Positions 1 to 44,432 of a DNA stretch of 44,432 nt are shown in pieces. This stretch comes from Paludibacteraceae bacterium (lineage in GTDB: Bacteria > Bacteroidota > Bacteroidia > Bacteroidales > Paludibacteraceae): assembly GCA_017430235.1 (NCBI GenBank), contig JAFRNH010000043.1, forward strand, positions 1 through 44,432. Direction: 5' to 3'. The translations under genes were made by a program, and so were the position numbers. Each line of letters starts with the position of its first letter. The first letter of the stretch is position 1. The notes beneath the pieces were generated by a model. The model had not been told where the DNA came from. It worked only from the letters and a program-made list of their open reading frames with translations, and did no database searches.

Positions 1-159
1 CCTCAAAAGGTGAATTTGGACGAGATAGATACAATTTTTTTCACGTCTCCCAGTACGATAGATAATTTTATTCTGTTGTATGGAAGTTTACCCTCTCATG
101 TGGAATATCGCACCCGAGGAGTAGTGACACAAAATTATTTAAATGAAAAACTGAAATGA
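1..159 (+). CDS. hemD: Uroporphyrinogen-III synthase, C-terminal end (partial)
   Basis: Only the last 52 codons are present; the gene enters from the left edge and ends with TGA at 157-159. The visible peptide has a FFTSPSTIDNF stretch, matching the 'FTSPS..V..F' signature in the C-terminal half of HemD, which closes and inverts ring D of hydroxymethylbilane to give uroporphyrinogen III in the cytoplasm. The stop overlaps the hemB start (ATGA), so the two are probably translationally coupled. The heme neighbours support the call. Length and N-terminus cannot be judged. Confidence 0.75.
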   Translation, partial: PQKVNLDEIDTIFFTSPSTIDNFILLYGSLPSHVEYRTRGVVTQNYLNEKLK

Positions 160-1148
160 AGAGATTTAGAGACTATCGCAAAGATCAGGCAACAAGAGAT
201 CGTTTTGCCGATGTAGAGGTTAATGCGGATGATTTCATCTATCCCTATTTTGCTGTTGAAGGCAAGGGAGTGAAGAATGAGATTAAATCGATGCCAGGTA
301 TTTATCAATTCTCTCTCGACACCCTGGTAGAGGATGTGAAGGAGGTTCGTTCGTTGGGCATCAACAAGGTACTTCTTTTTGGTGTGATTCCGAATGAGCA
401 AAAGGATGAGCGTGGCTCTGCGGGATATGACGAGAATGGTATTGTCTGTCAGGCCATTCGTGCCATCAAGGCAGCGGTTCCAGATATGATTGTGATGGCG
501 GATGTTTGTCTTTGTGAATATACGAGTCACGGACATTGTGGTTTGCTGAAGAATAATGATGTGGACAATGATGCCACACTTCCGTTGTTGGCACAGGAAG
601 CCTATGTTTATGCTAAGGCAGGTGCAGACTGGGTGGCACCTTCAGCCATGATGGATGGACAGATAGAGGCGCTTGATGCCAAACTGAAAGAGACAGGTTT
701 GCGAAAAGGATGTAAGATCATGGCTTATTCTGCTAAATATGCATCAGCTTTCTACGGACCGTTCCGTGATGCAGCAGATTCAGCCCCTTCATTTGGCGAT
801 AGAAAAACCTATCAGATGGATTTCCGTACACGCAACCAAGGGTTGGCTGAGATTGAGGCAGACATTGAAGAGGAAGCTGACATGACTATGGTGAAGCCAG
901 GTATGGCCTACCTTGATATTGTAGCCCGTGCGGTGGAGAAATATAAGGAGATTCCAATGGTAACCTATCAGGTGAGTGGAGAATATTCCATGTTGAAGGC
1001 TGCTTCTATGAATGGTTGGTTGGATGAACCGAGAGTGGTGTTCGAAAGCTTGATTGCAATGAAAAGAGCGGGAGCACGATACATCATCTCTTATTATGCA
1101 AAAGAATATATGCAAAAATGGAATGATCGATTCCAATTAAAAAAATAA
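156..1148 (+). CDS. hemB: Delta-aminolevulinic acid dehydratase (porphobilinogen synthase)
   Basis: A 330-residue protein, normal length for HemB, which condenses two 5-aminolevulinate molecules to porphobilinogen in the cytoplasm. The zinc-site cysteines are visible in DVCLCEYTSHGHCG (C118, C120, C128). The two active-site lysines are K194 (MAYSAKYAS) and K247 (MVKPGMAYLD), the latter forming the Schiff base. The ATG overlaps the hemD stop by four bases and hemL begins six bases after this stop, so hemD-hemB-hemL-hemG read as one operon. A zinc-dependent rather than magnesium-only enzyme is expected from the intact cysteine triad. No internal promoter is obvious, so regulation presumably acts upstream of the window. 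Confidence 0.97.
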   Translation: MKRFRDYRKDQATRDRFADVEVNADDFIYPYFAVEGKGVKNEIKSMPGIYQFSLDTLVEDVKEVRSLGINKVLLFGVIPNEQKDERGSAGYDENGIVCQAIRAIKAAVPDMIVMADVCLCEYTSHGHCGLLKNNDVDNDATLPLLAQEAYVYAKAGADWVAPSAMMDGQIEALDAKLKETGLRKGCKIMAYSAKYASAFYGPFRDAADSAPSFGDRKTYQMDFRTRNQGLAEIEADIEEEADMTMVKPGMAYLDIVARAVEKYKEIPMVTYQVSGEYSMLKAASMNGWLDEPRVVFESLIAMKRAGARYIISYYAKEYMQKWNDRFQLKK

Positions 1149-1154
1149 AAGCGT

Positions 1155-2429
1155 ATGAACGAGAGAATCAAATCTGCGCAGGCTTATAAGAATGCCTGTG
1201 ATGTGATACCGGGAGGTGTAGACAGTCCGGTTCGTGCATTAAAGTCTGTAGGTACGACCCCTCTGTTTGTTCGTGAGGCAAAGGATACCTACTTGTATGA
1301 TATCGATGGCAATCGATTTATTGACTTCTGTATGTCGTGGGGTGTCTTTATCTTAGGACACAATCAGGAGACGGTGAGTCGGGCGGCTGTTGAGTCTGTC
1401 ATGCGTGGCAGTAGCTATGGTATCGCAACGGAGGCTGAGACGATCTTGGCGAATAAGATTCGGGAGGCGGTTCCCTCTATGGAGAAGCTCCGTTTCGTCA
1501 ATTCTGGAACGGAAGCTACAATGTCGGCTATTCGTGTAGCACGAGGTTATACGGGTCGCGATATTTTGGTGAAGTTTGAAGGATGTTATCATGGACATGC
1601 AGATCATCTTTTGGTGGCTGCAGGGTCGAGTGTGGCCAATTTGAGTAATGCCTCTTCTGCAGGTGTACCACAAGGGTTTGTACAATACACGGTTGTCTTG
1701 CCCTATAATGATACGGAGGCATTGGAAAAATACTTCAAAGAGAATGGTGATCGTGTGGCAGCATTGATCATCGAACCAGTTGCTTGCAATATGGGTGTTG
1801 TACCTCCAACGAGAGAGTTTATCGAGGCTACTAGACGAGTGACGAAGGAGCATGGGTCCATCCTCATTTTTGATGAAGTGATCACGGGATTCCGTTTGAG
1901 TTGGGGTGGGGCACAACAACGTTTTGGAATTCAGCCAGATATGACCACGGTTGGTAAAATCGTGGGAGGAGGATTCCCTGCCGCTGCTTTTGGTGGTAGA
2001 AAGGAGATCATGGATATGTTGGCACCAGAAGGACCTGTCTATCAAGCAGGTACACTCAGTGGAAATCCAGTGGCTATGGCTGCAGGTATTGCTACGTTGA
2101 CAGAGTTGAAGAAGGAGGGATTCTATGAGGAATTGGAACGCAAAAGTGATGATTTCTGTGCTAAGTTGGAGCGTATCATAGAGGGAAAGAATATTAAGTT
2201 GAATCATTGTGGTTCGATGTTTACGTTGTTCTTCAATCAACGTAATCCACAAAACTTCAAGGATACGAAGGCAAGTGACCAACAGCGATTCGCACGTTAT
2301 TTCAACAATATGTTGCAACGTGGTATTTATGTCAGTCCTTCGCAGTTTGAAGGAAACTTCATCTCCAAGTGTCATACACCGGAGATTTTGGAATATGTCT
2401 TGAAATCGATTTCAGAAAGTATTGAATAA
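1155..2429 (+). CDS. hemL: Glutamate-1-semialdehyde 2,1-aminomutase
   Basis: A 424-residue class III aminotransferase-fold enzyme that turns glutamate-1-semialdehyde into 5-aminolevulinate, the last step of the C5 route to heme. The PLP lysine is K268 in TTVGKIVGGGFP, the cofactor aspartate is D240 in IFDEVITGFR, and the GCYHGH segment near residue 145 is typical of the family. Length is normal. It sits directly behind hemB and ten bases before hemG. Presence of hemL implies that 5-aminolevulinate comes from glutamyl-tRNA; the glutamyl-tRNA reductase gene (hemA) is not in this window and often lies upstream in such clusters. Confidence 0.97.
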   Translation: MNERIKSAQAYKNACDVIPGGVDSPVRALKSVGTTPLFVREAKDTYLYDIDGNRFIDFCMSWGVFILGHNQETVSRAAVESVMRGSSYGIATEAETILANKIREAVPSMEKLRFVNSGTEATMSAIRVARGYTGRDILVKFEGCYHGHADHLLVAAGSSVANLSNASSAGVPQGFVQYTVVLPYNDTEALEKYFKENGDRVAALIIEPVACNMGVVPPTREFIEATRRVTKEHGSILIFDEVITGFRLSWGGAQQRFGIQPDMTTVGKIVGGGFPAAAFGGRKEIMDMLAPEGPVYQAGTLSGNPVAMAAGIATLTELKKEGFYEELERKSDDFCAKLERIIEGKNIKLNHCGSMFTLFFNQRNPQNFKDTKASDQQRFARYFNNMLQRGIYVSPSQFEGNFISKCHTPEILEYVLKSISESIE

Positions 2430-2438
2430 CGTATAGTT

Positions 2439-3824
2439 ATGAATAACGAGATAGAGAAAGAGTTTGTTGTAGTGGGTGCCGGACTAACTGGACTCACTAC
2501 TGCCTATACACTAACGAAGGCGGGTGCTGACGTGCAGGTGTTGGAGGTACAAAACCGTGTAGGCGGACAGATACACACCTATGAGGAGAATGGTTTTATC
2601 TTTGAGAGTGGACCGAACACAGGATCCATCTCATGGCCAGAGGTAAAGGAGTTGTTTGAGAGTCTTGGTGATAGCTGTTCCTTGCAGGTGGCAGACGAGT
2701 CGGCTAAACGACGTTTGATATGGAAAGGTACGCAGTTTTGGGCGTTGCCTTCTTCATTGAGCACTGCTTTGAAGACACCTCTTTTCACATGGTATGATAA
2801 GTTTCGCATTTTAGGCGAACCATTTCGTGCCAAGGGAACAAATCCAGATGAGACGGTAGGAGAGTTGGCTTGTCGCCGATTAGGTAAATCCTATGTGGAT
2901 TATGCAATTAATCCATTCATATCGGGTGTGTATGCAGGCGATCCTATGCGGTTGGTAACACGGTATGCATTACCTAAGCTCTATCGTTTGGAGAATGAGT
3001 ATGGATCGTTTATCAAAGGATCCATAGCCAAGGCGAAACAACCTAAGAGTGACCGCGATCGAAAAGCAACGAAGCAGGTCTTTTCTGCACAAGGAGGATT
3101 GAGTCGTCTTGTTGAGGCTTTGACCTCAGCTATTGGAATGGAGAGAATCACGTTGGAAGCGCAAAATATTACGATTCAGCCATTGGAGGATGGAAGGTGG
3201 CAGGTTCAATATATTGGTAAGGATGGGGAAACTGTGGCGGTCATTGCGAAGAAGGTCATTACGACGGTAGGAGCCTATGCATTACCTAAGATGTTGCCAT
3301 TTGTGGATGAAGCGGTGATGAGTCGGATCAGTAATTTGGAATATGCGCCAGTGATGCAGGTCAGTGTAGGATTGAAGGATGCGCAGGAAGGTGATTTTCG
3401 AGCTTTTGGAGCGTTGGTTCCACAATGTGAGAACAAGCAGATTTTGGGCGTATTGTTTCCATCATCATGTTTCGCAGGACGTTCTCCGGAGGGTGGTGTG
3501 TTGATGTCATTCTTTATGGGTGGAATACGACATCCAGAGATGTTGAAGAAGAGTGATGAAGAGGTGAAGGAGATTATAGAGCATGTTTTGGTGGATATGT
3601 TGAAGTTGCGTCCGGGTACACATCCAGATGTGTTCCATGTCTTCCGTCACGAACATGCGATTCCACAGTATGAGAAGAGTTCAGGTGCACGATTTGAGGC
3701 GATAGAGCAGATAGAATCGCAATATCCAGGATTGGTTTTAGGAGGGAATATCCGCAATGGTATTGGTATGGCGGATCGTATTCGTCAGGCAGTGACGATG
3801 GCGAATGAGGCACTGAAAGGATAA
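2439..3824 (+). CDS. hemG: Protoporphyrinogen/coproporphyrinogen oxidase (HemG/HemY type)
   Basis: A 461-residue FAD-dependent amine-oxidase-fold protein. The dinucleotide-binding motif VVGAGLTGLTTAY lies at residues 10-22 and is followed by the acidic strand end (VLEVQNRVGGQIHTY). The C-terminal GGNIRNGIGMADRIRQA segment is the usual flavin-contacting end of the family. It oxidises protoporphyrinogen IX, or coproporphyrinogen III in the alternative pathway, and completes the four-gene heme run. It is named HemG in many Bacteroidota annotations although it is the flavin (HemY-like) type. It ends just before a bidirectional terminator, facing serA. Confidence 0.93.
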   Translation: MNNEIEKEFVVVGAGLTGLTTAYTLTKAGADVQVLEVQNRVGGQIHTYEENGFIFESGPNTGSISWPEVKELFESLGDSCSLQVADESAKRRLIWKGTQFWALPSSLSTALKTPLFTWYDKFRILGEPFRAKGTNPDETVGELACRRLGKSYVDYAINPFISGVYAGDPMRLVTRYALPKLYRLENEYGSFIKGSIAKAKQPKSDRDRKATKQVFSAQGGLSRLVEALTSAIGMERITLEAQNITIQPLEDGRWQVQYIGKDGETVAVIAKKVITTVGAYALPKMLPFVDEAVMSRISNLEYAPVMQVSVGLKDAQEGDFRAFGALVPQCENKQILGVLFPSSCFAGRSPEGGVLMSFFMGGIRHPEMLKKSDEEVKEIIEHVLVDMLKLRPGTHPDVFHVFRHEHAIPQYEKSSGARFEAIEQIESQYPGLVLGGNIRNGIGMADRIRQAVTMANEALKG

Positions 3825-3849
3825 AGAATTTACAGAACCCATCTATAAT

Positions 3850-3883
3850 AAAAAAGCGATGATCGAATGACCATCGCTTTTTT
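3850..3883. terminator. Bidirectional rho-independent terminator
   Basis: A 12-bp perfect stem (AAAAAAGCGATG paired with CATCGCTTTTTT) closes a 10-base loop. It has a T run on the + strand and an A run that gives T's on the - strand. It lies between the convergent genes hemG and serA and can terminate both. Confidence 0.9.
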
Positions 3884-3904
3884 GTGTTATGTGATAAAAT
3901 CAGA

Positions 3905-4822
3905 TTATTTGTTAACTCTGAATTTCTCGTTACCGTTTTTGATGAAATCAACGATTTGCTTAGCAGCAGCGATACCAGCGTTGGTGTTAGCCTCAGTTGT
4001 TTGAGCACCCATCTTCTTAGGAGTAGAGAAATAACGGCCTTCGAATTTAGCGAACTCATCATTTGCAGCTGGCATAATGTCAGTCACATATTTCAAATCC
4101 TCGCGTTCAGCCATCAATTTGATCAATCCAGCCTCGTCGATCACCTCTTTACGAGCAGTGTTAACCAAGATAGCACCCTTCTTCATTTGACCTACCATTT
4201 CATAGTTGATACTGTTCTTAGTCTCAGGAGTAGCAGGAATATGAAGAGAAACGATGTCACAAGTTTTGAACAATTCGTTTTGATTAGCAACAGCCTTAAC
4301 ACCAGTTGACTCGATAGCAGAAGCAGGGCAGAATGCATCGTAAGCATATACATCCATACCGAAACCTTTAGCGATACGAGCTACGTTGCGACCTACGTTA
4401 CCATAAGCTAACAAACCAAGTTTCTTGCCCATCAACTCAGAACCAGATTTGCCATTGTAGAAGTTACGAACAGCGAAAACTAACAAACCGAATACCAACT
4501 CAGCAACAGCGTTAGCATTTTGTCCTGGAGTGTTCATGACACATACGTTGTGAGCAGTAGCAGCAGCTAAGTCTACGTTATCGTAACCAGCACCAGCACG
4601 TACAACGATCTTTAGTTTCTTTGCAGCGTCAAACACCTCTGCATCAATCACATCACTACGAATGATGATGGCCTCAGCATCAGCAGCAGCGTCGAGTAGT
4701 TGTTTCTTCTCTGTATATTTTTCCAAAAGGACCATGTCAAAGCCTGCAGCATCCAATTCTTTCTTTATGCCGTCGATGGCTACCTTAGCAAATGGCTTTT
4801 CTGTAGCAACTAATACTTTCAT
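3905..4822 (-). CDS. serA: D-3-phosphoglycerate dehydrogenase (short form without ACT domain)
   Basis: A 305-residue D-isomer-specific 2-hydroxyacid dehydrogenase; it oxidises 3-phosphoglycerate to 3-phosphohydroxypyruvate, the first step of serine synthesis. The NAD site is LLAYGNVGRNVARIAKGF (about residues 137-154) and the catalytic arginine is R224 in NTARKEVID. At the place where most family members have the catalytic His (TPHxGA) the sequence reads TPKKMGAQT, with K269 in the His position. It lacks the C-terminal ACT/serine-feedback domain, so allosteric inhibition by serine is not expected. It lies 70 bases downstream of serC in the same direction. Codon choice is strongly biased to preferred codons, as in pckA, suggesting high expression. 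Confidence 0.93.
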   Translation of the reverse strand: MKVLVATEKPFAKVAIDGIKKELDAAGFDMVLLEKYTEKKQLLDAAADAEAIIIRSDVIDAEVFDAAKKLKIVVRAGAGYDNVDLAAATAHNVCVMNTPGQNANAVAELVFGLLVFAVRNFYNGKSGSELMGKKLGLLAYGNVGRNVARIAKGFGMDVYAYDAFCPASAIESTGVKAVANQNELFKTCDIVSLHIPATPETKNSINYEMVGQMKKGAILVNTARKEVIDEAGLIKLMAEREDLKYVTDIMPAANDEFAKFEGRYFSTPKKMGAQTTEANTNAGIAAAKQIVDFIKNGNEKFRVNK

Positions 4823-4845
4823 AACTATCTTGTTTTTAATGATGA

Positions 4846-4871
4846 TAGAGACGCAGCACGCTACGTCTCTA
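4846..4871. repeat. Imperfect palindrome related to the 28-bp repeats near 33.4-38.0 kb
   Basis: TAGAGACG and CGTCTCTA arms flank a short inner AGC/GCT stem, giving a hairpin with one mismatch in the serC-serA gap. The arms match the outer arms of the palindromes at 33377, 34390 and 37989. It may be a REP-like element acting as a processing or attenuation hairpin between serC and serA. Confidence 0.6.
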
Positions 4872-4892
4872 CCAACTGAATTTATAATCTAA

Positions 4893-5978
4893 TTATTTAA
4901 ATTTTGCTTCGTACTCATCAATGCAATCTACCAAAGCCTTAACGCTTTCAAGTGGCAATGCATTGTAGCAAGATGCACGGAAACCACCTACTGAACGGTG
5001 TCCCTTGATACCTACCATTCCTCTCTCTGTAGCGAATGCCATGAAGTCTTTCTCGATCTCCTCTTTTCTGTCAAGAAGCTCATCCTTCAAGACGAAACAG
5101 ATATTCATATAAGAACGGTCGTTCTTGTCTGCGATAGTTGGTTTGAAGATCTTGCTGTTGTCAATCTTGCTATAAAGCAAGTTAGCACGCTCTTCTGCAC
5201 GACGTTGCATCTCTTTTACACCACCTTGCTTCTTGATCCAACGAAGGTTCAACAATGCAGTGTAAACTGGCAATACTGGAGGTGTGTTGAACATAGAACC
5301 ATTTGCTACGTGTGTGCGGTAATCCAACATGGTTGGGATGGAACCCTCTTCCTTTGTAAGTGCATCCTCTTTTACAATAACGAAAGTAACACCTGCAGGT
5401 GCTAAGTTCTTTTGTGCACCACCATAGATACAATCGTATTTAGCAACGTCTATTGGACGAGAGAAGATGTCTGAAGACATATCAGCGATCAAACGTACAG
5501 GTACGTTTGGATCAGCATGCAACTCTGTACCGTAAATAGTATTGTTAGTAGTGATATGCAAATAATCAAGATCTGTTGGTACAGTATAACCTTTTGGCAA
5601 ATAGTTGTATGTAGTATCTGCACTAGATGCAACCTCAACAACCTCTCCGAAACGCTTTGCCTCTTTCATTGCCTTCTTTGCCCACACACCTGTGTTGACA
5701 TATCCTGCTTTCTTGTGTAAGAAATTATATGGAACCATGCAGAATTCCAAACTAGCTCCTCCACCTAAGAAAAGAACTTTATAGCCATCAGGAATGCCAA
5801 GTAACTCCTTGAACAATGCCTCTGCTTCGTCAACTACTGGTTGGAAGTATTTAGCACGGTGACTGATCTCTAAAATTGAAAGTCCGTGACCTTCAAAATC
5901 CAAAACGGCTTTTGCAGTATCTTCAATCACTTCTCTTGGAAGGATAGAAGGACCAGCATTGAAATTATGCATCTTCAT
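4893..5978 (-). CDS. serC: Phosphoserine aminotransferase
   Basis: A 361-residue class V aminotransferase, normal length for SerC. It converts 3-phosphohydroxypyruvate and glutamate to O-phosphoserine, and in many bacteria also serves pyridoxal phosphate synthesis. The N-terminus ([15 protein letters not shown]) is characteristic, and the PLP lysine is K190 in [13 protein letters not shown]3 is an alternative start and would fit the family start MxNFNAGP slightly better. serC is first and serA second in this transcription unit, separated by a 70-base gap that contains a palindrome. Strong codon bias suggests high expression. Its phosphoserine product feeds serine, the precursor of the O-acetylserine used by the cysteine synthases at 24942 and 27922. 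Confidence 0.96.
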
Positions 5979-6447
5979 ATTCTTAAAAATTTTTTATATG
6001 ATTTATATTTTTAACTTGTTTCGTACCACCTTTTCAAAATGAAAAGCACCGCAAAATTAATATAAATTCTATTACAAAAAACATTATTCTCGCTTTTTTT
6101 AGTTTACAAAAAGAATCGCAAATCCTTTTAAATTTCTCCGTTTTGTTATTTTTGCTTTCTTTTTGTATAAAAATATTTTGATTGACTTTCTTTTTGATAT
6201 TTTAAATTCAAATAGTCGCGTTTTGTCTTACAATTTGCCAACCGAAAAAATTTTTAACAAAGCCAAAGATATTTTGTTAATAAAAAGTTAGTGAAGTGGA
6301 AAGTGACCTTCTTTTTATACTGTCGGTCGATTTTTGTACTCAAATCTTCTCTCGTCGACTCTTTGGCTGATGTTAATTTAGCAGAATTTTTATGGTGAAT
6401 TTACAGAACTCTCCTTATCTTTGTAATGGTTGATAACAATTAATATT
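5979..6447. promoter_or_regulatory. Divergent serC/bcp intergenic region
   Basis: An AT-rich 469-base spacer with no plausible gene. For serC the best - strand -7 box is TAATTTTG (complement of 6052-6059); a CAAA that could be its -33 lies 15 bases away, shorter than usual, so the assignment is weak. An inverted repeat TTAACAAA-N11-TTTGTTAA at 6254-6280 could be an operator. The bcp promoter is listed separately. Confidence 0.4.
6391..6423 (+). promoter_or_regulatory. Promoter of bcp
   Basis: TATG at 6391-6394 and TATCTTTG at 6416-6423 are 21 bases apart, resembling the Bacteroidota TTTG/TAnnTTTG promoter. Transcription would begin near 6430, about 18 bases before the ATG at 6448. That rules out the upstream TTG at 6430 as the real translation start. 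Confidence 0.55.
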
Positions 6448-6912
6448 ATGTTACAGATTGGAGATAAGGCGCCTAATCTATTGGGTCGCGATGAAAACGG
6501 ACAAGAGATTCGCTTGTCAGATTTTAAAGGTAGTAAACTGATTTTGTATTTTTATCCGAAAGATTCCACCAGCGGGTGTACGGCTGAGGCTTGTTCTTTG
6601 CGTGATGGCTATCAGGAACTTAGAAAGAGGGGATATGCAGTAGTAGGGGTCAGTGTGCAAGATGAAAAGTCTCACCTTAAGTTTATCGAAAAGAACCAGT
6701 TGAACTTCCCTCTGATTGCGGATACCAACAATTCTTTGGTGGAGCAGTTTGGCGTTTGGGCGGAGAAGTCTTTGTATGGACGTAAATACATGGGTACTCT
6801 TCGCACCACATTTATCATCAATGAGGAGGGGATTATAGAAAAGGTGTTTCAAGCTAAAGAAATTAAAACCAAAACTCATGCCGAGCAGATTCTCGAATGG
6901 ATAGGGGAGTGA
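6448..6912 (+). CDS. bcp: Thioredoxin-dependent thiol peroxidase (BCP/PrxQ peroxiredoxin)
   Basis: A 154-residue peroxiredoxin from the ATG at 6448. The reading frame opens at an upstream TTG, but that lies at the predicted transcript start and adds residues not seen in the family. The peroxidatic cysteine is C44 and the resolving cysteine C49 in DSTSGCTAEACSLRD, the classic PrxQ pair five residues apart. It reduces hydrogen peroxide and organic peroxides with thioredoxin in the cytoplasm. It stands alone, 90 bases before a TonB receptor. No OxyR-like site was identified, although oxidative control is common for this family. Confidence 0.95.
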   Translation: MLQIGDKAPNLLGRDENGQEIRLSDFKGSKLILYFYPKDSTSGCTAEACSLRDGYQELRKRGYAVVGVSVQDEKSHLKFIEKNQLNFPLIADTNNSLVEQFGVWAEKSLYGRKYMGTLRTTFIINEEGIIEKVFQAKEIKTKTHAEQILEWIGE

Positions 6913-7002
6913 ACCTTTGAAGATTGCTGGATTTGTGTTAATTTTGCATGGCCTTTCTATAAGGCAAGTCAACCTATTTATTAACATTAATCCCTTTTAA
7001 TT

Positions 7003-9009
7003 ATGGAAGGAAATAAAGCAATCAGGTGGAGGAGATTCAGTCGTGCGTCTTACTCTGCATTTTGCTCCATGCATAGGGTGATCAATATTGGCGTACTGAC
7101 GGTCGCCATGGTTGCCAATGCAGATGCGAAAGCAAAAACCCAGCGCGACACAGTGGGTACGGATTTCTCTTTGCAGAAGACACTCTTGGACGACGTTGAA
7201 ATCACGGCGGAACGGACTACCAGTATCATCAGTCAGGATGGTCAACACTCTTTTGTTGTCGTTCAACAAGATGTTAAGTCTGCCGCCGCCCATTCTGTCA
7301 ACGACCTTTTCAAACAGATGTCCACCATCGATGTCAGACAACGAGGTGGATACGGAGTGCAAACCGATATCTCTATTCGTGGTGCCTCCGCCGATCAAAC
7401 AACACTACTCCTTAACGGTATTGATATCACCTCCCCTCAAACGGGACATCTATCTGCTGATTTCCCAATTTCTACAGATGTAATTAAACAAGTTGAACTC
7501 AACGAAGGTGGTACGGGTACTGCTGGCACCCTAAATGTTACGATTCAACCGGACACCTTCAATCGCCTTGATGTTCAGGCTCTTGCCGGCATGTATGGTT
7601 TGGCAGAGGGGAACTTGCTACTCAACTTGAAAGGAAAACACGCCACCCATCTTGCGAATCTCTTTGCGGATAGGTGCGACGGGGCTGTTCAAAACAGCGA
7701 TTTCCGTCAGGCAAAACTCTTCTACATGGGTCGATCAGACAAGGAAAGATTCTTAATGGAATGGCAGTGTGGCTACAACCGACAGTCTTTCGGAGCCAAT
7801 ACGTTCTATTCGCCTGCGTTTGATAGTCAGTGGGAGAGAACAAACAGGGTGCTGACCTCCGTGAGAATGGAGACGAAAACTCCTGTGAGATTTGCCTCTT
7901 CCATTGCATGGATGAGAAACTATGATCATTTTCAGTTGATTCGGGATAGTTCATACGGAGAGAATTTCCATCGGTGTGATGTTTTTATGTTCTCTCCTGA
8001 ATGGAGTCGCCGATGGAAGGGCGGCAAATCAAGTCTCGGTGTGAATTATCGACATGAGTCTATTATCTCCACAAATCTTGGTGTTCCAATGGAACATGAT
8101 TCCATACCTGTTTTCCATGTGGAGGATACATATTATAAAAAGAGAAAGAGAAGAGATATTTTAAATATCTATTTAAAACATAACATACCTTTTAGGATTT
8201 GGAATTTGAATTTTGGTGTGCGCACCTATCGTAACTTCGACGACGAAGACCGTATGCGATTCCTTCCGTTTATAAATGCGAAGGTGAATTTGCATAAGAA
8301 TTGGACTCTTTTTGCATCATGGAACAATGCAAGGAGAACGCCAACGTTCACCGAGCTGTTTTATAAAAGTCCTACTAATGAAGGTAATACCCATCTCAAA
8401 TCTGAATTTTCCTCCACGGCAAATGTTTCGGTACGATACAGAGGGAAAGGACTCTCTTGCGAAGTGGCAGGTTATTATAAGCATGGAGAAGACTTAATAG
8501 ACTGGGTGATGTATCATTCAGATGACATATTCCACTCGGCCAATTTTCAGTTGAATAATATGGGCGTTGAACTAAATAATATATTCATTTTCAATGAACT
8601 GTTTAAATGTATCCCTATACGGATATCAATAGGCTATCATTATATATATCAGGAGAGAGAGGATGACACAGAGATATTCAAATCGAATTATTCCATGGAA
8701 TATTTGAAACACAAGTTGGTCGCACAATTCTATGTGGAACCGATACGCAACTTGCAGATGCTGTTGAGTTATCGATATGTGTGTCGAAACGGAGGATATG
8801 TATTATATGAAAACCGAGTGAATACGGGTCGGCTTATCAGTTATGACCCTTATGGCATTATGGATTTCAAGGTTTCATATAAAATACGAAAGGTAGAGGT
8901 GTTTGGAGAGGTGAATAATCTTCTTAACGAAACATATTTTGATTATGGAAATGTGCCACAAGCAGGTATTGTAGGGAAGGTTGGAGTAACATATCATATT
9001 TTAAAATGA
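7003..9009 (+). CDS. TonB-dependent outer-membrane receptor, BtuB-like
   Basis: A 668-residue receptor. A hydrophobic export segment (about residues 26-42, ending ANADAKA) is preceded by an unusually long basic N-terminus, so M23 may be the true start. The plug domain (about 60-190) shows the usual DVEITAERTT, VNDLFKQMSTIDVRQRGGYG, DISIRGASADQTTLLLNGI and VIKQVELNEGG elements, and the rest is beta-barrel-like. It has no N-terminal SusC carboxypeptidase-regulatory domain and its size and plug resemble BtuB/cobalamin or siderophore receptors; the substrate cannot be set from sequence. A strong terminator follows 46 bases after the stop, so it is monocistronic. No riboswitch was recognised in the short upstream gap. 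Confidence 0.85.
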   Translation: MEGNKAIRWRRFSRASYSAFCSMHRVINIGVLTVAMVANADAKAKTQRDTVGTDFSLQKTLLDDVEITAERTTSIISQDGQHSFVVVQQDVKSAAAHSVNDLFKQMSTIDVRQRGGYGVQTDISIRGASADQTTLLLNGIDITSPQTGHLSADFPISTDVIKQVELNEGGTGTAGTLNVTIQPDTFNRLDVQALAGMYGLAEGNLLLNLKGKHATHLANLFADRCDGAVQNSDFRQAKLFYMGRSDKERFLMEWQCGYNRQSFGANTFYSPAFDSQWERTNRVLTSVRMETKTPVRFASSIAWMRNYDHFQLIRDSSYGENFHRCDVFMFSPEWSRRWKGGKSSLGVNYRHESIISTNLGVPMEHDSIPVFHVEDTYYKKRKRRDILNIYLKHNIPFRIWNLNFGVRTYRNFDDEDRMRFLPFINAKVNLHKNWTLFASWNNARRTPTFTELFYKSPTNEGNTHLKSEFSSTANVSVRYRGKGLSCEVAGYYKHGEDLIDWVMYHSDDIFHSANFQLNNMGVELNNIFIFNELFKCIPIRISIGYHYIYQEREDDTEIFKSNYSMEYLKHKLVAQFYVEPIRNLQMLLSYRYVCRNGGYVLYENRVNTGRLISYDPYGIMDFKVSYKIRKVEVFGEVNNLLNETYFDYGNVPQAGIVGKVGVTYHILK

Positions 9010-9054
9010 GATAAGTAGGGTAGTCAAGGGACTAAAAAGCATATCTGTTTATAG

Positions 9055-9090
9055 GAGAAGACACTATGATTTGTGTCTTCTCTTTTTTTT
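9055..9090 (+). terminator. Rho-independent terminator after the TonB receptor
   Basis: A 10-bp perfect stem, GAGAAGACAC paired with GTGTCTTCTC, with an 8-base loop, is followed by eight T residues. Confidence 0.95.
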
Positions 9091-9159
9091 GTCGAGTTAG
9101 TTGGAAAGGATGTAACAACTTTCATTTTGATTGAAAATGTGTGTTAATGTCACAAAAAC

Positions 9160-9178
9160 AAAAGTTAAACTAACTTTT
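9160..9178. repeat. Inverted repeat upstream of the amt promoter (possible operator)
   Basis: AAAAGTTA-AAC-TAACTTTT, perfect 8-bp arms, ends 12 bases before the -33 element of amt. The position suits an activator for nitrogen limitation; no factor can be named. Confidence 0.4.
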
Positions 9179-9190
9179 TGTAAGCAAATA

Positions 9191-9221
9191 TTTGTTTTTA
9201 ATATCTTTTTGTTTATATTTG
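9191..9221 (+). promoter_or_regulatory. Promoter of the ammonium transporter gene
   Basis: TTTG (9191-9194) and TATATTTG (9214-9221) are separated by exactly 19 bases, a perfect match to the Bacteroidota promoter consensus. The expected transcript start is near 9228, giving a leader of roughly 50 bases. Confidence 0.85.
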
Positions 9222-9280
9222 CATTGGTTTTATGTACAGAGTATTTGTAAAGATAATAAATTAATTAAAATAGTAATCAG

Positions 9281-10660
9281 ATGAAAAAACGTTGGATTAT
9301 TTTTTTCGTATGCCTGACGCTGATAGCTGTCATAGGCTGGTTTATCCCTGATCAGCAGGAGATATGGGAACTAAGTGACAATGTTAGTAGGACTGATATT
9401 GCATGGATGTTAACAGCGACAATCTTTGTGCTCATGATGACGCCGGGTTTGTCGTTTTTTTATGGTGGAATGGTACGAAAGAAGAATATCATATCGACCA
9501 TTTTGCAGAGTATCATAGCGATGGGAATCATCAGTGTTGTATGGGTTTTCTGTGGATTTAGTCTTTCTTTTGGAGATGACATTGCGGGTGTGATTGGAAA
9601 TCCATCCACCTACTTTTTCATGCAGAATGTAGGAGGTCAGGCGACAGACAATCTTTCTCAGGCATTGGGGTTGACGATACCAATAGCGTTATATGCATTG
9701 TTCCAAATGAAGTTTGCCATTATAACGCCATCATTGATAACGGGTTCTTTTGCAGAGCGTGTGCATTTTTCCAGCTATTTAGTTTTCATGGTTTTGTTTT
9801 GTATATTCATCTATTGTCCGTTGGCACACTGCACATGGCATCCAGAGGGTTTGTTTGCTCAGATGCATGTAAAGGATTTTGCGGGAGGTATTGTGGTGCA
9901 TGCTTCTTCTGGAATAGCAGCTCTTGTGGGAGCTATTTTCTTGGGCAAGAGACACAATGTAGGTAATCAGCAACCTGCAAATATTCCTTATGTGATGTTG
10001 GGTGCTGCTTTGTTGTGGTTGGGTTGGTTCGGATTCAATGCTGGTTCTAGTTTGCATGCTGATGGCATGGCTGTCAAAGCATTCTTGAACACCAACACGG
10101 CTGCTGCTACTGCTATGATGACATGGATTTTCTTCGATTGCATCAGAGGACGTAAACCTTCTGCTATGGGTGCTGCCATTGGTGGTGTGGTTGGATTGGT
10201 TGCCATCACCCCTTCTGCTGGTTGGGTGAGCACGAGCGAGAGTGTGGTTATCGCATTCATCACTGCCATCATTTCCAACTTCGCTTGTTACATCAAAAAC
10301 AAGAAAACAGCTGTAGACGATGCTTTGGATGTCTTCCCTACTCATGGATTGGGTGGTATTGTTGGAACATTGCTTACAGGTGTGTTTGTCTACAAATATG
10401 AACCTAGTTTGGCTGAGGAGGGCGTTACTCACATGCAGTTCTTCGTCAACCACGTGCTTGCCATTCTCATCGTATTTGTCTACACCTTTGGAATGTCTTA
10501 CCTTCTATATAAATTGACTGATAAGATGATCACCTTCAGAGTTTCTGAAAAGAGTGAGGAGATCGGATTGGATAGAAGTCAGCACGATGAGCATTATGGT
10601 AGATTGAGAGAGATCGCAGAGTATGACGATAGAACATTTGATACAACAAGCGACGATTGA
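9281..10660 (+). CDS. amt: Ammonium transporter, Amt family
   Basis: A 459-residue inner-membrane protein with a cleavable or anchoring hydrophobic N-terminus and about eleven further membrane spans, typical of trimeric Amt channels that import ammonium. Family landmarks are TPGLSFFYGGMVRKKN near residue 55, the GFNAGSSLHADG segment near 250 and DVFPTHGLGGIVGTLLTGV near 350, which carries one of the paired pore histidines. The soluble C-terminal tail of about 45 residues is where PII proteins bind in relatives, but no glnK/glnB gene is adjacent. It has its own consensus promoter and terminator. A separate inverted repeat upstream suggests regulated expression. Confidence 0.96.
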   Translation: MKKRWIIFFVCLTLIAVIGWFIPDQQEIWELSDNVSRTDIAWMLTATIFVLMMTPGLSFFYGGMVRKKNIISTILQSIIAMGIISVVWVFCGFSLSFGDDIAGVIGNPSTYFFMQNVGGQATDNLSQALGLTIPIALYALFQMKFAIITPSLITGSFAERVHFSSYLVFMVLFCIFIYCPLAHCTWHPEGLFAQMHVKDFAGGIVVHASSGIAALVGAIFLGKRHNVGNQQPANIPYVMLGAALLWLGWFGFNAGSSLHADGMAVKAFLNTNTAAATAMMTWIFFDCIRGRKPSAMGAAIGGVVGLVAITPSAGWVSTSESVVIAFITAIISNFACYIKNKKTAVDDALDVFPTHGLGGIVGTLLTGVFVYKYEPSLAEEGVTHMQFFVNHVLAILIVFVYTFGMSYLLYKLTDKMITFRVSEKSEEIGLDRSQHDEHYGRLREIAEYDDRTFDTTSDD

Positions 10661-10688
10661 TTTTAGTTTTGTAATAAGTGAAAATGTG

Positions 10689-10724
10689 AAGGGTGTGTCA
10701 AAATTCCTTTGGCACACCCTTTCT
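10689..10724. terminator. Terminator hairpin between convergent amt and the lipoprotein operon
   Basis: AAGGGTGTG pairs with CACACCCTT and the stem continues with CAAA/TTTG around an ATTCC loop, with one G-T pair. It can act on amt and, through the A-rich left flank, on the - strand operon. Confidence 0.8.
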
Positions 10725-10735
10725 GTTAGTCACCT

Positions 10736-11209
10736 TTATTTGATAGTGATGCTCACGGATTTTATCTGTTGCCATCCTGTGGCATCTGTCAATCGGATTA
10801 CAAAATGATAATTTCCCGTATCAATATCAGTTGGAATGGGAATTTCAAGATTTGCCTGATAAGAGGTTTGCCCTTCTGGAATATGGTAGTCTTTGTTGTA
10901 GACCCATGGATTCACTGGACTTTTCTTCTCTTCCATTTCACACTCTCCAGCCACCGTACTGTGTGTATGATGGTCGAAGTTGTTGTGCACCTCGATGTTG
11001 TAGTTCCCCAGTTCGTTGTCGTCGGTAAACAAGCACCGAACGGGAATCACCTCTCCACGAAAGAAAGACTGACATTGTTGAGGATAGCAATCCTCACTGT
11101 CTTCAATGGTGGGTGGCACCATGTCCTTCTCGTTATGTTCACTGACGCATGCACCTATCATAAGAAGGAGACATACTGTGATAATGATTGATAAGGAAAT
11201 TTTTTTCAT
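10736..11209 (-). CDS. DUF4625-like lipoprotein
   Basis: A 157-residue lipoprotein: a hydrophobic signal ends in LMIGAC, a good signal peptidase II lipobox (Cys21). The mature part is a single beta-sandwich-like domain with the layout of DUF4625 proteins (PPTIEDSED near the start, DTGNYHFVIRLTDATG near the end). It contains cysteines at CYPQQC and a local HNNFDHHTHS cluster that could bind metal. It is the last gene of the - strand operon with the paralogue at 11224 and the TonB receptor at 11720. I infer a periplasmic or surface accessory protein for that receptor. The family has no firmly known biochemical role. Confidence 0.65.
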   Translation of the reverse strand: MKKISLSIIITVCLLLMIGACVSEHNEKDMVPPTIEDSEDCYPQQCQSFFRGEVIPVRCLFTDDNELGNYNIEVHNNFDHHTHSTVAGECEMEEKKSPVNPWVYNKDYHIPEGQTSYQANLEIPIPTDIDTGNYHFVIRLTDATGWQQIKSVSITIK

Positions 11210-11223
11210 ATCTGCTGTATAAA

Positions 11224-11700
11224 TTAATGATTATGATCGTGTTCATGGTCGTCATCATCATCGTCATCCCCCGCAACGATGGTTAGTTCGCTTTTGGCAG
11301 AACCAGTTTGCCCTTGTTGGTCGGTAACGATGACATGCAGGTGATATTCGCCTAAAGGTGCATCTTCGGGAATATCGATGTGCTCATGAAATTCACAGTT
11401 GCGTATGCCGATGTATTTGGAATATTTTGAGGCATCATCGTATTTGAATTCCATTTCGTAGTCTCCATCCTCTTGGTGAATCTCAACAAGTATAGTTTTG
11501 ATCAATCCTTCTGCGATAATATCACCTTCCAAATGCATCTCATGACCGGGATGAGCGTGTTTGCTGTTGTCGTGTCCCACTTCTGTTAGTTGAATTTTGG
11601 GAGCTTCTACTTTCTCATCCTCTTCGTGACAAGCTGTAAATGATAAAATTGTTGCGAATGAAAGTAGCATCAAGGCTACATTGATTATGTTTTTTTTCAT
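11224..11700 (-). CDS. DUF4625-like lipoprotein with Asp/His-rich tail
   Basis: A 158-residue lipoprotein, lipobox LSFTAC (Cys24), paralogous in layout to the neighbour at 10736. Two regions look metal-binding: HDNSKHAHPGHEMH near residue 44 and the extreme C-terminus, a run of seven Asp followed by HEHDHNH. The central domain has the beta-sandwich pattern of DUF4625 (LGEYHLHVIVTDQQGQ). It lies 14 bases upstream of the other lipoprotein and 19 bases downstream of the TonB receptor, in one operon. The poly-acid/His tail is typical of proteins that handle zinc, nickel or cobalt outside the cytoplasm; that role is inference. Confidence 0.7.
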   Translation of the reverse strand: MKKNIINVALMLLSFATILSFTACHEEDEKVEAPKIQLTEVGHDNSKHAHPGHEMHLEGDIIAEGLIKTILVEIHQEDGDYEMEFKYDDASKYSKYIGIRNCEFHEHIDIPEDAPLGEYHLHVIVTDQQGQTGSAKSELTIVAGDDDDDDDHEHDHNH

Positions 11701-11719
11701 GATTTCTGAATTTTAAATT

Positions 11720-13825
11720 TTAAAAATTGTAGGAAGCCGTCAGAGAAAAGTTTCTTCCTGCTTCTGGTACGCCAATTAGTCTGTAATAACTAGTATGGTC
11801 ATAATAACGACGGTTTAGCAAGTTTTGAGCTTGTAAACTGAGAGAGAGCGCCTGATGCTCTTTTCCTTTGAAGTGGAAACAGTGACCTAATGAGGCATTC
11901 AACAGGAAGTAACCGTCCGTGGGCTTTTCCGGTGGCACAATCTCTGTTTGTTTGCCTGTATACTGACCTGTCACAGATAGGAAACTCTCTTCCCATGGTT
12001 TGTAGGTCGTGGTGAATGACGCATTCCATGGTTGTGAGAAAGGGAGGGTGTATCCTTTCTTGTCGCCTGAAGCCAGACGAGCGTAGAGATATTCTCCTGT
12101 CAGTTCACTCTCCAATTGCTTTATCCATTTGTAAGTGGCTTGCACTTCGACGCCCCAACGCACCACCTTGGCTTGTGTATAGTTGTATACCTGCAAGCCT
12201 TCGTAATACTCTGATGTTGGGTTCATATAGATATAATTGCTGAAGTAGTTTAGGAATGGGTCCACCTTCACGGTCAGGCGTGTGCCTGTCCAGCAAAAAT
12301 TAGCATCCAATTGGTAACTCTCCTCAGGGTCGAGGTCGGCATTTCCAACTTCGTATCGGAAGATATGATAATTGACGCCATCAGTACCTAATTCTTTTGG
12401 AATAGGAGTTCGAAAACCTTTTCCGATATTGGATTTCACCGACCATTTCTCTGCGTTATAGTTAGCGCCGATACTCCAGGTCACACTGTTAAATGTCAGT
12501 ATACGGTCTTCTGATCGTTGTTTGTATTCACCTAACGTCTTATACCAATCTTGATAGGGATAGATATGAGTGCGGGTCCAGTCGTATCGCACACCACCGC
12601 TCAAACTCAGTTGTTGGTTGATGTACCAACGGTCATGAACATAGAGTCCCGTTGTGAGGTTGCGAAAATCAGGAATGATAAATCCCCAACCATCACGTTT
12701 GTTATGCTGATGTTCCATGCTGGTTCCGATGTTCAGCGTATGGTTGTTGGCAATCATTTTTTTTGCTGATACGAGGACCGTGTAGGTGTTTTTATTAAAC
12801 CTACGTTCTAGCGCATTATCAGGTTGAGGCATGTAGCCGTGACTGACAGGTTCGGATTGCTCTTCACGCACATTGTTTTGAAATGATAAATCACTTGACA
12901 TGCGCCATGAGGCGATACGCCAATCTGTATGATTCATCACTTTCAGGTGATTTACGCGATGAAAGGGGAGATCCACATCACGTCTGTGTGCGTCGTAGTC
13001 GATATCGCTAAGTCGCACTTCCAAACCATGTGCGTTGGCAAAGAAACCACTTTTACCATTGGTGTTGCTGATTCGCAAACTGGATGATAAGTTTTTCCCT
13101 TGATAACCAACCATCACACTGCCGTCTAGCTCGTGCCCTGCGGTGTTGCGGAGTCTTCCATCTTTCAGTTGGATGTAGTAGGAATAATACTGAATACTGT
13201 CTGTGGGTACTCGGTAGTCTCCATAACTATTGCCAGAGAAAGCGGCTTTCCAGTAGAATCCTTTCTCACCAATCCCACCTAGTCGGAGGGCACCTCCAAC
13301 AGAGGCATTGTTGCTGTGATAGAACGTCTTGACCTTTCCCTCCAATTTGCGTTCGGGAATGTCGTTACTATAGATGTTGATCACACCACCTATGGCATCG
13401 GAACCGACAAGTAGGGCAGAGGGACCTTTGATGATCTCGATGCGGTCAATATCCATTTGCGAGATCTCCAGTCCGTGATCCTCTCCCCATTGTTGTCCTT
13501 CGTGTTTTATGCCGTTTTCAGTAACGGCTGTTCTGTTGAAGCCTAAACCACGAATGGCAGGTTTCGATTCTCCGGAACCTATGGTCATTGCCTTCACACC
13601 AGGGATGAAAGATAAGCTTTGCATCAGACTGCCTCCCAGATGTGTTTCAATGAACTGCTGACTAATGTCTACCACAGGTTGTGCAGATTTCATTTGTACT
13701 TGTCGCTCCGTAGAGTTACCATATATGGTGATCTCTTGCAGCGTCTCGTCTTTTAACGTGTCCGTTTGCGCATAGTTCATCCATGGCCATGCGACAAGGA
13801 GCACTGTCCATACATATTTATTCAT
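11720..13825 (-). CDS. TonB-dependent receptor, probable metal or metal-chelate uptake
   Basis: A 701-residue receptor with a short signal peptide (cleavage likely after NYAQ) and a TonB-box-like start (LQEITIYGNS). The plug spans about residues 35-155 and includes SLSFIPGVKAMTIGSGESKPAIRG and the conserved IEIIKGPSALLVGSDAIGGVINI, followed by a 22-strand-type barrel ending in an aromatic residue (ASYNF), as outer-membrane barrels do. No SusC N-terminal extension. The context of His- and Asp-rich lipoproteins points to a divalent metal such as zinc (ZnuD-like role) rather than glycans, but the substrate is not readable from sequence. A small membrane protein gene lies 70 bases upstream in the same direction. 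Confidence 0.85.
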   Translation of the reverse strand: MNKYVWTVLLVAWPWMNYAQTDTLKDETLQEITIYGNSTERQVQMKSAQPVVDISQQFIETHLGGSLMQSLSFIPGVKAMTIGSGESKPAIRGLGFNRTAVTENGIKHEGQQWGEDHGLEISQMDIDRIEIIKGPSALLVGSDAIGGVINIYSNDIPERKLEGKVKTFYHSNNASVGGALRLGGIGEKGFYWKAAFSGNSYGDYRVPTDSIQYYSYYIQLKDGRLRNTAGHELDGSVMVGYQGKNLSSSLRISNTNGKSGFFANAHGLEVRLSDIDYDAHRRDVDLPFHRVNHLKVMNHTDWRIASWRMSSDLSFQNNVREEQSEPVSHGYMPQPDNALERRFNKNTYTVLVSAKKMIANNHTLNIGTSMEHQHNKRDGWGFIIPDFRNLTTGLYVHDRWYINQQLSLSGGVRYDWTRTHIYPYQDWYKTLGEYKQRSEDRILTFNSVTWSIGANYNAEKWSVKSNIGKGFRTPIPKELGTDGVNYHIFRYEVGNADLDPEESYQLDANFCWTGTRLTVKVDPFLNYFSNYIYMNPTSEYYEGLQVYNYTQAKVVRWGVEVQATYKWIKQLESELTGEYLYARLASGDKKGYTLPFSQPWNASFTTTYKPWEESFLSVTGQYTGKQTEIVPPEKPTDGYFLLNASLGHCFHFKGKEHQALSLSLQAQNLLNRRYYDHTSYYRLIGVPEAGRNFSLTASYNF

Positions 13826-13895
13826 TGTTTTGGCTGCTTCCTGTTAGATAAAATAAGTTTTGCACGGCAACTCTATTGACGAGAAGCCGTGATAA

Positions 13896-14270
13896 TCATA
13901 CAAGTGTGTATGAAACAGGAGGTCCGCGCAGGGGGTGTAAAAGTATTGGGACAGTGGGAACAAACCCAGATTTCCACCAACCTAATACTGAGTTGAATAC
14001 AGATAGAAATGCCAACGACACTATTCCAGTCACCACATACGGTAGTGATAGGAACTGACATAGAATACAGTCGAAACAGTGTGTGGCTGTTTCTGTGAAG
14101 TGGCCTGCATGATCGATGTTATGTGCACACTCATAACATTTTATTGAGTGCGATTCTTCGTGAATGTGCAACAACGACAACGCCATCATTGGTATAAATA
14201 CCAATAATAACAATCTTGCGGAGAGAATTCTTCGCAGACGGATGTTGTGGATGTTGAACAATCTTCTCAT
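13896..14270 (-). CDS. Small His/Cys-rich membrane protein
   Basis: A 124-residue protein from the ATG at 14270; the frame is open to a TTG at 14300 but that lies before the predicted transcript start. It has two hydrophobic segments, about residues 17-32 and 79-99, with a soluble loop between them rich in possible metal ligands: HIHEESHSIKCYECAHNIDH, then HCFDCILC. This resembles the general pattern of DUF2946-like proteins found beside metal receptors, but I do not recognise the family with confidence. As first gene of the operon that continues with the TonB receptor and two lipoproteins, it may sense or pass on the same metal. Confidence 0.6.
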   Translation of the reverse strand: MRRLFNIHNIRLRRILSARLLLLVFIPMMALSLLHIHEESHSIKCYECAHNIDHAGHFTETATHCFDCILCQFLSLPYVVTGIVSLAFLSVFNSVLGWWKSGFVPTVPILLHPLRGPPVSYTLV

Positions 14271-14278
14271 ACAAGGTG

Positions 14279-14286
14279 CAAAGTTA
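14279..14286 (-). promoter_or_regulatory. -7 box for the metal-uptake operon
   Basis: On the - strand this reads TAACTTTG, a TAnnTTTG match, a few bases upstream of the ATG at 14270. No good -33 was found at N19-20. The same CAAAGTTATG block recurs in both spacers of the J-protein array (15359-15368 and 16410-16419), so it may be a copied promoter. Confidence 0.45.
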
Positions 14287-14300
14287 TGAGAAAATTTCAA

Positions 14301-15302
14301 TTAACGTTGTAGTTTTTCATAGGCATCGTTGATTTTCATCATCATCTCCTCGCATTCCTCGATTCTATCGGCGTTTTTCGGCAAATCAGGATGGTGCTGA
14401 AGGGCTAAGTTATGATAGGCTTGTTTGATCTCTTCGATAGAAGCCTCCTCATCCAAACCGAGTATGGCATAATAGGGTTTCAGACTGGCAGCGGAATATT
14501 CACCCAGTGTCGATGTGCTTTTACGTTCGAAATCGTCAAATTCAGTGCGCAAGGATGAGTATCGGTTCTTGAAATATTCGATGTAACGGTTGTTGAGTTT
14601 CAGTTGCGTCATTATCTGCATCAACAGTTCCCACTCATCATTGTGGATGCCATCTTGCTCAACTGTCAGTTGGAACAGAAGGTTCATCAGAGACTTCTTC
14701 TCGCCCAGACTTGTTTCCTTCCAATACTGATAAGACTTCTCTATCTGCGAATCGGAATATTCCTGATCGAAGGCAAGTTCAAGTTCCTTTTCATTCAAGA
14801 ACCCCGATAGGAATATCTTCTGTTCCTCTTTTGCTCCTTCGTTCAGTTGACATAGCTGATTGATGCATGGCGGCAGATAAGAAATGGATTCATCGCCGCC
14901 TAATTGTTTTCTATGGGAGATATAATTCTCTATCTTTTTCTTTGTTATGCCCCATCCCTTTTCATGGTGGTGGAAGAGACGGTCAGAGATACGACTAAAG
15001 ATTCGCAGGTTGGACACCCATTTAGGATATTTTGTCCAAAAATAAATGAGCAGAACAATAGCTGGGTATATTATGAAAAAATAAATTGAAATTTCAACAA
15101 ATTTATCAGGCAATGATGTTATCAGTTGTCCCAACATGGTTGATTTATTTCTGTATAACACAAAGAGTCCAATTGGAATAAAAAGGGGAAGACATGGTAA
15201 AAACTTCAGAAAGAGTCTAATAAGAATATCCGGTGTTTTGAAGAAAATTGTGTGAATTAACTTTAGCCGTTCATATTGACGAACAATTTCGTTTCTGTTC
15301 AT
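14301..15302 (-). CDS. DjlA-like membrane J-domain protein, copy 1
   Basis: A 333-residue protein with architecture: a conserved short N-terminus (MNRNEIVRQYER), two hydrophobic segments (about 31-50 and 72-89), a helical TerB-like domain (about 150-235, with the D217-x2-H220-x2-E223 pattern in [10 protein letters not shown]), a linker with KSTSTLGEYS and a C-terminal J domain (about 276-333) with the HPD triad at 304-306. This order matches DjlA-type co-chaperones, which sit in the inner membrane and stimulate DnaK. It is the most downstream of three tandem copies; the next is 79 bases away. The membrane part differs much more between copies than the J domain. The client or trigger is unknown. 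Confidence 0.8.
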   Translation of the reverse strand: MNRNEIVRQYERLKLIHTIFFKTPDILIRLFLKFLPCLPLFIPIGLFVLYRNKSTMLGQLITSLPDKFVEISIYFFIIYPAIVLLIYFWTKYPKWVSNLRIFSRISDRLFHHHEKGWGITKKKIENYISHRKQLGGDESISYLPPCINQLCQLNEGAKEEQKIFLSGFLNEKELELAFDQEYSDSQIEKSYQYWKETSLGEKKSLMNLLFQLTVEQDGIHNDEWELLMQIMTQLKLNNRYIEYFKNRYSSLRTEFDDFERKSTSTLGEYSAASLKPYYAILGLDEEASIEEIKQAYHNLALQHHPDLPKNADRIEECEEMMMKINDAYEKLQR

Positions 15303-15381
15303 GGATGAATCTGATTGGTGATTATCGAGGGTTATTCTTTGTGATTTTCAAACAAGGTACAAAGTTATGAGAAAATTCTGA
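15303..15381 (-). repeat. 79-bp conserved spacer of the J-protein array, copy 1
   Basis: This spacer and the one at 16354-16432 have the same length and nearly the same sequence, including the segment just upstream of the start codon and a - strand TAACTTTG -7 box close to the preceding stop. The duplicated unit was therefore gene plus spacer. Confidence 0.8.
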
Positions 15382-16353
15382 TTAACGTTGTAGTTTCTCA
15401 TAAGCATCGTTGATTTTCATCATCATCTCCTCGCATTCCTCGATTCTATCGGCGTTTTTCGGCAAATCAGGATGGTGCTGAAGGACTAAGTTATGATAGG
15501 CTTGTTTGATCTCTTCGATGGATGCCTCCTCCTTCAATCCTAGTACGGCATAATAGGGTTTCAATCTGGCAACAGAATACTCTCCCAGTGTTGATGTGCT
15601 CTTACGTTCATAATCGTCAAATTCAGTACGCAATGGGGAGTATCGGTTCTTGAAATATTCGATGTAACGGTTGTTGAATTTCAGTTGCGTCATTATCTGT
15701 ATCAATAGTTTCCATTCATCATTATGGATGCCGTCTTGCTCAACTGTGAGTTTGAACAGGAGTTCCATCAGAGTCTTCTTCTTTCCCAACTCTTTTCCCC
15801 TCCAATATTGATAGGCGCTCTCTATTTGCGCATCTGAATACTCCTTGTCGAAGACAAGTTTAAGTTCCTTTTCATTCAAAAAACCCGATAGAAATGTCTT
15901 CTGTTCCTCTTTTGCTTCTTCGTTTAGTTGACATAGCTGATTGATGCATGGCAGTAGATAAGAAATGGAATCATCGTCACCTAACTGCGTTCTGTGGGAG
16001 ATATAATCCTCTATCTCTTTTTTTGTCATGCCCCATTTTTTCTCATGATTTTGGAAGACACGGTCTGAGAAACGACTAAAGATTTGCAGATTGTTTACCC
16101 ATTTAGGGTATTTGGTCATACTAAGTATATAACTAACGCCCAACCCCGGTACTATAAGAACAAAAAACGCAAAACCTACAGATTCTACTATTTCGTGAGG
16201 TAGAAGGAATATTAATCCAACTCCAAGGAAAAGAGATAGAGGAACTAAGATGACTTTCAAAAAGAATTTAATAAGAAGATCTGGTGTTTTGAAGAAAATG
16301 GTATTAAATGTCTTTACCTGTTCATATTGACGAACAATTTCGTTTCTGTTCAT
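15382..16353 (-). CDS. DjlA-like membrane J-domain protein, copy 2
   Basis: A 323-residue paralogue of the genes on either side. The first 25 residues and everything from about residue 105 on align closely with copy 1; the hydrophobic part between (about 30-85, containing VILVPLSLFLGVGLIF and AFFVLIVPGLG segments) is unrelated in detail. The TerB-like motif [10 protein letters not shown] is kept and the HPD triad is at 294-296. As in copy 1, the J domain is at the very C-terminus. It is flanked by 79-bp spacers that match each other. Function is inferred from domain order only: membrane-anchored recruitment of DnaK. Confidence 0.8.
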   Translation of the reverse strand: MNRNEIVRQYEQVKTFNTIFFKTPDLLIKFFLKVILVPLSLFLGVGLIFLLPHEIVESVGFAFFVLIVPGLGVSYILSMTKYPKWVNNLQIFSRFSDRVFQNHEKKWGMTKKEIEDYISHRTQLGDDDSISYLLPCINQLCQLNEEAKEEQKTFLSGFLNEKELKLVFDKEYSDAQIESAYQYWRGKELGKKKTLMELLFKLTVEQDGIHNDEWKLLIQIMTQLKFNNRYIEYFKNRYSPLRTEFDDYERKSTSTLGEYSVARLKPYYAVLGLKEEASIEEIKQAYHNLVLQHHPDLPKNADRIEECEEMMMKINDAYEKLQR

Positions 16354-16432
16354 GGATGAATCTGATTGGTGAATATCGAGGGTTATTCTTTGTTATTCTC
16401 ATTCAATGTACAAAGTTATGGGAAAATTCCGA
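16354..16432 (-). repeat. 79-bp conserved spacer of the J-protein array, copy 2
   Basis: Near-identical partner of 15303-15381, also with the CAAAGTTATG block (a - strand -7 box). Confidence 0.8.
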
Positions 16433-17386
16433 TTAACGTTGTAGTTTCTCATAAGCATCGTTGATTTTCATCATCATCTCCTCGCATTCCTCGATTCTAT
16501 CGGCGTTTTTCGGTAAATCAGGATGGTGTTGCAGGGCCAGGTTATGATAGGCTTGTCTAATCTCCTCGATGGATGCGTCCTTCTCCAATCCAAGCACTGC
16601 ATAATAAGGCTCTAAACTAGCAGCAGAGTACTCTCCCAGCGATGAGGTACTCTTGCGTTCGAAATCATCAAATTCTGTACGTAAAGAGGAATATCGGTTC
16701 TTGAAATAGTAGAAGTAATTTTCGTTGAACCTCAATTGCGTCATTATCTGCATCAACAGTTTCCACTCATCATTGTGGATGCCATCCTGTTCAACTGCCA
16801 GTTTGAATAGGAGCTCCATCAGGGACTTCTTCTCTCCCAGACCTGTTTCCTTCCAATACTGATAAGACTTCTCTATTTGTGAATCGGAATATTCCTGATC
16901 GAAGGCAAGTTCAAGTTCCTTTTCATCCAAGAACCCCGATAGAAACGTCTCCTGTTCCTTTTTTGCTCCTTCATTCAGCTGACATAGCTGATTGATGCAT
17001 GGTAGCAGATAAGGGATGGAATCATCGGCGCCTAATTGTTTTCTATGGGAGATATAATTCTCTATTTTTTCCTTTGTTATGCCCCATTCCTTTTCATGGT
17101 GGTGGAAAAAACGGTCAGAGATACGACTAAAGATTCGCAGGTTGGACACCCATTTAAGATATTTTGTATCGAGATAAATAACAGGAAGGGAATAAAAGCC
17201 TATAAGTATTAATACGAGAGAGATTTCTCCAATATCGTATATAATAGCTAATACAATTCCAATAATAATGGTAAAACATGGTAAAGATTTCAAAAAGAGT
17301 TCAATAAGAAAATTCGGTGCATCGAAGAAAATAGTGTGAATTAACTTTACCCGTTCATATTGGCGAACAATCTCGTTTCTGTTCAT
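16433..17386 (-). CDS. DjlA-like membrane J-domain protein, copy 3
   Basis: A 317-residue paralogue from the ATG at 17386, chosen because it gives the same N-terminus (MNRNEIVRQYERVKLIH) and the same preceding bases as copies 1 and 2; the frame remains open for 37 more codons upstream but that part is not shared. Two hydrophobic segments lie at about 35-75, the TerB-like [10 protein letters not shown] motif is kept, and the HPD triad is at 288-290. Downstream of about residue 80 it is very close to copy 1 (for example FSRISDRFFHHHEKEWGIT). It is the first gene of the array, divergent from sodB. Confidence 0.8.
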   Translation of the reverse strand: MNRNEIVRQYERVKLIHTIFFDAPNFLIELFLKSLPCFTIIIGIVLAIIYDIGEISLVLILIGFYSLPVIYLDTKYLKWVSNLRIFSRISDRFFHHHEKEWGITKEKIENYISHRKQLGADDSIPYLLPCINQLCQLNEGAKKEQETFLSGFLDEKELELAFDQEYSDSQIEKSYQYWKETGLGEKKSLMELLFKLAVEQDGIHNDEWKLLMQIMTQLRFNENYFYYFKNRYSSLRTEFDDFERKSTSSLGEYSAASLEPYYAVLGLEKDASIEEIRQAYHNLALQHHPDLPKNADRIEECEEMMMKINDAYEKLQR

Positions 17387-17539
17387 GGATGAATCTGATT
17401 GGTTGTGAATGAAGATAATACGTGATTTTAATAGGGAAGAATGCAATTCTTCCGTACAAAGATATTTATTTTGTAGCATAGATGTGGAAATGAGCATAGA
17501 AAAATCCGATTATTTTTATATATTTGGCAGGCAATGATA

Positions 17540-17570
17540 TTTGTCTTGTCGTACATTCGTTCTAGTTGTG
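17540..17570 (+). promoter_or_regulatory. Candidate sodB promoter
   Basis: TTTG at 17540-17543 and TAGTTGTG at 17563-17570 (one mismatch to TAnnTTTG) are 19 bases apart, about 80 bases before the sodB start. A second TATATTTG at 17519-17526 lacks a good -33. Confidence 0.4.
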
Positions 17571-17650
17571 TATGGAAGGTGTGTTCGCAGAAGATAGTAT
17601 AAGAGAATGTTTTCTAACAAGGGGTTATCCTCATAATAAATAAAAAACAA

Positions 17651-18232
17651 ATGAATCAATTTGAGTTAATTCAGTTACCGTTCGAACCTAATGCGTTGGA
17701 ACCTGTCATCAGTCAGAAAACAATAGAGTTGCACCATGGAAAGCACCTTCAGACGTATGTGAACAACCTAAACAATCTGCTTCCTGGAAGTGGATTGGAA
17801 GGTCTCTCTTTGGAAGAAATTGTGAAACGTTCTAGTGGTGGAATTTTCAACAATGCAGGGCAGATTTTAAATCATAACATGTATTTTCAGGCTCTTCGTA
17901 ACCCTACGGAGAATAATGCACCTCAGGGGAAACTGAAGAGCATGATTGAAAGTCAGTTTGGCTCTTTCGAAGCCTTTCAGAAAGAGTTTCAACAGAAAGG
18001 AGCTACCTTGTTTGGTTCTGGTTGGGTTTGGCTCTCTCTTGCTCAAGATGGTCAATTAGTAATCACACAAGAGAGTAACGCAGGAAATCCGCTTACTTCT
18101 GGCTTAACTCCATTGTTAACCTTCGATGTTTGGGAACATGCCTATTATGTGGATTTCCAAAACCGTCGACCAGACTATCTCTCTGCCATGTGGAAAATTG
18201 TGGCATGGGATGTGGTGGAACAACGGTTGTAG
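17651..18232 (+). CDS. sodB: Superoxide dismutase, Fe or cambialistic Fe/Mn type
   Basis: A 193-residue Fe/Mn superoxide dismutase that converts superoxide to oxygen and hydrogen peroxide in the cytoplasm. Metal ligands are H28 (ELHHGKH), H75 (ILNHNMY), D159 and H163 (TFDVWEHAYY). Q71 sits at the position of the active-site glutamine of iron enzymes (NNAGQILNHN), which favours iron or cambialistic use over strict manganese. Length is normal. Its TAG stop abuts, with no spacing, the stop of the convergent PLP-enzyme gene at 18233, and there is no terminator between them, so the two transcripts must overlap. Confidence 0.96.
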   Translation: MNQFELIQLPFEPNALEPVISQKTIELHHGKHLQTYVNNLNNLLPGSGLEGLSLEEIVKRSSGGIFNNAGQILNHNMYFQALRNPTENNAPQGKLKSMIESQFGSFEAFQKEFQQKGATLFGSGWVWLSLAQDGQLVITQESNAGNPLTSGLTPLLTFDVWEHAYYVDFQNRRPDYLSAMWKIVAWDVVEQRL

Positions 18233-19405
18233 TTAATGTAGGGCCTGCAAGATATCCTCGAATAGATCATTGACGGATTCTAGTCCGACACTCAATCTAA
18301 TTGTAGTGTCACGGACGTCCATTGCTCTTCGCTGAGAACCAGCAAAGGCTCCGAAAATGGTGGAGGCTGGGTGGATGGCTAATGTTTTACTATCGAACAT
18401 ATTGGTGGCACGACTAATGAGATTCAGGTGGTTGATGAAGTTGAAACATGCTTGTTTGCTATCGAGATCAATAGTGATCATAGCCCCGGAAGTCTCTCCA
18501 AACTGTTTGCGTGCTAAGTCGTAGAATGGGTTGTCGGGTAGCCCGATGTAATTGACGCGTTTTATTTCTGGCACCTTTTGTAGTCGTTTTGCCAGTTCGA
18601 GTGCGTTGGCGGCGTGCACGGTATAGCGAGCGGATAGGGTTTCTAATCCGATGGTTTGCATATAAGCCGCATGTGGAGTCATGTAGGCACCAAGGTTATA
18701 GAGCAGTTCGAATTTAATGCTTCGATAAAGTGATGGGAAACGACCATAGTCGATGACAACACCTCCAAGCGAGGTGGCACCTCCTGATATGTACTTTGTG
18801 CTTGATATCACCTCGATGTCGATACCTAAACCTGATGCATCAAAAAATGAGAAAGGAATAACAGTCGTATCTGCCACCAATGGAATGTTGTGTCGACGGG
18901 CAATCTCTGATAGAATAGAGATATCTGCCACTTCGAGTTGTGGATTGGTCACAATCTCGAAATAGATGAGCGATGTGTTGTCATCGATGGCGGCATCCAC
19001 CTGTTCGGGATCAAGGAGGTCGACGTAGCGTGTCTCAACTCCAAATCGCCCCATTGTATTGGTGAAGAGAGAAACCGTGTTGCCAAAGAGATGTTTGGAG
19101 GTGACAATATTGCGTCCGCTGGCTGTCAGTGCTACGATTGTGTTGGCGATGGCGGCCATTCCAGAATTGAATGCGTAAACATTTTTGGCTCCGCTCATCT
19201 GTTTTACCCGGTCTTCGAAAAATGTGACCGTAGGGTTGGTCACTCTCGAGTAACTGGGGTTGCTTGATCTGCCAGTGAAAGCGTCGTTCATATCCTCAGC
19301 CGACTGGAATCCATAGGCAGCTGAATGGTACACGGGCATATTAAGTGCCCCGTACACATCAGCATGCTGTGGTTGAGTATGAAGTGCAAGCGTTTGCTTT
19401 TCCAT
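18233..19405 (-). CDS. Cys/Met-metabolism PLP enzyme (MetY / cystathionine gamma-synthase-like)
   Basis: A 390-residue fold-type I PLP enzyme. The Schiff-base lysine is K204 in ISSTKYISGGATSLGG and the cofactor aspartate D179 in VADTTVIPF. The SNPSYSRVTNPT segment near residue 50 places it in the family with O-acetylhomoserine sulfhydrylase, cystathionine gamma-synthase and methionine gamma-lyase. The exact reaction is uncertain. It is the last gene of the encapsulin operon, 36 bases after the cysteine desulfurase. A MetY of this family accepts sulfur from a protein thiocarboxylate in Wolinella succinogenes, so homocysteine formation from the local carrier protein is attractive. A lyase role, supplying sulfide, is the main alternative. 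It is clearly distinct from the MetY at 28881. Confidence 0.8.
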   Translation of the reverse strand: MEKQTLALHTQPQHADVYGALNMPVYHSAAYGFQSAEDMNDAFTGRSSNPSYSRVTNPTVTFFEDRVKQMSGAKNVYAFNSGMAAIANTIVALTASGRNIVTSKHLFGNTVSLFTNTMGRFGVETRYVDLLDPEQVDAAIDDNTSLIYFEIVTNPQLEVADISILSEIARRHNIPLVADTTVIPFSFFDASGLGIDIEVISSTKYISGGATSLGGVVIDYGRFPSLYRSIKFELLYNLGAYMTPHAAYMQTIGLETLSARYTVHAANALELAKRLQKVPEIKRVNYIGLPDNPFYDLARKQFGETSGAMITIDLDSKQACFNFINHLNLISRATNMFDSKTLAIHPASTIFGAFAGSQRRAMDVRDTTIRLSVGLESVNDLFEDILQALH

Positions 19406-19441
19406 AATATAACTTCACTTTTAAATTATAGACTTCATCTT

Positions 19442-21082
19442 TTATGATCGTACATTGCTCGACACAATCTTTTCAAGGGCTGAAACGAGTCGGTCGATCT
19501 CTTCTCGCGTGTTGTAGACTGCGAAGGTTGGACGTACAGACATCTCGTAGCCTAATGCTCTTAGAGCAGGTTGTGCGCAATGGTGTCCGGCACGGACAGC
19601 TATACCTTCCTGATCCAACATTTTTCCGACTACTGGAGCAGGAATGCCATGAACGTCGAGTGAGATAACACTCACACGTTTCTTGGGATCTCCCATGATG
19701 GTGATGCCAGAGATTCTGGATATCTGCTGACGTGCATATTCAGTCAAATCATGTTCGTGACGTTCGATATTTTCAATGCCCACTGACGAAACAAAATCCA
19801 AGGCGTATCCCAATCCGATGGCATCGGCTATGTTGGGTGTTCCTGCTTCAAATCGAGCTGGAGGATCGTTAAATTCTGTGCGTTCGATGGTAACATCTTT
19901 GATCATGTTACCACCCCCTTGCCAAGGAGGAAGTAGTTCGAGCATCTCTTTTCTACCATAGACGACACCAATTCCAGAAGGACCATAGATTTTATGTCCG
20001 GAGAAGACGAAGAAATCACAATCTAATCTTTGCACATCGACACGTGTGTGTGCGATACTTTGAGCTCCGTCGATTAAAACAGGGATGTTATGACTATGGG
20101 CAATTTTAATGATGGTTTCTACATCATTGATTGTGCCAAAGGTGTTATTGACATGTCCCACCGAGATGAATTTAGTGCGAGGAGTGATAAGACGCTCTAA
20201 CTCGGAGAGGATTAGGTCACCATTCTTATCGATAGGAATAGCTCGCAGTTCAGCGTTACGTTCACGACAGATTTGTTGCCAAGGGACGATGTTGGCATGA
20301 TGGTCTAATGTAGAGACGATCACATTGTCACCTGCTTCCACATATTTGCGTCCGAAGGTTTGTGCAACGAGGTTTATACCTTCTGTTGTGCCGCGCACGA
20401 AGACGATGTTTTCTTGTGAAGGAGCGTTGATGAAACGGGCCACTTTCTCGCGTGCTGCCTCATATTGGTCGGTACTACGTGCCGCAAGAGTGTGAGCACC
20501 ACGGTGGATGTTGGAGTAGTCATGTTTGTAGAATTCACTTAAACCATCGATCACACGCAGAGGTTTCTGTGTGGTGGCGCCATTGTCAAACCAGATTAGG
20601 TCATGGCCGTTCACCTTTTGATTCAGGATAGGAAACTGTTTCCTTATCTCATCTGTATTTGCCGTATCCACCTCTTCGTATTTGAGGTTTTTCACCAGTT
20701 CGGTTTCTGGTATACCGATACCAAATCCATTCTCAGCTGCAATGCCGTTGGCGTTTGCATCATCGGAGTGGCTGTTGGATACAGAAGAGGGTGAATCATC
20801 ATCGAAATAGATGTTCCCTAGTAAATTTGATGAGGGGGCTCCACCATGCAATAGAGAGGTGAATTCCTTTTCGATTTCAGAAAAGTTAAACTCATCAATT
20901 TCGGAAGGAACTATTGGGGAGACAACCGATTTCACCTCTTCAGGGCAATACTTTTGAGCAATGGCTCGAAGAGCGGCAATGTCACTATTGCCGTTTAGCC
21001 CTTGCCCTGCGGATGGAAAGCCGTTGGGCCTTCCATTGAGGGGGAAACTAGGTTGTGTATTATCTAACTCGTTGAAATACAT
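19442..21082 (-). CDS. Encapsulin-cargo cysteine desulfurase (SufS-like) with disordered N-terminal extension
   Basis: A 546-residue protein. Residues about 143-546 are a complete SufS-type cysteine desulfurase: D338 (IDGAQSIAH), PLP lysine K364 (FSGHKIYGPSGIG) and catalytic cysteine C502 (RAGHHCAQPALR). It takes sulfur from cysteine as an enzyme persulfide, leaving alanine. The first ~140 residues are not part of the usual 400-residue enzyme: they are low-complexity, rich in Gly, Ser, Asn, Pro and Asp, with short possible docking patches (DIAALRAIAQKYCP, NLLGNIYFDDD). Such extensions mark the desulfurase cargo of family 2 encapsulins. Its ATG shares one base with the shell-gene stop (TAATG), implying coupled translation and matched amounts. 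C46 in the extension is a further thiol. This is the probable lumen enzyme. Confidence 0.93.
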   Translation of the reverse strand: MYFNELDNTQPSFPLNGRPNGFPSAGQGLNGNSDIAALRAIAQKYCPEEVKSVVSPIVPSEIDEFNFSEIEKEFTSLLHGGAPSSNLLGNIYFDDDSPSSVSNSHSDDANANGIAAENGFGIGIPETELVKNLKYEEVDTANTDEIRKQFPILNQKVNGHDLIWFDNGATTQKPLRVIDGLSEFYKHDYSNIHRGAHTLAARSTDQYEAAREKVARFINAPSQENIVFVRGTTEGINLVAQTFGRKYVEAGDNVIVSTLDHHANIVPWQQICRERNAELRAIPIDKNGDLILSELERLITPRTKFISVGHVNNTFGTINDVETIIKIAHSHNIPVLIDGAQSIAHTRVDVQRLDCDFFVFSGHKIYGPSGIGVVYGRKEMLELLPPWQGGGNMIKDVTIERTEFNDPPARFEAGTPNIADAIGLGYALDFVSSVGIENIERHEHDLTEYARQQISRISGITIMGDPKKRVSVISLDVHGIPAPVVGKMLDQEGIAVRAGHHCAQPALRALGYEMSVRPTFAVYNTREEIDRLVSALEKIVSSNVRS

Positions 21083-22521
21083 TATTTTTCGATTTTATTT
21101 CTATGTTGGTAATCGTGATAATAACCTACTTCTACATTTTCAAGAACGGCGATGGCATCGTCGGTAAGAGAAGCAAGTGAGAAGTATTTGGTGAGCAAGT
21201 AACTAGCAACGCCATATTGGTCGAGAGCCATCAATCGAGCAGACAATGATGGAGCGATTTCACCTGGAATACCAGATTGATGGAGTCCGACGACACCTTG
21301 CTCCTTCTCTCCAACACGCACAAGAATGATGTCTGTTGTACCGACACCACGGTTGGTTAGATATTGTCCCTTAATCTCCACTTTGTCTGATGGAATGATT
21401 GGTACACCACGCCAAGTGATCACCTTGGTTCCAAACACATCGATAGAGACAGGAGGTACACCACGCCATGTGCATTCACGCTCGAAGGCTGCGATAGCAC
21501 GAGGATGAGCAATGAAGAAAGCAGGAGACTTCCATACTAAACTTAACAACTCATCAAGGTCGTCTGGTGTAGGCGAACCATAGCGAGCACTGATCTTATA
21601 ACCAGGTGCTGTCTGAGCCAACAAACCGAACTTCTTATTGTTGATCAACTCCCATTCTTGACGCTCTTTCAAACTTTCGATAGAGAGACGTAGTTGTTGC
21701 TCCAACTGGTTGTAAGGCGCATTGTAAAGATCGCTGACACGAGTGTGTACACGCACTACAGTTTGAAGGGTGTTGAGAGAATACTCAGTTGGATTCTCAT
21801 CATAATCGATGTATGTTTCAGGAACCACCATATCCTCTTCGTGACCAGAAACAAGGTCAATATGTTTCTCTCCATGATCGTTGACGGTTGCTTTGAGACG
21901 AAGATGCTCGTCGACTGCCGTGTCGAATTGTTTTCTGAAATCAGGGAACTCCTTTACAAGTTTATTCAGAACGGATAACTCTAAAGCTAAGAAAACAGAA
22001 TCGGTTACAGTTCTAACAGAGACCGTTGAGGCAGCTGCACTTAACAATTCAGCTTCACCAAAATATTCACCTGCACCGAGTAGGGCGATACGCAGTTCTT
22101 CGCCGTGGATTCCAGAACTCAATACTTCAGCTTGACCACTGGCTACGATAAAGAACTTCTGTTTGTCAACGCCTTGTGTTATAAGATTCTCTCCACGTTT
22201 CACTTCATAAGGAACGAAATTATTGGCAAGACGAGCCACAATTTCACTATCGATATGTTGGAAGAGAGGAATAGCACTTAGGTCTTTTGCAGAGAAACTA
22301 GGGACTCCATTATAATACTGAATTTCAATTCTTTCAGCCTTTTTAAGTTCCACTTTTGTACGATTCACACGATAAGTGCCGCTTTCTACTTGGGTCCAAG
22401 GTAATAACTTGAGTAGTAATCTTGGTGTGATGGAGCCCATCTGAGGGGCGGTTTTGGTGGTGTTAGCAAGTTTGCGGGCCGTTGCCGCTGTAATACTTCT
22501 TTGGATGTTGTTGTCTGACAT
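21082..22521 (-). CDS. Family 2 encapsulin shell protein with cyclic-nucleotide-binding-like insertion (2B-type)
   Basis: A 479-residue HK97-fold shell protein. The N-terminal arm (about 1-60: ATARKLANTTKTAPQMGSITPRLLLKLLPW, in two blocks) and the core (about 233-479, with ETYIDYDENPTEY, RVHTRVSDLYNAP, ERECTWRGVPP, TWRGVPIIPSDK) correspond to SrpI-type family 2 shells. Between them, about 78-205, is a Crp-like cyclic-nucleotide-binding domain (LSAIPLFQHIDSE, then GEYFGEAELLSAAASTVSVRT). The arginine that normally contacts the phosphate in that cassette appears to be Ser/Ala. The protein should assemble into a hollow icosahedral compartment around the desulfurase encoded next. It could be mistaken for a Crp/Fnr regulator, but no helix-turn-helix domain is present. 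Confidence 0.93.
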   Translation of the reverse strand: MSDNNIQRSITAATARKLANTTKTAPQMGSITPRLLLKLLPWTQVESGTYRVNRTKVELKKAERIEIQYYNGVPSFSAKDLSAIPLFQHIDSEIVARLANNFVPYEVKRGENLITQGVDKQKFFIVASGQAEVLSSGIHGEELRIALLGAGEYFGEAELLSAAASTVSVRTVTDSVFLALELSVLNKLVKEFPDFRKQFDTAVDEHLRLKATVNDHGEKHIDLVSGHEEDMVVPETYIDYDENPTEYSLNTLQTVVRVHTRVSDLYNAPYNQLEQQLRLSIESLKERQEWELINNKKFGLLAQTAPGYKISARYGSPTPDDLDELLSLVWKSPAFFIAHPRAIAAFERECTWRGVPPVSIDVFGTKVITWRGVPIIPSDKVEIKGQYLTNRGVGTTDIILVRVGEKEQGVVGLHQSGIPGEIAPSLSARLMALDQYGVASYLLTKYFSLASLTDDAIAVLENVEVGYYHDYQHRNKIEK

Positions 22522-22619
22522 TTTAGAAAAATTTTTAAGTTAATATTGGGTGGGTTTTATAAATTCACTTTATCAACCCATAAATCATACTATTTATTCA
22601 AATTGATGAATTATCAAGT

Positions 22620-23018
22620 TCATCTCAGGTTGATACGATCTATTACCTCTCCATTTTGAATTTTGAAAGCATTGAAAACGGGTGTCTCTTCAGCAAGTGA
22701 GAGAATAAAGTAGTAGATGTCAGGATCGTGTGCAAGCTTTATGTCTTCCGCGGAAGGTCTGCTTGGCGATGCTGGATGGCTATGCCAGTTTCCCACTATT
22801 TTAAGACCGTTGCGACGAGCATAATTGAGAGCTTCGAACTGCTCACGAGGAGCGAAACTAAAATGCTCGGGAGAGTGATCGATATTGGTCATTTGATAAT
22901 TTTGTGTAACCGTCTCTTCATCAGGACCTAACAGATAACCGCACGATTCAATCGGCGCATCATTACGAGCCTGATTTAATAGAGAATTGTAAGCTTCTTC
23001 TGTTATAGTTAATGCCAT
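22620..23018 (-). CDS. JAMM/MPN+ metalloprotease (Mec-like)
   Basis: A 132-residue single-domain JAMM protein. The zinc site is complete: E24 (PIESCGYLLG), H79 and H81 (NWHSHP), S89 and D92 (PSAED). Stand-alone bacterial JAMM proteins beside ubiquitin-like sulfur carriers remove extra C-terminal residues to expose Gly-Gly, or release the amino acid formed on the carrier (Mec in Mycobacterium, HcyD in Wolinella). Here the carrier at 24697 does have two or three residues after its first Gly-Gly, so trimming is a natural job. It lies 98 bases upstream of the shell gene and 64 downstream of tusA in the same operon. Confidence 0.9.
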   Translation of the reverse strand: MALTITEEAYNSLLNQARNDAPIESCGYLLGPDEETVTQNYQMTNIDHSPEHFSFAPREQFEALNYARRNGLKIVGNWHSHPASPSRPSAEDIKLAHDPDIYYFILSLAEETPVFNAFKIQNGEVIDRINLR

Positions 23019-23082
23019 ACTTTGTTGATTATAAGAAGGTTTGAAACTGAAGTTGACAATCTCAAAAAAGAGATTCCCACAT

Positions 23083-23307
23083 TTATTTTTGAATAATCAC
23101 TTTATGTACAGGTCCCTCTACATGAGTGACGGAAAGCACTTGATAGCCTTGCTCTTTAGCAGATTTTGGTAAATTATTAAGAGGTTCACCTTCCGTTAGT
23201 AGCACTTCGAGTGTATCGCCCTCTGCTATCTGAGCTAATTTTAATTTTGTTTTCACAAACGTCATTGGACAGTGCTCGTTTGTAATATCTAAAACATGAT
23301 TTGCCAT
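23083..23307 (-). CDS. tusA: TusA-family sulfurtransferase
   Basis: A 74-residue TusA/SirA-fold protein. The sulfur-binding cysteine is C13 in NEHCPMTFVKTK, the family Cys-Pro site, followed by the GDTLEVLLTEGEP strand. TusA proteins accept persulfide sulfur from cysteine desulfurases and hand it on. In this operon it could link the encapsulated desulfurase, the DsrE-like protein 27 bases upstream and the MoeB/carrier pair. A role in tRNA thiolation, as for E. coli TusA, is the alternative, but the neighbours argue for sulfur relay within this operon. Confidence 0.9.
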   Translation of the reverse strand: MANHVLDITNEHCPMTFVKTKLKLAQIAEGDTLEVLLTEGEPLNNLPKSAKEQGYQVLSVTHVEGPVHKVIIQK

Positions 23308-23334
23308 ACTAATAACGAATTATAAGGTTAATAA

Positions 23335-23817
23335 CTAGATAAATAGTGTACGACCGCCTTCGCTTAGTTCAAGGAATGTGTTGACACCAAGTACGTCTTT
23401 CACTTCATGAATAAAGTCTTTCTTTTCAAGGCCTAAGACGTGCATAGCCATTTCACATGCATATAGGTTTATTCCAAGAGCATTTGCTGCATCCACTAAT
23501 TCTTCGAGGGTGGCAACGTTATTTTTCTTCATTAGATATCTGAAGATACGAGGACCGATACCGAAGAAATTGAATCGGCTTGTTGGGGTGTTGCTTAATC
23601 CGCCCATCATGAAACCAAATAGTTTGGTAAGCCAATTTTTACCGAGGAAGGCACGTCCCTTTTCCGCTTTGATGGCGTCAAGTCCCCAAAACGTAAAAAA
23701 GATGTTCACCTCATATCCAGAGGCAGCTGCACCTGTGGCAAGAGTGAAGACGGCTGTCAGTCTGTCAAAATCACCAGAGAAGGCGATAAGAGATATTTTT
23801 TTCTTTTGTTCTTCCAT
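23335..23817 (-). CDS. DsrE/DsrF-like (DsrE2-type) sulfur-transfer protein
   Basis: A 160-residue DsrE-family protein. The N-terminal strand and glycine turn (ISLIAFSGDFDRLTAVFTLATGA) and a conserved cysteine, C121 in LYACEMAMHVLGL, fit the DsrE2 group, which commonly occurs with TusA and rhodanese in sulfur-oxidising or sulfur-storing gene sets. It lacks the duplicated or membrane-bound form seen in some relatives; the GKNWLTKLFGFMMGGL segment is moderately hydrophobic and could be peripheral to the membrane. It sits between moeB (7 bases) and tusA (27 bases). I infer persulfide exchange with TusA through C121. Confidence 0.88.
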   Translation of the reverse strand: MEEQKKKISLIAFSGDFDRLTAVFTLATGAAASGYEVNIFFTFWGLDAIKAEKGRAFLGKNWLTKLFGFMMGGLSNTPTSRFNFFGIGPRIFRYLMKKNNVATLEELVDAANALGINLYACEMAMHVLGLEKKDFIHEVKDVLGVNTFLELSEGGRTLFI

Positions 23818-23824
23818 ACGATAT

Positions 23825-24649
23825 TTATTTATTTGATGCCTTGTGTGATGCTAAATCACATGTAGCTTGTTCATAATCAATAAGATGTGTCACTGTTGGA
23901 TTTTTACCGCAAAGAGGACATCTATCATGACGTTTTAAATTGATTTTTCTGAAATCCATTGTTTTGGCGTTGAAAGTCAGCAGTTTGTTGGTCAGTAGTT
24001 CGCCCACACCTGTGAAATACTTCAAAGTTTCCGCTGCTTGTATGGTACCTAACATTCCTGCGATTGCCCCTAATACTCCAGCTTGCGAACATGTAGGAAC
24101 TGCCCCAGCAGGCGGTGGTCCGTCGAAAGTACAGCGGTAACAAGCACTTCCCGGCACATAGGTGAAGGTTTGACCCTCGAATCGCAGAATACCACCATGC
24201 GAGAATGGTTTGCCAGCCATAACACAAGCATCGTTGATTAAAAATTTGACTGGGAAATTGTCGGTTCCATCCACCACGAAATCATAATCAGATATGATGT
24301 CAAGGGCATTATTGGCCATTAGGAAATCGCGATGTGTGACAACCTCAACACTTGGATTTATTGCTTGGATGGTCTCTTTGGCTGATTCAACTTTATATCT
24401 GCCCACATCAGGAGTAGTGTGTATGATTTGTCTTTGAAGATTACTCAGATCGACTACATCACCATCGACAATACCAATCTTGCCTATACCGGCTGCCGCA
24501 AGATACATAGCTACGGGAGCACCCAATCCACCTGCACCGACGATCAGGACTTTTGCCTCTCGAATACGCTCTTGCCCTTCAACTCCTACGTCTTTCAATA
24601 GAATATGACGGGAATAACGATTTAATTCTTCTTCTGTGAAATCGTACAT
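23825..24649 (-). CDS. moeB: MoeB/ThiF-family sulfur-carrier adenylyltransferase
   Basis: A 274-residue E1-like enzyme. The nucleotide site is VLIVGAGGLGAPVAMYL (about 34-50), R14 lies in NRYSRHILL, and the zinc cysteines are C170, C173 (CYRC) and C244, C247 (CPLC). C187 (PTCSQAGVLG) is in the position of the family's catalytic cysteine. It should adenylate the C-terminal glycine of the ThiS/MoaD-like protein encoded just upstream, for sulfuration. There is no C-terminal rhodanese domain, so sulfur must come from a separate protein, plausibly TusA, DsrE or the desulfurase. The general symbol is used; its partner here suggests a thiocarboxylate system rather than molybdopterin synthesis, since no other moa genes are present. 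Confidence 0.92.
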   Translation of the reverse strand: MYDFTEEELNRYSRHILLKDVGVEGQERIREAKVLIVGAGGLGAPVAMYLAAAGIGKIGIVDGDVVDLSNLQRQIIHTTPDVGRYKVESAKETIQAINPSVEVVTHRDFLMANNALDIISDYDFVVDGTDNFPVKFLINDACVMAGKPFSHGGILRFEGQTFTYVPGSACYRCTFDGPPPAGAVPTCSQAGVLGAIAGMLGTIQAAETLKYFTGVGELLTNKLLTFNAKTMDFRKINLKRHDRCPLCGKNPTVTHLIDYEQATCDLASHKASNK

Positions 24650-24696
24650 ATGTTAGTTGATTTTTTTAGTTATAAAATTGAGATGATATCGATGCA

Positions 24697-24909
24697 TTAA
24701 AAAGCACCTCCGCCCATGAAGTAAAGGAAGTCGACCTGATCACCCTCTTTTAAAGAGAATGTTTCAAATTCACTACGCTCTACAAACTCTTCGTTTACTT
24801 GTATGCTTACCATGTCGGGTTGTAGAATATTATTTAGCTTGATCAAATCCACCAACGTTAATGGAAGTGTCACCTCTTGATTTTTTCCGTTTACGATTAT
24901 ATTTGCCAT
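24697..24909 (-). CDS. ThiS/MoaD-like sulfur carrier protein with extended C-terminus
   Basis: A 70-residue ubiquitin-fold sulfur carrier (MANIIVNGKNQEV at the start, LKEGDQVDFLYFMGGGAF at the end). Mature carriers must end in Gly-Gly to be adenylated and converted to a thiocarboxylate. This one is encoded as Gly-Gly-Gly-Ala-Phe-stop, checked codon by codon, so it needs trimming; the JAMM protease at 22620 is the obvious candidate. It lies between cysK and moeB (32 and 47 bases), the arrangement of CysO-type cysteine synthesis systems. It could be named ThiS by automated pipelines, but there are no thiamine genes here. Confidence 0.9.
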   Translation of the reverse strand: MANIIVNGKNQEVTLPLTLVDLIKLNNILQPDMVSIQVNEEFVERSEFETFSLKEGDQVDFLYFMGGGAF

Positions 24910-24941
24910 TGTTTATTATATATTTAATAGTTAATGATTTA

Positions 24942-25880
24942 TTATATGTCTTGGTCGAATAAAGGAGTAGAATAGTATCTCTCTCCTGTGTCGGGAAGTA
25001 ATGCAACGATGTATTTTCCTTTGTTTTCAGGACGACCAGCCAAAACCGATGCGGCATAGGCGGCTGCTCCTGATGAGATACCAACTGAAATGCCTTCCTT
25101 TCGTGCAATCAAACGAGCCATGTCAAAAGCTTCATCGGTTCGTACTCGAATGATCTCGTCGTAGATGGAAGTGTTTAATACTTTAGGGACAAAGCCTGCA
25201 CCTATCCCTTGTAATTTGTGAGGGCCAGGTTTCTTACCGGAAAGAACTGCACTGTCAAAAGGCTCTACTGCGACGATTTTTACATTCGGATTACGTGCCT
25301 TAAGAGTTTCTCCAACACCTGTTATGGTACCTCCTGTACCTACTCCTGATACAAAAAAGTCAACCTTTCCGTCGGTGTCCTCCCATATCTCCAAACCTGT
25401 TGTTGAACGATGAATGGCAGGATTGGCATAATTGTCAAACTGCTGAGGAATATAAGAGTTAGGAATTTCGGACGCCAATTCACGTGCTTTTCGGATAGCT
25501 CCTGGCATTCCTTCAAATGCGGGGGTTAGCACAAGCTCTGCACCGTATGCCTTTAACAACGCTCTTCTTTCTATACTCATCGAATCGGGCATGGTTAAGA
25601 TCAATCTGTAACCGCGAGTGGCAGCTACAATGGCCAAACCAATTCCTGTATTTCCACTCGTAGGTTCGATAATCGTTGTGTTCTTGTTTAAAATCCCAGC
25701 TCGTTCAGCACTCTCTATTAATGAAAGTCCTACTCGGTCTTTTACACTTCTTCCAGGATTTAAATACTCTAATTTGGCAAGTAGTTTTCCTCCTAATCCT
25801 TGCTCCTTTTCAATTTTCTTTAGTTCGAGTATCGGCGTTTTACCGATTAAGTCAACAATACTTTGTGCTATTTTTTTCAT
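24942..25880 (-). CDS. Cysteine synthase family PLP enzyme, encapsulin operon copy
   Basis: A 312-residue fold-type II PLP enzyme of the CysK/CysM family. The Schiff-base lysine is K47 in NPGRSVKDRV, and [13 protein letters not shown] and [13 protein letters not shown] are the substrate- and phosphate-binding loops. The residue before the SVKD motif is Arg, where the second copy (27922) has Gly-neighboured Ala (NPAGSVKDR), so the active-site entrance differs. As first gene of the carrier/JAMM/encapsulin operon it may use protein thiocarboxylate rather than free sulfide, as CysM does with CysO in Mycobacterium. Whether the acceptor is O-acetylserine or O-phosphoserine cannot be read with certainty. 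Its promoter carries the putative Rrf2 site. Confidence 0.9.
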   Translation of the reverse strand: MKKIAQSIVDLIGKTPILELKKIEKEQGLGGKLLAKLEYLNPGRSVKDRVGLSLIESAERAGILNKNTTIIEPTSGNTGIGLAIVAATRGYRLILTMPDSMSIERRALLKAYGAELVLTPAFEGMPGAIRKARELASEIPNSYIPQQFDNYANPAIHRSTTGLEIWEDTDGKVDFFVSGVGTGGTITGVGETLKARNPNVKIVAVEPFDSAVLSGKKPGPHKLQGIGAGFVPKVLNTSIYDEIIRVRTDEAFDMARLIARKEGISVGISSGAAAYAASVLAGRPENKGKYIVALLPDTGERYYSTPLFDQDI

Positions 25881-25914
25881 CTCTTACTCCTTCCTTTTTT
25901 TAAGTTAGACGATG

Positions 25915-25961
25915 CAAATATATATATAATTAATCTACTAACCTACTATTTTAATAGGTTA
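25915..25961 (-). promoter_or_regulatory. Promoter of the encapsulin operon with putative Rrf2 operator
   Basis: On the - strand the -7 box is TATATTTG (25915-25922). The -33 position is occupied not by TTTG but by part of an inverted repeat, TAACCTA-N9-TAGGTTA (25939-25961). The left arm begins 18 bases from the -7 box, exactly as in the metY promoter. A site over -33 suits either repression or activation replacing a poor -33. Confidence 0.7.
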
Positions 25962-26046
25962 TTTTTGAAAAAATATGTAATGTTCAATAAATCAGAAATA
26001 TAAGATTGAAACTTGTGGTATAAAAAAGAGGCGTTTGGCTAAAAAA

Positions 26047-26062
26047 ATAGGTTTAAACCTAT
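26047..26062. repeat. Perfect 16-bp palindrome between the two sulfur operons
   Basis: ATAGGTTTAAACCTAT is a perfect palindrome made of the same half-sites as the putative operators but in the opposite orientation. It lies downstream of the 26113 gene and upstream of the encapsulin-operon promoter. It may be an auxiliary site; it has no T run, so a terminator is unlikely. Confidence 0.45.
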
Positions 26063-26112
26063 CAAGAAGGGTAAAATTTAGTAGGATAAGAGTGAATTTA
26101 TTGGGGTTAGAA

Positions 26113-26547
26113 TTATGAATTTTGGGGTTTCCATAAAAACAGGCCTTCGGAGTTGGCCAGCGACTGTATCAAATTGAGTGCTTCTTCATCGGTGGAGTAG
26201 ATGGTTATGTATAGGTCGTCGCCACTGATATAGAGCATAGTATTCAGGGACGAAACGATTACATATAATGGTTTTTTCTCGAGGATCCATTTTTCAAGTA
26301 GATTTGGTTGTGGGTTGTGAACCCATTTTTCGGAAGAGTGAAAGACGTTGATTGCTTCATAGCAGTTTAGTTTCAGTAGGAGAGCGATCTGTTTTTGTAG
26401 GATGATATTCATCCAATGAGAATTTCGGATATAATCCTCTATTTGAAAGTATTGTCCAGGGCTATTTGCAGGAACCTGTTTGGGTAGGACATCCACTACC
26501 CAATAAGGTTTCGACAAATAGTTATCTATTAGATCCGTATCCTCCAT
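26113..26547 (-). CDS. Hypothetical protein downstream of the Rrf2 regulator
   Basis: A 144-residue protein I do not recognise. It is soluble, has no signal peptide or membrane span, and no obvious metal motif; one Cys occurs at LKLNCYEAINVF. The start VDVLPKQVPANSPGQYFQIEDYI and the hydrophobic strand pair KKPLYVIVSSLNTMLYISGDDLYITIYS suggest an alpha/beta fold. It begins four bases after the rrf2 stop, so it is cotranscribed with the regulator and the metY-cysK-nadA operon; a role as partner or effector of the regulator is possible but unproven. Confidence 0.7.
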   Translation of the reverse strand: MEDTDLIDNYLSKPYWVVDVLPKQVPANSPGQYFQIEDYIRNSHWMNIILQKQIALLLKLNCYEAINVFHSSEKWVHNPQPNLLEKWILEKKPLYVIVSSLNTMLYISGDDLYITIYSTDEEALNLIQSLANSEGLFLWKPQNS

Positions 26548-26551
26548 ATAA

Positions 26552-26989
26552 TTAAAGCATAGAGTTTAGATAGCTGACGTTATCATCCTTTTTTACGAGG
26601 TCTGCTAGGGTTATTCTATTGAAGAAGTTGTTGACCATATCGTTTAGTTCGCGCCACATGGGAAGTGTTCGACATTCAGCCAGACGTTTGCAAGGCTGAG
26701 CGTTACATTCGAGGCAAGCTACGGGCGACAATGATTCTTCAGTAACCTTTAGGATGTCGGCAATTTTGTATTCAGACGGATCACGAGTAAGTCGATAGCC
26801 ACCACCTTTTCCATGAACACCCTCTACGAGTCCGTTTTTGGACAAGAGAGTCATGATGTTTTCCACATATTTTTGGGAAATTTCCTGACGTCCAGTGATG
26901 TCTTTTAGTCTGATGAAATCGTTGGAAGCCTGTTCCGCGATGTCAATTAGAACTCTGATGGCATATCGCCCACGCGTAGATATTAGCAT
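26552..26989 (-). CDS. Rrf2-family transcriptional regulator with four-cysteine cluster site
   Basis: A 145-residue Rrf2 protein. The winged helix occupies about residues 1-70 (RGRYAIRVLIDIAEQ, ISQKYVENIMTLLSKNGLVEGVHGKGGGYRLTR). The effector region has four cysteines, C92, C95, C100 and C106 (VACLECNAQPCKRLAEC), close to the IscR cluster-ligand pattern, so an Fe-S cluster or cysteine-thiol sensor is likely. CymR-type members of the family control cysteine synthesis genes by responding to the CysK/O-acetylserine state. It is encoded inside the metY-cysK-nadA operon. Inverted repeats at both sulfur promoters are its candidate sites, implying autoregulation plus control of the encapsulin operon. 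Confidence 0.92.
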   Translation of the reverse strand: MLISTRGRYAIRVLIDIAEQASNDFIRLKDITGRQEISQKYVENIMTLLSKNGLVEGVHGKGGGYRLTRDPSEYKIADILKVTEESLSPVACLECNAQPCKRLAECRTLPMWRELNDMVNNFFNRITLADLVKKDDNVSYLNSML

Positions 26990-27001
26990 AATACAATAAT
27001 T

Positions 27002-27919
27002 TTAGCCTAACCTCAGCATCTCGTCTATGCAATGTTTAGCTTTGATGCGTTGGTCTTCTTCAAGATTAATAACTTCACCGCCAACGCCGGTAACGCATTC
27101 GAGTACGTCGCCAAGTGTTGTCGCTTTCATGTTGAGGCACACGCATAATTTGGACAAAGGGAAGAACCTTTTGTTAGGGGCTTCCAACTGTAGATGTTGA
27201 ACGATGCTGTTTTCTGTACCGATGATGAATTCGGAGTGTTTGTCATCTTTTTTAGCAAAGCTCATGATTTCAGTTGTGCTACCCACGAAATCAGCGAGTG
27301 CGGTCACCTCAGGTTTGCATTCTGGGTGTACGAGCAGTGCGGCATTTGGATGTTCTCTTCGGGCATTCTCCACATCATTCACGGTCATGCGAAGGTGCGT
27401 TGGACAACCACCGGCGATGAATTTGAAATTCTTCTCTGGTACTTGTTGTTTCACCCAGTTACCTAAATTGCAATCGGGGATGAATAGGATTTTGTCCGTA
27501 TCGATAGCTTTGATTATTTTAACGGCAGAAGAAGAGGTGACGCATACGTCACATTCCGTTTTCAATTCTGCCGTGGTGTTGATGTAGGCTACGGTTTTGT
27601 AGCCAGGGAACTCTTTTTTTAACGCTCTTAATTGTGCTGCGTCAATTTGCTCAGCCATTGGACATCCGGCTACGCTATTGGATAATATAACACGTTTTTG
27701 AGGAGAAAGAATCTTTACGGTTTCAGCCATGAATCTAACACCGCACATGATGACGGTGTCCTCTTTTGCGGAGGCCGCTTTTTGACTTAAACCAAAAGAG
27801 TCGCCGATATAATCGGCGATCTCCCAAATATCGTGACTCTGGTAGGCATGAGCAAGAATACAGATGCCTTTTTCTTTTTTTAGCCGTATGATCTCGGCTT
27901 GCATTTCACTTATTGTCAT
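27002..27919 (-). CDS. nadA: Quinolinate synthase
   Basis: A 305-residue NadA, normal for the short form. It makes quinolinate from iminoaspartate and dihydroxyacetone phosphate using an oxygen-sensitive [4Fe-4S] cluster. Conserved cysteines include C59 (IMCGVRFMAE), C86 (SVAGCPMAE), C172 (AGGCPTH), C201 (HPEC) and C259/C261 (KLCVCLNM); three of these serve as cluster ligands. No nadB or nadC is adjacent. It starts two bases after the cysK stop and is followed 12 bases later by rrf2, so this Fe-S enzyme is tied to the sulfur regulator. This may reflect a shared need for cysteine-derived sulfur. Confidence 0.95.
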   Translation of the reverse strand: MTISEMQAEIIRLKKEKGICILAHAYQSHDIWEIADYIGDSFGLSQKAASAKEDTVIMCGVRFMAETVKILSPQKRVILSNSVAGCPMAEQIDAAQLRALKKEFPGYKTVAYINTTAELKTECDVCVTSSSAVKIIKAIDTDKILFIPDCNLGNWVKQQVPEKNFKFIAGGCPTHLRMTVNDVENARREHPNAALLVHPECKPEVTALADFVGSTTEIMSFAKKDDKHSEFIIGTENSIVQHLQLEAPNKRFFPLSKLCVCLNMKATTLGDVLECVTGVGGEVINLEEDQRIKAKHCIDEMLRLG

Positions 27920-27921
27920 AA

Positions 27922-28854
27922 TCAGTCTGCGAATAATGGAGTACTAAGATAACGGTCGCCCGTATCTGGTAGCAAAACTACAATATTTTTCCCAATATTC
28001 TCTGATTTTTTTGCAAGTTGTATAGCTGCCCATACTGCAGCACCTGATGAAATACCTACTAATACGCCCTCTTTATGGCCTACTAACTTACCTGTTTCAA
28101 AGGCATCTTCGTTCTGTACTGTGATGATCTCGTCATATACCTTGGTGTCAAGAACATCTGGTACGAAACCAGCTCCGATACCTTGAATCTTATGAGATCC
28201 AGCAACTCCAGTTGACAATACAGCGGAGGTAGCAGGTTCTACAGCAACAATCTTTACGTTAGGTTTCTTTGATTTTAAATACTTACCTACACCTGTGATG
28301 GTTCCTCCTGTTCCTACACCAGCGACAAAGATGTCTACACTTCCGTCGGTATCACTATATATTTCGGGTCCTGTTGTCTTGAAGTGTGTCTCTGGATTGG
28401 CAGGGTTAACGAATTGACCAGGGATGAAACTGTTAGGTGTTGATTGAGCCAACTCTTCAGCTTTGGCAATGGCACCTTTCATTCCCTTGGTTCCTTCGGT
28501 TAATACAAGTTCGGCACCATAGGCTTTCATCAATTGTCTGCGCTCAATACTCATTGTCTCAGGCATCACAATAATAATGCGGTAACCACGAGCAGCAGCC
28601 ACACTCGCCAAACCAATACCTGTGTTTCCACTTGTTGGTTCAATGATAACCGATCCTTTCTTCAATTTCCCAGACTTCTCAGCGTCTTCGATCATCGCTT
28701 TAGCAATGCGATCCTTTACGCTTCCTGCTGGATTGAAATATTCTAGCTTGGCGAAAATTTTTGCCTTTAGATTCTCTGCTTTCTCTATGTTCGTTAATTC
28801 GAGAAGTGGTGTGTGACCGATTAATTGATCGGCTGATGTTGCTATTTTTGTCAT
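27922..28854 (-). CDS. cysK: Cysteine synthase A (O-acetylserine sulfhydrylase)
   Basis: A 310-residue CysK: PLP lysine K47 in [10 protein letters not shown], the [11 protein letters not shown] substrate loop, [13 protein letters not shown] phosphate cup, and [15 protein letters not shown] near the C-terminus. It makes cysteine from O-acetylserine and sulfide. It lies 26 bases after metY and two bases before nadA. This copy has the standard CysK motifs and is the likely housekeeping enzyme, in contrast to the paralogue in the encapsulin operon. CysK-type proteins also bind partner proteins through their active sites, including CymR-like Rrf2 regulators, which is of interest given rrf2 downstream. 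Confidence 0.95.
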
Positions 28855-28880
28855 GATGATATCCTCCTATTAATTAGATA

Positions 28881-30173
28881 TTACTTTACTGCATCAAATG
28901 CGTTTGATAAATCGTCGATAATATCGTTGATATGTTCGGTACCGATGCTGAGACGAATAGTGCTTTGTGAAATTCCTTGGTCTGCCAACTCGGCATCACT
29001 CAACTGTGAATGAGTGGTGGATGCAGGGTGGATCACCAAAGATTTTACATCAGCAACATTGGCCAAAAGACTGAATATCTTCAAGTTGTCAATGAATGTC
29101 CATGCCTCTTTCTTGCCACCTTTGATTTCGAAGGTAAAGATGGATGCGCCTCCGTTAGGGAAGTATTTCTGATATAGAGCGTGATCTGGATGATCAGGCA
29201 ATGAAGGGTGGTTTACCTTTGCTACTTTTGGGTGATTCTTCAAGAATTCAACCACCTTCTTTGTATTTTCAACGTGACGGTCAAGGCGTAGACTTAATGT
29301 CTCGGTTCCTTGTAATAATAAGAATGCGTTGAAAGGACTGATACTAGCACCTTGGTCGCGTAGTAAGATAGCACGAATGTATGTAACGAAAGCTGCAGGA
29401 CCCACTGCATCAGCAAAACTGATACCATGATAACTTGGATTTGCATCAGCGATCGGAGCGAATTTGCCAGATTTCTTCCAATCAAATTTACCGGAATCAA
29501 CGATGATTCCACCTAATGTAGTACCGTGTCCGCCGATGAACTTAGTGGCAGAATGAACTACGATGTCTGCACCGTGTTCAATCGGACGAATAAGGTACGG
29601 AGTGCCAAATGTGTTGTCTATTACTAAAGGTAATCCGTGATTGTGTGCGATTGTAGCAATGGCATCTATATCAGGTATATCGCTATTTGGATTGCCTAAT
29701 GTTTCAAGATAGATGGCTTTTGTATTTGGTTTAATTGCGTTTTCTATTTCGGAAAGATCGTGTGCATTTACGAAAGTGGTGTCGATACCATACAATTTCA
29801 ATGTATGAGAAAGTAGGTTGAACGAACCTCCGTAAATCGTTTTTTGTGCAACTATATGCTCTCCACTTTGTGCAAGTGCCTCAATTGTATAGGTGATGGC
29901 TGCAGCACCACTGGCTACTGCAAGAGCTGCCACACCACCCTCAAGGGCTGCGATACGTTTTTCAAAAACGTCTTGTGTGCTATTCGTTAAACGTCCGTAA
30001 ATGTTACCTGCATCAGCTAAACCGAAACGATCGGCTGCATGCTGTGAATTATGGAATACATACGATGTTGTCTGATAAATAGGTACTGCGCGTGAATCAG
30101 TTGTTGGGTCGGCGGTTTCTTGTCCGACATGCAGTTGTAGAGTCTCAAATCTAAGTTTCTTATTTTCTCCCAT
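28881..30173 (-). CDS. metY: O-acetylhomoserine aminocarboxypropyltransferase (sulfhydrylase)
   Basis: A 430-residue MetY, with PLP lysine K211 in VVHSATKFIGGHGTTLGG and cofactor aspartate D186 in LVIDNTFGTPYL. The N-terminal FETLQLHVGQE and the inserted segment around KKSGKFAPIADANPSYHG are typical of the longer MetY type. It makes homocysteine from O-acetylhomoserine and sulfide, entering methionine synthesis directly. It is first in the operon metY-cysK-nadA-rrf2-26113. The promoter has the same inverted-repeat arrangement as the encapsulin operon, plus a second, better repeat 100 bp further upstream. Confidence 0.96.
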   Translation of the reverse strand: MGENKKLRFETLQLHVGQETADPTTDSRAVPIYQTTSYVFHNSQHAADRFGLADAGNIYGRLTNSTQDVFEKRIAALEGGVAALAVASGAAAITYTIEALAQSGEHIVAQKTIYGGSFNLLSHTLKLYGIDTTFVNAHDLSEIENAIKPNTKAIYLETLGNPNSDIPDIDAIATIAHNHGLPLVIDNTFGTPYLIRPIEHGADIVVHSATKFIGGHGTTLGGIIVDSGKFDWKKSGKFAPIADANPSYHGISFADAVGPAAFVTYIRAILLRDQGASISPFNAFLLLQGTETLSLRLDRHVENTKKVVEFLKNHPKVAKVNHPSLPDHPDHALYQKYFPNGGASIFTFEIKGGKKEAWTFIDNLKIFSLLANVADVKSLVIHPASTTHSQLSDAELADQGISQSTIRLSIGTEHINDIIDDLSNAFDAVK

Positions 30174-30245
30174 AATGACCTCCTTGTTTTTATGTTTTTT
30201 TGTTTTTTGATATTCTTGTTATTATTTTTTTATTGTTTGATGTTG

Positions 30246-30290
30246 CAAAGATAAATAATATTTTCCTACCAACCTACTGTCTTGGTGGTT
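30246..30290 (-). promoter_or_regulatory. metY operon promoter with putative Rrf2 operator
   Basis: The - strand -7 box is TATCTTTG (30246-30253). AACCTACT begins 18 bases away (30271), as in the encapsulin-operon promoter, and again replaces the -33 TTTG. The symmetry is looser here; ACCAA-N9-TTGGT (30268-30286) and AACC-N12-GGTT (30271-30290) overlap. Confidence 0.65.
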
Positions 30291-30356
30291 TATTTTAAAA
30301 AATATTTTGAAAATTTTTATAAACAACTGAAAATCAGCATGTAAAAAATTGCATAC

Positions 30357-30378
30357 TAACCTATAGTCAAGTAGGTTA
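30357..30378. promoter_or_regulatory. Second putative Rrf2 operator between metY and the plug-protein gene
   Basis: TAACCTA-N8-TAGGTTA, a 22-bp inverted repeat with perfect 7-bp arms, the same arms as at 25939-25961. It lies about 85 bp upstream of the metY promoter site and about 56 bp upstream of the -7 box of the divergent gene, so it could serve either. Confidence 0.65.
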
Positions 30379-30492
30379 AAAGAAGGAAGAATCTCAATAA
30401 TATGAGAAAATTGATAGATTGATATATATTTTGTACATTCGCGGAGAGATTATTTCTATTGAATGGGAGTTCAGAAAAAAGGTTTATGTAAA

Positions 30493-31257
30493 ATGTTAAT
30501 GAGAAAGAAAAGATTAATGGCACTGCTATTTGGAATGGTTGTGTCAATGGGTATGTATGCTGAAAACATTAGTGGTACATATGTTACGTGTGATAATCCT
30601 AAGGAGATAACTATTTCTGTAGTAGGAAAAGGGAATGAGGTGCATCCAGATAAGAAGGGGCGGTTTACGATAAAAAATGTGGATGTAACGAAGGATTCGT
30701 TACTGATTTATACACCGTATGCAGATACATCATATACGATAGCGTTGGCGCATCCGCAAGGAGCGAAGTATGCCTCTACATATATAATAAAGGAGTTGTC
30801 CGTGATGTCAGAAGGAGATACGGTAAGGATGGTGGATGTATGTTACAAACCCAAACCGGTGTCATATAATACGGTATATGGAGGAACGATTATCACAAAT
30901 CGTGAATTAGAGGCAACGGGAGAACAGAATGTGATGGCTGCATTATCAATCAAGTACCAACAGACGGCTTATTCGACATTGCTTGGCAATATGAAGCCAC
31001 TCTATTTTGTAGATGGAGTGGAGACGAATGACATTTCTCACTATCCAGTTCGAGAGATCGCATATGTAGAGTATGTTAAGCCAACCAATGCGGCATGTAC
31101 ATCGTTGGGAGTTAGAGGAGCCAATGGAGTAATTTTGTTGACGACGATGTCGAAATATTTAGCAGGGAAAGGACTTGACCCAGACCCAGAAGAAAAACAT
31201 TGTATCTTTAAGTTATATAAGAGGGGAGAAAATCGTGTAAGTGATCAGGAGAAGTAG
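30493..31257 (+). CDS. Secreted carboxypeptidase-regulatory-like plus TonB-plug protein without barrel
   Basis: About 254 residues from the ATG at 30493; ATGs at 30463 and 30499 are alternatives. The signal peptide is RKKRLMALLFGMVVSMGMYA. The first mature part (ISGTYVTCDNPKEITISV...) resembles a carboxypeptidase-regulatory beta domain. The second (TIITNRELEATGEQNVMAALSIKY, then KPLYFVDGVETNDISHYPVREIAYVEYVK, split here) resembles the SusC plug, ending ANGVILLTT. A SusC-like receptor would continue for about 700 more residues; here the gene stops soon after with a charged tail. It is a complete frame followed by a gap to pckA, so it is a stand-alone plug protein, or the surviving end of a receptor. 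It is divergent from metY with a putative Rrf2 site between them. Confidence 0.7.
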   Translation: MLMRKKRLMALLFGMVVSMGMYAENISGTYVTCDNPKEITISVVGKGNEVHPDKKGRFTIKNVDVTKDSLLIYTPYADTSYTIALAHPQGAKYASTYIIKELSVMSEGDTVRMVDVCYKPKPVSYNTVYGGTIITNRELEATGEQNVMAALSIKYQQTAYSTLLGNMKPLYFVDGVETNDISHYPVREIAYVEYVKPTNAACTSLGVRGANGVILLTTMSKYLAGKGLDPDPEEKHCIFKLYKRGENRVSDQEK

Positions 31258-31376
31258 AGATGTGAAAAAAACAAGAATACTTATAGATCTCACCATTTAG
31301 GGGATTTTCACTGATTGTCAGCAGAGATAGAAAAAATATATTCGTTTTTAACGTGTTATTTTTTATTTTTTTGTCG

Positions 31377-31384
31377 TATCTTTG
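31377..31384 (+). promoter_or_regulatory. -7 box for pckA
   Basis: TATCTTTG lies about 80 bases before the pckA ATG, behind a T-rich tract. No clean TTTG -33 was found at 19-20 bases. Confidence 0.5.
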
Positions 31385-31462
31385 CACGGTTTTTTGAGAG
31401 GCATCGTATGATGTGACAATTGGTGGATATTATAATGTTACATTTTATATATATAAAGTTTT

Positions 31463-33307
31463 ATGATTAACACTAAAAATGCAAAATTGAACGCATGGGT
31501 TAAGATGTGGGCAGACATCTGTCAGCCAGAGAACGTCTACTTGTGCGATGGCTCCGATGAGGAGTTTACTCGTCTTATGGATGAGTGTGTAGCAAACGGT
31601 TTGGCTAAGAAGTTGAACGAGAAGAAACGTCCAAACAGCTACTATTTCCAATCAGATCCAAGTGACGTGGCTCGTGTTGAGAACCGTACTTTCATCTGCT
31701 CTAAGAAGCAAGAAGATGCAGGTCCAACTAACAACTGGATGGATCCTGTTGAAATGAAACATATTTTGATCAACAAATACAACGGCTGTATGAAGGGTCG
31801 TACTATGTACGTTATCCCATTCTCAATGGGTCCATTGGGTGGTCCTATCAGCCAGTTGGGTGTTGAGCTTACTGACTCTGCATACGTAGTTGGTTCTATG
31901 AAGATCATGACTCGTATGGGTAAGAAAGCTTTGGAATTGATCGAGAAGAGCGGCGAATTCATCCCTTGTATCCACTCTGTAGGTAAGCCATTGCCAGCAG
32001 GTTTGAAGGATGCTAAGTGGCCTTGCGCTCCAATCGATGAGAAATACATCGTACAATTCCCTGAGGAGCACGAAATCTGGACCTATGGTTCTGGTTACGG
32101 AGGAAATGCTTTGTTGGGTAAGAAGTGCTTCGCTTTGCGTATCGCTTCTAAGATGGCTCAAGAAGATGGATGGTTGGCAGAGCACATGTTGATCCTTCGT
32201 CTTACTAAGAAGGCTACTAACGAGACTAAGTATGTTTGCGCTGCATTCCCATCAGCATGTGGTAAGACTAACTTGGCAATGTTGATCCCTACTATCCCAG
32301 GATGGGACGTTAAGACTGTAGGTGACGATATCGCTTGGATGAAGTTCGACGAGGAGGGTAACCTTCGCGCTATCAACCCAGAGGCTGGTTTCTTCGGTGT
32401 AGCACCTTATACTTCAGCTAAGACTAACAAGAACGCTCTTGATTCTTGCTGCAAGAACACTATCTTCACTAACGTAGGATACACTCCAGACGGTGATATT
32501 TGGTGGGAAGGAATTGGTTACGACTGTCCTAAGGGCACAATCGACTGGAAGGGTAACATCGTAAACGATCCTGCATCTCGCGACGCTGACGAGAACCCAG
32601 TAGCTCACAAGAACTCTCGTTTCGCTGCTCCTGCAGCTAACTGCCCTGCTATCGACCCAGATTGGGAATCTCCTAAGGGTGTTAAGGTTGATGCTATCTT
32701 GTTTGGTGGTCGTCGTCCTAACACTGTACCATTGGTACACGAGGCAGAGGATTGGGCACACGGTGTATTCATGGGATCTATCGTAGGTTCTGAGGTTACC
32801 GCTGCTGCTATCGGTTTGAAGGCTGGTGTTCGTCGTGACCCATTCGCAATGTTGCCATTCTGTGGTTACAATATGGGTGACTACTTCCAGCACTGGATCG
32901 ACATGGAGAAGTTGCCACAAGCTAAGGGTGGTAAGAACTTGCCTAAGATCTTCTTCGTTAACTGGTTCCGTCGTGACAAGAGCAACAAGGCACTTCCAGG
33001 TGGATTCTTGTGGCCAGGTTACGGTGACAACAGCCGTGTATTGGCTTACATCTTCGACCGTTGCGACGGTAAGGGTGAGACAGTTGACACTCCAATCGGA
33101 AAGGTACCTGCTAAGGGCGCTATCAACATCGAGGGTCTTGACTCTTGCTGGAATGAGAAGACAATGGAGCAAGTATTGGCTGTTAACGTTGACGAGTGGA
33201 AAGAGGAAGTTGGACGTATCGAAGAGCACTTCGCTAAGTTCGGCAAACACCTTCCTAAGGAGCTCGTTGCACGTCTTGACACTCTCAAGAAACGTCTTGG
33301 TATGTAA
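31463..33307 (+). CDS. pckA: Phosphoenolpyruvate carboxykinase (GTP-dependent type)
   Basis: A 614-residue PEPCK of the GTP family. The kinase P-loop with its hyper-reactive cysteine is FPSACGKTN (262-270, C266), and downstream landmarks are GDDIAWMKFDEEG and NPEAGFFGVAPYTS. It interconverts oxaloacetate and phosphoenolpyruvate; in succinate-forming Bacteroidota it usually runs toward oxaloacetate with CO2 fixation. Codon use is extremely biased (Arg mostly CGT, Lys mostly AAG, Asn AAC), unlike the accessory genes that follow, which marks it as very highly expressed. It ends in a strong terminator and marks the boundary between the core region and the repeat-rich accessory region. Confidence 0.97.
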   Translation: MINTKNAKLNAWVKMWADICQPENVYLCDGSDEEFTRLMDECVANGLAKKLNEKKRPNSYYFQSDPSDVARVENRTFICSKKQEDAGPTNNWMDPVEMKHILINKYNGCMKGRTMYVIPFSMGPLGGPISQLGVELTDSAYVVGSMKIMTRMGKKALELIEKSGEFIPCIHSVGKPLPAGLKDAKWPCAPIDEKYIVQFPEEHEIWTYGSGYGGNALLGKKCFALRIASKMAQEDGWLAEHMLILRLTKKATNETKYVCAAFPSACGKTNLAMLIPTIPGWDVKTVGDDIAWMKFDEEGNLRAINPEAGFFGVAPYTSAKTNKNALDSCCKNTIFTNVGYTPDGDIWWEGIGYDCPKGTIDWKGNIVNDPASRDADENPVAHKNSRFAAPAANCPAIDPDWESPKGVKVDAILFGGRRPNTVPLVHEAEDWAHGVFMGSIVGSEVTAAAIGLKAGVRRDPFAMLPFCGYNMGDYFQHWIDMEKLPQAKGGKNLPKIFFVNWFRRDKSNKALPGGFLWPGYGDNSRVLAYIFDRCDGKGETVDTPIGKVPAKGAINIEGLDSCWNEKTMEQVLAVNVDEWKEEVGRIEEHFAKFGKHLPKELVARLDTLKKRLGM

Positions 33308-33330
33308 TTCATTAAGAATTCATTATAGAG

Positions 33331-33362
33331 AAAGCCGCATCCATTGGGTGCGGCTTTTTTTT
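33331..33362 (+). terminator. Rho-independent terminator of pckA
   Basis: AAAGCCGCATCC pairs with GGGTGCGGCTTT (one G-T pair) around an ATTG loop and runs into a T tract. Confidence 0.92.
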
Positions 33363-33376
33363 GTTTGTGGCTCTCT

Positions 33377-33537
33377 GTAGAGACGCACGGCCGTGCGTCT
33401 CTACGTATGTGCATTCCTACGTCCGTGCGTCCCTACAACGGTCTGTCATATCATAACAAAACCGATTCCAATTGGTGTGTTTCCCATTTTTGGATTAAAG
33501 ATTTGGAGGATTAGATGGCAAGATATAAATTTGCAGG
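33377..33537 (+). repeat. Palindrome-plus-promoter repeat, copy A
   Basis: Begins with a perfect 28-bp palindrome (33377-33404; half-site GTAGAGACGCACGG) and continues for about 130 bp shared with copies B and C. It ends in a promoter, TTTG (33502-33505)-N20-TAAATTTG (33526-33533). It lies 51 bases before the antitoxin start and probably drives the toxin-antitoxin pair. Confidence 0.85.
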
Positions 33538-33587
33538 GAAATATATCCGCAGGTAACATTTGAATAATTCTATAAAGAGTTCATGAT

Positions 33588-33806
33588 ATGCAAGCATCAA
33601 CCTTAAATAAAGCACAACTTGAGATACTTGACATGATGTCTTTTGTCAAGACGCAAGAGACTTTGTCTGAGCTCAAGCAAGTGATATCAAATTACTTTGC
33701 TTCTGAGTTGGAGAAAGAGATGAATCACCTATGGGAAACAAAAGAAATGACGGAGGAAAAGGTAGAAAGTTTCAGAACATTACACGAACGTACACCTTAT
33801 AAATGA
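33588..33806 (+). CDS. Putative antitoxin of a PIN-type toxin-antitoxin pair
   Basis: A 72-residue, highly charged, helical protein (LNKAQLEILDMMSFVKTQETLSELKQVISNYFASELEKEMNHLW, shown in part: ASELEKEMNHLWE). No DNA-binding fold is obvious. Its stop overlaps the toxin start by four bases (ATGA), the usual antitoxin-first layout. The function is inferred from size and linkage to the PIN-domain gene. Transcription is expected from the repeat copy A promoter just upstream. Confidence 0.75.
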   Translation: MQASTLNKAQLEILDMMSFVKTQETLSELKQVISNYFASELEKEMNHLWETKEMTEEKVESFRTLHERTPYK

Positions 33807-34213
33807 TGATAGAAAGAATTGTATTGGACACAAATTGCCTAATTATGGCTATTTCTGCGAAAAAAACCTACCACAAGATATGGGAATCTTTTCTAAAAGG
33901 GGACTTCGAACTTTGTATCAGTAATGAAATTTTAGAGGAATACGAAGAGGTGATAGCGAGAAATATTAGTAATAAAGTATCCGAAATAGTCATATACACT
34001 TTATTAACGAGGAAAAATGTCAAACGGTTTGATCCTCACTTTCGATTCAATTTAATTAAGCAGGATGTGGACGACAATAAATTCGTTGATTGTGCAATTG
34101 TAGCAAATGCGAAATGCATTGTTTCGGAAGACCATCACTTTGATATTTTAAAAACAATAGACTTTCCTAAAGTTAACATTATTGGAATTGACGAGTTTGT
34201 GAAACAACTATAA
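33803..34213 (+). CDS. PIN-domain putative toxin (COG1569-like)
   Basis: A 136-residue PIN-domain protein of the 'putative toxin component, PIN family' group. Acidic active-site candidates are D9 (IVLDTNCLI), E46 in the EILEEYEEV helix, D91/D96 (DDNKFVDCAIVANA) and D110/D114 (SEDHHFD). Such enzymes are Mg-dependent RNases that cut tRNA, rRNA or mRNA when freed from antitoxin. It overlaps the antitoxin stop, and a strong hairpin follows 45 bases after its own stop. The target RNA cannot be predicted. Confidence 0.85.
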   Translation: MMIERIVLDTNCLIMAISAKKTYHKIWESFLKGDFELCISNEILEEYEEVIARNISNKVSEIVIYTLLTRKNVKRFDPHFRFNLIKQDVDDNKFVDCAIVANAKCIVSEDHHFDILKTIDFPKVNIIGIDEFVKQL

Positions 34214-34258
34214 AGTACAAGTCTATTTATAGACAAATAATGCTGATTGATAATCCAC

Positions 34259-34294
34259 TATAAAAATCGTCAGTCATAACTGACGATTTTTATA
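34259..34294. terminator. Terminator-like perfect inverted repeat after the PIN gene
   Basis: 16-bp perfect arms (TATAAAAATCGTCAGT and its complement) around a CATA loop; the right arm ends TTTTTATA, so it can act as a terminator in both directions. Confidence 0.8.
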
Positions 34295-34315
34295 CCTCCG
34301 ACAATCAAATAAATA

Positions 34316-34354
34316 GTATCTAATTTGCTCGCCATTGGCGAGCAAATTAGATAC
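34316..34354. repeat. 18-bp-arm palindrome with GCTCGCC/GGCGAGC core
   Basis: Perfect 18-bp arms (GTATCTAATTTGCTCGCC and its complement) around a three-base loop ATT. The TAATTYGCTCGCC core is the same as in the palindrome inside the DUF1016 gene at 35918-35954. No T run follows. Together with the previous hairpin and repeat copy B it fills the 350-base gap between the toxin and DUF2442 genes. Confidence 0.8.
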
Positions 34355-34389
34355 AAAGATTTACGGAACGATTTTGTTTGTGGGCCTCT

Positions 34390-34550
34390 GTAGAGATGCA
34401 CGGCCGTGCGTCTCTACGTTTGTGCATTCCTACGTCCATGCGTTCCTACAACGGCCTGTCATATCACAACAAAACCGATTTCAAATGGTGTGTTTCCCAT
34501 TTTTGGATTAAAGATTTGGCGATTTAGGGGGCAAGATATATTTTTGTAAA
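34390..34550 (+). repeat. Palindrome-plus-promoter repeat, copy B
   Basis: The 28-bp palindrome (34390-34417, one mismatch) is followed by the same downstream sequence as copies A and C. It ends in TTTG (34515-34518)-N20-TATTTTTG (34539-34546), 17 bases before the DUF2442 start. Confidence 0.85.
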
Positions 34551-34563
34551 AATTACCGCCACT

Positions 34564-34818
34564 ATGATACCCAAGATAAAAGATATTGCATTTTTACCTG
34601 ACTTCCATCTAAAAGTATTCTTCGACGATGGAACAGGAGTCCTCTATGACGTTAATGAAGACATTGAATCGGTTGACGAATTTAAGGGGCTAAAGAGCAT
34701 TTATGGATTATGGAATCAGGGGAAAGTGGATTCCAGTCGAACAATTGTTTATTGGAATGACCGTATTGATTTGCCAAGCGACATGATATATGAATACGGG
34801 AAACCTATAGAAAAGTGA
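34564..34818 (+). CDS. DUF2442-domain protein
   Basis: An 84-residue protein covering a whole DUF2442 domain: KDIAFLPDFHLKVFFDDGT, then SIYGLWNQGKV and the WNDRIDLPSDMIYEYG ending. The family is small and beta-rich, often encoded near toxin-antitoxin or mobile genes, and some members accompany DUF4160 proteins; no DUF4160 gene is present here. Function is unknown. It is driven by repeat copy B and overlaps the frame of the next gene, whose true start is probably 30 bases further on. Confidence 0.8.
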   Translation: MIPKIKDIAFLPDFHLKVFFDDGTGVLYDVNEDIESVDEFKGLKSIYGLWNQGKVDSSRTIVYWNDRIDLPSDMIYEYGKPIEK

Positions 34819-34847
34819 CATTACTTACACCTAACCATATTACGATA

Positions 34848-35489
34848 ATGAACAAAGCGAAACTCTGTTTAGTCCTACATTTTGTATTTCTATGTGCATT
34901 TCTGGCTATTTTCTTCAGTTTAGGGAAAGAAGACCATGTCAGATGGAATTTAGATGCAATCATGTTTGTGGGATCCCTTCTTTCCGCTGTGGCATGGCGA
35001 AAGTTGATGCAACAGAAGGAGCATAACGTTTTTTTACGATACTATTTTCGCATATACAGTATAATCGGTGCTATAGTTACCTTCGTCATGTTAATTGCAT
35101 TCGGACTTTGGTTGAAGGAGAAAGGAGAAAAGGTAGCCGAAGACTCTGATTACATTATCAGGAAAGTACCTCAAGGTGTGATTATGTCGATTGATCCAAA
35201 TTTATTCAAGTTGTATGAAAAAAATGGCATCTACGAGCGATACGTCACCACATTAACTTCAGACGGATTCATGTACAACATGGAATCGGTTAAGTTTCAT
35301 AAAGATCTGTCTGCCGTTTCATTCAAATTAGAGAAAGATCGGAAAGAGGATCTCTCCGGATTAAGTGATTCAGCATCCGACACCGCATCATTCTACCTCG
35401 TTCTACCAATCCATGAGGAAGAGTTTAACCGTCATCCTCAGGAGATCGACAGTTTAAAGAAAGAGCTAAATTGTCAGGAAGAGGAATAG
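34848..35489 (+). CDS. Hypothetical two-span membrane protein
   Basis: A 213-residue protein from ATG 34848; a GTG at 34815 overlaps the DUF2442 stop but adds residues that do not look like a natural N-terminus. Membrane spans are LVLHFVFLCAFLAIFF (about 6-22) and IIGAIVTFVMLIAFGLWL (about 70-88), with a weaker hydrophobic stretch between. The C-terminal ~115 residues are soluble and acidic at the end (KKELNCQEEE). I recognise no family. It lies between DUF2442 and the DUF1016 genes and probably shares the copy B promoter. Confidence 0.6.
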   Translation: MNKAKLCLVLHFVFLCAFLAIFFSLGKEDHVRWNLDAIMFVGSLLSAVAWRKLMQQKEHNVFLRYYFRIYSIIGAIVTFVMLIAFGLWLKEKGEKVAEDSDYIIRKVPQGVIMSIDPNLFKLYEKNGIYERYVTTLTSDGFMYNMESVKFHKDLSAVSFKLEKDRKEDLSGLSDSASDTASFYLVLPIHEEEFNRHPQEIDSLKKELNCQEEE

Positions 35490-35562
35490 TTTGTCAACGA
35501 TTTTCTTTTGGGGGAATAAGGCCAATAAAGAGATATTCATTTATCAACATTGGCAAGGAAAT

Positions 35563-35594
35563 CTTGTTATTCTCGAAATTCATGCCTACATTTG
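35563..35594 (+). promoter_or_regulatory. Promoter of the DUF1016 gene pair
   Basis: CTTG (35563-35566) and TACATTTG (35587-35594) are 20 bases apart. Transcription would start near 35601, about 30 bases before the ATG. Confidence 0.65.
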
Positions 35595-35632
35595 CATATT
35601 ATTAATTTTTGCTTGTTTAATTATTTGCATTT

Positions 35633-36775
35633 ATGAAAAAAGAACATCCTGTCATACCGCTTTCACAGGCGGTGGAGACAATCAAAACAGCTATTCTGCA
35701 AAGTCAGGCACGTGCAGCCAAAATGATTAGTGGATCACAATTGTCGTTGTATTTTGGTGTGGGACTATATGTTTCAGCCAATTCTCGAGAAGGCACATGG
35801 GGAACTGGGGCCGTCCATACCATCAGTGAACAATTGCACAGAGAATTGCCTGGATTGCGGGGATTCTCCATTCAAAACATCCGAAATATGCGTCAGTTCG
35901 CAGAATTTTGGCAACCTTTTTTAATTCGCTCGCCGACGGCGAGCGAATTAAAAACAGAAAATTTACGTAATAGCATTGAGTACGACAGACTCGCTTTAGA
36001 AAAATGGTCGCCTACGACGAGCGAAATTAATCGCGACGAGTTTTTGGGCATCAGTTTCTCTCACCACATAGAGATTCTCCACAAAACAAAGAACATTCAA
36101 GAGGTGCTAAACTGCATCCACGAGGCGGTTGTCCACCAATGGGATAAATACACGTTGAGGGACGTACTAAAAGCTGGCATTCCACAGCCAGAACATACCG
36201 CACCTAACAATTTTGCACAAACAATGCCGACAGTGAAAGCAAGCATGAAAGCCATCCGCATGTTCAAAGACGAATATTTGCTGGATTATATCAACGTAGA
36301 AGAATTAGACGCAGAAGATGAAGATGTGGATGAAGCGGTCGTCGAACAGCACATCATACAGAACATCAAACGGTTTATCATGACGTTGGGACGCGACTTT
36401 ACATTTGTTGGCAACCAATATCATCTGGAAATTTATGGAGAGGAGATGAAAAGCGACTTGCTATTCTTTAATCGTGAGTTGAATGCCCTTGTAGCCATTG
36501 AGTTAAAGAAAGGGAAATTCAAACCTGCATATCTCGGTCAATTATATGCTTACATGCAAGTGCTGGATGACAAGGTAAAAAAGCCCCACGAGAATCCTTG
36601 CATTGGCATCGTGCTTTGTAGAAGCGCCAATCAAGCTTATGTGGAATATGCAGTACGCGACTACAACAAGCCTATGGGAGTGTCAACGTACAAAACACTT
36701 TCTGACATGCCCACAAGTATGCGTGAGATTCTTCCAGACGTCAAAGAAATGATGAAGTTGTTGGATGAAGAATGA
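35633..36775 (+). CDS. DUF1016 (YhcG-like) PDDEXK nuclease, copy 1
   Basis: A 380-residue two-domain protein. Residues about 8-100 are the helical DUF1016 N-terminal domain (SLYFGVGLYVSANS, GTGAVHTISEQLHRELPG, FSIQNIRNMRQF). Residues about 240-375 are a PD-(D/E)XK nuclease with D275 (KSDLLFFNR) and E290-x-K292 (VAIELKKG), followed by YLGQLYAYM. Family members are found in restriction, mobile and defence-related loci; the precise substrate is not known. The linker between domains contains an in-frame palindrome (35918-35954), encoding IRSPTASELK, and a decayed second copy encoding SPTTSEIN. It overlaps copy 2 by 11 bases. Confidence 0.85.
   Translation: MKKEHPVIPLSQAVETIKTAILQSQARAAKMISGSQLSLYFGVGLYVSANSREGTWGTGAVHTISEQLHRELPGLRGFSIQNIRNMRQFAEFWQPFLIRSPTASELKTENLRNSIEYDRLALEKWSPTTSEINRDEFLGISFSHHIEILHKTKNIQEVLNCIHEAVVHQWDKYTLRDVLKAGIPQPEHTAPNNFAQTMPTVKASMKAIRMFKDEYLLDYINVEELDAEDEDVDEAVVEQHIIQNIKRFIMTLGRDFTFVGNQYHLEIYGEEMKSDLLFFNRELNALVAIELKKGKFKPAYLGQLYAYMQVLDDKVKKPHENPCIGIVLCRSANQAYVEYAVRDYNKPMGVSTYKTLSDMPTSMREILPDVKEMMKLLDEE
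35918..35954. repeat. In-frame 17-bp-arm palindrome inside DUF1016 copy 1
   Basis: Arms TTTTTAATTCGCTCGCC and complement around GAC, lying in the interdomain linker. A degenerate copy of its right half (CGCCTACGACGAGCGAAATT) follows at about 36009-36028. The core matches the intergenic palindrome at 34316-34354. Confidence 0.8.
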
Positions 36776-37967
36776 TATTATTTATTTATACAGAATAATA
36801 GGAAAAGAACATCCTGTCATACCGCTTTCACAAGCGGTGGAGACAATCAAAACAGCTATTCTGCAAGGGCAATACGAAGCCCTAAAGGAAGTTAATCGAG
36901 TACAGCTCGCTGTGTATTATGCCATCGGAAAGTATCTGTCGAAGAACACGCGCAGTCTTGCTTACGGGTCAGGCGGAATCAAGACAATCAGCGATCAATT
37001 ACGCAAAGAGATGCCAGGTCTTAGAGGTTTTTCGGCAACGCAACTCAAAGACATGCGCCGGTTTTACGAAGCTTGGGAAATATTGGATTCCAACAATACA
37101 GAAACATCAAATGAAGATTCGACGGTCACAACCGTCGAATCTTATTGCACACAAAATCAAATAGATATACGACATGCGATCACGATTCCAAATCTCACAG
37201 ATTTTCCTGTCGAGGATTTCTTTAATGTGCCTTTCACCCATCATTCAAGGATCATAAATCTTTGCAAAGATGTTCATGGAAAGTATTATTATATTCACCG
37301 CACAGCACAAGAAAAACTATCCGTTGAGAATCTAGAGAAACTCATCAAAAGAAAAGCCTACGAAAACCAAGATCGACTACCCAACAACTTCGCCCAAACC
37401 ATATCCGACTCTTCTATGGCTCGCAAAGCGGTGATGATGTTCAAAGACTCATACGCCTTACAATTCATTAATACGGAGGAAATTGGAGAGAGGGATAAAC
37501 AAGATATCGACGAAAAAGTCGTCGAACAGAAGATTGTTCAGAACATTAAGAACTTCATCATGACCTTCGGCAATGATTTCTCTTTTGTCGGCAACCAATA
37601 TCACCTTGAGATTTATGAAGAAGAATTTTTTCCCGACTTGATTTTCTTTAATCGGGAATTAAATGCGCTGGTGGTGGTTGAACTGAAGATGGGGGATTTT
37701 AAACCAAGCTATCTCGGACAACTGACAACATATTTGAAAATATTGGACACAAAAGTTCGCAAACCGCATGAAAGTTCTTCGATTGGTATTGTTCTCTGCA
37801 AGTCTGCTAATAAAGATTTTGTGGAATTTGTCATACAAGATTATGACAGACCGATGGGTGTCGCCACCTATTCCACCGCAGAAGAAATGCCTAATCGCTT
37901 GCGAAAAGCATTGCCAGACGTTGAAGAACTGAGAAAAATTATGCGTAAAGGTATTGACGGAAAATGA
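36765..37967 (+). CDS. DUF1016 (YhcG-like) PDDEXK nuclease, copy 2
   Basis: A 400-residue paralogue with the same domains: DUF1016 N-terminal region (about 22-115), linker with an in-frame palindrome, and nuclease with D291 (FPDLIFFNR) and E306-x-K308 (VVELKMG). A 63-bp stretch at its 5' end (36804-36866) differs from copy 1 at only one position, although the following sequence has diverged widely. The base triplet aligned with copy 1's ATG is ATA (36798-36800), so translation is taken to start at ATG 36765 inside the end of copy 1, adding 11 residues (MKNDIIYLYRI). It is probably cotranscribed with copy 1. Confidence 0.82.
   Translation: MKNDIIYLYRIIGKEHPVIPLSQAVETIKTAILQGQYEALKEVNRVQLAVYYAIGKYLSKNTRSLAYGSGGIKTISDQLRKEMPGLRGFSATQLKDMRRFYEAWEILDSNNTETSNEDSTVTTVESYCTQNQIDIRHAITIPNLTDFPVEDFFNVPFTHHSRIINLCKDVHGKYYYIHRTAQEKLSVENLEKLIKRKAYENQDRLPNNFAQTISDSSMARKAVMMFKDSYALQFINTEEIGERDKQDIDEKVVEQKIVQNIKNFIMTFGNDFSFVGNQYHLEIYEEEFFPDLIFFNRELNALVVVELKMGDFKPSYLGQLTTYLKILDTKVRKPHESSSIGIVLCKSANKDFVEFVIQDYDRPMGVATYSTAEEMPNRLRKALPDVEELRKIMRKGIDGK
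37114..37143. repeat. In-frame 13-bp-arm palindrome inside DUF1016 copy 2
   Basis: AAGATTCGACGGT and its complement around a CACA loop, encoding EDSTVTTVES in the same interdomain linker that carries a palindrome in copy 1, but with a different sequence. Confidence 0.75.
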
Positions 37968-37988
37968 AAAGAGGAAGAGACGAGGAAC

Positions 37989-38148
37989 GTAGAGACGAAC
38001 GGCCGTGCGTCTCTACGTTTGTGCGTCCCCACGTCCATGCGACCCTGCAACGGTCTGTCATATCATAACAAACCGATTCCAATTGGTGTGTTTCCCATTT
38101 TTGGATTAAAGATTTGGCGATTTAAGGGGCAAGATATAAATTTGCGTA
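37989..38148 (+). repeat. Palindrome-plus-promoter repeat, copy C
   Basis: The 28-bp palindrome (37989-38016, one mismatch) and following sequence match copies A and B. It ends in TTTG (38113-38116)-N20-TAAATTTG (38137-38144), 35 bases before the next gene's start. Confidence 0.85.
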
Positions 38149-38179
38149 AACACGGAACCGATTCCTCAATCTTCTCGAG

Positions 38180-39178
38180 ATGAAACACAACAAACTCTTT
38201 ACTATTTGCATATGTATTGTTGCGACCTTGTTCTGCAACACACTTCCATCCATGGCAAATACGGCCGCCTACGACCCTAATTTCGGAGCCGGCACGATAT
38301 CAGGTCCGAAAGAGTTGGGGGAATTCTGTGTGGCCTATTACCATGACGGCAAACTCTACAACGAGCTTGACCCCAAATGGGGAATCCCGAAGTATTATCT
38401 CGACGAGCAAGAAGAAGCATTTGATTCCATTGCCCTTGAGCAAGACACTCTTCCTTATTCCGACACACTAAATGACTACGAGAGTGATGACACAACATCC
38501 GAATACAAAGAAGAGTTTTTCCCTGAAGAAAACGAGCTCACAGACTCTGCGATCATCGCCATGGCAAAGGTCTTCCATTTCGAGAATTGCTCACAAAATC
38601 AAAAATTCCATCTCTTCCATGATGTACACTCCTTCTGCAACTTCAAGTTCATAGTCCATTACCCCAACACGGATTATTATTACATCTCTCCCAGCGTAGA
38701 CACAAAACATTACATCCATCATACCATTTCCCTCGACGAAGGAGGAATGTCAACTCAAGAGAAAGACTATACATTCACCATGACGGTTATCCTGATAATA
38801 TTGGCGATGCTCATAACCGTCGGTTTGGAATTGGGTATGGGCTGGGCATTCTCTTATCGGTCAAGAAAAGATTTACTTACGATTGCCATAACCAATACCA
38901 TAACCAATCTGCTGATGAACATCCTTATCTGTCCTTCATTCCTGCACGGAAACGATTTTGATCGCATTTTTGGAATGGCTTTTGTTATCGTCATCCTTGA
39001 GCCATTAGTATGGATAATCGAAAGCATTGTATATCTATATACTCTAGAGAGAAAGGGCGAACACTACATACTGAGAACGGTTGGATTTGCATTGGCCGCG
39101 AATGTCGTATCATTTGCTATCGGACTTGTCATCATCTCTTTTATTAAAGATTTGATTGTTAGCTTATTCGGCTTTTGA
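38180..39178 (+). CDS. Hypothetical exported protein with C-terminal membrane spans
   Basis: A 332-residue protein with a signal peptide (FTICICIVATLFCNTLPSMA). It has a soluble part of about 170 residues that is rich in Asp, Glu, Tyr and Ser, then four hydrophobic spans at about 200-220, 234-254, 265-288 and 300-326. No family is recognised and no motif stands out; the layout suggests an inner-membrane protein with a periplasmic N-terminal domain. It is monocistronic behind repeat copy C. Confidence 0.65.
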   Translation: MKHNKLFTICICIVATLFCNTLPSMANTAAYDPNFGAGTISGPKELGEFCVAYYHDGKLYNELDPKWGIPKYYLDEQEEAFDSIALEQDTLPYSDTLNDYESDDTTSEYKEEFFPEENELTDSAIIAMAKVFHFENCSQNQKFHLFHDVHSFCNFKFIVHYPNTDYYYISPSVDTKHYIHHTISLDEGGMSTQEKDYTFTMTVILIILAMLITVGLELGMGWAFSYRSRKDLLTIAITNTITNLLMNILICPSFLHGNDFDRIFGMAFVIVILEPLVWIIESIVYLYTLERKGEHYILRTVGFALAANVVSFAIGLVIISFIKDLIVSLFGF

Positions 39179-39380
39179 CCCATGTAAACCAGTTATGACT
39201 GAGTTTATGATGGTTATATATTCACTTAAATTTTTATAGCTCAATTGCACATCTACAAAAGAATTGCACCACGAAAGTGCAATTTCTGATGTATTTCTGC
39301 ACTTTTGTAGTGCAATTTGCAAGGTCAGACTAATTATTAAATTCATTTCTCACACATGTCCTCACCTTATCTCGATCCCC

Positions 39381-39512
39381 TCACAGCAAATCCTTAGCCG
39401 GCACTTCAATAATCTTGCCGTCCTTATCTGAGAGGATGATCGTCTCATTGTTGGCTGCCTTCTTCTCGAGAAATTCCTTTTCGGCGATTTTAGGCCAGCT
39501 ATGATTTTATCT
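39381..39512 (-). pseudogene. C-terminal remnant of an unidentified gene
   Basis: On the - strand an open stretch of about 44 codons with no start encodes WPKIAEKEFLEKKAANNE followed by TIILSDKDGKIIEVPAKDLL and TGA at 39381-39383. The composition is clearly protein-like. An in-frame stop lies just upstream, so it is read as the tail of a decayed gene. The rest of the 39179-39534 gap contains only short repeats of GTGCAATT/AATTGCAC type. Confidence 0.45.
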
Positions 39513-39534
39513 AAAGTTTTGTTCTCGTCTATGA

Positions 39535-40482
39535 CTATTTCTCTATCGCCTTAATCTTATCCGCATACTTGCTCCAGCCTTTTGCGGTTTTGTATTTTTC
39601 CACACTTTCTGCAGGGACGTAGAGATGGAATGATTCTGGAATGTCGCAATACATAAATGAACTTTCGCTAACATTTGGTGGCGTAGATCTTAAAATAGTT
39701 ATGCTGGCCAGGGCTTCGCAAAATGCAAAAGCTCGCTCATCAATCGTCTTCACACTGCTTGGAATGGTTACGCTGGTCAGACCTTTGCATGCTCCAAAAG
39801 CCCCTCTTCCAATTATTTCCACATTGTTGGAGATCGTTACGTCGGTTAGGCTGTCGCAGTACATAAAAGCACCCGGACCAATCGTGTTCACACTATTAGG
39901 AATGACATATTTGCCTTTTGTTCCTATGGGGTACTGGATTAACGTTTTCTTTGGGGCATCAAACAGCACTCCGTTTTCGGAACAATAGTGCGAATTGTCT
40001 TTTGCCACATTGATGCTTTTGAGATTCTTGCCCCAAAAAGGACACTCTCCAATTGTCTTCACGCTCTTGGGAAGGGATACGTTAGTAAGGCCTCCGCACG
40101 ACCCAAAAGCAGCTTCTTTAATCTTTGTTACGCCGTTGGGGATGATCACGTTGGTTAGACTATCACAACCTTCAAATGCTCTTTCCCCAATCGTCTTCAC
40201 ACTGCTTGGAATGATTACGCTGGTTAGACTTGTGCACCACCCAAAAGCCTCGTCGCCAATGCTCGTCACTTTATATTCTTTACCTGCGAATGTCACACTT
40301 TGGGGTATTTTCACATCGCCTGAAATTTTTTCACTTCGCTTTGAAACCGTCGCTTCATTTCTTGCAACCTCATACTTTAATGTCTTCCCTTCATAAGTAA
40401 ACTCAAACGTCTTGTTTCTCTGCACCTGCATACAGCTTGTGAAGAACAATGCGAATAATAAAATGGTAAAAATATTTTTCAT
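39535..40482 (-). CDS. BspA-like leucine-rich-repeat lipoprotein
   Basis: A 315-residue lipoprotein from the ATG at 40482, chosen because MKNIFTILLFALFFTSC is a perfect lipoprotein signal with lipobox FTSC; the frame extends 24 codons upstream without such a feature. About six repeats of roughly 23 residues follow (for example IPSSVKTIGERAFEGCDSL), the LRR_5/BspA type. The tail, with LYVPAESVEKYKTAKGWSKYADKI, is typical of such proteins in Bacteroidales. They are surface-exposed and often bind host or neighbouring-cell proteins; the ligand here is unknown. It is a single gene, convergent with 38180. Confidence 0.88.
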   Translation of the reverse strand: MKNIFTILLFALFFTSCMQVQRNKTFEFTYEGKTLKYEVARNEATVSKRSEKISGDVKIPQSVTFAGKEYKVTSIGDEAFGWCTSLTSVIIPSSVKTIGERAFEGCDSLTNVIIPNGVTKIKEAAFGSCGGLTNVSLPKSVKTIGECPFWGKNLKSINVAKDNSHYCSENGVLFDAPKKTLIQYPIGTKGKYVIPNSVNTIGPGAFMYCDSLTDVTISNNVEIIGRGAFGACKGLTSVTIPSSVKTIDERAFAFCEALASITILRSTPPNVSESSFMYCDIPESFHLYVPAESVEKYKTAKGWSKYADKIKAIEK

Positions 40483-40918
40483 TGCAACTGATATTAATGA
40501 AGACAAAAATACCGAAATTTTCTGTTTGGCTGACGATTTCTGCAAATTTTTCAAAAATCACCGCCCCATTAGTTATTCGACGGAATCCATGCCCCAAACA
40601 AATTCACAACGACTTTCCTTGTGTCTTTTTGTGAATCAGTTAATGAAATATCCCCTGATTTAATTAAATCTACTTTCCCTAACTGCTACATTCCGTTAAA
40701 AAAATGTAGTCTTGCGGTGATTATTCCGTTAAAAAAGTGTAAGGTTATGATTAGAATTTTATGCAATAAATTGAAAATGTGGTGATTATCTCCAAAATGT
40801 AAGCCTTTAGTTTTATTAGGGGCAAGGCAGGTTGGGAAAACTTGGTTGTCCTCCTGATTTGGTAATTTAGAAGTCAAGATATAAATTTGCATAAGGGGGT
40901 ACAATAATATAATAGTTT
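40483..40918. other. Intergenic region between the LRR lipoprotein and J-protein copy 4
   Basis: 436 bases without a convincing gene. A 19-base direct repeat (ATTCCGTTAAAAAA plus RTGTA, with one difference in the A run) occurs at 40690-40708 and 40723-40741. The right end holds promoter module D. Confidence 0.5.
40858..40889 (+). promoter_or_regulatory. Promoter module, copy D
   Basis: TTTG (40858-40861)-N20-TAAATTTG (40882-40889), with the same CAAGATA sequence before the -7 box as in copies A, C and E. It lies 29 bases before the J-protein start. The 28-bp palindrome is absent here. Confidence 0.8.
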
Positions 40919-41944
40919 ATGAATAGAAACGAAATCGCAAAACAATATAGGTTGCTGAGAAAAGCACGTACGATCCTTAGATTCCTCGAATATTGTCTAT
41001 GGATGGTTCTCCCCGCAGCATTGGGATTACAATTTGTAGAAATACCATCTAAATTTTTTGACGGATCAGTGATTTGGTTCGCGATTGATGGTGGCAAGAA
41101 TGTTAAGACGGACTGGATCATTTGGACTATATCATTCCTTTGGTTGTTTACCTTTATGGCTCTTGGTATTCTCAGTTTGATGTATGTGGAATTGGGGAAT
41201 CTTCGCCGTTGGATACTGTCCAAATTGTTTTTCACTAACTACATAGTTGGTCGTTACGAAAAGAAATGGGGTATGTCTTATGACCAGATAGAGTCTTATG
41301 TCTCTCATAGGGAGAAGTTGGGAGGTGATGATTCTATTTTATATCTATTCCCGTTTGTCAATCAGCTATGTCAGCTAAATAAAGGAGCCAGAGAGGAGCA
41401 GGAGACCTTCTTGTCTTCTCTTTTAAGTGAAGATGAGATACGAGATGTCTTTGAAAAGGAGTATTCAGACTCGCAGATGGAAGAAGCCATTCGGTTTTGG
41501 AATTGGCATAATTGTGATAATGGGGGGAAAATATCTTATGGCGAGTGGAAGGCTCTGATGGAACTTCTGTTCCAACTGGCAATTGTGTATGATGGCATCC
41601 ATAAAGATGAGTGGGAAATGTTGATGAGGAAAATGAAACAATTGGAGTATAATGTTGAGTATATCAGATATTTCAAAAAACGATACTCTCCTTTGTGTAC
41701 TGAATTTGACGATTATGAACGTAAGAGCACCTCGCCGCTAAACGAGTACTCCGCTGCCAGTTTGAAGCCCTATTATGCGGTACTCGGACTGGAGGAGGGT
41801 GCATCCTTCGAGGAGATTAGACAAGCCTATCATAACTTGGCCATGCAACACCATCCTGATTTGCCGAAGAATGCTGGCAGAATCGTGGAGTGCGAGGAGA
41901 TGATGATGAAAATCAACAATGCTTATGAACGACTTCGAAGATAG
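40919..41944 (+). CDS. DjlA-like membrane J-domain protein, copy 4
   Basis: A 341-residue member of the same family as the genes at 14301-17386, now on the + strand. N-terminus MNRNEIAKQYRLLRK; hydrophobic segments at about 25-42 and 64-90; TerB-like region with the altered motif VYDGIHKDEWEML; C-terminal J domain with HPD at 312-314. It has an insertion relative to the others around residue 203 (WHNCDNGGKISYGEWKAL). The membrane part is unlike any of the other copies. It is driven by promoter module D. Confidence 0.8.
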   Translation: MNRNEIAKQYRLLRKARTILRFLEYCLWMVLPAALGLQFVEIPSKFFDGSVIWFAIDGGKNVKTDWIIWTISFLWLFTFMALGILSLMYVELGNLRRWILSKLFFTNYIVGRYEKKWGMSYDQIESYVSHREKLGGDDSILYLFPFVNQLCQLNKGAREEQETFLSSLLSEDEIRDVFEKEYSDSQMEEAIRFWNWHNCDNGGKISYGEWKALMELLFQLAIVYDGIHKDEWEMLMRKMKQLEYNVEYIRYFKKRYSPLCTEFDDYERKSTSPLNEYSAASLKPYYAVLGLEEGASFEEIRQAYHNLAMQHHPDLPKNAGRIVECEEMMMKINNAYERLRR

Positions 41945-42008
41945 AAGGGACTTTGTAAGGTAATATCACATCTATTGTTATATGTTTCCCCCTTTTTCGG
42001 TTTAAAGA

Positions 42009-42040
42009 TTTGGAATTTTAATATACAAGATATACATTTG
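42009..42040 (+). promoter_or_regulatory. Promoter module, copy E
   Basis: TTTG (42009-42012)-N20-TACATTTG (42033-42040), with the GGTTTAAAGATTTGG lead-in and CAAGATA spacing of the other modules. Unlike the others it is 376 bases from the next start codon, with the structured RNA at 42186-42291 in between. Confidence 0.75.
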
Positions 42041-42185
42041 CATAAATGCGTCACCTGAATGTAGTTGAATGGTGGAAATTATAAAAATATAATTTACTAC
42101 AATATAAGTTATTGAGCTTAACGCTCCTATTCTCTTGCTATAAAATCTGGACAATTTTTGTGATGAGGGAATAAGCGATGCGGGA

Positions 42186-42291
42186 GGTTCACGCCTACGG
42201 GTGTGGACCGTTTCGTGCTTATTATCATCCCCGGTTTTCCAGAGCCATTAGCAATAATAAGCAAAAAAACGAACGGTTCACGCCTTTTTTT
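42186..42291 (+). ncRNA. Structured leader or small RNA with alternative hairpins and terminator
   Basis: Hairpin I pairs GGTTCACGCC (42186-42195) with GGTGTGGACC (42200-42209) across a C(UACG)G tetraloop. Hairpin II pairs GCTTATTAT (42217-42225) with ATAATAAGC (42254-42262). GGTTCACGCC occurs again at 42275-42284. The segment 42200-42216 can instead pair with 42269-42284, stacking on hairpin II to form a terminator followed by seven T's (42285-42291). Hairpin I and the terminator exclude each other, as in attenuators. Transcribed from module E this would be an RNA of about 245 nt. A simple terminator for copy 4 is the alternative. Confidence 0.55.
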
Positions 42292-42335
42292 CTGTTTGTA
42301 TCAAATCTGTTTTATGAAGGGTTCTATCAATTCAT

Positions 42336-42367
42336 TTCGTGGAATTTTTGTTTTTTGTGTATCTTTG
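42336..42367 (+). promoter_or_regulatory. Candidate second promoter of J-protein copy 5
   Basis: TTCG (42336-42339)-N20-TATCTTTG (42360-42367), downstream of the terminator and about 50 bases before the ATG. It could make copy 5 independent of the upstream RNA. Confidence 0.5.
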
Positions 42368-42416
42368 TTTTTATATCAATGCGAGAGGAATATGGATAGG
42401 CGTATTATAAGAATTT

Positions 42417-43325
42417 ATGGTCATGAAGAAAGATGAAATTGTAAAACAATATAGACTGATAAGGGTATTTCGTCCTATTCTCAGATTCCTTGAAATAGGT
42501 ATTAAATGGTTTGTTCTCCCATTCCTGGGGTGTGTTATCTTGTATGTCACCATATTCAACCATGCACTTCCATTTGTGATGTATGGTATTTATGCTTTTT
42601 CCCTTAGTGGGTTTGTTGAGGATATAAATGCACCTCAAACTAATCGTTTTCTTCGATATTATGAGGAAAAATGGGGTATGTCTTATGACCAGATAGAGGA
42701 TTATGTCTCTTGTAGAGAGAAGTTGGGAGGTGATGATTCTATTTCATACCTGCTACCTCATATCAGTAAGTTATGTCAGCTGAACGAAGGAGCAAAAGAG
42801 GAGCAGAAGACATTCCTGTCGGCTTTTTTAAGTGAAGATGAAATAGAGGATGTTTTTGATAAGGAGTATTCCGATGCGCAGATGGAGAAGTCTTATCAAT
42901 ATTGGAGGGAAAAAGATATAGGAGAGAGAAAGGATCTTGTGAACTTTTTGTTCAAGCTGACCATTTTGGAGGACGGCATCCACAATGACGAATGGAACCT
43001 ATTGATACAGATAATGGCGCAATTGAAGTTTAACAGCCGTTACATCGAATATTTTAAAGATCGATACTACTCCTTGCGTACCGAATTTGACGATTACGAA
43101 CGTAAGAGTACCTCGTCGCAGGGAGAGTACTCCACTGCCAGTTTAGAGTCCTATTATGCAGTGCTCGGAGTGGAGAAGGAGGCATCCATCGAGGAGATCA
43201 AACGGGCGTATCACGAATTGGCTATGCAGCACCACCCCGACCTGCCTAAGAATGCCGATCGGAAAGAAGAGTGCGAGGCAAAGATGATGGAGATTAATGA
43301 GGCATACGAGAAGGTGAGAGGGTGA
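42417..43325 (+). CDS. DjlA-like membrane J-domain protein, copy 5
   Basis: A 302-residue copy; ATG 42417 is used, and ATG 42423 ([11 protein letters not shown]) is equally likely. It is the shortest of the family because the membrane region is reduced to about residues 30-70 ([17 protein letters not shown] and [13 protein letters not shown]). The TerB-like motif is [10 protein letters not shown] and the J domain has HPD at 273-275. From about residue 186 the DNA is about 94% identical to copy 6. It precedes copy 6 by 18 bases. Confidence 0.8.
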
Positions 43326-43343
43326 GTTATTAATATTATATAG

Positions 43344-44432
43344 ATGAGTGTTATGAAGAAGGAAGAAATTTTAAATGAGCATATTTGGGTGATGCCATTG
43401 CATGCGATTTTTCGTGTGCTGGATAAACTGCTTCGTGTGCTGGATAAACTGCTTCATGTGTTGAGTAGACTACTTGGTGTTATAATGAACCTAATGCACG
43501 TTCTTTTATTATTTTTAGTTTACATTGTAGCTTACGTGATTTCTTTTTGGTTGGCGCTGTCTCCAATATGGATTTTGATTCTATTGGTTGTTAATTTGTT
43601 ACCTGCCGTTGGTTTGCATGGTGTAGTTGGGTTCAGTGTTTTTTTGGTAGTTATATGTGTTGCTTTCGTTATAACTAAATACTTTATATCAAGTAAACTA
43701 TATACAAAAATAGTTGATATAATATTCGATAAACTTTTCTCGTTCTCGTGGCATAGTCCATTATTGGATCGAATCAGACTTTCGCGACATATTAATCCAA
43801 ATCTTTCGGGTCGATTTTTGCAACACTACGAAAAGAGATGGGGCATGACAAATGAAGATATAAAGGATTACATCTCCCATAGGGTACAGTTGGGAGGTGA
43901 TGTTTCCATTTCGCATCTATTGCCATTTGTCAGTCAGTTGTGCCAACTGAATAAAAACGCCAGAGAGGAACAAGAGATGTTTTTGTCGAATTTTCTTGGT
44001 GAAGATGAGATAGAGTATCTCTTCAATATGGAGTATTCGTACTCGCAAATGGAGCAGTCTTATCAGTATTGGAGGGGAAAAGAGATGGGCGAGAAGAAGT
44101 CTCTGATGGAACTTCTTTTCAAGTTCACCATTGAGCAGGACGGCATCCACAATGACGAATGGAAAATGTTGATGCAGATAATGGCGCAATTGAAGTTTAA
44201 CAGCCGTTACATCGAATATTTTAAAGATCGATACTACTCCTTGCGTACCGAGTTTGATGATTACGAACGTAAGAGCACCTCGTCGCAGGGAGAGTACTCC
44301 ACTGCCAGTTTAGAGTCTTATTATGCAGTGCTTGGAGTGGAGAAAGACGCATCCATCGAGGAGATTAAACGGGCGTATCACGAACTGGCCATGCAGCATC
44401 ACCCCGACCTCCCTAAGAATGCCAATCGGAAA
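43344..44432 (+). CDS. DjlA-like membrane J-domain protein, copy 6 (cut by window end)
   Basis: An open frame from ATG 43344 (or 43353, MKKEEILNEHI) to the end of the window, 363 codons so far, about 18 residues short of a complete J domain judging from copy 5. HPD is present near residue 353. The N-terminus has a threefold seven-residue repeat, VLDKLLR-VLDKLLH-VLSRLLG, an amphipathic Leu-rich helix not present in the other copies. It is followed by membrane spans (about 50-75 and 80-115), the TerB-like [10 protein letters not shown] motif and the J domain. It is cotranscribed with copy 5. Confidence 0.78.
   Translation, partial: MSVMKKEEILNEHIWVMPLHAIFRVLDKLLRVLDKLLHVLSRLLGVIMNLMHVLLLFLVYIVAYVISFWLALSPIWILILLVVNLLPAVGLHGVVGFSVFLVVICVAFVITKYFISSKLYTKIVDIIFDKLFSFSWHSPLLDRIRLSRHINPNLSGRFLQHYEKRWGMTNEDIKDYISHRVQLGGDVSISHLLPFVSQLCQLNKNAREEQEMFLSNFLGEDEIEYLFNMEYSYSQMEQSYQYWRGKEMGEKKSLMELLFKFTIEQDGIHNDEWKMLMQIMAQLKFNSRYIEYFKDRYYSLRTEFDDYERKSTSSQGEYSTASLESYYAVLGVEKDASIEEIKRAYHELAMQHHPDLPKNANRK

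Follow-up and report, generated by a model that had tools for sequence, protein, structure and literature searches.

Linked gene sets in a group of gut bacteria suggest where the sulfur of an encapsulin shell goes

Gene sets that recur together in a group of gut bacteria suggest where the sulfur released at a family 2 encapsulin shell may go. A nine-gene unit, all on the minus strand, was found by an ORF check at 18233..25880 of the window, which is the whole stretch of 44,432 nucleotides analyzed here. It joins a shell and its probable desulfurase cargo to a carrier, MoeB and JAMM cassette. Both halves are of known kinds, and no description of their combination was found in the literature searched. 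The best explanation, judged somewhat more likely than not, is a sulfur bank that also has a withdrawal route, composed of loading, relay, carrier and MetY. The families were called by Pfam and NCBIfam profile searches, and together with the ORF positions they bear out the sequence-only reading of nine same-strand genes with short gaps. In transcription order, with intergenic gaps of 32, 47, 7, 27, 64, 98, -1 and 36 nt from the ORF coordinates, the genes are:

24942..25880, minus strand: cysteine synthase of the CysK type (CysK_1), probably on the loading side (TIGR01139, PALP)
24697..24909, minus strand: ThiS-like (ubiquitin-like) sulfur carrier ending in MGGG-AF (PF02597, TIGR01683)
23825..24649, minus strand: MoeB/HcyF-type E1-like adenylyltransferase without a rhodanese domain (PF00899 as the sole domain, 274 aa)
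23335..23817, minus strand: DsrE2-type sulfur relay protein (PF13686, DrsE_2)
23083..23307, minus strand: TusA-family protein with CPMT (PF01206)
22620..23018, minus strand: JAMM/JAB metallopeptidase, probable carrier-tail and product-release protease, HcyD-like (PF14464, Prok-JAB)
21082..22521, minus strand: family 2B encapsulin shell protein with an inserted cNMP-binding-like domain at about residues 106-191 (NF041163, PF19307, PF00027)
19442..21082, minus strand: SufS-type cysteine desulfurase with an N-terminal extension of about 140 residues, probable cargo (TIGR01979, NF041166)
18233..19405, minus strand: MetY-like enzyme, closest among solved structures to the MetY 3ri6 (Cys_Met_Meta_PP, structure match)

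The shell had been read as a family 2 encapsulin, and this can be refined to 2B rather than the better-studied 2A, the encap_f2b model NF041163 giving 550.6 bits at a cut-off of 400. The SrpI-like HK97 domain (PF19307, 373 bits) and a cNMP_binding domain (PF00027, 57.9 bits, residues 106-191) were both recognized. Residues 6-467 match the structures 9bje (361 bits), 9bix and 9bhu, which we infer to be solved 2B shells, though their records carry other names. At the ligand-arginine position of the cNMP domain, Ser or Ala stands in 66 of 66 rows, in agreement with the report, in the available text of PMC12407261, that such shell domains bind no cyclic nucleotide. Lacking this arginine, the shell is unlikely to sense cyclic nucleotides.

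The desulfurase scores 549.8 bits against the SufS family TIGR01979 (cut-off 475). Against f2_encap_cargo1 (NF041166) it reaches 697 bits, under the cut-off of 800 of what is a 2A model, and the match starts only at residue 134. The extension contains LRAIAQKYC; a motif like LARLANEFFS of S. elongatus, in a pattern picked after viewing, occurs in 41 of 64 close rows (1.0 by shuffle) and in 10 of 25 other desulfurase rows (0.5 by shuffle). The median gap between shell and desulfurase genes is 2 nt in 65 pairs. The desulfurase is probably shell cargo by way of this extension; a second Aminotran_5 protein of the same genome (C92, 412 aa) is probably the housekeeping SufS. In the available text of the founding family 2 shell paper, the fate of the desulfurase sulfur is left open (PMC8049743). 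The locus names a specific candidate exit for it, through TusA/DsrE2, the carrier and MetY.

A cNMP-like insertion in the shell and an adjacent desulfurase with an unannotated N-terminal extension are shared with family 2B/2A encapsulins with desulfurase cargo. Unlike in the known encapsulin-desulfurase operons, the carrier, MoeB, JAMM, TusA, DsrE2 and MetY lie alongside. A survey that reports 199 operons of the family 2B-CD type from 9 phyla gives serine acetyltransferase and rhodanese as the top enriched accessories, and MoeB is mentioned 0 times in its main text (PMC8346489). The full set is not known as a described system, and the literature search likewise found no paper joining an encapsulin with TusA or with a thiocarboxylate.

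By their families and motifs, the carrier, MoeB and JAMM make up a cassette like the HcyS/HcyF/HcyD set already known. The carrier is over the cut-off of the thiS model TIGR01683, and all 47 carriers of the close set end in (M)GGG followed by a variable tail of 1-40 residues, as expected of a JAMM substrate. MoeB scores 281 bits against the subfamily model PRK05690 (cut-off 266), with PTCSQAGVLG in at least 95% of 48 rows. The JAMM catalytic pattern (E, HSHP, S, D) is invariant in 14 aligned rows. MetY, JAMM and carrier have one clear best solved match apiece: the JAMM profile finds 2kks with 153 bits against 58.6 for the runner-up, and MetY finds 3ri6 with 347 bits against 228. The genome's own MetY_2, used as a control, does not list 3ri6 at 1e-90. 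We take 3ri6 to be the Wolinella MetY of the HcyS/HcyF/HcyD pathway, and 2kks and 2k5p/3cwi to come from Desulfitobacterium and Geobacter respectively; the source organisms of these three best matches are presumably bearers of the sulfur-metabolism operon type. HcyS-HcyF-HcyD-MetY is the homocysteine pathway of Wolinella succinogenes, and CysO-CysM-Mec is a Mycobacterium system.

With HcyS-HcyF-HcyD-MetY and operon type 4e of Iyer et al. 2006, the locus shares a ThiS/MoaD-like carrier, a rhodanese-less E1, a JAB peptidase, SirA/TusA and an O-acetylhomoserine sulfhydrylase, going by the available text (PMC1779556). Type 4e also contains genes for sulfate/sulfite assimilation; in the present genome a sulfite reductase was not found, and a predicted encapsulated desulfurase and DsrE2 take the place of those genes. 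CysO-CysM-Mec and types 4c/4d of the same text likewise unite carrier, JAMM and cysteine synthase. However, the type 4c E1 is fused to rhodanese, whereas the MoeB of the window is a ThiF domain alone, and the window's synthase is of the CysK rather than the CysM type.

ThiS and MoeB families, with the thiS model above its cut-off, could also mean that the cassette feeds a thio-cofactor (thiamine, molybdopterin or thio-tRNA) from the desulfurase. This appears highly improbable: the genome encodes a second ThiS (C51) at another place, the scanned ORFs of the window include no partner for thiamine or molybdopterin synthesis, the carriers are tailed, unlike five GGG-ending ThiS rows of Chlorobiaceae-type loci, and JAMM and MetY accompany the cassette. 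Somewhat less remote, yet still improbable, is ubiquitin-like modification, in which MoeB would conjugate the carrier to the shell, the desulfurase or other proteins and JAMM would remove it, tuning the compartment in the way that archaeal SAMP/JAMM tunes a metabolic enzyme. The haloarchaeal SAMP/UbaA/HvJAMM1 system also combines a ubiquitin-like protein, a MoeB-like E1 and a JAMM, and regulation of an enzyme by SAMP1-HvJAMM1 is described in the available text of PMC4443979. MoeB of the window matches the SAMP-activating E1 model (325 bits, cut-off 450) and JAMM the desampylase model (76.8 bits, cut-off 130), both under threshold. Their setting is sulfur-metabolic, with sulfur-transfer and PLP sulfhydrylase genes as neighbors; the best solved matches of MetY, JAMM and carrier presumably come from organisms with sulfur-metabolism operons, and the carrier tail varies freely, like a tail that is removed.

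The gene set is beyond chance, since it recurs, rearranged, in other genera and since its shell, JAMM and carrier are found in the same genomes. Of 61 relatives, 6 from 4 genera have the PF19307 shell, and precisely these 6 have the JAMM (at E<=1e-20) and the carrier (at E<1e-36); among 395 genomes of the class, JAMM was found in one, that of the window itself. As a class-wide marker, NF041163 matched 348 of the 395 genomes, mostly through the cNMP domain and with 5 over the cut-off; it was dropped in favor of PF19307 and the JAMM profile, and the weak cNMP-domain matches L044-L068 were excluded. Among 65 close Bacteroidota shell loci, DsrE2 is present in 62, TusA in 63, the desulfurase in 63 and the whole cassette in 45. 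The DsrE2-TusA-shell-desulfurase core is thus nearly constant, with the cassette in four different places around it (17, 16, 10 and 6 of 49 rows, the window and three partial cassettes included). At least 13 changes of placement are needed on the best shell tree, supported branches alone forcing fewer, 3-4 per type. That the shell-desulfurase and the thiocarboxylate cassette belong together, as first proposed, held in the gene-neighborhood count: the cassette stands beside the shell in 33 of 43 full-flank close loci, JAMM turned up elsewhere in 9 of the 16 genomes whose available shell flank lacks it, and about half of the loci share a promoter site. In the isolate Xylanibacter ruminicola D31d, MetY, core and cassette lie in one stretch, and such isolates make the question of sulfur exit directly testable.

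Of 17 shell genomes with no whole cassette in view, seven, all MAGs of unstated completeness, had no JAMM anywhere; none was found in the shell genomes of Chlorobiaceae (0/4) and Planctomycetes (0/3), or in four further class-sample shell genomes (one 2B, three 2A). The shell therefore works without the cassette. These Chlorobiaceae and Planctomycetes, whose shell-desulfurase lacks the cassette, favor a reading in which two sulfur devices are separate and share only their regulation: the shell-desulfurase would store sulfur or detoxify cysteine or sulfide, and the cassette would make homocysteine from free sulfide with no direct hand-over. The Wolinella carrier takes bisulfide directly, and in the nine genomes above and in G413 the JAMM gene is apart from the shell locus or beyond the available flank. 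This alternative is nevertheless rather unlikely, since the candidates for a hand-over, DsrE2 and TusA, are present in all 33 full-flank cassette loci and lie immediately upstream of the shell gene (JAMM lying in between in the interleaved type), the genome has no detected sulfite reductase, and shell and JAMM/carrier presence match exactly across the 61 relatives.

In these relay proteins, DsrE2 has YACEMAMH in at least 95% of 63 rows (invariant in 16), and TusA, a family whose usual motif is CPxP, has EHCPMTFVKTK in at least 95% of 64 rows. DsrE2 also occurs in 8 of 55 shell-less relatives; in the four inspected it stands beside MoeB and TusA, and neither carrier nor JAMM of the window type was found, so that the relay can serve other ends.

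CysK_1 scores 451 bits against cysK (TIGR01139, cut-off 351) and 288 against the CysM model TIGR01138, below its cut-off of 394. Beyond the close set, CysK adjoins the shell at 25 of 31 loci; the window proteins as queries found no JAMM, TusA or DsrE2 there. CysK beside a shell that lacks the cassette more likely serves loading, and serine acetyltransferase accompanies it in several relatives. CysK belongs with the shell core, which it probably supplies with cysteine for loading; a release role was set aside on these 25 loci, and is less likely because a plain cysteine-to-cysteine loop would be futile. MetY is the likelier acceptor of carrier sulfur. It is present in 28 of 33 cassette loci and in 2 of 10 without the cassette (Fisher p 0.0003), which on the tree amounts to 3-4 independent pairs, too few to reach significance. 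The earlier proposal that both enzymes rebuild cysteine or homocysteine at the release end is thus kept for MetY and not for CysK, which tracks the shell core. A search for sulfite reductase PF01077 found none in the genome of the window, which is 88% complete (control positive in 11 of 14), suggesting sulfide or organic sulfur as the likely source.

In the proposed sulfur bank, CysK, in several relatives with serine acetyltransferase, would fix sulfide into cysteine. The desulfurase, held in the 2B shell by its extension, would convert cysteine to alanine and leave the sulfur as an enzyme persulfide or as stored sulfane sulfur. TusA and DsrE2 may take the persulfide sulfur out of the shell or off its surface, while JAMM would trim the carrier tail, exposing GG(G), and MoeB would adenylate the trimmed end, which relay sulfur would turn into a thiocarboxylate. 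MetY would join this to O-acetylhomoserine, JAMM freeing homocysteine for methionine. By these steps, cysteine sulfur could reach methionine, or wait in the shell, without free sulfide. More tentatively, the shell might be a rechargeable sulfane-sulfur store tapped only through the ubiquitin-like carrier, atom by atom through an E1-JAMM cycle, on a cysteine-to-methionine route avoiding cystathionine and free sulfide; this is a possibility of less than even odds. The locus would also link ubiquitin-like chemistry to protein compartments and hint at a way for gut anaerobes in which no sulfate assimilation was detected to store sulfur.

Shell core and cassette are apparently often under one switch. 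A palindromic TACC-N8-GGTA precedes the units in 32 of 65 close loci; it occurs in 52 of 96 upstream regions (0.24 in shuffles) and in 17 of 17 divergent loci, its density being 1.95/kb against 0.042/kb elsewhere. It also lies within 450 nt, a limit fixed after viewing, before 7 of 10 detached cassette pieces, a count that does not include L205 because this is another complete shell locus. Core and cassette thus form a candidate regulon. The site is absent in 10 of 10 downstream-cassette loci, 10 of 13 interleaved loci, 20 of 20 MetY-led promoters and the four shell-less MoeB-DsrE2-TusA clusters. It is at chance level in the window and absent in L069 and L070; the window's own genus is without it. 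An Rfam scan of 14000-31000 gave no match at gathering scores, a sigma-70/terminator scan stayed close to chance, and the viral contigs searched gave one pattern match and no shell relative. Three features of the window bear on its control:

25935..25960, minus strand: probable promoter/operator of the nine-gene unit, a dyad AACCTA-N9-TAGGTT overlapping AGTAGGTTAGTAG
26552..26989, minus strand: Rrf2-family regulator encoded upstream of the unit (TIGR00738, 128.6 bits, over cut-off)
30266..30278, minus strand: second copy of AGTAGGTTRGTAG, before a MetY_2-CysK_2-NadA-Rrf2 block (pattern count in the window)

Rrf2, a candidate regulator in the window's genus and outside the core, is also encoded near the unit in L069 and L070; it was not matched in L071-L084 or in a further set of 80 loci. 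Downstream of the dyad lies TATATTTG, a -7-like element by the consensus that we assume for it. The element at 25935..25960 is near-identical in the window, L070 and L069, the sequence further upstream diverging in L069, and AGTAGGTTRGTAG occurs twice in the window against 0.01 expected.

The nine open reading frames of the unit were recovered on the minus strand where the sequence-only reading had placed them, with intergenic gaps of -1 to 98 nt, and all of its gene names (CysK_1, a ThiS-like carrier, MoeB, DsrE2, TusA, JAMM, encapsulin, desulfurase and MetY, in transcription order) were upheld by Pfam and NCBIfam matches. By the same models, JAMM, TusA, DsrE2, MoeB and ThiS contain one domain each, MoeB is without a rhodanese domain, and the desulfurase is SufS-type with an N-terminus longer by about 140 residues. 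The shell belongs to family 2B, with SrpI-like and cNMP-binding domains (encap_f2b 550.6 bits; cut-off 400).

Related loci in other genomes (L-numbers; genomes carry G-numbers) were collected by a shell-alignment scan of named genomes, in which the best 80 of at least 506 confirmed stretches were used. L091-L150 are labelled Bacteroidota, many being rumen Prevotella-like MAGs, and include Xylanibacter ruminicola D31d (L113), Prevotella sp. khp7 (L120) and Segatella baroniae B14 (L129); L151-L170 are labelled Chlorobiaceae, Planctomycetes and Geobacter-like. The close set of 65 loci comprises L091-L150, from those best 80 of at least 506, and L069-L073 from relatives; 43 of them are full-flank, the shell being preceded by 6 kb or more of sequence and followed by 4 kb or more. 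In the gene-neighbourhood count that had been proposed across Bacteroidota, the cassette of carrier, MoeB and JAMM was found together in 45 of 65 loci and in 33 of the 43 full-flank ones. TusA and desulfurase were each present in 63 of the 65 loci, DsrE2 in 62, MetY in 45 and CysK_1 in 33.

The position of the cassette varies. Among 49 rows (the window, 45 whole cassettes and three partial ones), it is divergent upstream in 17, interleaved as in the window in 16, downstream in 10 and upstream on the same strand in 6. The fewest placement changes on a quick shell tree, many forks of which are weak, number 13, and its starred branches force just 3-4 per type. Carrier-MoeB gaps range from -8 to 248 nt over 46 pairs, overlapping or almost touching in many loci. 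For 17 of the 20 close loci without a complete cassette, JAMM was searched in the genome (not for L109 or L145, whose contigs are short or cut), and the positive controls L113 and L120 both matched. It was found in 10 of 17; as the L143 copy was already in view, 9 of 16 lie elsewhere in the genome. In G413, the genome of L073 and not one of these 17, JAMM is likewise present, on a different contig from the shell. The seven of 17 searched genomes in which JAMM was not found are all labelled MAGs. In shell genomes outside the close set, JAMM occurred in 0/4 Chlorobiaceae, 0/3 Planctomycetes and 1/1 Geobacter-like. Two adjacent family 2B shell genes, with desulfurase mostly in view, were seen in the planctomycete and Geobacter-like loci L153, L160 and L165-L169. 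G789 has two encapsulin-desulfurase loci (L205, L099), one with a whole cassette and the other cut off before that point.

Among 61 relatives, PF19307 is present in six: the genome itself, two of its 15 congeners, and members of three further genera in the family. A JAMM profile built from the loci (A2, E<=1e-20) matched precisely these six genomes, and so did a carrier profile (A3, E<1e-36), which also gave two weak frames containing internal stops (E 2.5e-9 and 4.7e-9). With kinship ignored, the naive probability of such agreement of shell, JAMM and carrier is 1 in 55.5 million. Of 395 genomes sampled from the class, only the window's own had JAMM at E<=1e-20, and no match at this threshold came from the sample's four further shell genomes, one of them 2B and three 2A. 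DsrE2 is less specific, occurring in 14 of 61 relatives at E<1e-90, eight of them without the shell. Co-selection of the encapsulated desulfurase and the ubiquitin-like thiocarboxylate cassette is well supported in this group.

MoeB-DsrE2-TusA clusters (69-82% identical) also occur near cystathionine-synthase-like genes in L177, L178, L182 and L179, loci of shell-less relatives, with an additional methyltransferase and MetQ-like lipoprotein in L178 and an adjoining nitrogenase-like pair and cysteine synthase in L179. Neither a tailed carrier nor a window-type JAMM was found in these four genomes.

The carriers of the close set have a GGG end followed by a variable tail of 1-40 residues in 47 of 47 cases, two residues long in 28 and AF in the window; the longest tails, of 22 and 40 residues, are possibly reading artefacts. 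Such tails are what a protease-trimmed carrier would be expected to show. The JAMM residues E, HSHP, S and D are conserved in 14 of 14 aligned rows. The top solved structures are 2kks for JAMM (153 bits vs 58.6 for the next), 2k5p/3cwi for the carrier (77.4 vs 26.9) and 3ri6 for MetY (347 vs 228), which we take to be from Desulfitobacterium, Geobacter and Wolinella, respectively. PMC1779556 already describes a carrier/E1/JAMM cassette and includes Dhaf, Gmet and Wsuc among the members of operon type 4e. The genome encodes five full-length PF01053 proteins, among which the window MetY scores lowest, and 3ri6 was not among the structure matches of the second copy, MetY_2, at 1e-90.

The sequence-only reading had put both CysK and MetY on the release of sulfur. 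MetY tracks the cassette (28/33 full-flank loci with it vs 2/10 without, p 0.0003), with only 3-4 independent pairs on supported tree branches, too few for significance. CysK does not track the cassette (15/33 with vs 7/10 without, p 0.28), and speaking against its assignment to release, it lies within 6 kb of the shell on the same strand in 25 of 31 cassette-less loci outside the close set. These 31 are Chlorobiaceae-type, planctomycete and Geobacter-like loci and five of the same class (four with 2A shells); the window JAMM, TusA and DsrE2 as queries matched in none of them. From MetY tracking the cassette and CysK standing beside shells in its absence, we infer that CysK would belong to the loading side and MetY to the release side. 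One or the other is present in 33 of 33 full-flank cassette loci. In 11 of 65 close and 13 of 31 outside loci, the shell has a cysE-like serine acetyltransferase nearby; three such proteins tested scored 159-162 bits with TIGR01172, under the cut-off of 211, and one passes the EpsC model.

Two features of the window lie upstream of CysK_1:

26113-26547, minus strand: small ORF of 144 residues, ending 232 nt from the CysK_1 start; no Pfam match
26552-30173, minus strand: block of MetY_2, CysK_2, NadA and Rrf2, a second sulfhydrylase and cysteine synthase set

Upstream from CysK_1, the order is small ORF, Rrf2, NadA, CysK_2 and MetY_2, the last a canonical MetY (TIGR01326, 627.8 bits). The small ORF is present in L070 and was not found in L069. 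TAnnTTTG is the -7 element of Bacteroidota. A dyad and the element TATATTTG directly 5' of CysK_1 are conserved in L069 and L070; because they are kept while the L069 sequence farther upstream differs, the nine genes may have their own promoter, at the predicted site before CysK_1. The element AGTAGGTTRGTAG precedes both the nine-gene unit and the MetY_2 block in the window and in L070; in L069 it precedes CysK_1 alone.

A different element, TACC-N8-GGTA, was fixed from a palindrome noticed by eye in the listed upstream regions. Of the 65 close loci, 32 carry it ahead of a unit start, at 1.95 per kb vs 0.042 per kb in the rest of the loci. Of 96 upstream 250-nt regions, with divergent pairs entered once from each side, 52 contain it, mostly about 80 nt 5' of the start codon, whereas mononucleotide shuffles averaged 0.24; spacing 8 gave 85 matches, and spacings 5-7 and 9-12 gave 5-24 each. 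By leading gene, it was found for carrier in 21/23, DsrE2 17/20, CysK 12/20, shell 2/9, MetY 0/20 and others 0/4; by placement, in 17/17 divergent, 3/13 interleaved and 0/10 downstream cassettes. It is absent from the window's own genus and was not found in the four shell-less MoeB-DsrE2-TusA clusters. Several MetY-led units without it (among L099-L103, L113, L115, L124, L127 and L128) appear by eye to share a dyad like TTTGGA...TCCAAA.

The site was then looked for in stretches outside those that defined the pattern. In G413, one site each was found in the stretches (17.7-19.0 kb each) of the DsrE2-TusA-shell-desulfurase core (L073), the carrier-MoeB/MetY pair (L180) and JAMM (L181, another contig), starting 94, 111-162 and 142 nt, respectively, from the closest matched codon. 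Among ten detached cassette loci of eight genomes (L180, L181, L191, L198-L204), seven have it no more than 450 nt 5' of the leading cassette or MetY gene, a limit chosen after viewing; no site lies within that distance in L198 (848 nt), L199 (3.4 kb) and L204. The main rival explanation, that shell-desulfurase and cassette are separate devices within one regulon, is considered rather unlikely. Putative direct hand-over of sulfur from the encapsulated desulfurase to the cassette is the best explanation, with a probability of roughly 0.6.

Elemental sulfur was reportedly found in a 2A shell in 2024. In the main texts of published, mainly open-access papers, searches for encapsulin with TusA, thiocarboxylate, DsrE or Prevotella sulfur gave no report of the combination among the papers listed. 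Family 2B-desulfurase operons are known, numbering 199 in PMC8346489.

In cyclic-nucleotide domains, an arginine holds the ligand phosphate. Ser165 of the shell aligns with this position. All 66 close rows have Ser or Ala there, as do all 26 of the other rows that cover it, five more being gapped. Replacement of the arginine is consistent with the statement in PMC12407261 that such domains bind no cyclic nucleotide. In the desulfurase extension, an L-x-x-[LIVM]-A-type motif, picked after viewing, occurs in 41 of the 64 close rows, against an expectation of 1.0, and in 10 of 25 other rows, against 0.5; it is similar to LARLANEFFS of S. elongatus. The shell protein of window 21082-22521 is identical to that of L069:8984-10423 (DNA 95.6%), and for the remaining genes of the unit DNA similarity is 84-92%; either recombination or very strong constraint may account for the shell identity.

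At the downstream end, a superoxide dismutase gene (17651-18232, plus strand) is convergent with MetY, with 0 nt between the two stops; its top model is SOD [Fe], with a score under that model's cut-off. Beyond it, at 14301-17497 on the minus strand, lie three tandem membrane-type paralogues with, by eye, a J-domain-like stretch at the end, of which L069 shows one copy and L070 two or more.
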